Origin: Bernardetia sp.
Lineage (GTDB): Bacteria > Bacteroidota > Bacteroidia > Cytophagales > Bernardetiaceae
Assembly: GCF_020630935.1 (NCBI RefSeq)
Contig: NZ_JAHDIG010000038.1
Coordinates: forward strand, 1-46,676
Direction: 5' to 3'
Length of the DNA stretch: 46,676 nt
How positions within the stretch are numbered: position 1 is the first letter of the stretch; every line of letters starts with the position of its first letter. A program made the translations under genes and the position numbers. Under the pieces are notes generated by a model. The model searched no databases. It was not told where the DNA came from and worked only from the letters and a program-made list of their open reading frames with translations. Below are positions 1 through 46,676 of this stretch, piece after piece.

Positions 1-515
1 TTAATTTTTTCTAGTATTTCTGGTACTGTTGCAGTAATATGCTTTTTATAATCTTCATAAGTTGAATTTATACTGTTATAGATTTCTTTATAATCATTTG
101 AAATAAATTTACTTTCTAAATATTCATCCATACCCTTTATATTCCCACTTTCTATCTCTTCAATATTCTCCTTGAGAATATCAAACTTCTTTTGTAAAGT
201 TTCTTCTAGCTGGTGCTTGAATTTTTTTATCATAGACACTCTGTTTCTTAAAAATTCTTCTTGAACACAAGAAGTAAGGATTATTCTGTCTTTTAAGCGA
301 CTAATGACTTCTATAAGTTTTTTTCTTTCTGTAATAGATATTTGATAGTAATCTAATAAAATACTTGTATCTAAAAATATAGGTTCATCACCCTGTAGCT
401 TTTCAACTCTTTCTAAATTTTCAGTATAAAGTTTTAAACCTTCATTTACAGATTTGATAGAATAATTAAGTTTAGAGCCAAACCATAAACTTTCTCCTAT
501 TTTATTTTCACTCAT
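1..515 (-). CDS. PIN-like domain protein (3' end outside window)
   Basis: The reading frame is open from an ATG at 515 to the window edge (171 codons, no stop), so the C-terminus is missing. Around residues 43-55 there is a hydrophobic strand ending in LDTSILLDYY, followed by a helix and the segment ILTSCVQEEFLRNR. This is the order seen in the PIN-like nuclease family Pfam calls PIN_8: first acidic residue in (L)DTN/S, later E in an EFxRNR-type helix. The remainder is a charged, coiled-coil-like helix, as in that family. PIN domains are metal-dependent RNases, but the activity here is inferred. The gene follows dnaE on the same strand with a 67-bp gap, so it could be read through from dnaE. 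It is too truncated to say whether it is intact or part of a conflict system. Confidence 0.7.
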   Translation of the reverse strand, partial: MSENKIGESLWFGSKLNYSIKSVNEGLKLYTENLERVEKLQGDEPIFLDTSILLDYYQISITERKKLIEVISRLKDRIILTSCVQEEFLRNRVSMIKKFKHQLEETLQKKFDILKENIEEIESGNIKGMDEYLESKFISNDYKEIYNSINSTYEDYKKHITATVPEILEKI

Positions 516-582
516 TTTATTTTTTAGTTTAATAGATAATGTCTTTTAAGAATAGTTTTATAATGCTTTTTTGATAAATATT

Positions 583-3500
583 TTACCCCACCTGACAAAC
601 CACACCCAACTGCTCAATATCTCTTACTAAATTACTACTGGGTTCTATCTGTAAGTGATGCGAAACCGTCTTGACAAAAGTACGCCCTTGCTGTGGTGCT
701 TGGTGGAAAAACTCCATTTTTATTTTGCAATCGCCAGCCTTGCAGTCATTGAAAAGATTTTCTAAATCCATTATGAGCGTTTCGTTGAGATTAAGCAAAT
801 TGATAGCAATGTTGATACTTGAAATCGGCTTTTGCTTTACATCACTCAAAAGTGAAATATTCTTGATTTTGAGTTCTACTTGGTCTGGATTTTTGTAGCG
901 TTCTTCCATTCTGCCTGTAATCAACAAAAATTCGCCCTGTACTAAAAAACCTTTGTAGTGGTCGTATTCTTTTCCAAAAAGAGCAAATTTGTAGTTACCA
1001 GAATAATCTTCTAGCGTAAAGAGTCCAAAATCTCGCCCAGAGGCTGTTTTTCGGTGAGCTACTTCGGTTATCATTCCTCCTACTTTAAGTTCTGCTCCTT
1101 TTCTTGCATTTTCTAGGTTAGCAAGTGTAGAAGTACAAGAAGTTTTCATTTCTATCTTGTACTGGTCTAGTGGGTGTCCAGAGATAAAGAAGCCAACAAC
1201 TTCTTTTTCCTTGTTGAGCTTATCTATTTCTGCCCAACGTTCTATTTCGGCAAGGCGAGGACGCATTACTTCCACTTTTCCATCTGCTCCTCCAAACATA
1301 GACACTTGTGCAGAGGCAGCTTCCTCTTTCTGTGCTTTTGAGTAGGCTAAAAGAAGCTCCAAATTTGTTTTTCCTGTATCCGTTTTGGCAAAAATTTGCG
1401 CTCTATGCACGTCATCAAAACAGTCAAGCCCTCCTGCAAAGGTTAAGGCTTCGAAGGTTCTTTTATTGATGACAGATAAATCCATTCGCTCCACAAAATT
1501 AAAAATATCATTGTATTTGCCATTTTCTTCTCTTTCTTTTATGATATGCGAAACGGCTGTCTCTCCTGCTCCTTTAATGGCTGCCAAACCAAAACGAATT
1601 TGTCCTTTATCATTCACACCAAAACGCTCACTACTTTCATTTACATCTGGTCCAAGAACAGGAACGCCAATGCGCTGTGCCTCATCAATGAAGAAAGTAA
1701 TTTTATCAATACTGCTAATGTTGTTGCTCAAAACGGCTGCCATATATTCGGCTGGATAATGTGCCTTTAAATAACCCGTTTGGAATGCCACCACAGAATA
1801 GGCTGCCGAGTGCGAACGGTTGAAACCGTAGGCAGCAAATTTTTCCATTACTTCAAAAACCTCTTCTGCTTTTTTCTTGTCTATGCCGTGTGTTTTCTTT
1901 GCTCCCTCTACAAAAATAGATTTTTGTTTTGCCATTTCTTCGGCTTTCTTCTTACCCATTGCACGACGCAAAATATCTGCACCACCAAGCGAATAGCCTC
2001 CCATAATCTGTGCTGCCTGCATAATCTGCTCTTGGTAAATCATAATTCCAAAAGTAGGCTCAAGAATGGGTTTCAAAAGTTCGTGAGGATATTCGACGGT
2101 TTCTCTGCCGTGTTTTCGGTCGATATAAGAAGGAATAAAATCCATCGGACCGGGACGATAAAGGGCATTCATTGCAATCAAATCTTCAATATTGGTAGGT
2201 TGAAGTTCTTTGAGATATTTACGCATTCCATCAGACTCAAACTGGAACGTTCCGACTGTGTCGCCACGCTGATAGAGTTCATACGCTTTTACATCATCTA
2301 TCGGAATTTCGTCTGGGTCAATCTTTACCCCATGATTTTTTTCAATTAAATCAATGGCATCTTTAATAATGGTCAGCGTTTTCAGACCCAAAAAGTCCAT
2401 TTTGAGCATTCCAGCATCTTCAACAACTTTTCCATCAAACTGTGTAATGAAAAGTTCGGCATCTTTGGCTGTCAAGACTGGGATATATTCGGTAATATCG
2501 TCTGGCGCAATGATAACACCTGCTGCGTGTGTACCTGTATTTCTGACTGAACCTTCCAAGACTTTTGCATTTTGGAGAACCTGTCCTTGCAAATCTTTTC
2601 CTCTAAAAATGCGCTCCAAATCTTCTACTTCTGCAAAGGCTTTGTCTAGTGTCGTACCAGGTTTTTCTGGAACAAGTTTGGCAATTCGGTTGGATTCATC
2701 TAAAGGAAGTTCCATCACACGAGCAACGTCTTTAATAGACATTTTGGCTGCCATCGTACCATAGGTTACAATTTGTGCTACTTGATTTCTTCCATATTTT
2801 TTAACCACATAATCAATAACTGACTGTCTTCCAACGTCGTCAAAATCCACGTCAATATCTGGCATCGATACACGTTCTGGATTCAAGAAACGCTCAAAAA
2901 GAAGGTTGTAATGAATAGGGTCAATGTTGGTAATTCCGATACAGTAAGCTACCACAGAACCTGCTGCCGAATTATGCACCAAAAATGATGAAGTCAGATA
3001 ATTATGTTCTTCCTCTACCTCAAAATCATAGACTAAGGTTTGGTTAGGAACAGTTTCGATGCTTCGTATTTTGAGTAAAAAACCATCGTGCGTTTCATTT
3101 TTTATAGGTTCATAAATGTAGTTCGCCTTTGCTTTCGCTTTACCTATGCGTTTATCTTTTGGAATAGTTACGTAATAAGCTATTTTAATATTTTTGAAGG
3201 CTTCTCTTTTTTCTATTCTATTATCTACTCCCAAGGAGGCAGGAATACCAATACGCCAACACAAAAAACGCACTTGGTCAGCTAATTTTCTTGAAACAGT
3301 TGTAAATTTGAATTTATACTCATCTTCATGTCCATCTGCTGCACAATATCCACTTAAAAATGCTGCTACATTTTCTTCTTTTGCAGATAAAATAAAATTA
3401 GGAACGTATTTAGTCGCTGAATTAAATTCATATTCATCATACAACTTCTTAAAAAGTAAATAAATAGGCTTACTATTTACTGAAAGTTGAATCAACTTTC

Positions 3501-6012
3501 TAGTTTTTGAATGATTTTCACTTACTTCGCAGCCTATTTCCTCAAACTTATTTTTTACAAAATTCAGACTTGCCTTTTCGTTTTGGTGAAAGGCAAATCC
3601 AATCATTGGACGTTCATTTTTTCGTATCCATCCATCTCCTGTAAAAATTCCGAATATCTTATACCAATCTTTATCTAAAGTAATTTTTCGTTGCTGTGGT
3701 TTTGTTCGTTGAATAGTATTGCAAAGTGTATTCTGAACATCGTGATAAATGGTTTTATCATCAAAATGCAAATCATTTAGATGTGAATTATCACACAAGT
3801 CAGCTAAGTCAAACTCCTTTACTTCTTCAACTTTTACTTTTGGTTTGGGTACAAAAAGCCAGTCGTGTTCTGAAATATCTTGTGCTTGTCTCCACTTTAA
3901 ATTACCTGTTGGACGTGGTTTTGACCTTGACTTTTTAGTGCTTTCTGCCCAGTTTTCGTAGTTTTTTGGAAAAACTTGTGCTTCTGATAGAATTTTATGG
4001 TCTTTGGTAAGTGTAATACCATGCGTTTCTCCGTAATAGGTTTTTATGTTGATTAATTCCTCTTTATTGTTGGTAGGATAAACGAACGTATTTTTTACTC
4101 TTCTAATTTTTCCACTCTCTGTAATTACTCTATCTCCAATCTGGACATCACAAATATTTTTAGTCGTTCCATCGTGCATTACCACTTTTGCATCAGCTGT
4201 CAAGCAACCACGCCCCGGCCCTACGGCAACGCCAATCTTACGAGCTTCATTGATGAAATCTTGTACAATCAAGAAGTATCCAGGGAAACCCATATCCTTC
4301 ATAATTTTGAGTTCGTGGTCTATGCGTTCCTTAATGGCTGGAGTAACTTCTTTATAACGCTGTTTTGCACCTTCATACGCCAAGTGAGCCAAAAAAGCAT
4401 CTTCATCTGCAAATTCTGATGGAATTTCATATTTTGGAAGAAGAATATCACGCTTGAGTTTGATAGGCTCTATTTTTTCAGTTATTTCTATCGTAGTTTC
4501 GATGGCTTCTGGCAAATCTGCAAAAAGTTGGTTCATCTCTTCAGCAGATTTGAAATAAAACTCATGGTTTGGAAAACCAAAACGATAGCCACGCCCACGC
4601 CCTACAGGTGTACTTTTCGGAATACCATCTTTCACACACAAAAGCGTATCGTGTGCATCAGCATCGTCTTTTTTGAGGTAAAAACAATCGTTAGAAGCAA
4701 AATATTTTACATCGTATTTATCTGCCCATCCCAATAAAACTTCATTTACACGCTCTTCTTCTTCTAGTCCGTGGCGTTGGAGTTGAATATAAAAATCATC
4801 TCTAAATTCTTCTAACCACCATTGAAACGCCTCTTCTGCTTGCAATTCGCCTTCATTCAAAATCAAATTTGGAATTTCTGCTCCTAATCCTCCTGTTGTA
4901 GCAATTACGTTTTCCTTATATTTTACAACAAGTTCTCTATCAATACGTGGATAGCCTGCATAATAGCCCTCTACATAGCCATAGGAACACATTTTGGCAA
5001 GATTGTGATAGCCTGCTTGATTTTTGGCTAAGAACACTTGTTTGGTTCTTCGGTCTGGATTGTCTTTGGTAAACTTATGTTTGTGTCTGTCTTCTGTAAG
5101 ATAAAGTTCTGCTCCAATAATGACTTTTATTCCTAACTTTTCCCCTTCCCCAACAGCATAAAAAGCTCCATGCATATTTCCAGTGTCCGTAATTGCTACG
5201 GCTGGCATTTCCATTTCTTTTGCTTTACTAACTATTTTTTTTACGTTTGCCGTACTCTGCAATATCGAAAACTGTGAATGTGTGTGCAAATGCACAAAAG
5301 GCAAAATTTCATCTAGCTTTCTGTCTTTTTTTAGTCGGTCGCTGGCTTTGCTTTTTTTCTGAATCTGTTGGAAATTCGCCTCATCAAGCTCTGGAGCTTC
5401 ATAAACCACCATCTCTGGCGTAATATCTTCAACTGTCGGAACAACTTTATTTTGTAAAAGTCCGAAAAAACATTTTGCTGTTGCATCTACATCATAGGCT
5501 GCATCGTGAGCATCGGCAAATGGAACTCCGAAAAGTTTGGTGTGAAGTTCTGTAAGTGTTGGCCACTTGTAGCGTCCTCCTCTTCCCCCTGGAATGGCTA
5601 CAAAATCTACAGAAGTGAGTTTTGTACAGAGCGTTTCCTTCTCCATAAAGCCACGCTCAATACTCTCACGATAAAACTCTGCTCCCATTACACTCACATC
5701 AAACTCTACATTGTGTCCGATAAGAACATCAGCTTTGTCGTAGTCGTCTGCAAATTTATTTAGTACATCAGAAAGAGGTTTGCCTTCGTCTTGCGCCCTT
5801 TTGGTAGAAATTCCGTGAACTTTCTCTGCATTGAAGGGAATGGTAAAGCCGTCTGGATAAACGATGTGATTTTGAGCAGAAAGTAGATTTCCCTTGTTGT
5901 CGTGCAACTGCCAAGCAATCTGAACCAAGCGAGGCCAGTTGTCAGAGTCTGTAACAGGAGCATTGAAGTTTTTAGGAAGCCCAGTAGTTTCGGTATCGAA
6001 GATGAGGTACAT
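583..6012 (-). CDS. dnaE: DNA polymerase III alpha subunit with N-terminal exonuclease, interrupted by an intein
   Basis: This is the replicative polymerase catalytic subunit, 1809 residues as translated and 1397 after removing the 412-residue intein. Residues 1-185 form a DEDDh proofreading exonuclease (IFDTETTGLP, then GHNVEFD, then HDAAYDVD). A PHP domain starts near residue 237 (HLHTHSQFS, DTGNMHG). The palm carries the catalytic aspartates in MPDIDVDFDD near residue 1050, and an OB-fold segment lies near residue 1640. The intein sits between GPGRG and SAAGS in the PHP/palm region. A fused exonuclease is the PolC-like solution seen in some Bacteroidota DnaE proteins, so no separate DnaQ is required for proofreading. 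The start is supported because the DEDD motif begins five residues after this ATG. Only weak promoter-like sequence is visible upstream. Confidence 0.97.
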   Translation of the reverse strand: MYLIFDTETTGLPKNFNAPVTDSDNWPRLVQIAWQLHDNKGNLLSAQNHIVYPDGFTIPFNAEKVHGISTKRAQDEGKPLSDVLNKFADDYDKADVLIGHNVEFDVSVMGAEFYRESIERGFMEKETLCTKLTSVDFVAIPGGRGGRYKWPTLTELHTKLFGVPFADAHDAAYDVDATAKCFFGLLQNKVVPTVEDITPEMVVYEAPELDEANFQQIQKKSKASDRLKKDRKLDEILPFVHLHTHSQFSILQSTANVKKIVSKAKEMEMPAVAITDTGNMHGAFYAVGEGEKLGIKVIIGAELYLTEDRHKHKFTKDNPDRRTKQVFLAKNQAGYHNLAKMCSYGYVEGYYAGYPRIDRELVVKYKENVIATTGGLGAEIPNLILNEGELQAEEAFQWWLEEFRDDFYIQLQRHGLEEEERVNEVLLGWADKYDVKYFASNDCFYLKKDDADAHDTLLCVKDGIPKSTPVGRGRGYRFGFPNHEFYFKSAEEMNQLFADLPEAIETTIEITEKIEPIKLKRDILLPKYEIPSEFADEDAFLAHLAYEGAKQRYKEVTPAIKERIDHELKIMKDMGFPGYFLIVQDFINEARKIGVAVGPGRGCLTADAKVVMHDGTTKNICDVQIGDRVITESGKIRRVKNTFVYPTNNKEELINIKTYYGETHGITLTKDHKILSEAQVFPKNYENWAESTKKSRSKPRPTGNLKWRQAQDISEHDWLFVPKPKVKVEEVKEFDLADLCDNSHLNDLHFDDKTIYHDVQNTLCNTIQRTKPQQRKITLDKDWYKIFGIFTGDGWIRKNERPMIGFAFHQNEKASLNFVKNKFEEIGCEVSENHSKTRKLIQLSVNSKPIYLLFKKLYDEYEFNSATKYVPNFILSAKEENVAAFLSGYCAADGHEDEYKFKFTTVSRKLADQVRFLCWRIGIPASLGVDNRIEKREAFKNIKIAYYVTIPKDKRIGKAKAKANYIYEPIKNETHDGFLLKIRSIETVPNQTLVYDFEVEEEHNYLTSSFLVHNSAAGSVVAYCIGITNIDPIHYNLLFERFLNPERVSMPDIDVDFDDVGRQSVIDYVVKKYGRNQVAQIVTYGTMAAKMSIKDVARVMELPLDESNRIAKLVPEKPGTTLDKAFAEVEDLERIFRGKDLQGQVLQNAKVLEGSVRNTGTHAAGVIIAPDDITEYIPVLTAKDAELFITQFDGKVVEDAGMLKMDFLGLKTLTIIKDAIDLIEKNHGVKIDPDEIPIDDVKAYELYQRGDTVGTFQFESDGMRKYLKELQPTNIEDLIAMNALYRPGPMDFIPSYIDRKHGRETVEYPHELLKPILEPTFGIMIYQEQIMQAAQIMGGYSLGGADILRRAMGKKKAEEMAKQKSIFVEGAKKTHGIDKKKAEEVFEVMEKFAAYGFNRSHSAAYSVVAFQTGYLKAHYPAEYMAAVLSNNISSIDKITFFIDEAQRIGVPVLGPDVNESSERFGVNDKGQIRFGLAAIKGAGETAVSHIIKEREENGKYNDIFNFVERMDLSVINKRTFEALTFAGGLDCFDDVHRAQIFAKTDTGKTNLELLLAYSKAQKEEAASAQVSMFGGADGKVEVMRPRLAEIERWAEIDKLNKEKEVVGFFISGHPLDQYKIEMKTSCTSTLANLENARKGAELKVGGMITEVAHRKTASGRDFGLFTLEDYSGNYKFALFGKEYDHYKGFLVQGEFLLITGRMEERYKNPDQVELKIKNISLLSDVKQKPISSINIAINLLNLNETLIMDLENLFNDCKAGDCKIKMEFFHQAPQQGRTFVKTVSHHLQIEPSSNLVRDIEQLGVVCQVG
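2971..4206 (-). other. Intein in DnaE with LAGLIDADG homing endonuclease
   Basis: This is a 412-residue in-frame insertion (residues 603-1014 of the precursor). It starts with Cys (CLTADAKVVMHDGTT, block A) and ends in FLVHN, followed by the +1 Ser of the extein. Block B is visible as GITLTKDH (TxxH), and blocks F/G as VYDFEVEEEHNYLTSSFLVHN. Two dodecapeptide motifs, KIFGIFTGDGW and AFLSGYCAADGH, mark a LAGLIDADG (DOD) endonuclease between the splicing blocks. All residues normally required for splicing are present: Cys1, the block B His, penultimate His, terminal Asn and +1 Ser. It should therefore splice, and the endonuclease motifs keep their acidic residues, so homing may still work. Removing it restores GPGRGSAAGS, a highly conserved DnaE sequence. 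Confidence 0.95.
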
Positions 6013-6029
6013 AGAGAATAGAGTTTATC

Positions 6030-6047
6030 GTTGGTGGGGACACCAAC
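6030..6047. repeat. Perfect 7-bp inverted repeat in dnaE upstream region
   Basis: GTTGGTG and CACCAAC are separated by GGGA, 18 bp before the dnaE start on the minus strand, so the hairpin would form in the dnaE 5' leader. The flanking GACACCAACAA (6039-6049) recurs at 39336-39346, which suggests part of a dispersed intergenic repeat rather than a dedicated operator. Function unknown. Confidence 0.5.
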
Positions 6048-6094
6048 AATGGCAAATGATAATTATCTCGTTTTTCTCTACGAATTTACGAAAA

Positions 6095-6119
6095 AATATG
6101 CTTATTTTGTTAGCATATT
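6095..6119. promoter_or_regulatory. Perfect 8-bp palindrome upstream of a small secreted-protein gene
   Basis: AATATGCT and AGCATATT flank a 9-bp TATTTTGTT spacer, 34 bp before the ATG of the plus-strand gene at 6154. The position near the expected promoter and the dyad symmetry fit an operator, but a chance AT-rich palindrome is possible. Confidence 0.3.
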
Positions 6120-6153
6120 CAGATGTTTTTAGAAATTATAATTCTTTCAGTCT

Positions 6154-6666
6154 ATGAAAAAAATAGTAGTAGTGCTTTCGCTTTTATTGGTAGTGTTTTC
6201 AGCTTTTACTCTAAAAGAATATAGCAAAAAAGAAATTGATGAAATTACAAATGCAATAGATTATAACTCTTCTTTACGTCCACAGATTTTAGATGCCAAT
6301 GATGTTTATGAAACTGCTTTTGATGGAGGTGGTAAAATAAATTTACATTGGAAACAAGATAATATCAAAAAGATATACAGAGAAATTGGAACTTCATATG
6401 GAAGGTTATCTACAATTTTCTATTTTGATGATAATAAAATTATCAAAATCATTGAAATTGAAGAAGATTTTGAGTTTGACCAAGATATGAATATAGAATA
6501 TGAGAAAGGTGTAAGTGAAGTTTTCAAAGAAGAGATTTATGTTTTTGATTACGAAAATAAAAGCATCCAAATACTCAAAACTGGAAAGCGAAAAGTATCT
6601 AATCAAAGGTCTATTTCTGAATATTATCAAGTAGCCAACTTCATCCTAGAAAAAGCAAAGAATTAA
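6154..6666 (+). CDS. Secreted protein of unknown function
   Basis: This is a 170-residue protein with a typical Sec signal (MKKIVVVLSLLLVVFSAFT) and no lipobox cysteine, so it is probably periplasmic or exported. The rest is rich in charged residues and short beta-strand-like stretches (for example LSTIFYFDDNKIIKIIEIEED), consistent with a small beta-rich envelope protein. I do not recognise a family. It is monocistronic: dnaE diverges upstream and the next gene faces it. A dyad at 6095-6119 may regulate it. The start is clear because the signal peptide begins directly at this ATG. Confidence 0.75.
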   Translation: MKKIVVVLSLLLVVFSAFTLKEYSKKEIDEITNAIDYNSSLRPQILDANDVYETAFDGGGKINLHWKQDNIKKIYREIGTSYGRLSTIFYFDDNKIIKIIEIEEDFEFDQDMNIEYEKGVSEVFKEEIYVFDYENKSIQILKTGKRKVSNQRSISEYYQVANFILEKAKN

Positions 6667-6773
6667 ACAGGTTTATAGCTATTAGAGTGTTTTATAAATT
6701 CAAATTTTTCTAGCTCTTCATAAGTTGGGTAAATAACTTCTCTACTTTCAAATATTTCAAAAAATACTTCTTT
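6663..6773 (-). pseudogene. Possible remnant of an RND permease C-terminus
   Basis: On the minus strand 36 codons are open down to a TAA that overlaps the stop of the facing gene. The peptide contains REVIYPTYEELEKF, resembling GEVVYPTSEEVEPA near the C-terminus of the RND permease at 8600-11821. Just upstream, across a run of eight T on this strand, another frame reads GISLVALIVFFIKR, a membrane-like segment. There is no start and there are stops in all joined frames, so if real it is a decayed fragment. The evidence is a single short similarity. Confidence 0.25.
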
Positions 6774-6889
6774 TTATAAAAAAAACAATCAGTGCAACAA
6801 GTGAAATACCATAACTTTCAGAATGATAGTAATAATATAGCTATTGAGTATGAATGTTGGGAGGTAAACCTTGTTAGTTTTTGTTATTA

Positions 6890-7618
6890 TTAAAACGAAA
6901 TTTCTTCACTCAATACTTGTCGCCAAATTGGTTGTATTATATCAGACTTAGAGGGATATAATTCCTCGTTAAACTCCAGTTTTATACTTTTTTGGTTGTC
7001 TAAATTCGTTATCGTTATGTATTGGTTACAGCCATACTCAAAAGTGTATATAGGTTGATATGTATTCTCTTGTAACTTATACAATGTTGAATTATAACAT
7101 TTTCCACCACATCCACAGTATTGAAAATCATAATAAAGGTCATTCTCAAAACACATTATCATAGAACGCTGATTTAGAATGACCTTTTTCACGGTGTCCT
7201 CTTCCAATACAAACGCTGTATATTTAGCACTGAAATAATTTGGTACGTAATAAATCAACTGACTACTATCACAACTATATGAGTAGGAAACCTCAGATTT
7301 TGGATCAATCTCATAGCCTTTTTGCAAAGTAGAGTCTTGAACTATTTCTTTCCAAGAATTATTTTTTGACGATACATAAAAAGCAATATCTTGATATTCA
7401 TAGCCACCATTATAGCGATATACTGCATAATAAGTCTGATGAGTTGTGTCTATAATTAAACTTCCTATATCCATACCGTCATTGGTATAATATAATTTAG
7501 TTTGTTTGCTATTGAGCATTTTTCTAATCATCTGTATGTTGTCTCCTTTACGAATATCTTGTGCAAATGATAAATGAATAAAAAAAGACAGACAATAAAT
7601 TACAAAAAATATCTTCAT
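6890..7618 (-). CDS. Secreted protein of unknown function
   Basis: This 242-residue protein has a signal peptide (MKIFFVIYCLSFFIHLSFA, cleavage likely before QD). The mature part looks beta-rich, with a cysteine cluster YCGCGGKCY near residue 165 and further cysteines that could form disulfides or bind metal. I do not recognise a family. It lies 27 bp downstream of another secreted-protein gene on the same strand, and both follow the RND permease closely, so it is probably the last gene of that transcript. Whether it has any role in efflux is unknown; co-transcription is inferred from spacing only. Confidence 0.75.
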   Translation of the reverse strand: MKIFFVIYCLSFFIHLSFAQDIRKGDNIQMIRKMLNSKQTKLYYTNDGMDIGSLIIDTTHQTYYAVYRYNGGYEYQDIAFYVSSKNNSWKEIVQDSTLQKGYEIDPKSEVSYSYSCDSSQLIYYVPNYFSAKYTAFVLEEDTVKKVILNQRSMIMCFENDLYYDFQYCGCGGKCYNSTLYKLQENTYQPIYTFEYGCNQYITITNLDNQKSIKLEFNEELYPSKSDIIQPIWRQVLSEEISF

Positions 7619-7645
7619 ACAGCTTCATAAGTTTCCTTACGCCCC

Positions 7646-8569
7646 TTATTTTGTTTGTTTCTCCATGTGTTCTATCCATTCATTTAAAACATCTAGTTTC
7701 TTTCCAGATAAAGTTTTTCTCACTTTCTCTATTTCCAATTTGAATAACTGATAAAATAGTTTTTGATTTTCTTTTTGTAGCAATAAGAACTCTTGCTGCT
7801 GCTCACTCAAATTATTTTCTTTTGAAAAAACAGGTTGATACTCTTCTTTTTCTTTATTCCACTCAAAACTGATTTTTACAGTTTTTTCAAATAATATTAT
7901 GGATGATAGTTCTCTAGTTTCACTTTTATAAGGAAGATAAAATTTACTCTCTATAATAGCATCAATCTCACCAGAAGAGTGAGTGTAAAATTGAGTATGC
8001 AAATCAAAATTTAGATAAAGAATACTTCCTGAACTTACCCAATGCTTTCCTCCTAAAGTTAAAACCTTTTTGAATCCACTTTGAGTAAATCTATAAAATA
8101 AATACTCATCAACATACATGCCTGTGCCACTCCCATGACGATGTTTTACTCTAATTAGTGGTGTATCTTGGATGATATTAATACCATAATCTAAATCTAG
8201 ACTATTACCTAAAGTAATATCTTCCCTGTAAATTAGAAACCATTGATTATTGATTTTATCAAAAGTCAAAATTTCAGACTCCCACACATATCCCATGAAA
8301 ATAATTAACTCATTGTCTTTATCTGCATCAAAATTATCATAAAGAACTACTAAAGCTCCAAATACTGAATCTTTCTTTTGATTTGTATAACCAACTATTT
8401 CTTTTGATAATTGCTGAGTTATTTGCTCATGTTCTTCTACATTCTCTGCATACTCTTCAAATTTTAGAACACTAATTTTGTGTATCAAACTATCAGAAAT
8501 AGGGATATTTTGTGCCTTTAGAGACAAACTAATGAGGAGAAATAACGCTATGATAAATATGTTTTTCAT
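7646..8569 (-). CDS. Secreted protein with a calcium-loop-like motif
   Basis: This 307-residue protein starts with a signal peptide (MKNIFIIALFLLISLSLKAQ). Near residue 75 it has ALVVLYDNFDADKDNELII, where DADKDNE resembles the acidic calcium loops of FG-GAP/EF-hand-like repeats. Proteins with one such loop in a beta-propeller-like setting are common in Bacteroidota exported proteins, but only one copy is obvious here. The last 80 residues are helical and charged. It starts 30 bp after the RND permease stop, so it is probably in the same transcript, and the next secreted protein follows after 27 bp. No specific function can be assigned. Confidence 0.75.
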   Translation of the reverse strand: MKNIFIIALFLLISLSLKAQNIPISDSLIHKISVLKFEEYAENVEEHEQITQQLSKEIVGYTNQKKDSVFGALVVLYDNFDADKDNELIIFMGYVWESEILTFDKINNQWFLIYREDITLGNSLDLDYGINIIQDTPLIRVKHRHGSGTGMYVDEYLFYRFTQSGFKKVLTLGGKHWVSSGSILYLNFDLHTQFYTHSSGEIDAIIESKFYLPYKSETRELSSIILFEKTVKISFEWNKEKEEYQPVFSKENNLSEQQQEFLLLQKENQKLFYQLFKLEIEKVRKTLSGKKLDVLNEWIEHMEKQTK

Positions 8570-8599
8570 AAGAGTAATTTACTAAATATTTGAAACAAA

Positions 8600-11500
8600 C
8601 TACTCCATCTCCTTCATAATTTTCAATCGGAAAAGCTCACGATTAGCTGGCTCTACTTCTTCCGAAGTTGGATAAACTACTTCACCTTTGTGTCCTTTCC
8701 ACGTATGTTTTACCCAACGTTTTGTATAGACAATCATTCTACGCATATCGTTTACCACAAGCAGAATAACAGGGAAAATCAGTAGGATTACGAACGTTCC
8801 AAATCCAATTCCATACGCTACTGAAACAGCCATAGGAATTAAGAATTGTGCTTGGAAACTCGTTTCCATAATCAGAGGAGCAAGTCCTGCCACAGTTGTA
8901 ACTGTTGTCAGCAAAATTGCTCTAAAACGAGAAATACCTGCATTATAAACAGCGTCTTTCATAGACATTCCCTCTTGAAGATTGGAATTGAATTTACTTA
9001 CCAAAACCACGGCATCGTTGATAATTACTCCAGAGAGTGCCAAAATTCCCCACAAACTAAGCAGTGAAACAGGCTTATCGGCAAAGAAGTGTCCAAAAAC
9101 AGCACAAAATAGCCCTAAAGGAATCAGTGACATTACTAAAAGTGACTGACTAAGCGAACGGAATGTAAGTGTAATTAGAAGGATAATCACAAAAAGCATA
9201 ATCGGCAGTGCAAATTTTAAGGATTCTTGTGACTGACTACTTCGCTGCTGCTGCCCTCCAAATTCATACGACAAACTTGGATATTTGCTCTTCAAATCTA
9301 TGAGTGTTGAATCTCTAAGGGTATTGATAATGTCCACAGGCGAACCGTTAGGGTCTTCTAACTCTGCCTCTACGGCAATTTCTCTTGAACCGTTGAAGTG
9401 TTTTATATCTACAATTCCTCTATCAATGGTATAAGTTGCCACTTCTGAAAGAGGGATTTCCTTACCATCTAAGGTTTTGATACGCATTGTTTCAAGCTGT
9501 CCTAAAGTTTCTCTGTTTTCTTCTGGATAACGCACCCAAACACGCACTTCGTCTGTTCCTTTTTGCAATCTCTGTACTTCTTCACCAAAGAAGCCTTGTC
9601 GGATTTGATTGGTAATATCAGCATGAGTAAGTCCTAAGAAATAAGCATTGGGTTTGAGTTCTAGTTGTAACTCTCTGCGTCCTACTCTTTTATTGTCTGT
9701 AACTTCTTTCAGACCAGCAAAATTTTCTAGCTCTCTTTTGAGTTCTTCGGTGGCTGCATCTAAAGCATCATTGTTTTTAGATAGCAGTCTAATTGAAATA
9801 GGCTTTCCAAAACGATTTCGTCCTGCCACAGTAAATAATTCTGCTTCAGGAATGTCTCCTATTTTTTTTCTAACACTATCAGCAATTTGATTACTGGTTA
9901 TTTCTCTATCATCCATATCTAATAAAGAAATTGAAACATGACCAGCGTGCGAACCGTTTTCACTTCCATCAGATGTTCTGCCTAGATTTCTGAAAGTATA
10001 ATTGATAAAGTTTTTTTCATCATTAAATTCCTTTTTAAGTTCGTCGTTTACCTCCCAAGCTGCTTTTTCGAAGCGTTCTAAATACGAAGTAACTTTTTCT
10101 TTTGGTGTTCCTGCTTTGAAGGCAATGCTGGCATCAAAACTATCAAAAGGGATATTTGGAAAAAATACAACTTTGATAAGCTGTCCATTGACCATTCCCA
10201 AAACAATCATCACAAAAACAACAGGTACAAAAACATACACATAACGAAAACGCAGAACATGAGCAAGTGCTGCTCCATAGATTTTATGACGTAGAAAATC
10301 AATGCCTTTGTTCAACCCTTCTCTCCATTTTCCTTCACTTTGCGTATCTGCCATATCTTTATGTGTAAGGTGAGATGGCAAGACAAAAAAGGCTTCAACA
10401 AGCGAAACAGCCAAACACAACACTACAATCAATCCCATTTCTTGAAGAAAATCAAAACCTTCAATTCCGATAGCAATAGGCATAAAGGCAACAATCGTTG
10501 TCAAGACTGATGTAAAAACAGAAGGCATTACTTCAAATGTTCCATCAACAGTAGCACGAAGAGGAGATTTTCCCATTTCAAAATGAGTAAAGATATTTTC
10601 TCCAATTACGATTCCATCATCTACCAAAATTCCGACTACGAGTATCATTCCGAAAAGTGAAATCATATTAATCGTAACTCCCATCAGTGTAGCAATAATA
10701 AACATTCCAGCAAAAGAAATTGGAATCCCTAAAGCTACCCAAAGCGAAAGACGAAGACTAAGAAAAAGCCCTAAACAAATCAAGACTAACACCAGTCCCA
10801 TAACTCCGTTATCGATAAGCATTTGAAGACGTTGAGAAAGCAAATCGAAGAAGTCAAAGGAAACGACCATCTCTACATCAGAATGTTTTTTATTAAACTC
10901 TTCTACATACTTATTAGCATAAATAGAAATTTCTTCTAAATCCTCTTCTTGCAACTTTGTAAGTTCTAAGGAAACAGCTTGTTTTCCATTTAGATAAAGT
11001 TCATTAGGTACATCTGCAAATTGTTCTTTTATGGTGGCAATATCTCTCAAGCGAAGGTCGCTACCATCGTCATTAGCACGCAAGACAATATTTCCAATTT
11101 TTTCAGCTATTTTTTCTTTGGCTCTTGAACGAATCAGAATTTCTTCTTCTTTAGATTTGATTGCTCCTGCCGAAATATCACGGTTATTGAGTCTAACTGC
11201 TGCTGCAATCTGTTCAAAACGAAGTCCGTAACGTAAAAGTGTTGCTTCAGGAACTTCGATAGAAATTTCTATATCTGGATAACCACTAATATTGAGTTGA
11301 GAAATTACGCCTGAAGCCAACATTTCATCCTCAATCTGTTCAGCATATTTTTTTAAGAGAAATAAATCTACATTTTTTCCTTCTTTAGCTCTCAAACCCA
11401 AATACATCGTTCGGCTTCGTGGCTTGACTTTAAACACTATTGGACGTTCAGCATTGGTAGGAAAAGAGTTGATTCTGTCCACAGAATTTTTTACTTCTGC

Positions 11501-11821
11501 TAAGGCTTCGTCTGCATCTACTCCACGCTCCAACTGCACGATAATACTGGCGTTGTTTTCAGACGAAGTGGAAGTAATTTCTTTAATTCCCTCAATTCCT
11601 TTCAAAGATTCTTCTACCTTTATGGTTATGCCTTCTTCCATTTCCTCTGGCGAAGCTCCTGGCATTACCACTCCTACAGAAATAGTAGTAGGGTCGGTTT
11701 CAGGAAAAAAGGAACGTTTCATTACCCAACCATAACATAATGCTCCAAAAATAACCATCGTAAAGATGATAGCATTTGCCCATATTGGATATTTTACAAA
11801 ATATTCGACAAGTTTTTTCAT
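8600..11821 (-). CDS. RND efflux permease (AcrB/HAE1-like)
   Basis: This 1073-residue inner-membrane proton-driven exporter has the usual length and twofold organisation of the AcrB superfamily. There is an N-terminal TM (KYPIWANAIIFTMVIFGALCYGW), a large periplasmic porter domain, a TM bundle with the proton-relay aspartates in VGILVDDGIVIGEN near residue 400, a second porter domain and a second TM bundle with SGVIINDAVVLVSKFN. The second-bundle motif (ND, no AcrB-type Lys) fits the broader HAE1/unknown-substrate branch, so I would not assign a drug or metal. It is encoded 81 bp after the periplasmic adaptor gene. No outer-membrane TolC-like factor is in the window, so it must be borrowed from elsewhere. 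Confidence 0.95.
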   Translation of the reverse strand: MKKLVEYFVKYPIWANAIIFTMVIFGALCYGWVMKRSFFPETDPTTISVGVVMPGASPEEMEEGITIKVEESLKGIEGIKEITSTSSENNASIIVQLERGVDADEALAEVKNSVDRINSFPTNAERPIVFKVKPRSRTMYLGLRAKEGKNVDLFLLKKYAEQIEDEMLASGVISQLNISGYPDIEISIEVPEATLLRYGLRFEQIAAAVRLNNRDISAGAIKSKEEEILIRSRAKEKIAEKIGNIVLRANDDGSDLRLRDIATIKEQFADVPNELYLNGKQAVSLELTKLQEEDLEEISIYANKYVEEFNKKHSDVEMVVSFDFFDLLSQRLQMLIDNGVMGLVLVLICLGLFLSLRLSLWVALGIPISFAGMFIIATLMGVTINMISLFGMILVVGILVDDGIVIGENIFTHFEMGKSPLRATVDGTFEVMPSVFTSVLTTIVAFMPIAIGIEGFDFLQEMGLIVVLCLAVSLVEAFFVLPSHLTHKDMADTQSEGKWREGLNKGIDFLRHKIYGAALAHVLRFRYVYVFVPVVFVMIVLGMVNGQLIKVVFFPNIPFDSFDASIAFKAGTPKEKVTSYLERFEKAAWEVNDELKKEFNDEKNFINYTFRNLGRTSDGSENGSHAGHVSISLLDMDDREITSNQIADSVRKKIGDIPEAELFTVAGRNRFGKPISIRLLSKNNDALDAATEELKRELENFAGLKEVTDNKRVGRRELQLELKPNAYFLGLTHADITNQIRQGFFGEEVQRLQKGTDEVRVWVRYPEENRETLGQLETMRIKTLDGKEIPLSEVATYTIDRGIVDIKHFNGSREIAVEAELEDPNGSPVDIINTLRDSTLIDLKSKYPSLSYEFGGQQQRSSQSQESLKFALPIMLFVIILLITLTFRSLSQSLLVMSLIPLGLFCAVFGHFFADKPVSLLSLWGILALSGVIINDAVVLVSKFNSNLQEGMSMKDAVYNAGISRFRAILLTTVTTVAGLAPLIMETSFQAQFLIPMAVSVAYGIGFGTFVILLIFPVILLVVNDMRRMIVYTKRWVKHTWKGHKGEVVYPTSEEVEPANRELFRLKIMKEME

Positions 11822-11836
11822 AATTTATTTTGTAGA

Positions 11837-11853
11837 ACAGACATCTTGTCTGT
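11837..11853. repeat. 7-bp inverted repeat between adaptor and permease genes
   Basis: ACAGACA and TGTCTGT are separated by TCT in the 81-bp gap between the two RND genes. There is no T-tract, so it is not a classic terminator. It could be a translational element or a degenerate copy of a dispersed repeat. Confidence 0.35.
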
Positions 11854-11902
11854 CAAGTAGTTAATATTTTTAAGAACAAAGAGGTGAGAAGTCTGTGCTA
11901 CA

Positions 11903-13078
11903 TTAATTGGCTGATAATGTTTTTTCTGCTTTTTCTGCTTTTTCTGCTTTGCTTTCTGAATTTAATACTTTCACTATCATTTCATTATAAGCATTTATCA
12001 AAGGCTCAATAACTACTTTTTCTCCTTCTTCAATTCCAGAAATAATGAGAGTTTCTTTGTTTGCCTTTTTTATTTGAACCTTTTTTAGACTCAAAACAGA
12101 ATCATTCTTGACAGTATAAACTTCATTTTCATTAAAAACAGCTCTTCTAGGCACTTCAATAGCATTCTGAATTGTTCCTCCTTGCATTTTGGCTTTCAAA
12201 TACATTCCTGCATAAATAGGGTTTTTGCCTTTTTGAATCTTGACATAAACATCTAAAGACTGTGTGGCTGGATTGACAATATCACCCACTCTTGCAATTC
12301 GTCCTGTCCATTGTTGAGTTTCATCTTCTGTACTTACTTCTACTTCTGTTCCTGTTTTTATCCATTGAATATCTCTTGTTTCGACAGGAACTTTAAGCTC
12401 TAACTGGCTATTCTGCACCAAACGCAACACCTTCCCATTCGGAGGAGCAACCGAACCATTTTGCAAGTACACCTCACTAATTGACCCAGAAAAAGGAGCG
12501 ATTACAACGTATTTGCTTAGTGTAGCTTCTTGTGCTTTTATGTTGTAGTAACTTGTCAAGATTCCTTTTGTAGCTAAAAATGTTTTTTCTTTTTCTGATT
12601 CGTAACTAGGAAGTTTTGGTAATGGTTTATCGACTTCCAAACTAGCAAAATAGCTCTTCCACATTTCATAACGATTAGGATAATCAATCTTCATATCTGG
12701 GAGAATCATCGCTACTTCTCTCATAAAATTACTTTTTTGTGATTGAAGTCCAAGTTCAAAAGGTTCTCTTCCGAGCGTAAACAAGACTTGTCCTCTTCTA
12801 ACCGACTGTCCCACTTGTAGATTGACACTCTCACGAATTTTCCCTGAAACTTCGGCTACGATATCAACAGGTTGTTCGGATTCTACTCTACCAAAAGTAA
12901 CAATTTCAGCTTGAATAATAGTAGGATTTGCCTCTTGGATTCGAACAGCTGTTTTTTGAGGTTTGGAAACTCTTTTTGGTGGGTCTTTTTGCATACTGGC
13001 AAACCACTGATTGAGTCCATAGCCAGCACCTAAAAGAATAATTGCAGCAACAACAGAAAGTAAAATTTTATTTTTCAT
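11903..13078 (-). CDS. RND efflux periplasmic adaptor (membrane fusion protein)
   Basis: This 391-residue HlyD/AcrA-type adaptor links the inner-membrane permease to an outer-membrane channel. An N-terminal membrane anchor (ILLSVVAAIILLGAGYGLNQWF) is followed by a lipoyl-like half motif (VSGKIRESVNLQVGQSVRRGQVLF), a short helical hairpin, the second lipoyl half (VVIAPFSGSISEVYLQNGSVAPPNGKVL) and the beta-barrel domain (VEVSTEDETQQWTGRIARVGD). The extreme C-terminus is a low-complexity KAEKAEKAEK tail encoded by three 9-bp direct repeats (11922-11948), probably slippage-prone. It is the first gene of the probable operon that continues into the permease and two secreted-protein genes. A TAACTTTG -7 element lies about 140 bp upstream. 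Confidence 0.93.
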   Translation of the reverse strand: MKNKILLSVVAAIILLGAGYGLNQWFASMQKDPPKRVSKPQKTAVRIQEANPTIIQAEIVTFGRVESEQPVDIVAEVSGKIRESVNLQVGQSVRRGQVLFTLGREPFELGLQSQKSNFMREVAMILPDMKIDYPNRYEMWKSYFASLEVDKPLPKLPSYESEKEKTFLATKGILTSYYNIKAQEATLSKYVVIAPFSGSISEVYLQNGSVAPPNGKVLRLVQNSQLELKVPVETRDIQWIKTGTEVEVSTEDETQQWTGRIARVGDIVNPATQSLDVYVKIQKGKNPIYAGMYLKAKMQGGTIQNAIEVPRRAVFNENEVYTVKNDSVLSLKKVQIKKANKETLIISGIEEGEKVVIEPLINAYNEMIVKVLNSESKAEKAEKAEKTLSAN

Positions 13079-13217
13079 AATGGAAGGTCAAAAAATAATT
13101 TTCTAGTAAAAAATCAGTATAAATAAGGAACTACTTGTTTTATAAACTCCTCATTTTCAATTTATAACTAATATCTATTCAATAAGCTATCAATAAAATA
13201 AGTAGTAGAAGTGTTTG

Positions 13218-13225
13218 CAAAGTTA
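13218..13225 (-). promoter_or_regulatory. Candidate -7 element for the efflux operon
   Basis: On the minus strand this reads TAACTTTG, an exact match to the Bacteroidota TAnnTTTG -7 consensus. It is about 140 bp upstream of the adaptor start, which would leave a leader of about 130 nt. No TTG is found at the expected -33 spacing, so confidence is moderate. Confidence 0.4.
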
Positions 13226-13351
13226 CGAGCTACATATTTATATTTTTGTATAATTAACACTCTTTATTGTAAAGGTTGTTAAGAAATGAAAAGGAAGTAT
13301 AAAGGGCAATGAATTCAATTGGTTTAGAGCATCATTTCAACAAGGCAAGAG

Positions 13352-13702
13352 TCATTGGGGCAATTCAAATATGCCCATACAGACATAAAAATTGTGGCAA
13401 GAATGCGCAAAGTATTCTTCTGATGTAGAAGCCTTATCGGCTAAAAAACATATTTAGCAACCACAATAGAAATTCACAAAAATATCACTTGCTTTCTGCT
13501 GAATTTTGTAATAACAGCCAGCTTCTCCATCTTTGGGTTCTATTCATTTTCATCCTCTTCACTTACAGGTTCTTCAAAATACAAAACATAAAAAATGAAA
13601 TAGGCTTCTCTTAAAGACAGTTCTTTGAAGGTAAAAGAGTCCGAACTACCAGATTCTTCGCATTTAGATTGATAGTATAAACAAAAGACGTTTTTTTCTC
13701 AT
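13352..13702 (-). pseudogene. Decayed small protein gene
   Basis: This lies in a 669-bp interval without an intact gene. On the minus strand, after an ATG at 13702 and a run of seven A, one frame reads CEESGSSDSFTFKELSLREA to EEPVSEEDENE-stop. The next frame then continues EPKDGEAGCYYKIQQKASDI, FVNFYCGC, stop, LADKASTSEEYFAHSCHNFY, to a stop at 13352. The amino-acid composition looks protein-like across both frames, which suggests one small cysteine-containing protein broken by at least two frameshifts and one stop. Homopolymer sequencing error could explain the first frameshift, but not the in-frame stop. No family is recognised. The rest of the interval (13079-13351) shows only the efflux promoter candidate. 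Confidence 0.4.
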
Positions 13703-13710
13703 AAAGAGTT

Positions 13711-13718
13711 TATTTTTG
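13711..13718 (+). promoter_or_regulatory. Candidate -7 element for the phosphoesterase gene
   Basis: TATTTTTG matches TAnnTTTG and lies 29 bp before the ATG at 13748. No TTG is seen at 17-21 bp upstream. Confidence 0.3.
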
Positions 13719-13747
13719 AGCCTCCAAACCATAAAATTTCTATAAAA

Positions 13748-14248
13748 ATGAAAATTGGAATTATCTCAGACACACATTCGTATTTAGACCCAAAAGTAAA
13801 AACTTACTTCAAAGATTGCGACCAACTTTGGCACGCTGGAGATATTGGAAGTGAAGAAGTAGCAGATGAGTTAGAAGATTTCAAACCTACTGTTTTTGTC
13901 TATGGAAATATTGACAATCAAAAAATGAGAGTTCGTTATCCTAAAAATCAGATTTTTGAGTGTGGAGGTTTGAAAGTCTTTATGACACATATTGGAGGTT
14001 ATCCACCCAATTACAAACCAGAAATTAAAAAGCAGTTAGATGAAATCAAACCAAATATTTTTGTCTGTGGACATTCACACATTTTGAAGATAATGCCAGA
14101 CCATAAGCGAAAACTGATTCATTTTAATTCTGGAGCAGCAGGAAAGCACGGTTTTCACCACATCAGAACGCTCATACGTTTAGAAATAAATAATGCTAAA
14201 ATCACAAATGTAGAAGTAATAGAATTAGGAAAAAGATCTACATTGTAG
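13748..14248 (+). CDS. YfcE/MJ0936-family metallophosphoesterase
   Basis: This 166-residue protein has the compact calcineurin-like fold of the YfcE family and the family's usual length. The metal ligands are in place: D8 and H10 in IISDTHSY, the HAGDIG motif near residue 30, GNID near 54, MTHIGGYPPNY near 80 and CGHSH near 112. Members hydrolyse phosphodiesters in vitro with a dinuclear metal centre; the physiological substrate is usually unknown. It is cytosolic, with no signal peptide. It stands alone between the decayed gene and a convergent secreted-protein gene. The start is supported because MKIGIISDTH is the standard N-terminus of the family. Confidence 0.92.
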   Translation: MKIGIISDTHSYLDPKVKTYFKDCDQLWHAGDIGSEEVADELEDFKPTVFVYGNIDNQKMRVRYPKNQIFECGGLKVFMTHIGGYPPNYKPEIKKQLDEIKPNIFVCGHSHILKIMPDHKRKLIHFNSGAAGKHGFHHIRTLIRLEINNAKITNVEVIELGKRSTL

Positions 14249-14277
14249 CACATACGTTAGTGCGTAAAAAGAACAAT

Positions 14278-14847
14278 CTACCTAGCTTTTCTCAAATCTA
14301 TCCAACCTCTTCTAACAAACTCTCTTGCAATTTCTTTAATAGAAAGAGGATTGGAAAGACATTTTGCATTTTTGTCCTGCTCTCCATTTCTGCTTACAAA
14401 ACAGACTTTTTTACACGAAAAACAAATTTTCAATACAGAAACAGCAACGCCATTTTTATAAAAAACTAAAATATCTCTATAAATCGCACCACAGCGACTA
14501 ACAGCATACTTCTCACAGCTATTTGATGGAAAAACTTTTATTAGCTCTTGAATATCAGAAGTTTCTGTTATGGTAGCTCGTTTTTCAAAATATTTTTTTA
14601 GTAAAGGTGTAGCATCTTGAAAGGGAAAATCATCATTTCTAAAATACACCTTCAAATTAGATGGTGTTATTTGAGTAGTGTCAATTTTTTCGGCTGCTTC
14701 TTTTGTAATAGCACCATAATACCACTCTACAGAATCTATTTCTTGCTTGGGAAAATAATCTTGATAGGAAAAGTTAGTTTGACTTTGAGCTATTAGAGGA
14801 AATAAAATAAATCCAAGATAAATAATAGTAGGTAGGACAGATTTCAT
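14278..14847 (-). CDS. Secreted protein of unknown function
   Basis: This 189-residue protein has a signal peptide (MKSVLPTIIYLGFILFPLIAQSQ). It has six cysteines, clustered in SNSCEKYAVSRCGAIYRDI, ICFSCKKVCFVS and NAKCLS, which suggests disulfides or a metal site in the C-terminal half. No family is recognised. It is monocistronic, has a TACCTTTG promoter element 35 bp upstream of the ATG, and is insulated from the upstream phosphohexomutase by a strong terminator at 14936-14976. Confidence 0.75.
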   Translation of the reverse strand: MKSVLPTIIYLGFILFPLIAQSQTNFSYQDYFPKQEIDSVEWYYGAITKEAAEKIDTTQITPSNLKVYFRNDDFPFQDATPLLKKYFEKRATITETSDIQELIKVFPSNSCEKYAVSRCGAIYRDILVFYKNGVAVSVLKICFSCKKVCFVSRNGEQDKNAKCLSNPLSIKEIAREFVRRGWIDLRKAR

Positions 14848-14881
14848 AATATATTTACTATGTATGTTTTTTTATCAAAAA

Positions 14882-14889
14882 CAAAGGTA
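14882..14889 (-). promoter_or_regulatory. Candidate -7 element for the 189-residue secreted protein gene
   Basis: The minus strand reads TACCTTTG, an exact TAnnTTTG match 34 bp before the ATG at 14847. No clear TTG -33 box is present. Confidence 0.4.
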
Positions 14890-14935
14890 ACCATATTTTT
14901 GAGAAAATCGTCTGTATGTTGTTAAGTTTTATCAA

Positions 14936-14976
14936 AAAAATCTTCTCTAAGTAAAAACTACCTAGAGAAGATTTTT
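14936..14976 (-). terminator. Strong intrinsic terminator after the phosphohexomutase gene
   Basis: A perfect 14-bp stem (AAAAATCTTCTCTA / TAGAGAAGATTTTT) with a 13-nt loop lies 21 bp after the stop codon. On the minus strand the 3' arm runs into T residues. A/T runs on both sides could let it act in both directions. Confidence 0.85.
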
Positions 14977-14997
14977 AAGCAAGGAAGAAAATAGAAA

Positions 14998-16746
14998 TTA
15001 TTTAACTCCCAAATCAGCAATTTGTGATTGAATTTTGTCTTGTAACGACTGTTTTACTTTGTCGTAATCTTCTTTGTTGTGGAGTTCATCTTTTACAGAA
15101 AAATAAAACTTAATTTTTGGTTCTGTTCCAGACGGGCGCATACTTATCTTGCTACCATCTTCTGTATAGAAAGCCAAAACGTTGGAAGTTGGCAAGTCTG
15201 TTTCCATTGCTTTATATGTTCCTGTCTGTACGTCTAAAACAGTTTGGTTTTGGTAATCATAGACTTTCAAAAGATTACTTCCTGCTAAGGTCTTTGGAGG
15301 ATTTTCTCTAAACGTTTTCATCATCTCTTGAATCTGCTGCGCTCCCTGCTGTCCTTTTTTGGTAATGGAAACTAATTCTTCTAAATAAAAGCCATATTCC
15401 TTATAAATCTCAATCAGCCACTCAAAAAGTGAGAAGCCTTGGTCTTTTGCATAAGCAGCCAAAAGTGCAATACTTGCACACGAAGCCACACCATCTTTAT
15501 CACGCACCTCATCACCAATCAAGTAACCATAACTTTCTTCTCCTCCCAAAATAAACTCTTCGTTAGAGTTTTCTTGTTTTTTCTTTTCTATCAGTGCTGC
15601 AATATGTTTGAAGCCTGTGAGCGTATCATAAATATTGACACCATACTTTTCTGCTATTTCTCTGATAAGTTCGGTCGTTACGATAGTTTTGATAACCATT
15701 TGATTTCCATCTAACTTATCAGCATTTTTCCACGCTTCTAAATTATAGGCTGCCAAAAGTGCAAAAGTCTGATTTCCATTCATCAAAACATACTCTCCTT
15801 CTGTATTCTTGACTGCAATTCCCACACGGTCAGCATCTGGGTCGGTAGCCATTACCACATCAGCATTCACTTCTTTTGCTTTTTTGAGAGCTAATGTCAT
15901 CGCTTCGGCTTCCTCTGGATTGGGATAAACAACTGTTGGAAAGTTTCCGTCTGAAGCATTCTGTTCTTCTACAGTATGAACATTAGTAAAGCCTAATTCT
16001 TTCAAAACCTTTGGCACAAGCGTAATTCCTGTTCCATGAATCGGTGTATAGACGATAGAAAGGTCGCTTTGTCTTTTGATGACTTCTTTTGTTTTCTCAT
16101 CTGCTAACGAATTTATAAGTTGTGCAACGTAAGGCGTATCTACCTCCTTGTCTATTTTTTGAATAAGGTCAGTATTTGCTTCAAAATTTATTTCTTCTAT
16201 ATTTTTTATCGCCTGTACTTCTTCGATAATATTTTTATCGTGAGGCGCAACTACCTGTCCCCCATCTTCCCAGTAGGCTTTATAACCATTGTATTCCTTC
16301 GGATTATGTGAAGCTGTCAAGACCACACCACTTTGGCAACCCAAATGACGAATAGCAAAAGAAAGTTCTGGTGTAGGACGAAGTTCTGTAAATAAAAATA
16401 CTTTTATTCCGTTGGCTGAAAAAATATCAGCTACAATCTGTGCAAATTCTGGCGAGTTGTTACGACTATCGTAGGCAATGGCTACTTTTATTTCCTTTTT
16501 ATTTGGAAATGACTTTTTTAGGTAATTGGCAAGTCCTTGAGTGGCTGCACCGACTGTATAACGATTCATTCGGTTTGTGCCTACTCCCATAAGTCCACGC
16601 AGCCCACCTGTGCCAAACTCTAAATCTTTATAAAAAGCATCTGCAAGGTCAGTTTCTGAGAGCTTTTTGATAGCTTCTTTTGTTTCGTTGTCGTAGTTTC
16701 CTTCTAGCCAATGATTGACTTTTTCTTGGATTGTTGTTTCTAACAT
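14998..16746 (-). CDS. Phospho-sugar mutase (phosphoglucomutase/phosphomannomutase)
   Basis: This 582-residue alpha-D-phosphohexomutase interconverts hexose 1- and 6-phosphates for glycogen/cell-wall precursor metabolism. The phosphoserine loop is VVLTASHNPKEYNGYK (Ser near 146), the metal loop is ATDPDADRVGIA (near 300), the sugar-specificity loop is GGEESYGYLIGD and the phosphate-binding loop is MRPSGTEPKIKFY. The length of about 580 fits the long bacterial PgcA/PGM2-like branch rather than AlgC-type enzymes. The GEESYG signature suggests use of both gluco and other sugars, and I would not choose between glucose and mannose. It is monocistronic, with a TACTTTTG promoter element 31 bp upstream and a strong terminator. 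Confidence 0.95.
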   Translation of the reverse strand: MLETTIQEKVNHWLEGNYDNETKEAIKKLSETDLADAFYKDLEFGTGGLRGLMGVGTNRMNRYTVGAATQGLANYLKKSFPNKKEIKVAIAYDSRNNSPEFAQIVADIFSANGIKVFLFTELRPTPELSFAIRHLGCQSGVVLTASHNPKEYNGYKAYWEDGGQVVAPHDKNIIEEVQAIKNIEEINFEANTDLIQKIDKEVDTPYVAQLINSLADEKTKEVIKRQSDLSIVYTPIHGTGITLVPKVLKELGFTNVHTVEEQNASDGNFPTVVYPNPEEAEAMTLALKKAKEVNADVVMATDPDADRVGIAVKNTEGEYVLMNGNQTFALLAAYNLEAWKNADKLDGNQMVIKTIVTTELIREIAEKYGVNIYDTLTGFKHIAALIEKKKQENSNEEFILGGEESYGYLIGDEVRDKDGVASCASIALLAAYAKDQGFSLFEWLIEIYKEYGFYLEELVSITKKGQQGAQQIQEMMKTFRENPPKTLAGSNLLKVYDYQNQTVLDVQTGTYKAMETDLPTSNVLAFYTEDGSKISMRPSGTEPKIKFYFSVKDELHNKEDYDKVKQSLQDKIQSQIADLGVK

Positions 16747-16777
16747 ATTTATTCTGTGTATTTTAGATTTAATGTTT

Positions 16778-16785
16778 CAAAAGTA
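16778..16785 (-). promoter_or_regulatory. Candidate -7 element for the phosphohexomutase gene
   Basis: The minus strand reads TACTTTTG, matching TAnnTTTG, 31 bp before the start codon at 16746. No TTG is at the canonical distance. Confidence 0.4.
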
Positions 16786-16916
16786 CAGAAACAAATTTTG
16801 ATTTGAAGAATGATTGTATTTTTATCGAAAAAAACTAACTTATTTGTATCTATTAGATTATTAACTTTACGACTTCACTTATTCGTAATTTTTAATTCTC
16901 AATTTCTAACTAAATT

Positions 16917-17441
16917 ATGAAATCTATATTTTTTACGCTTTCTATTTTTTGTCTTTTCCTTTCCAGTTGTGTTTCCTTTACTTCTTATGATGACTTGGAG
17001 CGTTTGAAATACGCTGATTTGGAAGGTTATCAGTATCAAGATAAAGACTATCAACCTCAAAACGATACTACTCGTTTTATGTACTTTACCAAAAAAGAAG
17101 ATTTTGAAAAAGCATTTGGCAACATAAAACATGATATTAATTTTGCAGAGCAAGTTGTAGTGGCTGTTGTCAAATATGAAAAAAAGCCTACAAAAATTAT
17201 TACCAACCATATTACATATTCTCAAAAAGAAATTATTTGGCTTTATGAAGATGATTATTTGGCTACTGTACAGTCAGCATCGCCTTTTGTAGGAATAACC
17301 TTGATTGACAAGCAAGATTTTGACCAAGTCGTTTTTGTGGAAAATGGAAAAACAGTGTATGTCATCACTACACCAGAGGCACAAGAACGACAAAAGAAAA
17401 AACTAGCTGAAACCTTTAATAGAAAGGAAACAGAAAAGTAG
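16917..17441 (+). CDS. Lipoprotein of unknown function
   Basis: This 174-residue protein has a lipoprotein signal ending in LFLSSC (Cys18), so it is anchored in the outer or inner membrane facing the periplasm. The mature domain is a mix of short strands and helices with no motif I recognise. It ends in a charged helix rich in Lys, Glu and Gln. It lies 12 bp upstream of nuoM and is probably co-transcribed with it, but nothing in the sequence shows a role in complex I. The start is clear from the signal peptide. Confidence 0.8.
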   Translation: MKSIFFTLSIFCLFLSSCVSFTSYDDLERLKYADLEGYQYQDKDYQPQNDTTRFMYFTKKEDFEKAFGNIKHDINFAEQVVVAVVKYEKKPTKIITNHITYSQKEIIWLYEDDYLATVQSASPFVGITLIDKQDFDQVVFVENGKTVYVITTPEAQERQKKKLAETFNRKETEK

Positions 17442-17453
17442 TAAATTTGCTGA

Positions 17454-19076
17454 ATGGAAAATTTTATTCTTTCTCTTATTTTTTGGTTTCCTCTTTTGGG
17501 AAGTTCTTTGTGTTTGATTCCTTTTGGAAAAGACAAAGCTCATTTTTATAAATGGATTGGAATAGGTACACTTTCTACTCAGCTTCTTTGGGTAACAGTG
17601 ATGCTATTTTTTGCAAAAACAAATTTAGATGCTTCTGTTCTTGATGCTCAAAATCTGCTTTTATCTGAAAAATTGACTTGGTGGCATATCAGTTTGGGGA
17701 AATTTGGAATCCTACACGCTGATTATTTTTTAGGTATTGATAAAAATAACATCTTGCTTATCGGACTTTCTGCGCTTATTTTGTGGGTAGGAGGTTTAGC
17801 TTCTGTTTTTTCTAAAACAGTTTTGACTCGCTCTCGTCTGTATTTTTTCTTCTATTTGCTGCTGTCTTGGGCTGTGATGGGAAGTTTTCTTTCTCTTGAT
17901 TTCTTGCTTTTCTTTATCTGCTTTGAGTTTATGCTCCTGCCAATGTATTTTCTGATAGGAATTTGGGGAGGAAAAAAGAAAGAATATGCAGCCATTAAGT
18001 TTTTTATCTATACACTTATTGGTTCGGTCTTGATTCTAATTGCTGGAATTATTATTGTAAATTCTGGAACAGACATTACAAAAACAGCCTTAGAACTAAA
18101 TATTTCAGTAGATGAAGTCATCGAAAAACTTAAAAATTCTACGCTAGAACCTTCTCAAGTCGTACATTCCTTTGACATGTTAGCATTTAAAGATGTAAAT
18201 TATTTTTCTACTGGTTCTGCTCTTTTTGATTATGATGGCAATACACTTAGAATTGCCGTTTTCTTTCTGCTAGTCATTGGTTTTGCTATCAAACTTCCAA
18301 TTGCACCTCTGCATACGTGGTTACCTATTGCCCACGTAGAAGCCTCTACACCTATTTCGATGGTTTTGGCTGGTGTACTTCTGAAAGTCGGAGGGTATGG
18401 GCTATTACGCTTGCCTTTTTCTGTTCTTACAGATGTAGCGATAGATTTTTCGTTTTGGCTGGCAGCTTGGGGTGTTTTCTCTATGTTGTATGGCTCATTT
18501 TTAGCACTTGGTCAGACAAATTTAAAGCGAATGATTGCCTATTCTTCGGTTTCACACATGGGTTTTGTCTTGCTAGGTTTGGCTGCTATCAATGTAGAAG
18601 GAACAAATGGAGCAATTTATCAGATGGTAAGTCACGGACTTATCTCGCCTTTGCTTTTTCTTTTGGTAGGCGTTTTTTATGAACAAACTAATGATTTGAC
18701 TATTACAAATTATAGTGGACTTTTCCACAAACTTCCTCGTTATACAGCTTTTGTCGGTGTTGCTTTTTTTGCAGGACTAGGCTTGCCTACTTTTGCTAGT
18801 TTTGTTGCTGAACTTACTGTTTTCCTAGGAGCTTTTTCATCCGATTATATTCCTGTTTGGCTCTCTGCTTTGGCAGTCTTGACACTTATTTTTACAGCAA
18901 GTTATTTCCTATGGACATACAAGCGCATGTTTTTAGGCGAGTTTTCATTGCATCACAGTCTTAAAAATCAAGATTTACAGGATATTCCAACTTCTCAAAA
19001 AATTATTGCTATCATTTTGACTGCGTTTGCTATTTTGTTAGGAATTTTTCCAAATTTGGTTTTTGAGTGGTTGTAA
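17454..19076 (+). CDS. nuoM: NADH-quinone oxidoreductase subunit M (stand-alone)
   Basis: This 540-residue multi-spanning antiporter-like subunit belongs to the complex I proton pump. The functional residues of the family are visible: the TM5 glutamate in ICFEFMLLPMYFLIGIWGG and the TM7 lysine in FAIKLPIAPLHTWLPIAH, followed by VEASTPISMVLAGVLLKVGG and the SHMGFVLLG motif. An insert of about 60 residues before TM7 (roughly 205-265) is hydrophilic and may be a periplasmic loop. NuoM normally sits next to nuoL and nuoN. Here the neighbours are a lipoprotein and a DUF1016 nuclease gene, so this is either a displaced complex I gene or an additional paralogue. A second copy of its 3' end lies at about 20161-20205. 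Confidence 0.93.
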   Translation: MENFILSLIFWFPLLGSSLCLIPFGKDKAHFYKWIGIGTLSTQLLWVTVMLFFAKTNLDASVLDAQNLLLSEKLTWWHISLGKFGILHADYFLGIDKNNILLIGLSALILWVGGLASVFSKTVLTRSRLYFFFYLLLSWAVMGSFLSLDFLLFFICFEFMLLPMYFLIGIWGGKKKEYAAIKFFIYTLIGSVLILIAGIIIVNSGTDITKTALELNISVDEVIEKLKNSTLEPSQVVHSFDMLAFKDVNYFSTGSALFDYDGNTLRIAVFFLLVIGFAIKLPIAPLHTWLPIAHVEASTPISMVLAGVLLKVGGYGLLRLPFSVLTDVAIDFSFWLAAWGVFSMLYGSFLALGQTNLKRMIAYSSVSHMGFVLLGLAAINVEGTNGAIYQMVSHGLISPLLFLLVGVFYEQTNDLTITNYSGLFHKLPRYTAFVGVAFFAGLGLPTFASFVAELTVFLGAFSSDYIPVWLSALAVLTLIFTASYFLWTYKRMFLGEFSLHHSLKNQDLQDIPTSQKIIAIILTAFAILLGIFPNLVFEWL

Positions 19077-19120
19077 AAAGGTAGTATTTTATTATTTTGA
19101 ATCGAAAATTATAGGTCAGA

Positions 19121-20137
19121 ATGGAGGATATAGAAAAAAGACTTTTCAGAAACATAGAACAACTCATTGAGGAAAGCAAGAAAGAAGTCGCAATAAGTGT
19201 AAATCAGATAATGAGTAAGTTGTATTGGAATATTGGCAAAGAAATAAAAATGGTAATCTTAAACAATCAGAAGCCTAACTATGGAAAACAAGTTATAGAG
19301 AATTTGAGTGAGAAGTTATCTGCTAGTTATGGTCGTGGGTATAGCAAAACGAATTTGTTTAATGTTATTAAAGTGTACGAAGTTTTTGACAACGAACAGA
19401 TTTTCCACGCACTGAGTGGAAAATTGTCTTGGACACATTTAAGAAAGTTAATGTATATTGATGATGAGTTGAAAAGAGAGTTTTATATAGAAATGTCTAA
19501 ACTAGAAAACTGGAGTACACGTACCTTACAAAATCGTATGAAATCTATGTTATACGAACGTACGTCCATATCCAAAAAACCAAACGAGACTATAAAAAAG
19601 GATTTAGAGATACTAAAAAAAGAGAAACAAATCAATCAAGATTTGGTATTTAGAGACCCTTATCTTTTAGATTTTTTAGATTTGAAAGATACTTATTCCG
19701 AAAAAGATTTGGAAACTGCCATTCTTGCTGATTTACAACGTTTTTTGATAGAATTAGGAAATGATTTTGCTTTTTTGGCTCGTCAGAAACGTATTACTAT
19801 TGACCATACTGATTATTACATTGATTTGTTGTTCTATCATAGAAGATTGAAGTCTTTGGTAGCAATAGATTTGAAATTAGGTGATTTTGAGGCTGGATAT
19901 AAAGGGCAAATGGAACTTTACCTACGCTACTTAGAGAAATATGAAAAAGTAGAAGGAGAAAATTCGCCCATTGGTTTGATATTATGTAGTGGAAAAAATG
20001 AAGAGCATATAGAGTTGTTAGATTTGGAAAGAAGCAATATCAAAGTAGCTGAATATTTAACAATTCTTCCTCCTCTACAACTTTTAAAAGAGAAGTTACA
20101 CAAAGCTATTTTGTACGCTAAAGAGAAAAATAGCTAG
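19121..20137 (+). CDS. DUF1016/YhcG-family PD-(D/E)XK nuclease-like protein
   Basis: This 338-residue protein has the standard two-part architecture. The N-terminal DUF1016_N helical/winged-helix region carries YWNIGKEI, the characteristic GRGYSKTNLFNVIKVYEVF, LSWTHLRKLM and WSTRTLQNRM. The C-terminal PDDEXK core carries YYIDLLFYHRRLKSLVAIDL, K and then GQMELYLRYLEKYEK. The catalytic ExK is DLK here rather than the more common ELK, a conservative change. Members are frequent in mobile and restriction-modification islands, but their role is largely unproven. It begins 44 bp after nuoM and is followed by a degenerate copy of the nuoM 3' end, which suggests insertion at that site. The gene looks intact. 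Confidence 0.92.
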   Translation: MEDIEKRLFRNIEQLIEESKKEVAISVNQIMSKLYWNIGKEIKMVILNNQKPNYGKQVIENLSEKLSASYGRGYSKTNLFNVIKVYEVFDNEQIFHALSGKLSWTHLRKLMYIDDELKREFYIEMSKLENWSTRTLQNRMKSMLYERTSISKKPNETIKKDLEILKKEKQINQDLVFRDPYLLDFLDLKDTYSEKDLETAILADLQRFLIELGNDFAFLARQKRITIDHTDYYIDLLFYHRRLKSLVAIDLKLGDFEAGYKGQMELYLRYLEKYEKVEGENSPIGLILCSGKNEEHIELLDLERSNIKVAEYLTILPPLQLLKEKLHKAILYAKEKNS

Positions 20138-20157
20138 ATAGTCTTTGGGTTTTATAG

Positions 20158-20205
20158 GTCGCTCTCTTAGGTACTTTGCCGAATTTGGTTTTTGGGTGGT
20201 TGTAG
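20158..20205 (+). pseudogene. Duplicated, degenerate 3' end of nuoM
   Basis: This stretch encodes VALLGTLPNLVFGWL-stop, closely matching the nuoM C-terminus AILLGIFPNLVFEWL-stop (19029-19076). The nucleotide match includes AATTTGGTTTTTG and GTGGTTGTA. A stop lies directly upstream, so only the terminal 15 codons remain. Its position immediately after the DUF1016 gene suggests that the nuclease gene was inserted near the 3' end of nuoM and the end was duplicated or replaced. Confidence 0.65.
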
Positions 20206-20301
20206 AATAATGAAAATTGTAATAAGTTACTTTCCTATCTTCCAAAAAAATGACATATTGCATATCATTCTATCTCTAAACAAAAAATTGAAATAAAATC
20301 T

Positions 20302-21669
20302 ATGTCTAAGGTTGGTTTTGGTAAATGGTTAATGATAATTGTATTGTGTTTTGGTTTACAATCCTGTTGGCTATTCACTAATAATGATACAGATTATGAC
20401 AATGTAAATGACGTAATCGATAACTGCATTTCTAGTGAGCCTGTTGAAAATGCTGATTTGATAGACCCCTGCACAGGCTGCCCAAAAGATACGCTCAAAA
20501 TCACTTCTGACAAGATAAATAATCTCAATGTTTATTTGGAAATTTCTGGAAGTATGAAGGGTTATATGCCTAAGCAAACAGGCAGAAGTACAGGCTTTCA
20601 GAAACAAATGGCAAGTCTTTTTTCGTGGTTTGTAACCAGTACAGAAGCAAAAAATAAAAATTTCTATGGCATAAAAGACGACCAAACCACGCTAGAGTTT
20701 GAATCTAAAGACGACGTAGCTTCAAAAATATCAAGAGCAGAATTTGAGTTTGGAGCAACTACCACTTTGCCAGATTTAGTAGAAAAAATTATCAAAAAAA
20801 CAGGACAAGAAGATGTAAGTGTTATCGTTTCAGATTTTTTATACTCTCCACCTAATGTTTTGAACCTAGAAGGAACACTGGGTGTACGCCTTAGAGAAAT
20901 GTTTTTAAAACGTCCAGAAATAGCTCTTTCTGTCTATGCTTTTAAGTCAGATTATTCTGGAAAGTTTTATACAGTTACAAATCAAGTGATTACGAATTGT
21001 TGTAATGACAAACGTCCGTATTATGTTTGGGTGTTGGGAAAACAACCTTTGGTAGCACAACTTGACAGACTCATTGGTGAAAAAATGAAATTTGAAGAAG
21101 AGTTGCATATTGGTAAAACGTATGGAAAAATGGAAGGCGAGATTTTGGCACAGTCAGGCAGAGATATGAATGCCTATTGGCAAAGAAAATCGGATTGTCC
21201 GAATATAATTACAGAAGCAAAAAACATTTCAGAAGAAGAGAAGCTACTTTATACTATCGGCTTGGATTTGAGCAAGTTACCCAAACAACATCAAAATTTA
21301 GAGTATCTAAAAAATAACTTGGTAGTTCGTTCTTCTAATTCAAAAAGTAACATAACCAAAATCTACACGTATAAAGATTTTGAGTCCAAACTAGCAAAAG
21401 AAGATGTAGTTCTTGCCAAAAAATATACGCATTTTGTAGAAATTCAGACCTTTTCAGTAGATACACCAAACAAAACTACTCTAAGTTTAGAGCTTCAAAA
21501 CAGCTTACCTACATGGGTAGAAACTTGGAATACAGAATCTGATGAAACAGATGCAGAACGCAACGAAAAAACGGTTCTTTTGAAACGTGTTATTTCTGGA
21601 ATACAGGAAGCACATGAAAATGAAACACTTTTTTCATATCCGTATATCATTACAGCAAGTGCATTGTAA
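20302..21669 (+). CDS. Lipoprotein with TSP3-like segment and vWA-like domain
   Basis: This 455-residue first gene of the tubulin/actin-like cluster encodes a lipoprotein (lipobox GLQSC, Cys22). An acidic TDYDNVNDVIDNC (residues 30-42) matches a thrombospondin type-3 calcium repeat, usual just after the lipid anchor in Bacteroidota envelope proteins. LNVYLEISGSMKGYM (75-89) looks like the first strand and MIDAS loop of a von Willebrand A domain with Glu for the first Asp. GATTTLP (151-157) and SVIVSDF (173-179) fit the second and third MIDAS positions. The C-terminal 200 residues are unassigned. vWA domains bind partners through a metal, so this is probably the periplasmic adhesion or scaffold subunit. 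The vWA call is by pattern only. It is followed after 78 bp by the next cluster gene. Confidence 0.75.
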   Translation: MSKVGFGKWLMIIVLCFGLQSCWLFTNNDTDYDNVNDVIDNCISSEPVENADLIDPCTGCPKDTLKITSDKINNLNVYLEISGSMKGYMPKQTGRSTGFQKQMASLFSWFVTSTEAKNKNFYGIKDDQTTLEFESKDDVASKISRAEFEFGATTTLPDLVEKIIKKTGQEDVSVIVSDFLYSPPNVLNLEGTLGVRLREMFLKRPEIALSVYAFKSDYSGKFYTVTNQVITNCCNDKRPYYVWVLGKQPLVAQLDRLIGEKMKFEEELHIGKTYGKMEGEILAQSGRDMNAYWQRKSDCPNIITEAKNISEEEKLLYTIGLDLSKLPKQHQNLEYLKNNLVVRSSNSKSNITKIYTYKDFESKLAKEDVVLAKKYTHFVEIQTFSVDTPNKTTLSLELQNSLPTWVETWNTESDETDAERNEKTVLLKRVISGIQEAHENETLFSYPYIITASAL

Positions 21670-21677
21670 AAATACTT

Positions 21678-21711
21678 CCTCGTTGACGGTTCTAAAACCT
21701 CAACGACGGTT
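21678..21711 (+). repeat. CCTCGTTGACGG/CCTCAACGACGG hairpin element, copy 1
   Basis: The two 12-mers are separated by TTCTAAAA; TCGTTGA and TCAACGA are reverse complements. The order of the half-sites is opposite to that in the other four copies. It lies 36 bp before the start at 21748. Confidence 0.8.
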
Positions 21712-21747
21712 AAAATTCATAATTCTAATAATTCGTAATCGATTTTC

Positions 21748-22155
21748 ATGAGAGATTTTTTAATAGCCATTTATGAGAAATTTTTGAGGAGTGTTGCCCA
21801 AATTCCTTCCAATACTGTAACAACGTGGCGTAACGATGTTTTTCCTCTTTCCTTGTGGCTACTTTTAGCTATTACCTTTGTGGCTGCCATTCTATTTTAT
21901 TTTTTCTACAACAGACTTTATTCATCTTACAATAGCGTTGGAAGCTGGTTCAGAACATTCCTACTAAGTGGATTTCTGACTGGAGTAGTCAGTTTTATTA
22001 TTGCTTATTCAGCATTTTCTAAAGCCTTCAAACCTGTCTTGACACTTTCACTTTGGTATGCTGTATTGAATTTACTCTATGGTTTAATCTTGTTTTTTGT
22101 CTTTTCTCTACTTTTCAAATGGTTTTCTACCAACGGACGAAAAACGCCTTTTTAG
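21748..22155 (+). CDS. Three-TM membrane protein of the tubulin/actin-like cluster
   Basis: This 135-residue protein has three predicted membrane helices (about 33-53, 70-90 and 98-123) and an amphipathic N-terminal 30 residues. The N-terminus contains WRNDVFPLSLW just before the first helix. There is no signal peptide and no family that I recognise. It sits between the vWA-like lipoprotein and the tubulin-like gene, with hairpin elements on both sides. I infer an inner-membrane anchor for the cytosolic NTPases. It ends with a charged NGRKTPF tail. Confidence 0.75.
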   Translation: MRDFLIAIYEKFLRSVAQIPSNTVTTWRNDVFPLSLWLLLAITFVAAILFYFFYNRLYSSYNSVGSWFRTFLLSGFLTGVVSFIIAYSAFSKAFKPVLTLSLWYAVLNLLYGLILFFVFSLLFKWFSTNGRKTPF

Positions 22156-22164
22156 ATTCATTTT

Positions 22165-22197
22165 CCTCAACGACGGCTTTAGTCCTCGTTGATGGTT
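22165..22197 (+). repeat. CCTCAACGACGG/CCTCGTTGATGG hairpin element, copy 2
   Basis: CAACGA and TCGTTG form the stem around CGGCTTTAGTCC. The element contains an ATG at 22192, in frame with the downstream gene, but the likely start is at 22252, 54 bp further on. Confidence 0.8.
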
Positions 22198-22251
22198 CAA
22201 ATAAAAAATATCTACTACTCGTATCTTGCGAGTAATACAAAACAACAAACA

Positions 22252-23721
22252 ATGAGCAGCAAAAATAATCTTTTCATTTTTGGAATAGGAGGAACAGGAA
22301 CAAGAGTAGTCAAGTCATTGATAATGCTTCTTTCGGCTGGCGTAAAAATAAATGCTGAAAAAGTAGTTCCCATTCTGATAGACCCACACGAAACAAGCGA
22401 CGAATACAGAAAAGTAAAAATGATGTTGGAGCAGTACGAAAAAATGTTTCAACACGCCAAAACTACTAACACTTCATTTTTTTCTACCGAAATTCTTCCA
22501 TTAGGCAAACTGCATAGCGAAACGATAAATGATGCAGAAAAAATAGATAATTCTTTTGGGCTTAGTTTTAGTAAATACGCTAAAAATACCTTTGAAGAGT
22601 TTATTGGCTATAACAAGGATATGTCCAGCCAAGACCAAGCACTTGTATCGATGTTTTTCTCTGAAAAAGACCGAAAAAGTGAGATGGCTGTTGGCTTTCG
22701 TGGAAACCCCAGTATGGGAAGCGTGATTTTGAATAAGCTGGAAGATTCTGAAGAGTTTAAGTTTTTCAAAAGAGTTTTCAATACAGGAGATAAGATTTTT
22801 TTAGTTAGTTCTATTTTTGGTGGAACAGGTGCATCTGGTTTTCCATTGCTTCTCAAAAATCTACAAAGTGCTGGCGACAACATTCAGAAAGCCGTAAAAG
22901 GTGCTGTAAGTGTGATGCCTTATTTTAAGCTCAACGAAAATAGAGATAGTTTTATAGATTCTAATTCTTTCATTACCAAAACAAAGGCTGCGCTGTCTTT
23001 TTATGAAAATCAGTTGAAGGGAATTGATGAACTCTACTACATTGCTGATAGTCAGTTGGCAATGCACAACAACGATGAGAAAATACAAGAAAATGCAGCT
23101 CATCTAGTTGAAATGATGGCTGCGATGGGAATTATAGATTTTACAAGTTTGCCAAAAGGCTACGATACAAAAGTAGCTTCGACTAGCAGAGATAGTAATT
23201 TTCACGAGTGTTCCATCGAACTAGATACTAAAGAACTTTCTCTTTACAATTTGGATGAAGATACGCTCCGAATTATCCATAAACCGATTATTAAGTTTTT
23301 ATTTTTGACGTATATCTATAATAATTTAGGTAGAAAAGCAGATTCGCAGCCGTGGTTTAAGGAAACGCTAGGAAATGACTTTGATGATGCGTTTAAGAAA
23401 GGAAATGGAGAGTTTGAGCCGTTAGTGAAGTTTTTGATTGATTATAATTCGTGGCTTAGAGAAATGGGGGTAAAGGAAAGAAAATTTGTTCCTTTCAATG
23501 TAGATACAGATATGAACGAATGGGTCGTCGACCATGGAAAGCTAGTAAAGAAAAGTTTTGCCAATAAATTTTTCAATACTCGTCTTTCAGATGATAGAAT
23601 CAATGTAATTCTAAACGATGAGGTGCGAAGCCTTAAAACGGACAAAAAAGGATTTGATAAGCTATTAGAATTGATGGACAGAGCAACCGACTCTATTTAC
23701 ACAAAATATTTTAAGATATAA
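22252..23721 (+). CDS. FtsZ/tubulin-like GTPase
   Basis: This 489-residue cytosolic protein has the tubulin-superfamily signature. The N-terminal strand and loop FIFGIGGTGTRVVKSL (8-23) correspond to T1, and SSIFGGTGASGFP (about 185-197) is the T4 phosphate loop equivalent to GGGTGTG. It fits the group Pfam calls Tubulin_2, and the FtsZ-like family that Makarova and Koonin linked to vWA proteins. It is longer than FtsZ, with an unassigned C-terminal 200 residues, and no obvious T7 GxxNxDxxD catalytic motif, so polymer-coupled hydrolysis is uncertain. The frame is open from 22189, but that ATG lies inside a hairpin repeat and the first 21 codons look non-coding, so I use ATG 22252 (MSSKNNLFIF). 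It is followed after 130 bp by the actin-like gene. Confidence 0.85.
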   Translation: MSSKNNLFIFGIGGTGTRVVKSLIMLLSAGVKINAEKVVPILIDPHETSDEYRKVKMMLEQYEKMFQHAKTTNTSFFSTEILPLGKLHSETINDAEKIDNSFGLSFSKYAKNTFEEFIGYNKDMSSQDQALVSMFFSEKDRKSEMAVGFRGNPSMGSVILNKLEDSEEFKFFKRVFNTGDKIFLVSSIFGGTGASGFPLLLKNLQSAGDNIQKAVKGAVSVMPYFKLNENRDSFIDSNSFITKTKAALSFYENQLKGIDELYYIADSQLAMHNNDEKIQENAAHLVEMMAAMGIIDFTSLPKGYDTKVASTSRDSNFHECSIELDTKELSLYNLDEDTLRIIHKPIIKFLFLTYIYNNLGRKADSQPWFKETLGNDFDDAFKKGNGEFEPLVKFLIDYNSWLREMGVKERKFVPFNVDTDMNEWVVDHGKLVKKSFANKFFNTRLSDDRINVILNDEVRSLKTDKKGFDKLLELMDRATDSIYTKYFKI

Positions 23722-23725
23722 CTCC

Positions 23726-23825
23726 TAAAACTTTGTCAGTAGTTTGCTTATAAACTCTGACAATAGTTGAAACAAATATTCATATAAACTATTGATAGCT
23801 TTTTAAAAAGTCTGTCAAAGTTTTA
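23726..23825. repeat. 100-bp imperfect inverted repeat between tubulin-like and actin-like genes
   Basis: TAAAACTTTGTCAG (23726-23739) and CTGTCAAAGTTTTA (23812-23825) pair with a single mismatch, enclosing 72 bp. It fills nearly the whole gap between the two NTPase genes, the only junction of this size in the cluster without the CCTCAACGACGG element. It could be a dispersed intergenic repeat or a stable RNA structure that separates the expression levels of the two genes. Confidence 0.5.
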
Positions 23826-23851
23826 GACAAAGAAAATAATCATTTTCAATT

Positions 23852-26800
23852 ATGGCTCAAAACAACAGTCGTCATTTACTTACACTAAGAAAAGAAAGAA
23901 ATACAGATAAAAAAGGCTGGCACACGACCGAAATCTACAATGCTTCACGCATTGAGGAAATAGACGATCCCAATGGCTCAAAAGTAGCTATTCCACCAAG
24001 TTCGATTCCTACACCTTTTGCGCAGATGCACCTCTACGATGTGGCTTTCAAAATGGTTAATCGTTTAGGACACGAAGGAAATACCATTTATCATAGCTTA
24101 GTTTCGGAATGCCTTGATGCGATAGATTTGATTTATAACCTTAGAGAGCATTTACAAGCCGATAGAAACGGTCATTTTTCACTTATAGAATGGAATATCG
24201 ATGAGCGAACAAAAGCACTCAAAGAATCATCAAATGATGGACATCAGCTTTTGGGAAAGACATTAGAACTTTTTACTGGAGAACTTTCGCCATTTGGTAA
24301 AGACTTACAAGGAGAGCGCAAAACGCCAAGTTTTTATATTCTGACGTATGATTCTACGCCAATTATTTCTACCTCACCTCTTACTTTTGCTTTTGTTTCC
24401 AAAACAGCAGAATACGAAAAAGAACACTTTTTAGAGTTGGTTAGTCCTATCAAGACATTAGACGGACGTTCTATGTTTACAGGTTTGAAGCCATTACATC
24501 AGCGTCCAATGGAGTTTCAAAACTATATGCATCGTCTGTTTTATTTGCATAAAGGACTTCTCAACCAAATGGATAATGTACACGAATATTTGCGTATCCA
24601 AAAAGAGAAATTTCATACAGCAAAAGGCAGTGAAATAAAAGAAATCTACGACGAAAATTCCAAAATGGGAGCTTTCGAAATGGATTATAAAGATGTTGTC
24701 ATTAATGGAAAAACCCCACGTATTGAAAGAGTAGCTTGGAAAAGTTGTGCGCCAATCATTACAGATGGCGATTTGGATAGTAGTTATTTGATAAAACCAA
24801 GTCCTTCGAAAGAAAAAACAGCTCGTTTGGAAATTGGAGAAGGTAGCAATTCTAAAAAAGTATTGCCTTTGGTTTTACAAGAAGGATTTGATAATCCAAA
24901 TTTCAATTATTTCAAAGGAAAGCCGTGGAGCAATAAAACACAAGTAGAGTTTTCATTACCAAAAAACAAGTGGGCAGATAGAAACTTGCCACAAATTGGC
25001 TACAATTATCCGTATTTGGTTACGACAGACTTATTAGCAGAAGATTTAGTCAGAATGCCGTATTTGATTAATCCAGATACGTTTGTTGTTCCTCAAAATC
25101 ATATTCACGCTCAGAATGTAGATTTTCTATTGCCTGTAACGGATTTGTATTTCAAGTTTTTTGATGAAGAAACCCTAATTGATAACCTTACGATTGAGGA
25201 AGTAGAATCTGAACAAGGGAATATTAAAGTAACGCTCAAAGTTCCGATTAAAGGAAACTCAAACAGTCCTGCCTTCCTTACTTTTACTCGTTTTTATGAT
25301 TATGGCAATCCAAGAAACGCCAATAATGGAAAAATAATCAATTTAGTAGATGATGGAAAAGACGAAACGATGGACGATATTCCGTCGCCTTTTTCTATCA
25401 GTATTTATCCTTTTGTGCGTACTGGCGATGCAGAACTAGATAATATGTACAAAATAATGCTACTTTCTTCTCAACTAGATAACGTAGAAGAATATGATTT
25501 AGTGGCTTATAATGAGGAAAAACCAATTTCTAGTAGCGATTCTGCTATCGAAAAAATAAGTAGATTCGAACGCAAAGTAGAAGGTTCACATCTTTCAGTT
25601 TACTCTGTAACAGGAACTTGTTTTGATGCCTTAGAAATTATCACACCCTATACAGGAAAAACAGGCGAAAAAGCAAGAGGTTGGGTTCTGCCACGTTGGA
25701 AAAAACCACCACACAGGGGAACGAATCCAAAACCGTTTACTGTAGCCGTCGATTTTGGAACGACAAATACATTTGTAGCTTTCACAGAAGACGACGCAGC
25801 CACAGCAGGAAAAATCAAAACCTATCCATTTTTTATTGGAGAGGAAGACATGCAAGCCGTTACGCTCAACAAGCCAACAGCCGATAAAAAACATGTAATG
25901 TTGGAAAGGTACAGTTTTGATGACAACGCCATCGGACTTGCCACGACATTTTTCCAAGATAGAATGTTTATGCCAAATTTGATTGGAAATCCTCCAACAC
26001 AAGAAGCAATTTATCAAAACTGGCGCAATACTTTTCCTATCCGAACGGCTCTGATTCACTCTAACGATGTCAAATTTGATGTTTTATTAAATTCAGCTAT
26101 CGGATTTTTATATGAAAAAGATAACCTAGATATTGCAAGACATGGGCAGGAAGTAACGACGAACTTAAAATGGTCTGCCGAAAACTCAAAATTGGTAGAA
26201 GTTTTTATTGAGCAAATTCTTCACATGATTCGAAACAAAGTGATTTTGAATGGTGGTGATTTGTCAAGAACTCGTTTGGTTTGGTTTAAGCCTTTAAGTT
26301 TGCCAAAAACACTAACTGACAAACTCACAAAAGTTTGGAATGAAAACAGCCGAAAAATTTTAGGTAAGAATGTAACCATTCGCCTCGTCAATGAATCAGA
26401 AGCACCTTATTTTTATTATCGTGCGACAGGTAAAATAGACAAAAGTAGTTCTGTCGTGTCGATAGATATTGGAGGTGGTTCTACAGACATTGCGCTTGTT
26501 TCTAATGGAGGAAAAAATAGACTTGCCACTTCTGCATTTTTTGGAGCAAACACACTTTGGGAAGGAAGAGATAGCAAAGACTCTAATCAGTCATCTGAAG
26601 GTGGAATTGTGGCAAAATATCGTCCTTGGTTTAAAGAGCGTATTGCACTTACAAAGAAAGGAATTAGCCAAGCAGCAGGCTCACGAATTGAGATGATTTT
26701 TAATGAAATTATGGATAGTGGGCGTTTTGATTCTGGGGATAAGTCTAGTTTTATGTTTTCGGCAGAACATATTGATTTTGCAGAAAAACTAAGCGAAGAC

Positions 26801-27670
26801 AAAGATATGCTCTTGCTTTTCTTGCTTCATTATGCTGCTTGTGTCTATCATGCTGTGCAGCTTTTGGCTGTGAGTGGAATGCCTTATCCGAAAGATTTTT
26901 GTTTTAGTGGAACAGGCTCAAAATATCTAAATCTTTTAGACCATAGCGAAGATAAAAATGGATTGCAGAAGTTTACTGAAATTTTTGCTCAAAAAACTTA
27001 TGAAAAGTATAGGGAATTGGGTATTGATGCAAAACCACAAAACGAAAATAGCTTTGATGTAGCAGAAGAAGAGGAAAATGTTTTTGAAGGCTTTGGAGAA
27101 TTAGAAGGTGGTTTACCAACTCAAGATACACAAGAGACTTTCGAAATTGGTGGAAATATCAATCTTCACATGACTAAAGAACCAAAAGAAGCGACCTGTT
27201 TTGGTGGGATTCATAGTTTTGCAGACTCATATAAAGACTTAGGTTTAGGGCAAAATATAAATACCATATTTTTGGGAGAAATTGATGCAAAAGCTGACGA
27301 ACTTTTGCCACAACGAAACCTAACTTATGAAGAACTTATTGATGAAAATGGAAGACCAACAGCAGCAGGAAATCAGCTTGCTATCCGAATCAATAAAAAC
27401 TTAGACCAGTTTTTAGAACTCTTCTTAGATATGAACAAAAATCCTCAAACTCGTTTTGAAGATTTCAACATCGAAACTAATTTAGATGCCTTTGAAAAAG
27501 GATTTAAAGCTATTAAGGCTAAAGAACTTGCCAAAGGAATGATTTATGAGCGTAGCAATGCTTCGGGTGGTTATACGCCCGTACGTGAGACATTCTTTTT
27601 CTATCCATTGCGAATCATTATCAGAGATTTGGCTCTTGCAATGGCAAAAAATAAAACAGTAAATATGTAA
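23852..27670 (+). CDS. Giant actin/Hsp70-fold ATPase-like protein
   Basis: This 1272-residue cytosolic protein has a C-terminal half with the three nucleotide-binding signatures of the actin/Hsp70/sugar-kinase superfamily. Phosphate-1 is FTVAVDFGTTNTFVAFTEDD (near 628), phosphate-2 is SVVSIDIGGGSTDIALVSNG (near 867) and the adenosine motif is DFCFSGTGSKYLNLLD (near 1016). The first about 620 residues show no recognised domain and look mixed alpha/beta. An acidic linker (EEEENVFEGFGELEGG) sits near 1070 and a final about 150-residue domain follows. The arrangement is reminiscent of the SrfB virulence-factor family, but I cannot prove membership. Next to a tubulin-like gene it is presumably the energy-coupling or chaperone-like partner. 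A short conserved-looking ending KNKTVNM follows. Confidence 0.85.
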   Translation: MAQNNSRHLLTLRKERNTDKKGWHTTEIYNASRIEEIDDPNGSKVAIPPSSIPTPFAQMHLYDVAFKMVNRLGHEGNTIYHSLVSECLDAIDLIYNLREHLQADRNGHFSLIEWNIDERTKALKESSNDGHQLLGKTLELFTGELSPFGKDLQGERKTPSFYILTYDSTPIISTSPLTFAFVSKTAEYEKEHFLELVSPIKTLDGRSMFTGLKPLHQRPMEFQNYMHRLFYLHKGLLNQMDNVHEYLRIQKEKFHTAKGSEIKEIYDENSKMGAFEMDYKDVVINGKTPRIERVAWKSCAPIITDGDLDSSYLIKPSPSKEKTARLEIGEGSNSKKVLPLVLQEGFDNPNFNYFKGKPWSNKTQVEFSLPKNKWADRNLPQIGYNYPYLVTTDLLAEDLVRMPYLINPDTFVVPQNHIHAQNVDFLLPVTDLYFKFFDEETLIDNLTIEEVESEQGNIKVTLKVPIKGNSNSPAFLTFTRFYDYGNPRNANNGKIINLVDDGKDETMDDIPSPFSISIYPFVRTGDAELDNMYKIMLLSSQLDNVEEYDLVAYNEEKPISSSDSAIEKISRFERKVEGSHLSVYSVTGTCFDALEIITPYTGKTGEKARGWVLPRWKKPPHRGTNPKPFTVAVDFGTTNTFVAFTEDDAATAGKIKTYPFFIGEEDMQAVTLNKPTADKKHVMLERYSFDDNAIGLATTFFQDRMFMPNLIGNPPTQEAIYQNWRNTFPIRTALIHSNDVKFDVLLNSAIGFLYEKDNLDIARHGQEVTTNLKWSAENSKLVEVFIEQILHMIRNKVILNGGDLSRTRLVWFKPLSLPKTLTDKLTKVWNENSRKILGKNVTIRLVNESEAPYFYYRATGKIDKSSSVVSIDIGGGSTDIALVSNGGKNRLATSAFFGANTLWEGRDSKDSNQSSEGGIVAKYRPWFKERIALTKKGISQAAGSRIEMIFNEIMDSGRFDSGDKSSFMFSAEHIDFAEKLSEDKDMLLLFLLHYAACVYHAVQLLAVSGMPYPKDFCFSGTGSKYLNLLDHSEDKNGLQKFTEIFAQKTYEKYRELGIDAKPQNENSFDVAEEEENVFEGFGELEGGLPTQDTQETFEIGGNINLHMTKEPKEATCFGGIHSFADSYKDLGLGQNINTIFLGEIDAKADELLPQRNLTYEELIDENGRPTAAGNQLAIRINKNLDQFLELFLDMNKNPQTRFEDFNIETNLDAFEKGFKAIKAKELAKGMIYERSNASGGYTPVRETFFFYPLRIIIRDLALAMAKNKTVNM

Positions 27671-27679
27671 TTTATAAAT

Positions 27680-27712
27680 CCTCAACGACGGCTTTATGCC
27701 TCGTTGACGGTT
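27680..27712 (+). repeat. CCTCAACGACGG/CCTCGTTGACGG hairpin element, copy 3
   Basis: The half-sites are separated by CTTTATG. It begins 10 bp after the actin-like stop codon and ends 62 bp before the start at 27775. Confidence 0.8.
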
Positions 27713-27774
27713 TTTGAAAATAGTCAAAGGCAAGCCTTTAACCTACAAAGTGACAATAAAAATCAATCTATCCC

Positions 27775-29457
27775 ATGAAAACACGTTACATTTTTTTATC
27801 TCTATTTTTTGTAGGAATATTCTTCTGTATTTCTCAAAATGGAATAGCTCAAACACCACAAGAAAATCAAAAAGTAGTTCATAAGGCAGTTGATAAAATG
27901 AACTATGAGTTTGCGCTGGCAATTCTGAAAAGAATAAATGAGTTAGACGAAAATGTAAAGTTTTCTGCTTCAAAACTAAAAGATACTACTTTTAGAAATG
28001 TAGAGAATCTAAAGCCAAGAGTAGAGGCACAGTCATTGAAAAGAATTTTTAGTCAAGAAAAACTAAGTGATAATACCATAGGGTATATTTATGATATAAA
28101 TTTCGTTAAGCAAAGTAGAAAAACATATTCTACTAATGATTTGGCTTCAAGTATAGAATCATTGGATAAGATTGAGAGAAAAATTCTACAAAGAACCAAT
28201 GATTTTGGAGAGCAATACAATAAATTCAAGCTACCATATAAGCAATATCAAAATTTAAAATTACGTCTTACTAAAATCAAAAATTCGGCTGTCAGTCAGT
28301 TGAAACCAAAGGAAAATCCAGATACAGAAATCAAAACAGACACCACTACAAAAGTAGAAGAGGATTCTACAAAACAAGAAAAAACAGAAGAAATCACTAA
28401 AGTAGAGGCTACCCAAAACATTTTTTATCAAATCAATGGAGGAGAAAAAAAAGAACTTGTAGGAAATCTTGAAACCGTTGTAGAAGGCGAAAAACCAACC
28501 TATAAATTTGGCTTGGATGTAAAAAGTACGGATTCAATAAGATTTAGTAATTCAGAAATAGATACCATGTTTTTAGCTTCAAATATGTCTTCGCCTCTTT
28601 TTTTAGAAAATAAAAATAGTCGTTTTATTATAGATTTGAATATCAGCCAAATGGAAGAAAATGATACAATTATGTGGATTATTTTTGCTGCGATAGCCAT
28701 TTTGGTGGGTGCGTATGTGATGTATCAACATTCAAAAAAAAAACAATCTGAAAAGCCTAGAAAAAATCAAAAGGAAGTAAAGAAAGACCCTTTGAGTAGA
28801 GATGATAAGCCTATCAAAACGCCTGTTGTTACTACTCCAAAAGTAGAAAACAAGCCTACACCAATAGATAAAACTAAAGAACAGATAGAAGCAGAAAAAC
28901 AAAGGTTACAAGCTATTCTTACCAATAAAAAACTATCTAACGAACAAAAAAAGAAAGAAGCTAAGAGTGAAAATATTTTGTTAGAAGTGGCTAAAAATGC
29001 AGAAGTACAAACTCTCCTCAAAAAAATAGAAGAGTTGCCAAAAGAAGAAGTCAAAGCAGAAACTACAAATAAAGCAAATACAGAAGAGACAAAAGAAGAA
29101 GTTCCTTCTAAAAACACTACAAACTACCACGAACCTTTGTATGTTTCGCTTTCCAATGTGGAAGAAATGGGAGTAAAATCGGAGCGAAAAAAGCCGATGA
29201 GTAACACCATTTTTGTCGTTCGTCCGTATAGTAAAGGAGATGAGCAAGCCAAAGAAGCAGATTTTTTATTGCATTCAGAAATAAAAGATATGGCATTTGA
29301 ATCTATTTTTCGTTCGATTGAAAAACTAGACCATTTGATAGAACATTCTACCTTTGTAGAGAGTGCAAAGAAAATTGAGCAAGTAGAAAAAGGAAAACTC
29401 ATCAAAGAAGACGGCGTTTGGAAAGTAAAAAAACGTTTGAGAGTAAAATTTTCATAA
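27775..29457 (+). CDS. Signal-peptide and single-TM protein with C-terminal domain shared with next gene
   Basis: This 560-residue protein has a Sec signal (MKTRYIFLSLFFVGIFFCISQNGIAQ). A periplasmic alpha-helical segment (about 27-160) is followed by a Lys/Glu/Thr-rich linker and a beta-like region, then one TM (MWIIFAAIAILVGAYVMY, 300-317). After the TM comes a basic stop-transfer sequence and a long charged coiled-coil-like cytosolic stretch. Residues about 456-560 form a domain (YVSLSNVEE, KPMSNTIFVVRPYSKG, FESIFRSIEKLD, VEKGKLIKEDGVWKVKKRL) that recurs at the C-terminus of the next protein. The topology would link periplasm and cytosol, so it is a good candidate for transmitting force or signal from the NTPases to the envelope. 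No known family is recognised. Confidence 0.8.
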   Translation: MKTRYIFLSLFFVGIFFCISQNGIAQTPQENQKVVHKAVDKMNYEFALAILKRINELDENVKFSASKLKDTTFRNVENLKPRVEAQSLKRIFSQEKLSDNTIGYIYDINFVKQSRKTYSTNDLASSIESLDKIERKILQRTNDFGEQYNKFKLPYKQYQNLKLRLTKIKNSAVSQLKPKENPDTEIKTDTTTKVEEDSTKQEKTEEITKVEATQNIFYQINGGEKKELVGNLETVVEGEKPTYKFGLDVKSTDSIRFSNSEIDTMFLASNMSSPLFLENKNSRFIIDLNISQMEENDTIMWIIFAAIAILVGAYVMYQHSKKKQSEKPRKNQKEVKKDPLSRDDKPIKTPVVTTPKVENKPTPIDKTKEQIEAEKQRLQAILTNKKLSNEQKKKEAKSENILLEVAKNAEVQTLLKKIEELPKEEVKAETTNKANTEETKEEVPSKNTTNYHEPLYVSLSNVEEMGVKSERKKPMSNTIFVVRPYSKGDEQAKEADFLLHSEIKDMAFESIFRSIEKLDHLIEHSTFVESAKKIEQVEKGKLIKEDGVWKVKKRLRVKFS

Positions 29458-29466
29458 ATAAAAACT

Positions 29467-29499
29467 CCTCAACGACGGCTTATGTCCTCGTTGATGGTT
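29467..29499 (+). repeat. CCTCAACGACGG/CCTCGTTGATGG hairpin element, copy 4
   Basis: The half-sites are separated by CTTATGT. It ends only 16 bp before the start at 29516, so it would overlap or adjoin the ribosome-binding region of that gene. Confidence 0.8.
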
Positions 29500-29515
29500 G
29501 AAAAAATAATCAAAA

Positions 29516-30262
29516 ATGGACGAACAAGAAATAGCAAAATATAAAGAACAGTTGCGCCTTCGAAAATTGGGGGTAGCTATTTATGAATTACAGACTATTT
29601 TAGGACAAAAAATAAGTGCTGCTGAAAAGACGCAAAAGGCAAAGAACTATTATCTCAAAATTGATAATGCTGTGAAAGGTGAGGGAGTGATTTTAGATTT
29701 GATGTACAAAATTACTGGAGAAAAAATAAATGCAGAAAATTATCAGAAGCCATTAAAAACACCTCCTAATCCTATCCGAAAAAATCAAACAGCACTCAAT
29801 AATTATCTACAAGAAAAACAAATACAAGCCAAAACAAAGCCTACAACTCTAGCAAAACAAACAGCTTCTAAAACGACAGTTACTGCGCCAGTTACACAAC
29901 CACCAAAACAAAACTCTTTTCCCATCACAACCTATCTTTCAATCAGAGATATTTATGAGGAAGATGATGAGACGTTCTTTAAGAAAGGAAGAGATAAGAC
30001 TGTTAGTAACAGCATTTTTGTAATCCATCAAATTTCAGCTACTGAAGCTACTTTTGAAACCTACAAAGAAATGAAAACTAATTTTTTCAATTCGTTTTAT
30101 CGCTCACTGTCTGGTTTTGTTTTTGCCTTTAATGTGGTGGGTTCTCCTTCTTTTGAAGATGACAAAGTTGAAACAATAGAAAAAGGAAAACTAACCAAAG
30201 AAAACGAGTATTGGAGAGTAACCCAAAAAGCTAAAATAGAATTTAAGAAAGCAGAAGAATAA
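29516..30262 (+). CDS. Cytosolic cluster protein with the shared C-terminal domain
   Basis: This 248-residue protein has no signal or TM. The N-terminal about 75 residues are helical (KYKEQLRLRKLGVAIYELQ) and a Pro/Thr/Lys/Gln-rich linker spans about 80-135. Residues 140-245 align by eye with the C-terminus of the preceding protein: YLSIRDIYEED, TVSNSIFVIHQ, FFNSFYRSLSG, IEKGKLTKENEYWRVTQKAK. The shared domain is absent from the other cluster proteins, so the two may form a complex through it or compete for one partner. The stop overlaps the next ATG (TAATG), indicating translational coupling. Confidence 0.75.
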   Translation: MDEQEIAKYKEQLRLRKLGVAIYELQTILGQKISAAEKTQKAKNYYLKIDNAVKGEGVILDLMYKITGEKINAENYQKPLKTPPNPIRKNQTALNNYLQEKQIQAKTKPTTLAKQTASKTTVTAPVTQPPKQNSFPITTYLSIRDIYEEDDETFFKKGRDKTVSNSIFVIHQISATEATFETYKEMKTNFFNSFYRSLSGFVFAFNVVGSPSFEDDKVETIEKGKLTKENEYWRVTQKAKIEFKKAEE

Positions 30263-30795
30263 TGTTTGACAGACCAGAAGAACAACAGCCTAGAAACTCT
30301 GGAAGAGTAAATCACGATGCAGAAAATACAAGCTCTTCGAAAGCAAGCACAAAATATATTTATATAATCATTGGTATCTTCGTTTTGTGTGGACTGATTG
30401 GAGGAGGATTTTTTTTGTATGATTTGGGTAAAAGCTCATCTTCAAAGCCCTATTCTAAACCCAATAGTGAAATCATACTTTCTGAACCTACTCAAACAAC
30501 TTCTTCAGAAGAGCGAAATACAGAAGAAATATCTTTTCAAGAACTTATTGGAGAATATACAGGAAACATCAAAAATGAAGTCGTTACAGTAAAAATCTTT
30601 GCAGAAGGAGAGAAAAAACGCTATTCATATTCCAAAAATAACCGTCTTTCCTATATGCTTTTTCATTTTCCAAAGACTAATGAAATCAATTTTCATAGAC
30701 CCAAAGAAGGATTGGCAGAGTTTAAAGCTATCAAAGAAGGAAATAGTATTGTGTTACGTTCTCCAAATGTGGAATTACGAAAAATAAATAACTAG
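30262..30795 (+). CDS. Single-TM protein of the cluster
   Basis: This 177-residue protein has a hydrophilic, Ser-rich N-terminus of about 30 residues, then one TM (KYIYIIIGIFVLCGLIGGGFF, about 31-50). A Ser/Thr/Pro/Glu linker leads to a C-terminal globular domain (about 95-170) with alternating short strands, probably on the periplasmic side. The N-terminus has no signal-peptide features, so the TM is likely a signal anchor. The start overlaps the stop of the previous gene, and the next gene begins 3 bp after its stop, so the three are tightly coupled. No family is recognised. Confidence 0.75.
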   Translation: MFDRPEEQQPRNSGRVNHDAENTSSSKASTKYIYIIIGIFVLCGLIGGGFFLYDLGKSSSSKPYSKPNSEIILSEPTQTTSSEERNTEEISFQELIGEYTGNIKNEVVTVKIFAEGEKKRYSYSKNNRLSYMLFHFPKTNEINFHRPKEGLAEFKAIKEGNSIVLRSPNVELRKINN

Positions 30796-30798
30796 AAT

Positions 30799-31236
30799 AT
30801 GCCAATAATAAGAAGTAAACACCAAGCTGGTGAAACCATTGAAGAATTTTATGCAAATGAAGATGTGGGGATGGCTTTCGTAATGACAGGAAAAGTAATG
30901 TTAAAACTGATAAAATTCATCAACGATAATGTTACTGAAACCAAATTATCCGTTTTTACATCTCACTATACAATGTGTATTCAGACGAAAGACTCTAAGA
31001 GGTTGAATGATTTTATCACTATTAATGCTGACCCAATTTCAGATACATATTATTTTAGTTATAAATTACCTACTGAAAAAAGTCCTTGGAAAAATGCGTG
31101 GGTTTCTGGCACAGCCAAAGGAGTAGAAGAAGGACTAATTTTTCTTATCAAATCAATGATAGGAACAGAGAAGTGGAAAGGTAATAAAGAACTAGAACAG
31201 TTAGCTAAGAAGTATAATATCTATCAAAAGGATTGA
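30799..31236 (+). CDS. Small cytosolic protein, last gene of the cluster
   Basis: This 145-residue protein has no signal or TM. Its sequence contains a short strand-helix pattern (MAFVMTGKVMLKLIKFINDN, WVSGTAKGVEEGLIFLIKSM) and ends in a helical LEQLAKKYNIYQKD. I do not recognise a family. It starts 3 bp after the previous gene and its 3' end overlaps the convergent coaE by 13 bp, so there is no terminator between them. Being so tightly joined to the cluster, it is probably a functional component rather than an unrelated gene. Confidence 0.7.
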   Translation: MPIIRSKHQAGETIEEFYANEDVGMAFVMTGKVMLKLIKFINDNVTETKLSVFTSHYTMCIQTKDSKRLNDFITINADPISDTYYFSYKLPTEKSPWKNAWVSGTAKGVEEGLIFLIKSMIGTEKWKGNKELEQLAKKYNIYQKD

Positions 31237-31847
31237 AACTTCTCATGCAACTCCAAAACCTGCTTAATCAACGGATGAGAAGCATCATTATAAATCACAA
31301 AATCGGCTCGTTTTAATTTTTCCTCTTCTGGCATTTGCTTGGCGATAATTCCTCTTACTTGTTCCTCTGTTCGGTGCGAATCTCTTTCCAAAACTCTTTT
31401 GATACGGTTTTCTAAAGGCGAATGAACTACAATAATAGCATCTAACACTTTATACGAATCTGATTCAAACATCAAGGCTGCTTCTTTCAGAAGATAAGAA
31501 CTTTTATTTTTATGTTCTTCATACCATGATGCATAATCACGTCCTACGGCTGGATGGACAATAGAATTGAGGATTTGTAGTTTAGAATTGTCATTTGGAT
31601 TGGAAAACACTGTTTTTACTAAAAAATCTCTATTAACTTCATTTTCAGACAGATAAACTTCTTCCCCAAAGGCTTTTTTAAGTTCTAGTTTTAGAATATC
31701 ATCTGTAACCATTACCATTTTAGCACGAGTGTCTGCATCATAGACAGCAATTCCCAATGTTTCGAAGATTTTACAGACTGTACTTTTTCCTGTACCTATA
31801 CCTCCAGTAATGCCAAGTTGAAGAATATCTCCTTTTTTCTGTATCAT
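31224..31847 (-). CDS. coaE: Dephospho-CoA kinase
   Basis: This P-loop kinase catalyses the last step of coenzyme A biosynthesis, transferring phosphate from ATP to the ribose of dephospho-CoA. The Walker A motif GITGGIGTGKST is at residues 12-23, followed by DADTRAK, VHPAVGRDY, EAALMFESDSYKVLDAIIVV and the RDSHRTEEQVRGIIAKQMPEEEK lid segment. A longer frame opens at 31967, but its first 40 codons overlap the DUF4231 gene and look non-coding, so I chose ATG 31847 (MIQKKGDILQ; 207 residues, the family's usual length). It lies 13 bp after the DUF4231 stop, suggesting one operon with DUF4231 and DUF3124 genes. Confidence 0.93.
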   Translation of the reverse strand: MIQKKGDILQLGITGGIGTGKSTVCKIFETLGIAVYDADTRAKMVMVTDDILKLELKKAFGEEVYLSENEVNRDFLVKTVFSNPNDNSKLQILNSIVHPAVGRDYASWYEEHKNKSSYLLKEAALMFESDSYKVLDAIIVVHSPLENRIKRVLERDSHRTEEQVRGIIAKQMPEEEKLKRADFVIYNDASHPLIKQVLELHEKFQSF

Positions 31848-31860
31848 TTTTTTATTGAAT

Positions 31861-32466
31861 TTAGGGTGTAGGTGATGGTGTGTTACGCAAAACATCATCT
31901 GTTGGAGTATCGTCTTCATCATCCTTATTTTTTGAACCTTGTAAGAAACGATTGATATCAGAAGCAACAGTTCCTTCTATTCGCTCTACAAAAAGTCGTT
32001 TCATAGCCATTTCATTCAAACCTTGATAAGGAGGAATCTTGAACTCATAATAATACTGTTCTTTCTTTAGATTTTCAGCAATATTTCTATAATTATACCA
32101 GTTGCTCATCGGTTGTTGGAGTTTATCTAAAGCAGCTACAATAGCAATAACACCCGAAATAATAGCACTCATCAGACCACTATATTCTTTAACCCAAGAA
32201 ATATATCCCCCCACAGCAACAATAATTGGAATCAAAGCTCCCAAGAAAATGACAATACGTTGATACCACATAAATAGATTTTTGTTGGCAACAGCTTTCT
32301 TGTCGTACCAAGTTACTTGTCCGATATAGCGTTTCATAAAATAATCTACATAATCGCTATGTGTCGTGATTTGGTGGTAATCCATCTGTTGTCCATATAT
32401 ATCTACTTTTATAGTATATGGATTGTGAGCAGAATTAGAACTGTCTTGTTTGTTATTATCTTCCAT
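31861..32466 (-). CDS. DUF4231 (SLATT-like) two-TM membrane protein
   Basis: This 201-residue protein matches the DUF4231 pattern. A helical start contains YFMKRYIGQVTWYDKKAVANK. Two membrane helices follow (WYQRIVIFLGALIPIIVAV and SGLMSAIISGVIAIVAAL), then WYNYRNIAENLKKEQYYYEF. DUF4231 is related to the SLATT domains that act as membrane effectors in some nucleotide-signalling conflict systems, but many members are stand-alone. No sensor or cyclase is nearby, and the gene sits between a lipoprotein gene and coaE (11-bp overlap with the upstream gene), so a defence role is only a possibility. The C-terminus is disordered and acidic, then Pro/Thr-rich. Confidence 0.85.
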   Translation of the reverse strand: MEDNNKQDSSNSAHNPYTIKVDIYGQQMDYHQITTHSDYVDYFMKRYIGQVTWYDKKAVANKNLFMWYQRIVIFLGALIPIIVAVGGYISWVKEYSGLMSAIISGVIAIVAALDKLQQPMSNWYNYRNIAENLKKEQYYYEFKIPPYQGLNEMAMKRLFVERIEGTVASDINRFLQGSKNKDDEDDTPTDDVLRNTPSPTP

Positions 32467-33145
32467 ATTCTTCGATAGTTTTTGATTCGGCAGTAAAAGA
32501 AAGTCCCCAGTTAGATTCTGTACTAATCATAATGGTTTCTACCATTGGCGAAACAATAGCTTTGCTACTTCTCCATTCCAAGATAAAGTTTGCTCCTACG
32601 CCTCCCTTATCGTCATAGAGAGCAACGACGTGATTTTTTGTTTCTAAAGGATTTACTTTAATAGGCAATTCAGTAGATTTTATTTCCTTCAAAACATTCC
32701 CTTCTGTGTCGTAATATTCTAAGCGAGTAATGTAAAATTCTGCATTAGGATTTACATTTCTTATGCTTAAAGTAGAAGAAAGACGCTCAGTTCGATGGTG
32801 TCCAATACTATAAATTTCTGAATAGACAGGCACATATAAAAGTTGCCCAAAAGCTAATGAATCTTTTAATTCATCTGTAGGAAACGAATTTGAACTCAAT
32901 GATTCTTTATCCTTAACATTAGAGAGCTTGATTAAACTTTTAGAATTGAGTTCTTTGATATAACTTAAATCTTCATCAGTATAGGTGGTTGTCCCTTGAT
33001 TTTTAGGAATAAAATCCTTTGAGCCAGAATCGCAGGAAGAGAGTAAAAATACACTTAGGCAAATTGAAAAATTAACAATGGAAAATTTACTGACAGATTG
33101 AACATTATTTCTTTTGAATAATAATGAAAAGCTTTGTTTGAACAT
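32456..33145 (-). CDS. DUF3124 lipoprotein
   Basis: This 229-residue lipoprotein has a long N-terminal extension and lipobox (VFLLSSC). The DUF3124 core starts near residue 100: FGQLLYVPVYSEIY, STLSIRNVN, YYDTEGNVL, GGVGANFILEW and ETIMISTESNWGLSFT, all signature segments of the family, whose function is unknown. It overlaps the next gene by 11 bp and heads the DUF3124-DUF4231-coaE transcript. The annotated N-terminus may be too long: the first about 20 residues precede the hydrophobic signal core, and a later in-frame start is not obvious. Confidence 0.88.
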   Translation of the reverse strand: MFKQSFSLLFKRNNVQSVSKFSIVNFSICLSVFLLSSCDSGSKDFIPKNQGTTTYTDEDLSYIKELNSKSLIKLSNVKDKESLSSNSFPTDELKDSLAFGQLLYVPVYSEIYSIGHHRTERLSSTLSIRNVNPNAEFYITRLEYYDTEGNVLKEIKSTELPIKVNPLETKNHVVALYDDKGGVGANFILEWRSSKAIVSPMVETIMISTESNWGLSFTAESKTIEEYGR

Positions 33146-33299
33146 TTTAGGTAAAATTAAAAATTCCTAACTCAAAATAAGAGGACTTTCAGAAAATTAT
33201 TTTTTGACAAAATATTGGTTGCTTTTTGCTTTTGCGAAAATCCTAAATAAAAGATGACCTAATTTACCATTTATAATTTACAACTTATCATTGGTGTTG

Positions 33300-35030
33300 T
33301 TATTCATCAATCAATTCTTCTCTAATTTTTGAAATCAAGCTATACACTTCTCGTTGTGGTAAGTAATAATATTGCAGGGCTTGTGTAAAGAGTTCTAAGT
33401 TAGCTTCTAGTTCGTCTGTTACAACAATATCTGCTCCTGCTTTCTCAATACCAGCCACATCTTTGGCTCTTTTGTTTCGAACCAAAACAGCTACTTCAGA
33501 ATTGTAATGTTTTATCTTTTGGGTCAAGACTTTCGTAATTTCTAAATCAGTTAGTGTAATCACAACAATACGAGCTTTTTTAAAATTTACTCCATGCTGT
33601 ACTTCCTCATTCATCGCATCGCCAAAAAGAATATTTTTTCTATACACACTATCTTTTTTTACTCGTCTAGGGTCAGTTTCGATGATAATAAATGGAATAT
33701 TAGAAAGGCGTGCAGCTTTTGCAATCGTTTTTCCATTGTATCCAAAACCTATAATTACGATATGGTCTTCTAAGTTTTTGTCTTTAAATTCTTCTAAAAA
33801 CTCTGGTATTCTTACTCTTTTGGTTGCCCAATTACTTATAAATTTTGGCTTAGGAAGTCTATAAATCAAGAAATGAGAAATTCTCTTAGAGTTAATAATT
33901 AAAATAGGAGCAAATGCCATGGTCAAAACGGAAGTAGATAGAAAATACTGATATAGTTCGATAGGCATCAATCCGATTTCTGTTCCAGATTTAGCAAGAA
34001 CAAAGGCAAACTCTCCAATTTGGCAAATGGAAAGCCCTACCAATATAGCCGTTTTTGCTGTTACTTTTAGTGATTTGGCAGCCCAAAAAGCTAAAAAAGC
34101 TTGAATAATCATACTCATTACGGTAAGCAATATTATTTCCATAAGGTTTGCCCACAAAAAATTAATATCCATCAACATTCCGATAGAAATAAAGAAAATA
34201 CTGGTAAAAATTTCTTTAAAAGGCAGAATATAACCTGTTGCCTCGTGTGCATAGTCAGATTCAGACATTACCAAGCCAGCCAAAAATGCTCCTAAAGCGA
34301 GTGAAAGTCCAGCAAGTGAAGTGAGATAAGCGACTGAAAAACAGATTACGACAATCGTAGAAATAAAAAGCTCTTTGCTTTTTGTCATGACTACCAAATT
34401 GAGGAAGGGCTTCAGGACAAATTTTGAAACCAAGACCAAAAAAGCAAGTACAGCAGCCGTTTTGGCTATCATCAACAATACTTCTTGTAAAATATTATCT
34501 GCCTGCCCTGCTAGAATTGGCATCATGAGCATCATCGGAACAACAGCAATATCTTGAAAAATCAAGATGGCAAGAATAATCTGTCCATGTGGACTTCCCA
34601 TTTCTCCACGCATTTGCAAGAGTTTGAGTACGATAGCCGTACTACTTAGTGTAGAAAGAAAACCATAAAAAATAGCAATAGGAAGATAGTCATACGTGCC
34701 AAAATAAGTAATTGCTCCAAATACAGTGGTTGTCAAGACAAGCTGAAGCGAACCAGCTAAAAAAACAGCCTTCCTAATTCGAAGAAGGTTGGGAAGTGAA
34801 AACTCCATTCCGATGGTAAAAAGAAGCAAAACAACACCAATTTCTGCCAAAATATCAATGTGTTCTTGGCTAGTAACAAGTTTCAAAACATAAGGACCTG
34901 CAATTACACCTGTTACTAAAAAACCAACAATACTGGGCAAGTTTACTCTATATAAGACTAAAATCACAGGAATAGCAAGAGCCAAAATAACGACTACATC
35001 GCTAAGAATAGAGGGAATGGAGAGTAGCAT
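33300..35030 (-). CDS. CPA2-family cation:proton antiporter with RCK domain (Kef-like)
   Basis: This 576-residue inner-membrane transporter has about 12 TM helices in residues 1-385, with the CPA2 hallmarks FTIGMEFSLPNLLRIRK, SSTAIVLKLLQ, ILIFQDIAVVP and LALGAFLAGLVMSES. A TrkA-N/RCK domain follows from about 417: HIVIIGFGYNGKTIAKAARL is the NAD-binding Rossmann loop. Such proteins exchange K+ or Na+ for protons, with the RCK domain gating on nucleotides or glutathione adducts. The exact ion cannot be read from sequence. It is monocistronic: a gap with a terminator separates it from the upstream SET gene and about 150 bp from the downstream lipoprotein gene. Confidence 0.93.
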   Translation of the reverse strand: MLLSIPSILSDVVVILALAIPVILVLYRVNLPSIVGFLVTGVIAGPYVLKLVTSQEHIDILAEIGVVLLLFTIGMEFSLPNLLRIRKAVFLAGSLQLVLTTTVFGAITYFGTYDYLPIAIFYGFLSTLSSTAIVLKLLQMRGEMGSPHGQIILAILIFQDIAVVPMMLMMPILAGQADNILQEVLLMIAKTAAVLAFLVLVSKFVLKPFLNLVVMTKSKELFISTIVVICFSVAYLTSLAGLSLALGAFLAGLVMSESDYAHEATGYILPFKEIFTSIFFISIGMLMDINFLWANLMEIILLTVMSMIIQAFLAFWAAKSLKVTAKTAILVGLSICQIGEFAFVLAKSGTEIGLMPIELYQYFLSTSVLTMAFAPILIINSKRISHFLIYRLPKPKFISNWATKRVRIPEFLEEFKDKNLEDHIVIIGFGYNGKTIAKAARLSNIPFIIIETDPRRVKKDSVYRKNILFGDAMNEEVQHGVNFKKARIVVITLTDLEITKVLTQKIKHYNSEVAVLVRNKRAKDVAGIEKAGADIVVTDELEANLELFTQALQYYYLPQREVYSLISKIREELIDE

Positions 35031-35160
35031 TTAATGAAAAAAATTAGGATAAGATAATATTACAAAAACAGGGACAGAAAAAACATTTAGCAAAAACCAT
35101 GATACTCTAAAAGATAATAATATGTTTTGAAATAGTGAAGTATAATCAGTTTTTTCACAA

Positions 35161-35204
35161 AAAAAACACTAACCCAATAGTGGTAGTAAACTATGGGGTT
35201 AGTG
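35161..35204 (-). terminator. Intrinsic terminator after the SET-domain gene
   Basis: CACTAACCC-A-ATAG pairs with CTAT-G-GGGTTAGTG (13 bp with one mismatch, 10-nt loop). On the minus strand a run of T from the A-tract at 35157-35166 follows the 3' arm. Confidence 0.8.
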
Positions 35205-35277
35205 AGCAATTATTTAGACATATCTTGTTTATCTAAATTGGGGTTTTCAATATTGTTTTGCTTTTTCGAAAGTCCTA

Positions 35278-35880
35278 TTAGTGTAGAACTTTTTCATTCT
35301 TTAAACGCAATGAATACACAGATTTATATTCTTTGCCTGTTTCCAAATACTTTTTGAGTTTTTGGAATAGCTTTTCATCGATATATTGTTCTAAGGCTTG
35401 CTCTACATTCTGATAATTGCTCATTGCATCTTTTATTTCATTATCCCATTTTTCAAAAAGAGAGTCAAAATCTGAAGGGGAAATACGCTTTCTACAATTT
35501 TTTGAATCACAGCCACAAGCAAAGTTTTGTTCGATATTGAAAATAGCATACTCATCTGTAATTTCTTCGTTGGGTTGAATATCACGAAGAGCAATTTCGA
35601 ATCCATATCCTGTGCTTATAGTATTTCTATTGCAAGAATGGTTTACATATTTTGCAGCATCCCAACTCACAATTCTATATCCTCGCTCATCTCGGTAGGA
35701 ATATTTATTTACTACACTGCGAGCATATTCATCTAATTTTAGATATTTTTTTGGAGTTACCTCAATTTCTAAGCTGTCTTTTACATAAACAACTGTACCC
35801 TTAGGAATAAACTCTTTTGCAAAAACGCCATAGCCAATTTCTGGACTTACAAAGCGAAGTTCGGTAGAAGGATGAATCAT
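35278..35880 (-). CDS. SET-domain protein
   Basis: This 200-residue protein carries the core of the SET methyltransferase fold. GYGVFAKEFIPKGTVV (16-31) is the N-flanking S-adenosylmethionine-binding part, KYVNHSCNRNT (near 87) the NHSC motif that forms the knot with cofactor, and NEEITDEYAIF (near 108) the catalytic-tyrosine segment. A post-SET-like CGCDSKNC follows and would bind zinc with the NHSC cysteine. The C-terminal 60 residues are helical. In eukaryotes such proteins methylate lysines; bacterial members have few known targets. It is monocistronic and has its own terminator. It may be a horizontally acquired family, although codon use looks like its neighbours. Confidence 0.88.
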   Translation of the reverse strand: MIHPSTELRFVSPEIGYGVFAKEFIPKGTVVYVKDSLEIEVTPKKYLKLDEYARSVVNKYSYRDERGYRIVSWDAAKYVNHSCNRNTISTGYGFEIALRDIQPNEEITDEYAIFNIEQNFACGCDSKNCRKRISPSDFDSLFEKWDNEIKDAMSNYQNVEQALEQYIDEKLFQKLKKYLETGKEYKSVYSLRLKNEKVLH

Positions 35881-36253
35881 TTTCTTATAAAAAAGAATGG
35901 TAATATTTTACTTGTATAATTTTAATGAAAAGTAGCACCATAAAGCATTTTGTTATCTTGTAATACAATTATTATCATAAATAATCATACTATTTTAATG
36001 ACGGATAATAACGTAAAAATTAAGATTTAGTTGTCAAAAAAGAAGAGTTTTTGAAGATATTTTGAAAAAATACATTTTCAATAAAAAATGACCTATTTTG
36101 TTATGAAAGGAGCTTCTGAAAATAGAAATCACTGATTTTTTTTCAAAGAAAAAGCCAACAAAACTAAAATAGTCTTGTCGGCTTCAAAAAATTTAAAATT
36201 AGTTTCTAAATCATTTTATGATAATCAAGAAACAACTCTAAACAAACGTTCTT
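35881..36253. other. Intergenic region without a gene
   Basis: This 373-bp AT-rich gap between SET and yceI genes (both minus) holds the yceI terminator (36147-36184) and a TACTTTTC sequence (minus strand, about 50 bp before the SET start) that misses the -7 consensus by one base. I see no coding frame with protein-like composition. Confidence 0.6.
36147..36184 (-). terminator. Intrinsic terminator after the yceI-like gene
   Basis: On the minus strand AAGCCGACAAGACT and AGTTTTGTTGGCTT pair over 14 positions with two G-U wobbles around ATTTT, followed by TTTCTTTG. Confidence 0.75.
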
Positions 36254-36979
36254 TTACATATCTGATGCTTTAGCAGTAATATCAAAACCTACGTTTACAG
36301 TATTGTTGATAAACTTATCTTTTACTTTTGCTGTACCTTCTGCCATGTGGCTTACATTAAATTCTGTACGGTCAATGTTGAATTTTGCACTTGCTTTTAC
36401 TTCTCCTTCTGATGGCATAGTTACATTAGCATAGAAAGTAATTGCTTTTTCAGTATCCATCATTTTTAGGTTACCAGTAATTTTGTGTGTAGGGTTTTCA
36501 GTAGAGTGTTCTCCTTCTGGAATATCTAAAGTAGCAGCATCTACTGGTTCTACACTAGCAATAGTGAAAACAGAAGTAGGGTATGTTTCCACAGCAAAGA
36601 AATCTTGATTTTTTAAATGTCCTACCAATTTTGCATTATCTTCTGCATTTTCAATATCTAATACAGTAATATCTGTCATATCAAGTGTAATAACACCACC
36701 AACTAGGTTTCCACCATCAACCATGAGATTAGAACCTTCTGCAATACCGATAGTTCCGTTGTGCTGCCCACCTGGTTTTGAACCAATCCAAGTAACTGCA
36801 CTTTGGTCTGGAAGTACAGTAAGATTTTTTTGTGCAACAACAACTTCTTTTGTATCAACTGTTGCTACTGTATCTGCTACTTCTGCCTCTTGGCTTTTAG
36901 GAGCATTGTTACAACTTGTAAAAAATGATAATGAACTTGCTACTAAAATAGCACTAGCAAATAATGAAATACGTTTCAT
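36254..36979 (-). CDS. YceI-family lipoprotein
   Basis: This 241-residue lipoprotein has a lipobox (LSFFTSC) and an acidic linker rich in Thr, Val and Glu, then a YceI lipocalin-like barrel: DQSAVTWIGSKPGGQHNGTI, VGGVITLDMTDITVLDI, LKNQDFFAVETYPTSVFTIA and FNIDRTEFNVS. YceI domains bind isoprenoid-type lipids or quinones in the periplasm. The frame is open from 37012, but the signal peptide begins at ATG 36979 (MKRISLFASA), and the region 33 bp upstream contains the promoter. A TTG-N19-TAACTTTG promoter is positioned precisely for this start. It is divergent from murF. Confidence 0.93.
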   Translation of the reverse strand: MKRISLFASAILVASSLSFFTSCNNAPKSQEAEVADTVATVDTKEVVVAQKNLTVLPDQSAVTWIGSKPGGQHNGTIGIAEGSNLMVDGGNLVGGVITLDMTDITVLDIENAEDNAKLVGHLKNQDFFAVETYPTSVFTIASVEPVDAATLDIPEGEHSTENPTHKITGNLKMMDTEKAITFYANVTMPSEGEVKASAKFNIDRTEFNVSHMAEGTAKVKDKFINNTVNVGFDITAKASDM

Positions 36980-37013
36980 AATAAGAATGAGGTTAAGTTT
37001 TGTAAAATACACA

Positions 37014-37043
37014 CAAAGTTAAGATAAATAATTGTACATACAA
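37014..37043 (-). promoter_or_regulatory. Bacteroidota-type promoter for the yceI-like gene
   Basis: On the minus strand TTG (37041-37043), a 19-bp spacer and TAACTTTG (37014-37021) form a textbook -33/-7 pair. The -7 ends 34 bp before the start codon, giving a leader of about 25-30 nt. Confidence 0.75.
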
Positions 37044-37215
37044 CTATTTGTTTAAAAACTTGCTTATTTTTTTTGAGTTAGAAAAGAGTAAGATACCATT
37101 TTTTTGTATTATTTAGATGTCATGATTCTAAGTCAGTATTTTTGTTTTTGTATTTTTGTTCTGATTTATTCAAAAAGGCTCTTTCATCATTTTTAGTTTT
37201 AAATTCGTTTTACAA

Positions 37216-38577
37216 ATGACAACTCTTCCTATCTTATACGAAATTTTTTTAGAATCCTCAGGCGTTTCGACAGACACTCGTAGTGTGAAAGAAAACCAAC
37301 TTTTTTTTGCGTTAAAAGGAGATAATTTTGATGGAAATAAGTTTGCCTATCAAGCCTTAGAAAAGGGAGCTTCTCATGTTGTTGTAGATGATAAGAGTGT
37401 AATTCCAAGTATAGGAGATGAACACAATGCTAAAAAATTAGCTCATAAAAATCGTTATCTGTTAGTAGAAAATGTATTAGAATCGCTTCAAAAGCTCGCT
37501 AATTTCCGTAGAAAACAGTTTTCTATTCCATTTATAGGCATTACGGGTAGCAACGGCAAGACTACTACCAAAGAACTTTTGCGTTCTGTTCTTTCACAAA
37601 AATTCAAAACCTATTCTACTGAAGGTAATCTCAATAATCATATTGGAGTTCCTCTTACATTGCTAAGAATACCACAAGAGGCAGAAATTGCCATTATAGA
37701 GATGGGGGCAAACAAAGTAGGCGACATTGCAGAGCTTTGTAGTATTGCCGAGCCGAGTCATGGTCTGATTACTAATATTGGCAATGCTCATTTGGAAGGT
37801 TTTGGTGGATATGAAGGTGTTTTGAGAGGCAAAACGGAACTCTATCAGTCATTAATTAAAAATAATGGAACTGTTTTTATCAATAGTAATGATAATGTTT
37901 TGATGAATATGACCAAGCGTTTTGAGAAGGAAAAAGTAATACAATATGGAACAGATAACCAAGAAAATTATTACTCTGCAAAACTTTTACAATCTGTACC
38001 TACAATCGTTTATCAAGATGAAAAAGATAACCCAATTACGACACAACTTATAGGTGCTTACAATTTTTCTAATATTTTGGCTGCTCTTGCTTGTGGAAAA
38101 TACTTTGGACTTTCAAATGAACAAATGAATAAAGGTATTTCAGAGTATTTGCCTAAAAACAATCGTTCACAAGTAGAAGAGCGCAGCAATACCAAAAACA
38201 CTCTTATTTTAGATGCCTACAATGCTAATCCAGACAGTATGAAAGCAGCTCTACGACATTTGGAGGAAATGCCAAGTAAAGAAAAACAAAAGGTAGCCAT
38301 TTTGGGCGATATGTTTGAACTGGGCAGAAAATCATTTTCTAAACACAAAGAAATCTTGGATTTTGCCCTTCAACTCAAGATTGATAAACTTATAGTCTGT
38401 GGAAAAGACTTTACAAAAGCTAAAACGGCAGGAAATCTTATCTCTAGCCTCATTATGAGTTTCAATGATAAGAACGAATTAGCTGATTACTTACAAAAAA
38501 ATCCAATTAATGAAAGTATTGTCTTGCTAAAAGGCTCTAGGGGAATTGGTTTGGAGACAGTAGCCGATGAATTTTAA
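37216..38577 (+). CDS. murF: UDP-N-acetylmuramoyl-tripeptide--D-alanyl-D-alanine ligase
   Basis: This 453-residue Mur ligase completes the UDP-MurNAc-pentapeptide precursor of peptidoglycan by adding D-Ala-D-Ala. The N-terminal domain starts with SSGVSTDTRSVKENQLFFALKGDNFDG, a MurF/MurE-type uridine-binding segment. The P-loop GITGSNGKTTTKELL is near residue 112, and the central domain has NLNNHIGVPLTLLR and IIEMGANKVGDIAELC. The C-terminal domain has LILDAYNANPDSMKAAL, KVAILGDMFELG and LLKGSRGIGLE. It is cytosolic and essential. It is monocistronic here, outside a dcw cluster, and divergent from the YceI-like gene. Two overlapping TATTTTTG sequences lie about 60-75 bp upstream. Confidence 0.96.
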   Translation: MTTLPILYEIFLESSGVSTDTRSVKENQLFFALKGDNFDGNKFAYQALEKGASHVVVDDKSVIPSIGDEHNAKKLAHKNRYLLVENVLESLQKLANFRRKQFSIPFIGITGSNGKTTTKELLRSVLSQKFKTYSTEGNLNNHIGVPLTLLRIPQEAEIAIIEMGANKVGDIAELCSIAEPSHGLITNIGNAHLEGFGGYEGVLRGKTELYQSLIKNNGTVFINSNDNVLMNMTKRFEKEKVIQYGTDNQENYYSAKLLQSVPTIVYQDEKDNPITTQLIGAYNFSNILAALACGKYFGLSNEQMNKGISEYLPKNNRSQVEERSNTKNTLILDAYNANPDSMKAALRHLEEMPSKEKQKVAILGDMFELGRKSFSKHKEILDFALQLKIDKLIVCGKDFTKAKTAGNLISSLIMSFNDKNELADYLQKNPINESIVLLKGSRGIGLETVADEF

Positions 38578-38613
38578 GTAAAAGATTAATATAGATGAAA
38601 ACCGTAAACAGTG

Positions 38614-39204
38614 CTAATTATATTTTCTAACCATATCAAAACTTACAATGCCTCCATCAATTTCAGCTTTTTCTAGTATGCCATTCTTATAAGTAAAAAT
38701 ACTTTCTTTGCCTCTAGCATTGATTTTTTTGTATTTATGTTCTCCTAGAGGAATAATTTTATTAAAACCTCCTTCTTGTTCTGAATAGCAACGAGTGAGT
38801 TTAAGTGGTTCTTCAAAGTACATAGAAATAGTTGAGTAACGAACAGTAGCCTTGAAAGTATTTTCTACCTCTCCATCTTTTACAACTTCATACTCTCCAT
38901 TTTTTAGCTGAGTTTGAGTTTGAGCATGCTGATTTCCATTGTAGTTTATATCTACATTGGCAGTTTGTAAAATTTGATTATCGTACACTACATCGTATTC
39001 ATAATTGATTTTGAAGGTTTTAATAAATTTCATTTCAATATTTGTCGAACTTGTATAATAAGTTTTTGAGTCTATATGTTCTTTAGTAACCTTCAAAGTA
39101 CCTACTGGACTTTTGCGCCAAACTATATCATAAGCAAGTGATTTTTCTGTTGAACTATTCAACATACCAAACAGAAAACCAACAATACATATATACCAAA
39201 TCAT
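38614..39204 (-). CDS. Small exported beta-rich protein (possible DUF6134)
   Basis: This 196-residue protein has a short hydrophobic start (MIWYICIVGFLFGMLNSSTE) that may be a signal peptide. The rest is a run of amphipathic beta strands: YDIVWRKSPVGTLKVTKEHI, YTSSTNIEMKFIKTFKINYE and further turns with Asn and Gly. The pattern resembles families of single-domain beta proteins such as DUF6134; I cannot confirm membership. It is convergent with murF (36-bp gap) and monocistronic. Function unknown. Confidence 0.7.
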   Translation of the reverse strand: MIWYICIVGFLFGMLNSSTEKSLAYDIVWRKSPVGTLKVTKEHIDSKTYYTSSTNIEMKFIKTFKINYEYDVVYDNQILQTANVDINYNGNQHAQTQTQLKNGEYEVVKDGEVENTFKATVRYSTISMYFEEPLKLTRCYSEQEGGFNKIIPLGEHKYKKINARGKESIFTYKNGILEKAEIDGGIVSFDMVRKYN

Positions 39205-39277
39205 AATTTTTGTTTTTTCTTATTTACTAAAATACAACTTGTCAAAAATTAGAATATTGCACATCAATAGATACTTG

Positions 39278-39300
39278 CTGTTCTGTAAGCCACAGAACAG
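39278..39300. repeat. Perfect 9-bp inverted repeat
   Basis: CTGTTCTGT and ACAGAACAG enclose AAGCC. It is part of a locally GC-richer segment (to about 39350) that looks like a dispersed intergenic repeat. No T-tract follows, so a terminator role is unlikely. Confidence 0.55.
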
Positions 39301-39573
39301 GGAAAAGTGCCGTTCCTTTGTGTTTAAGCGACAGCGACACCAACAACTTCTTATCTCATGTCCAGTACTCTAGTCAAAAATACAAATGAAAGAGTATATA
39401 TCAATTCGTAAATTTTATTATTTAGGTCAAATTCAAGAAGTATCTTAGCTTCTGCTAATATCTAAAACATCAATCAGTCCAAACTGATAAATAGACACTA
39501 TTTATTGTGATAAATCCAATCAATGGATATATTTTATAAGTATTTTAACTTCTTATAAGGCTGAGGTAATAAC

Positions 39574-39613
39574 TCAAAAAAATAAGCCTGTTTAGCAAAA
39601 AACAAGCTTATTT
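39574..39613 (-). terminator. Intrinsic terminator after a lipoprotein gene
   Basis: AAATAAGCCTGTT and AACAAGCTTATTT pair over 13 positions with one wobble. On the minus strand the 3' arm leads into TTTTTGAG. Confidence 0.75.
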
Positions 39614-39639
39614 ATAGCATCGGACTTGATTAGATATAC

Positions 39640-40488
39640 TTAATCGCACTCATAACGTATAAATATGGTTTGCATAGAATCATTTGCATATTTTATTTCA
39701 TAATTTTTCAATAGCCCATTTACTTGGTATCTGTATTCACAAGTAGAGATAGTTTTACCTTCAGAGTCATTCAAAGTTTTGTATAATACTGGACATCCCC
39801 TTTTACAGCTTGCAGCAGATAGAAATTCGGGCTGAGTAATACTCACTGCCTGTACTACGTTTTCTGATGGGAATATTGTAAAATTGGAACAATTACCATA
39901 AGATAACTTTTGATTTGATACTGTTCTACCACTTCTATCATTTATAATTCTTTCAGTTGCTTGATATGAAGATGTATGTCCTGTGTATTGAGCTACACGG
40001 TCAAGTCTCTCATCGATAAATGTTTTCGTTTCGATGAGTTGATTTTGGTCATTATAACTAAAATTAATTCTAGTGAGTTCAAAAGGATAGTAATTCTGAA
40101 TTCCTATACTTTTCAAGTTTCCAGCTTCGTTGTAGGATGGAAAGTAACTTACCCTTAGGATAGTGTCGTATTCTATAATATTAGCTTGGCTTATCTGTCC
40201 AGCTCCATTATACAAGTATTCTATATAGTCGTGGTCAGTTTCCCATATTCCGTGTCTTCTGTGTAGTACTTTTTCCTCCCCTATTGTTTTGTATTCCCAA
40301 GCATAAGATTCTGTGATGTTACCTAAACTATCTGTATATTCAAGTGCTGATATATAACACTTTGGTGCATTGCATTTATCTCTTCTAACAGATGTACCTT
40401 CGCTTATTTCATTACAAGAAGTAAAAAGCAGAACGAAAGCAATGTAACATAACACCGAAGAAAGTAAATTTTTATCCATAGTTTGCAT
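39640..40488 (-). CDS. Lipoprotein with YD-repeat-like strands
   Basis: This 282-residue protein has a lipobox LLFTSC (Cys25). The mature part has repeated short segments of the type YxYNxxGQ/LxxxxIxEYD (EYLYNGAGQISQANIIEYD, PSYNEAGNLKSIGIQNY, FSYNDQNQLIETKTF, YRYQVNGLLKNYEIKYA), which resemble DUF4595/YD-like beta repeats of exported Bacteroidota proteins. There are also seven or more cysteines that could form disulfides. An alternative start three codons later (MDKNLL) is equally possible. It is monocistronic, with a TAGTTTTG promoter element and a terminator. Function unknown. Confidence 0.78.
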   Translation of the reverse strand: MQTMDKNLLSSVLCYIAFVLLFTSCNEISEGTSVRRDKCNAPKCYISALEYTDSLGNITESYAWEYKTIGEEKVLHRRHGIWETDHDYIEYLYNGAGQISQANIIEYDTILRVSYFPSYNEAGNLKSIGIQNYYPFELTRINFSYNDQNQLIETKTFIDERLDRVAQYTGHTSSYQATERIINDRSGRTVSNQKLSYGNCSNFTIFPSENVVQAVSITQPEFLSAASCKRGCPVLYKTLNDSEGKTISTCEYRYQVNGLLKNYEIKYANDSMQTIFIRYECD

Positions 40489-40793
40489 TAAATTATCTTT
40501 ATTTAAATAGTAAAACTTTATGAGAATGCAAAACTACAAATTTTTCTTATTTATAACACTAATAAGTACTGATAAACAGATAATTTAGTTTGAAGTTTAA
40601 AGAAAAACATTCTTGATTTATCATAAATCAACGAACAAAAAATTTATGTATTTTACAATCAGATAAAAACACATATTAGAAACAAAACAAATGTAGGGTA
40701 AGATATTAAATGTATGCTCTATAAAATATTAGCAAAACACTAAATAAGGAGTAACTCTAAAATACCGTAGCTAGTAGTATTGGGATAGTGTCC
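40489..40793. other. Intergenic region without a gene
   Basis: This 305-bp AT-rich gap contains the -7 candidate for the lipoprotein gene (40529-40536). The rest shows no protein-like frame and no obvious terminator for the hydrolase gene. Confidence 0.6.
40529..40536 (-). promoter_or_regulatory. Candidate -7 element for the YD-like lipoprotein gene
   Basis: The minus strand reads TAGTTTTG, an exact TAnnTTTG match, 40 bp before the ATG at 40488. No TTG is found at -33. Confidence 0.35.
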
Positions 40794-41876
40794 CTATTGC
40801 TGTTGAGCTATCCAAAACTTAATTTTTTCATATACTTCCTGCATTTTCAAGAGTTTGAAATGATGCGTTGTTGCAAACTGAAATGAGTTGGTACTTTCAG
40901 TGCCTATTTTTTCTAATGTTATAAAGTGGGCATTAGCACTTTTTGTACTGACTAAAATATCTCCAAAAAAATAGTTTATCCAATGCGTTTCTTCTTTAGT
41001 TAGTCTGCCTGATATAATGAAATATCTAACATTTTCTAATTTTGGAACTTCATTTTTTGTATTTTTTAGAAAAGCATCTGGATGTTTATCTTTCCAGTCT
41101 TCTTCCATCAGATAACCATAACGCAAGTCTTTTATTCCAGCACTTCGCAGATTAATTATTTTTCCTACCAAACGAGTTTGCCAGTTGGGAACATGCTCTA
41201 AAATATTAGTTGTAACATTTGCAAAGCGCTCAAAGAATGAACCTAAATGTGGCGTACCAAGCAAAAACACATTTTCAACTTTTTCTACCCACTTTAAGCC
41301 TTTTTCCTTTGCATAATAGGCTGCACTGTGCATAAGAAGTCCTCCCATACTATGACAAATAAAGTGAATTTCTTGAATTTCTTGAGGATAATTTTTGTAT
41401 AGTTTTTCCAAAAGAAGAGCTAACTCTTGTCCGTTATCAGAAATATGTAAGCCTGTATTATAACGTAGATAAAAAGGTGTACAACCAAAATCGTCTTCTA
41501 ATTTTTTTCCATAATCACTTCTGTCTTTAAACTGCCAAGCCGATTCATTATAAACAAGTCCGTGAATAAGAATACAAACTTTATTTGAAGCAGGTTTTTT
41601 GTTGTAGGAATAATTTGAACGCTGTTTTAAACTTTCTTTATCTAATACAATAGCACTCTGACGATGATAAAAATTCATCTTGATATTTAGAGGTTGTAAG
41701 AAAGAATAGTCTTGAAATTTGTCTCCTACTGCGCCATTCAGAACACTTACTGTTTGTGAAGACATTTTTTTTACTTTTCTAAATATCTTCCAAACTGTTT
41801 TTGCCATGTTTTGGGTAGGCATTTCTAAATTATCAAGTGCATATTTTTCATTTTGGAGTGGAGTGGAATCTGACAT
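40794..41876 (-). CDS. Alpha/beta hydrolase (PGAP1/lipase-like)
   Basis: This 360-residue cytosolic hydrolase has no signal peptide. After a helical N-terminal 100 residues, the alpha/beta core begins with VCILIHGLVYNESAW, the oxyanion-hole strand. The nucleophile elbow is HFICHSMGGLLMHSAAYYA (GxSxG type with C at the first position), and VFLLGTPHLGSFFERFA follows, as in lipases and PGAP1-like esterases. A candidate acidic residue is in the DILVS segment and a catalytic His in THHFKLL near the C-terminus. The substrate is probably a lipid or acyl ester, but this is not proven. It stands alone, with about 200 bp on one side and about 300 bp on the other. Confidence 0.88.
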   Translation of the reverse strand: MSDSTPLQNEKYALDNLEMPTQNMAKTVWKIFRKVKKMSSQTVSVLNGAVGDKFQDYSFLQPLNIKMNFYHRQSAIVLDKESLKQRSNYSYNKKPASNKVCILIHGLVYNESAWQFKDRSDYGKKLEDDFGCTPFYLRYNTGLHISDNGQELALLLEKLYKNYPQEIQEIHFICHSMGGLLMHSAAYYAKEKGLKWVEKVENVFLLGTPHLGSFFERFANVTTNILEHVPNWQTRLVGKIINLRSAGIKDLRYGYLMEEDWKDKHPDAFLKNTKNEVPKLENVRYFIISGRLTKEETHWINYFFGDILVSTKSANAHFITLEKIGTESTNSFQFATTHHFKLLKMQEVYEKIKFWIAQQQ

Positions 41877-41983
41877 AAAAACAAAAAGTTAGGGAAAAAA
41901 TAAATGATAGGAAATAAGAATTTGTTTTTATGTGTAGGTAACAAGAAAACGCTGTAAAGTGTGGTAAAGTTTATTATTAGCAT

Positions 41984-42018
41984 AAAAAAATTCGATAAGC
42001 ACAAAGTACTTATCGAAT
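41984..42018 (-). terminator. Intrinsic terminator after the sigma-factor operon
   Basis: ATTCGATAAG and CTTATCGAAT form a perfect 10-bp stem with a 9-nt loop. On the minus strand seven T follow. It is 60 bp after the stop of the beta-solenoid gene. Confidence 0.85.
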
Positions 42019-42077
42019 CTGAATCTCAATGAAGAGAAAATAAAACTACTTAAAGCATTTATTATCCTTACTTCAAA

Positions 42078-43178
42078 CTAACGCTCTGCCAAACGGATGC
42101 TGCCGTGTTGATTGATGACACGTACTTTTCCATTTTTACCTCCGTTTGTTTTTCCTTCTAATATTTTATCGTGGTCGTCGTCTTCTTGTCTTTGAATATT
42201 TGTATTTGGCATGGAGTTTCTTATGCTTCCATGTTCTGTTCTGACTTCAAACTGAAAGGCTGCATCCGAATCAAAACGTAATTCTATTCCTCCGTGAGCA
42301 TTTTCTACGTCTATTTTATCAAAGCCTTTCTGAATTTGTTCTATTTCACAATTTCCGTGTTTGAGAACCAAAACAGCCGACTTCGATACTTTTCTAATCT
42401 CTATTCTACCAAATTTATTTTCTCCCATTATCTGTGAAACAGTTCCAATTCTCATGTTTCCGTGTTTGGCATTGATGTCTAGTTTTCCTACCTCATCAAT
42501 TCTGACATTTGAGTGTTTGCTATCTATTTTTAAATCTGTATCACTTTTATCTATGTTTATACTTCCATGAGCGACGTAAATATCAGCAGAGTTGATTTCA
42601 TTGATGGAAAGGTTGCCAAATTCAACGTTGATAGTATGGCGCATTCCTGTTAGATTATGAGCATTGAAATTGCCATGTTTTAAATTGACATTTAATCTTC
42701 CATTTAGGTCAGAGAGTGTAACCGAACCAAATTTATTATCTACATCTATATTTAGATTTTTAGGAATTTTGATGTCATAATTGATTTCAAAGCCCTCTCT
42801 TTCATTGCAGTTGTAGCCACTTTTTGATTCTTCGATTTCGGTCTCAAAACGCACTCGTTCTCCTGTTTTTTCTTGGTCTATCTCTACTCTATCCAATATT
42901 TTTTGAGCTTCTTTTTCGCTTCTCGCCCACGCCAAAACAGTTACTTGAACAGAAACTTCATTTTTATTATGAGTACTAAAATTGACATGTCCATATTTAT
43001 TAGCTATCTGTAAGACATCTTTAGCATCTACTCTAAAAGTTGCTTTAATGACTTTTTGTTTTTCTTCCTTAGGTTGGTAGTATGGGTCATCTAAGTTATT
43101 AGCATTCGATGGTGTTATACCTATACAGAGTAATAAAAATGCAAGGAGAACAAGTTGGGTTTTATATAGATTTTTCAT
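42078..43178 (-). CDS. Secreted DUF4097-like beta-solenoid protein
   Basis: This 366-residue protein has a signal peptide (MKNLYKTQLVLLAFLLLCIGIT). From about residue 60 the sequence is a regular beta solenoid of the DUF4097 putative-adhesin type. A KxG/KHGN-like turn recurs about every 20 residues: KYGHVNFS, KFGSVTLS, KHGNFNAH, EFGNLSIN, AHGSINID, KHSNVRID, KHGNMRIG, KFGRIEIR, KHGNCEIE, AHGGIELR, EHGSIRNS and QHGSIRLA. It is the last gene of the sigma/anti-sigma operon and overlaps the anti-sigma gene by 17 bp, so it is probably a target or sensor partner of that regulon. It is likely surface or periplasmic. Confidence 0.85.
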   Translation of the reverse strand: MKNLYKTQLVLLAFLLLCIGITPSNANNLDDPYYQPKEEKQKVIKATFRVDAKDVLQIANKYGHVNFSTHNKNEVSVQVTVLAWARSEKEAQKILDRVEIDQEKTGERVRFETEIEESKSGYNCNEREGFEINYDIKIPKNLNIDVDNKFGSVTLSDLNGRLNVNLKHGNFNAHNLTGMRHTINVEFGNLSINEINSADIYVAHGSINIDKSDTDLKIDSKHSNVRIDEVGKLDINAKHGNMRIGTVSQIMGENKFGRIEIRKVSKSAVLVLKHGNCEIEQIQKGFDKIDVENAHGGIELRFDSDAAFQFEVRTEHGSIRNSMPNTNIQRQEDDDHDKILEGKTNGGKNGKVRVINQHGSIRLAER

Positions 43179-44094
43179 TTGTTTTGTTATTTTGATGGGT
43201 TTCTGAATTAGATTGTTCTAAAATTTGGATGCTCTCGTCCAAAATTTGTTTACGCAGTTTTAGATTTTCAAGCATTTCATCGATAAGCACTTTCGGATTT
43301 TGTTCTTCCAAAAGGTCGCTTTTCATAATTTTATAGGCTTCATCTAGTTCATCTAAAGTCTGTATTGTTTCTGGAGTTACCCAGTTTTCAGTGTCTTTTT
43401 TCTTGAGTTCTTGTTTTTCTTTAGCAATAACAGACGTATAATAGTTTTCAGCTTCTACTAGTTCGGCAGGCAGTGCTACTGTTTGAACTACATTGTTTTG
43501 ATGCTCTTCTTCCCAACTACCAACATTTCCTTCTTCATACATAGATATTAGTTGTTCATTTTCGTGAGAAAGAACGCTTACCGTATCAAAGTGATAGCCC
43601 AAAGTTGCCACCAAAAGAGCGACTAAAGAAGCAGCCACAAGCCTAAATTTTCGAAGAGAGACTGTTTTGGCAGGTTTGTTCTCTTTCTCTTCTTTTACTT
43701 TTAAAGCACTAGAAGAATAATTTATAGGCGATGGCTTTACCCAGTCGGTTACTTCTCGCTTGACTTCTACTGAACCAAACTGAACCGATTTTGCCATTTT
43801 TTCAGAAACAGGTGAAGGCTTTACCCAGCTTTTTGTTTCTTCTTGTTCTGCTTGTAAGAGTTTTTTAGCTTTTGCTTCTACACTATTTTTAGCTTCTGAA
43901 CGGTATTCTTTTTCAGCTTTCAGTTTTTGCTGAATAGCCAAAAAGTTTTTTTCCATAGAGAAAGAAGCATCAAACTCTTCGTCGATAGATTTTTGTTCTT
44001 CCTTTTGCAATTTACTTCGGTGTGTGAGTAAGAATTTTTCAAGCTCATCTAGCTTTCTTTCTTCTTTATTATAATTTTTATTCTGATTTGCCAT
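43162..44094 (-). CDS. Probable anti-sigma factor, membrane-anchored
   Basis: This 310-residue protein has a charged, helical N-terminal 150 residues on the cytosolic side, one TM (FRLVAASLVALLVATLGYHF, 150-169) and a helical periplasmic part. The cytosolic half has two copies of WVKPSP (90-95 and 118-123); a related WVTPET occurs near residue 238. It has no recognised zinc anti-sigma (ZAS) motif. The location, directly after an ECF sigma gene (59-bp gap) and overlapping the next gene by 17 bp, is the main argument for an anti-sigma role. The TM and helical composition fit. It is an inference from operon structure. Confidence 0.7.
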   Translation of the reverse strand: MANQNKNYNKEERKLDELEKFLLTHRSKLQKEEQKSIDEEFDASFSMEKNFLAIQQKLKAEKEYRSEAKNSVEAKAKKLLQAEQEETKSWVKPSPVSEKMAKSVQFGSVEVKREVTDWVKPSPINYSSSALKVKEEKENKPAKTVSLRKFRLVAASLVALLVATLGYHFDTVSVLSHENEQLISMYEEGNVGSWEEEHQNNVVQTVALPAELVEAENYYTSVIAKEKQELKKKDTENWVTPETIQTLDELDEAYKIMKSDLLEEQNPKVLIDEMLENLKLRKQILDESIQILEQSNSETHQNNKTNEKSI

Positions 44095-44153
44095 TTTTAC
44101 ATACTGTTTTAAGTCTTTTTTCTGATTAATTAGTTAATCGTTAGTTTAGAAAC

Positions 44154-44756
44154 TTAGGCTGCCAAATACTGTCTCAATCTTTTCTTAGCTCTGCTATACT
44201 GCGATTTTGAAGTAGAACTAGAAATCCCTAATATTTCCCCAATCTCTTCGTGGTCGTAGCCTTCAAAAAGATATAGACTAAGTACAATTCTATAACCGTC
44301 GGAGAGCCTATTGATGGCTTCTTTTACTCGGCTAATTTCTGTCTTGTGCTTCATATCTTTTTCTGAAACTCCTGTTTGAATATTTACCTCTACAAAATCA
44401 TTCTCACAATCATTTTCAACTTTTGGTTCTACCAACATTTCATCTAAGGAAACCAAATCAACTTTATTCTTTTGAAGAAAATTAATAGATGTATTGATGA
44501 CAATTCGCTTTAGCCAAGCTCCAAACGAAGCATCTCCACGATATTCTTCAATTCGCATAAAAGCTCGTACAAACGCATCTTGCAAAACTTCTTCTGCTTC
44601 GTGTCCTTTACCCACTATTCGTACACAGACATGATACATTGCCCTTACATACTTTTGGTAAAGCTGGTATTGCGCCTTCTGACTGCCCAACTTGACTTTT
44701 TCTATCAGTTCGGCGTTCGGTTCTTCGTAGTGAGTATCAACAGTAGGAGTAGACAT
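44154..44756 (-). CDS. ECF-type RNA polymerase sigma factor
   Basis: This 200-residue group IV sigma factor carries region 2 (LYQKYVRAMYHVCVRIVGKG, HEAEEVLQDAFVRAFMRIEE, FGAWLKRIVINTSINFL) and region 4 (LSDGYRIVLSLYLFEGYDHE, EIGEILGISSSTSKSQYSRA). The region between them is longer than usual and acidic (about residues 101-130), a mark of some Bacteroidota sigma-70-family members. It is the first gene of an operon with a membrane protein and a beta-solenoid protein. It is divergent from the SixA-like gene with about 200 bp between. It probably controls envelope functions, and often its own operon. Confidence 0.92.
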   Translation of the reverse strand: MSTPTVDTHYEEPNAELIEKVKLGSQKAQYQLYQKYVRAMYHVCVRIVGKGHEAEEVLQDAFVRAFMRIEEYRGDASFGAWLKRIVINTSINFLQKNKVDLVSLDEMLVEPKVENDCENDFVEVNIQTGVSEKDMKHKTEISRVKEAINRLSDGYRIVLSLYLFEGYDHEEIGEILGISSSTSKSQYSRAKKRLRQYLAA

Positions 44757-44918
44757 TGAAATAATTGCGATTCTTTTCGTTAGTTGTTGGTGTGTGGATA
44801 AACAAATCGTTTTTGTTATCGCTTACATTAGAAAAGACAAGGTAAAAAATAAAAGGTTGCAACTGCGTCAGAAAAAAAATAGAGAAATTATGGAAAGTGG
44901 GTTACTTTAAAAATCTTG

Positions 44919-44926
44919 TATCTTTG
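44919..44926 (+). promoter_or_regulatory. Candidate -7 element for the SixA-like gene
   Basis: TATCTTTG matches TAnnTTTG and is 32 bp before the ATG at 44959. There is no TTG at 17-21 bp upstream. Confidence 0.4.
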
Positions 44927-44958
44927 TAGCCAATTTTATGATAAGCAAATCAAAATAA

Positions 44959-45462
44959 ATGAAAACACTCTTACTCATTAGGCACGCCAAGTCTTCTTGG
45001 AAAGATGAAACCTTGCCAGACCGTGAGCGTCCTTTAAATTCTAGAGGAAAAAGTGATGCTCCACTGATGGGAAAAGTTCTCTTTGAAAAAAATATTGTTC
45101 CAGATTTGGTTTTGTCTAGTTCTGCCAAGCGAGCAAAAAAAACAGCCCAAAAGATTTTTTTTGATGTGTATGGATTTATGGAAAGTCAAGTGCATCTGAC
45201 AGATGACCTTTATTTTACAGGTGTTCCCTTTCACATGAGGATTATAAATACGATTTATGATACAAAAAATACAGTTGCTTTGATTGGACATAACCCTGAT
45301 TTTAATAATTTGGTAGATTTTTTAGCAAGCGAACCTGTCCAAGAAATGCCAACTGCTGGAATTTACTGCTTAGATTTTGATGTAAATTCTTGGAGTGAAG
45401 TAACAAGACATTCTGGAAAAATTCGTTTTTTTGAATATCCTAAAAAGTATAAAGTGAGCTAA
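44959..45462 (+). CDS. SixA-like histidine phosphatase
   Basis: This 167-residue member of the histidine phosphatase superfamily has the catalytic LLIRHAKSSW motif (R8, H9) and a second His in LIGHNPDFNNLVDFL near residue 113. The segments DRERPLNSRGK and SSSAKRAKKTAQ are typical of the SixA subfamily, which removes phosphate from phosphohistidine proteins. Whether that is the substrate here is inferred. It is cytosolic with no signal. It is divergent from the sigma operon and upstream of a glycosyltransferase gene (52-bp gap with a hairpin element), so the two may be co-transcribed. Confidence 0.9.
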   Translation: MKTLLLIRHAKSSWKDETLPDRERPLNSRGKSDAPLMGKVLFEKNIVPDLVLSSSAKRAKKTAQKIFFDVYGFMESQVHLTDDLYFTGVPFHMRIINTIYDTKNTVALIGHNPDFNNLVDFLASEPVQEMPTAGIYCLDFDVNSWSEVTRHSGKIRFFEYPKKYKVS

Positions 45463-45472
45463 ATATATAGTA

Positions 45473-45505
45473 CCTCAACGACGGTTTTACACCTCGTTGA
45501 CGGTT
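45473..45505 (+). repeat. CCTCAACGACGG/CCTCGTTGACGG hairpin element, copy 5
   Basis: The half-sites are separated by TTTTACA. It ends 9 bp before the glycosyltransferase start, about 14 kb from the tubulin/actin-like cluster, and has the same orientation relative to the following gene as copies 2-4. Confidence 0.8.
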
Positions 45506-45514
45506 GATTGAAAT

Positions 45515-46612
45515 ATGAAAAAAAAGACCATCAAATTTCTTGTTCCTTATCCTTACGATATTGCCCCTGGGCAACGATTTCGTTATGAGCAGTATTTGGA
45601 TATTCTGACAGAAAAAAACTTTGAGTATGAGTTATTGTCTTTTTTAGATGAAGACACAAATAAAATTCTTTACAAGAAAGGACATACTTTACAGAAAGTA
45701 ACAGGAGTTTTGAAAGGTTTTTTAAGGCGTTTTTGGCATATTTGGAAGGCAAGAAATGCAGATTTTGTTTTTGTGTATCGTGAAGCAACTCCCGTAGGTT
45801 TTCCTTATGTAGAATGGATTCTGACAAAAGTTTTTAATAGAAAATTAATTTACGATTTTGATGATGCAATATGGATTCCTGCTACTTCCTCTCAAAACAA
45901 ACTGATAGCCTTTTTAAAATCGCCTGATAAAGTCAAGAAAATATGTAAATGGGCGTACAAAATAAGTGTAGGCAATGAATATTTACAAAAGAATGCGAAT
46001 CAGTTTGCTAACTCTACCACGAAAGCAGTTTTGAATCCGACGACGATTGATTTAGAAAAAAAACACAATATTTTACATCAACACAATCCAAACAAAAAAC
46101 CGATTATTGGCTGGACAGGTTCGCATTCTACGCTGATTTATTTAGAGATGATAACTCCAATCTTGAAGGAGTTAGAACAGAAATACGATTTTACATTTCG
46201 TGTTATCTGTAATCAAAACCCAAATCTAGATACAGAGAATCAATTACAAAGTTTTGAATTTGTAAAATGGAATAAAGAAACAGAAATACAAGATTTATCA
46301 GAATTAGATATTGGCATCATGCCACTTACGGCAGATGCATGGGCAGAAGGAAAGTGTGGTTTTAAAGCCTTGCAATATATGGCACTAGGTACTCCAGCTG
46401 TAATTTCTCCGATTGGTGTCAATAAAAAAATTATCAGTCAAAATGAAAACGGTTTTTTGGCAGATACAGAAACTGAATGGAAAGAATATCTATCTCTTCT
46501 CTTAGAAAATCCTCAAAAAAGGCAAGAAATGGGAATTCTAGCTTTAAAAACTATACAAAATGAATACTCTGTACAATCTAATAGGGAGAATTTTTTGGGG
46601 TTGTTTACTTAG
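45515..46612 (+). CDS. Glycosyltransferase (GT4-like)
   Basis: This 365-residue GT-B-fold transferase has an N-terminal domain beginning FLVPYPYDIAPGQRFRYEQY and a C-terminal domain with KPIIGWTGSHSTLIYLEMIT. The family's donor-binding ExxxGxxxLEx-type motif appears as EGKCGFKALQYMALGTPAVI near residue 277. It transfers a sugar from a nucleotide donor, probably to an envelope polysaccharide or lipid carrier; the acceptor is unknown. It is cytosolic, with a basic amphipathic helix that could attach it to the membrane. A hairpin element lies directly upstream. The 64 bp after its stop, to the window end, hold nothing recognisable. Confidence 0.9.
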   Translation: MKKKTIKFLVPYPYDIAPGQRFRYEQYLDILTEKNFEYELLSFLDEDTNKILYKKGHTLQKVTGVLKGFLRRFWHIWKARNADFVFVYREATPVGFPYVEWILTKVFNRKLIYDFDDAIWIPATSSQNKLIAFLKSPDKVKKICKWAYKISVGNEYLQKNANQFANSTTKAVLNPTTIDLEKKHNILHQHNPNKKPIIGWTGSHSTLIYLEMITPILKELEQKYDFTFRVICNQNPNLDTENQLQSFEFVKWNKETEIQDLSELDIGIMPLTADAWAEGKCGFKALQYMALGTPAVISPIGVNKKIISQNENGFLADTETEWKEYLSLLLENPQKRQEMGILALKTIQNEYSVQSNRENFLGLFT

Positions 46613-46676
46613 TAGAAAAGTTATTTTAAGTAATTATCTACTACAATTTTGTTAAATTTGATTTATTTTTTCATAA

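Follow-up and report, generated by a model that had tools for sequence, protein, structure and literature searches.

A C-terminal domain that recurs beside tubulin-like and actin-like proteins in Bernardetia and its relatives suggests a membrane tether for an unstudied cytoskeletal machine

The cassette and its genes

The window analysed here is a stretch of 46,676 nucleotides from Bernardetia sp. (contig NZ_JAHDIG010000038.1). It encodes a cassette in the order vWA-like lipoprotein (A), protein with three transmembrane (TM) segments (B), tubulin-like protein (C), actin-like protein (D), and E; gene F is the neighbour of E on the same strand, 58 bp away (Table 1). The Pfam and PADLOC scans covered ten window genes between positions 19121 and 32466. 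For gene A they gave no Pfam domain at the cut-off. A vWA-like motif of the type seen in A is present in 12 of the 17 A proteins.

The listed open reading frame of C begins at 22189, upstream of the conserved start. The protein matches the tubulin families PF00091 (3.4e-5) and PF13809 (1.1e-4, 22.0 bits), both under the cut-off. Among the seven C proteins scanned, two reach the PF13809 cut-off of 27 (L071, 27.8; L073, 27.3) and none reaches that of PF00091 (33). The glycine-rich nucleotide loops G13-G-T-G and G190-G-T-G are invariant in 19/19 aligned C proteins. Protein D of the window matches Ppx-GppA (7e-6, 26.1 bits, cut-off 27) and, more weakly, MreB and HSP70; in five other D proteins the matches to actin-fold ATPase families are below threshold or absent. 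The motifs D634-F-G-T and D872-I-G-G-G are invariant in all 18 D proteins. These indications are weak for each protein but consistent, and suggest that C is a diverged relative of tubulin/FtsZ and D a diverged relative of actin/HSP70. Profile searches of solved structures returned no match for either the C or the D alignment.

Several other genes lie around the cassette. A domain related to gene G occurs in the sister genus (L071:13143-14021), and PADLOC weakly links G to a viperin-associated NERD model (1.5e-5). A YhcG/DUF1016 nuclease (PDC-S02) is encoded upstream of the cassette (window 19121-20137) and a SLATT/DUF4231 protein with two TM segments downstream of it (31861-32466). Among the six other genus loci, the SLATT gene was seen only in L022.

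Table 1. Positions of the cassette genes, of the parts of E and F, and of two kinase genes that carry the domain in other genomes (window coordinates unless a locus is named).
Feature	Position	Strand	Basis
Gene A, predicted lipoprotein with a vWA-like MIDAS variant (LEISGSMKGY), first cassette gene	20302..21669	+	motif
Gene B, small protein; relatives show about three hydrophobic segments	21748..22155	+	ORF, relatives
Gene C, tubulin/FtsZ-like GTPase, 489 aa from the conserved start	22252..23721	+	weak Pfam matches, GGTG loops
Gene D, 1272 aa, N-terminal half of unknown fold, then actin/HSP70-like ATPase domain	23852..27670	+	weak Pfam matches, motifs
Gene E, single-TM protein, 560 aa	27775..29457	+	ORF, hydropathy, AlphaFold2
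TM segment of E, about residues 298-316	28666..28722	+	hydropathy; Lys/Arg-rich sequence after it
Predicted helical module of E, residues 363-419	28861..29031	+	AlphaFold2
Common C-terminal domain, E copy, residues 453-560	29131..29454	+	BLASTP, profile, AlphaFold2
Gene F, soluble paralogue, 248 aa: helical module, linker, C-terminal domain	29516..30262	+	BLASTP, hydropathy, AlphaFold2
Predicted helical module of F, residues 3-67	29522..29716	+	AlphaFold2; homologous to G002 E1-E3
Common C-terminal domain, F copy, residues 137-244	29924..30247	+	BLASTP, profile, AlphaFold2
Gene G, 177 aa, one hydrophobic segment; first base is the last base of F	30262..30795	+	ORF
Gene H, 145 aa, last gene of the run	30799..31236	+	ORF
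Domain-ending protein kinases, weak biotin/lipoyl-like N-terminus	L130:9344-11512; L134:9023-11194	minus (L134)	Pfam

The C-terminal domain of E and F

A sequence-only reading of this DNA had claimed that E and F end in a common domain, at residues 456-560 and 140-245, respectively. BLASTP aligns residues 456-559 of E with 140-243 of F (35/111 identical, 61/111 positive, 52.4 bits, E = 3e-12), and a profile sets the bounds given in Table 1; both the claim and its residue ranges are thus confirmed. Compared on their own, the two domains score 50.8 bits, versus a best of 21.2 and a mean of 8.8 for 200 shuffles of the F domain. On sequence comparison, the last ~107 residues of E and of F are homologous. 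A Lys-rich, low-GC genome could be prone to spurious similarity, but chance or convergence between short segments of similar composition is a most improbable source of the likeness, given the distance from the shuffle maximum and the presence of the domain in all seven genus members and, by profile, across the wider order. Searched against its own genome, F finds itself, E, and one extra match at E = 0.10. The wider domain profile finds two copies only, those of E and F.

The topology of both proteins was assigned from hydropathy and by eye. E begins with an apparent signal peptide and a periplasmic part (helices first, then strands), followed by the TM segment, a Lys/Arg-rich stretch, a helical module, a linker, and the C-terminal domain. 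Its hydrophobic windows lie at residues 6 and 298, and because the Lys/Arg-rich stretch comes after the second, the C-terminal end should be cytosolic. Hydropathy detected no strongly hydrophobic segment in F (maximum 1.02). The proposal that one copy of the domain is membrane-tethered on the cytosolic side and the other free is therefore supported by hydropathy and by the homology of E and F.

AlphaFold2 models were obtained for F (ten sequences, mean pLDDT 76, domain blocks 78-95) and for E (six sequences, mean pLDDT 68, domain blocks 72-90). Different predicted folds, which would have contradicted the sequence-only reading, were not seen at the level of secondary structure. In both models the domain consists of strands, a helix pair, and strands, in equal order except for one short additional strand in F; the two models are not independent, since the alignment for F contained six E rows.

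The likeness may extend upstream of the linker. In G002, a genus member with four copies of the domain, the helical module of F is related to the cytosolic parts of the three TM proteins E1-E3 (hhalign E = 1.8e-6, probability 90; BLASTP against E3, 1.2e-5). Against the six single-E genomes, including the window, the comparison is not significant (hhalign E = 0.075, probability 0.8); the helical module of the window's E may still be the same module as that of F. Because the module before the linker is also homologous in G002, F probably corresponds to the cytosolic half of E minus the anchor.

The domain is the region with the lowest dN/dS in both proteins, in two species pairs compared by a simple counting method. 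Specifically, the values for the domain are 0.058 and 0.108 in E, and 0.093 and 0.048 in F. In E, the values are 0.17 and 0.24 for the periplasmic part and 0.42 and 0.24 for the TM-linker-helical region; the linker of F has 0.52 and 0.62, so that the linker regions span 0.24-0.62. The helical part of F gives 0.71 and 0.14. The value of 0.71 rests on a dS of 0.025, and in that pair the helical part is as identical as the domain (95.7 vs 94.8%). Overall, the sequence of E diverges much faster than those of C and D.

We found no convincing Pfam family for 28 domain copies at E <= 0.05; two families matched one copy each (E = 0.019 and 0.045) and were taken as chance. Foldseek gave no match at E <= 0.001 for the F and E models in the PDB and none for the F model in a viral library, results that do not by themselves indicate a new fold. 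Using VIA-align, the best Z for F is 3.9; E reaches up to 7.8, mostly with helical proteins on its periplasmic part, and the domain itself is poorly covered. One candidate for F, GrpE chain 1dkg_B (Z 3.1, rmsd 9.1, 66 aligned), was tempting as D is HSP70-like, and was rejected as noise level, tied with unrelated rows. The E/F alignment had two matches among solved structures, at E = 0.69 and 2.2.

Distribution and neighbours of the domain

With F as the sole query, 7 of the 11 genomes of the window's family matched; these are all seven members of the genus, and none of the four family genomes from other genera did. The gene order A-B-C-D-E-F, with coaE close downstream, is found in the window and in the six fetched genus loci. 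In one of these (L019) gene A runs off the fetched stretch and additional genes lie between F and coaE. Gene H is present in three of the six (L018, L021, and L022). Identity to the window within the genus is 78-95% for C and 73-94% for D, and lower for E and F.

In a tree of 50 domain copies, in which several branches outside the genus are long and of unsure placement, all 16 genus copies form one clade (100/100), so the E/F pair arose by local duplication within the genus. The clade splits into an F-type side (97/83) and an E-type side (90/82). Of the four G002 copies, carried by E1-E3 and F, that of the membrane-bound E3 falls on the F side; F may derive from a full-length ancestor through loss of the anchor half; alternatively, a fusion may later have given rise to E3. 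These observations bear on the suggestion that F is a soluble antagonist, which would occupy the docking site of E, free a cytoskeletal complex from the membrane, and so act as a true switch. The F domain is strongly constrained (dN/dS 0.05-0.09) in a protein that has no anchor, and E and F are adjacent on one strand with 58 bp between them. However, a fixed gene order fits a co-subunit equally, and E3 indicates that the F type is not always soluble. We consider the antagonist unlikely.

More broadly, a profile of D matched 122 of the 390 genomes of the order, in 26 of 129 genera. A single-TM protein follows D in 19 of the 20 fetched loci, and the twentieth holds a fusion of C and D at a contig end. 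Genus profiles matched 12 of the 19 E-like proteins after D. The other seven entered the wider profile on the basis of position and visual inspection; these are the copies of L064, L067, L070, L072-L074, and the first of the pair in L065. A profile of eight genus copies and one of 20 copies from outside the genus align with an hhalign probability of 98 (E = 1.7e-13). The 28-copy profile finds the domain in 144 of the 390 order genomes, and in 122/122 of those with D. Among the matches listed, 113 of the 122 genomes have the domain on the strand of D and within 2.8 kb downstream, at 1.1-2.7 kb from where the D match ends; for genomes outside the profile-building set this is 90 of 99, again among the matches listed. 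Of the nine remaining D genomes, five have no domain among the matches listed and four have it elsewhere; in one of these four, G223 (L139), a domain gene does directly follow D. The domain ends at most four residues from the C-terminus in 50/50 proteins, a place that is by construction for the 28 profile rows, which were cut from C-terminal ends, and that holds for the 22 proteins not in the profile.

Across the phylum, 8 of the 395 sampled genomes matched the domain and 13 the tubulin-like C. One cassette, in a metagenome-assembled genome (MAG) from elsewhere in the phylum (L124), looks degraded, its tubulin-like gene being interrupted by stops. L139 has a second domain gene (14757-16352), divergent to a complete cassette with its own copy. 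Searched against named genomes, F alone had no relative, and the D alignment had three matches: Bernardetia sp., Flexibacter sp., and an uncultured Cytophagales bacterium.

The domain also occurs in other settings. Kinases of L130 and L134 carry it at their C-terminal end (Pkinase E = 1.7e-39 and 2.1e-39). In the genomes with these fusions, G047 and G032, there are also frames of 1167 and 1172 aa that resemble a diverged D. Of the 22 genomes with the domain but without a strong D, 20 match a wider D profile somewhere. Among the six from family f4, four have frames of 1142-1172 aa and two have frames of 609 and 885 aa, which look like a diverged D. Among the 14 from f14, two are without any D match, in 11 the only frames span 313-470 aa and probably encode other members of the actin family, and one also has a 1106-aa frame; the last two of the 22 have D-profile frames of 441 and 447 aa. 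In the four fetched f14 loci the domain ends a single-TM protein, and neither C nor D lies beside the domain gene, so the partner there may differ. The f14 locus scanned with Pfam (L128) encodes a GAF/PAS protein upstream of the domain gene. No domain was recognisable in L125-L127, three more distant cassettes that contain both C and D.

Two further readings draw on these settings. The first is that the domain is a homotypic adaptor, the copy of E binding that of F (elsewhere itself), so that E would recruit F to the membrane. Homotypic binding has been proposed for the effector-associated domains of bacterial conflict systems. Several proteins of one cassette can end in the domain (four in G002), and it is also fused to kinases, a type of sharing that PMC7159879 describes for such adaptors. 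Our comparison with such adaptors was through Pfam. However, outside the genus 93 of 115 D genomes have a single domain match; the second copy is usually missing, and a pair of copies is thus no general requirement. A single copy may still associate with itself. We doubt that the domain acts in this way. The second is that the domain is a general signalling or regulatory module, such as a ligand or phosphopeptide sensor, with the tubulin/actin link one use among several. The kinases, the f14 proteins without adjacent C or D, and the GAF/PAS neighbour in L128 are consistent with this, but the kinase-fusion genomes also have the diverged D-like frame, and, among the matches listed, 113 of the 144 domain genomes have a copy a short way downstream of D. 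A general module is in our estimate rather improbable.

One MAG encodes C and D fused in frame (L075:1-4871, minus strand) over at least 1623 residues, cut by the contig end inside D. The fusion supports a physical complex of C and D, with the reservation that it comes from a single MAG and could be an error. The sole domain match of this genome is on another contig.

Many relatives carry two additional genes after E, for which PADLOC and NCBIfam models of ZorA matched 8 of 14 proteins and those of ZorB 12 of 13. Examples of these ZorA/ZorB-like (MotA/MotB-type) genes are L073:5121-6962, L059:12490-15126, and those of L137-L140. The Pfam MotA/ExbB family matched 4 of 14 ZorA-like proteins, and one ZorB-like member scored 26 bits against the NCBIfam ZorB1 cut-off of 400. 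A ZorB-like profile, searched in 62 of the 122 D genomes, gave 42 matches, of which 38 are strong (37/37 genomes in f12 and 1/16 in f10). Four further f10 matches are weak and doubtful, and probably due to one of the 13 alignment rows (L070), an aspartic protease. The profile found none in the window's family f1 (0/8) or in f3 (0/1). The ZorAB-like motor genes are an optional part of the cassette, not found in the window's family by this profile.

We considered whether the cassette is an anti-phage system. This would fit the ZorAB-like genes next to it in relatives, as well as two genes close by in the window, YhcG and SLATT. However, the cassette keeps its position near coaE in 7/7 genus members, the identity of C (78-95%) and D (73-94%) within the genus looks vertical, and no PADLOC model matched A-F.

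A possible role at the membrane and comparison with known systems

Since the domain recurs beside tubulin-like and actin-like proteins in many relatives, it may link a cytoskeletal machine, so far unstudied, with the membrane. Specifically, we propose that the domain is a docking module that tethers a tubulin/actin complex, with F as a soluble paralogue, a proposal to which we give roughly an even chance. A small beta-rich domain at the extreme C-terminus would serve docking, and through it E would tie the tubulin-like C and the actin/HSP70-like D to the inner membrane, while its periplasmic part perhaps contacts the vWA-like lipoprotein A. The gene for E was duplicated in the genus, leaving a descendant, F, without signal peptide, periplasmic part, or TM segment. 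F could then dock on the partner of E from the cytosol, acting as a soluble co-subunit or competing with E. In this scheme C and D as the partner, E as the anchor, the contact with A, and the role of F are all inferred.

The sequence-only reading had further suggested a switch or a hetero-oligomer that binds one common partner. A common partner is plausible because the domain has the lowest dN/dS in E and F and is present in 122/122 D genomes; the switch and the hetero-oligomer are more speculative. The strongest argument for docking is that this constraint coincides with a conserved position near D. The proposal is weakened by the kinase and f14 settings and by the cassettes of L125-L127, where the domain was not recognised; the fast evolution of E relative to C and D, and the location of the domain on another contig in the genome with the C-D fusion, also count against it.

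If docking is right, bacterial relatives of tubulin and actin would work jointly at the membrane, served by an adaptor domain dedicated to them. The E/F pair would present one domain in a tethered and a free form, and the domain could serve as a marker for the system (144/390 order genomes). We extend this, tentatively and with more doubt than confidence, to an undescribed envelope machine. The GTPase C and the ATPase D would form one complex (a single polypeptide in one genome), tethered through E to the lipoprotein A and powered in many relatives by a ZorAB-type proton motor, and in the genus F would have replaced or modified the motor input.

In the open-licence literature we found no paper describing the cassette or the domain. 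The nearest described systems are the tubulin/HSP70/vWA GTPase systems (PMC7159879) and FtsZl1 (PMC2875224). In the former, the GAP1-N2/DO-GTPase conflict systems, a TRAFAC GTPase and GAP1 are central; operons combine a tubulin-family protein with vWA, or HSP70 with GrpE, near the membrane, tubulin and HSP70 belong to separate themes, and kinases occur in a third (PMC7159879). The tubulin theme is said there to be restricted to firmicutes and actinobacteria. Here, in contrast, tubulin-like and actin/HSP70-like proteins lie side by side, in Cytophagales, and the Pfam scan of ten window genes (19121-32466) turned up no TRAFAC GTPase or GAP1.

In the FtsZl1 systems a diverged member of the tubulin family occurs together with a vWA gene, OmpA-family genes, kinases, and membrane proteins; most FtsZl1 proteins have an extended coiled coil and an alpha-helical C-terminal domain, with one example of 1051 aa (PMC2875224). 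The window cassette likewise has a tubulin-like protein and a vWA-like gene, but C is 489 aa, and the cassette includes the actin-like D, whereas the FtsZl1 description, in the portion available, names no actin-like partner (Makarova and Koonin 2010, PMC2875224). The ZorA/ZorB-like genes after E in relatives resemble the Zorya motor, and no Zorya model is among the PADLOC matches of the ten window genes. Overall, the cassette differs from the nearest described systems in its pairing of a tubulin-like with an actin-like protein, in its putative adaptor E, and in the ZorAB-like genes of relatives.

A further analogy is with ZipA, in which a membrane anchor is joined by a flexible linker to a C-terminal cytosolic domain near a tubulin-family GTPase. 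By analogy, E may be seen as a similar arrangement of anchor, linker, and C-terminal domain near the tubulin-like C. The ZipA Pfam family was not found in E or F (E <= 1), nor in the 28 domain copies (E <= 0.05), and E differs from ZipA in its apparent signal peptide and large periplasmic part.
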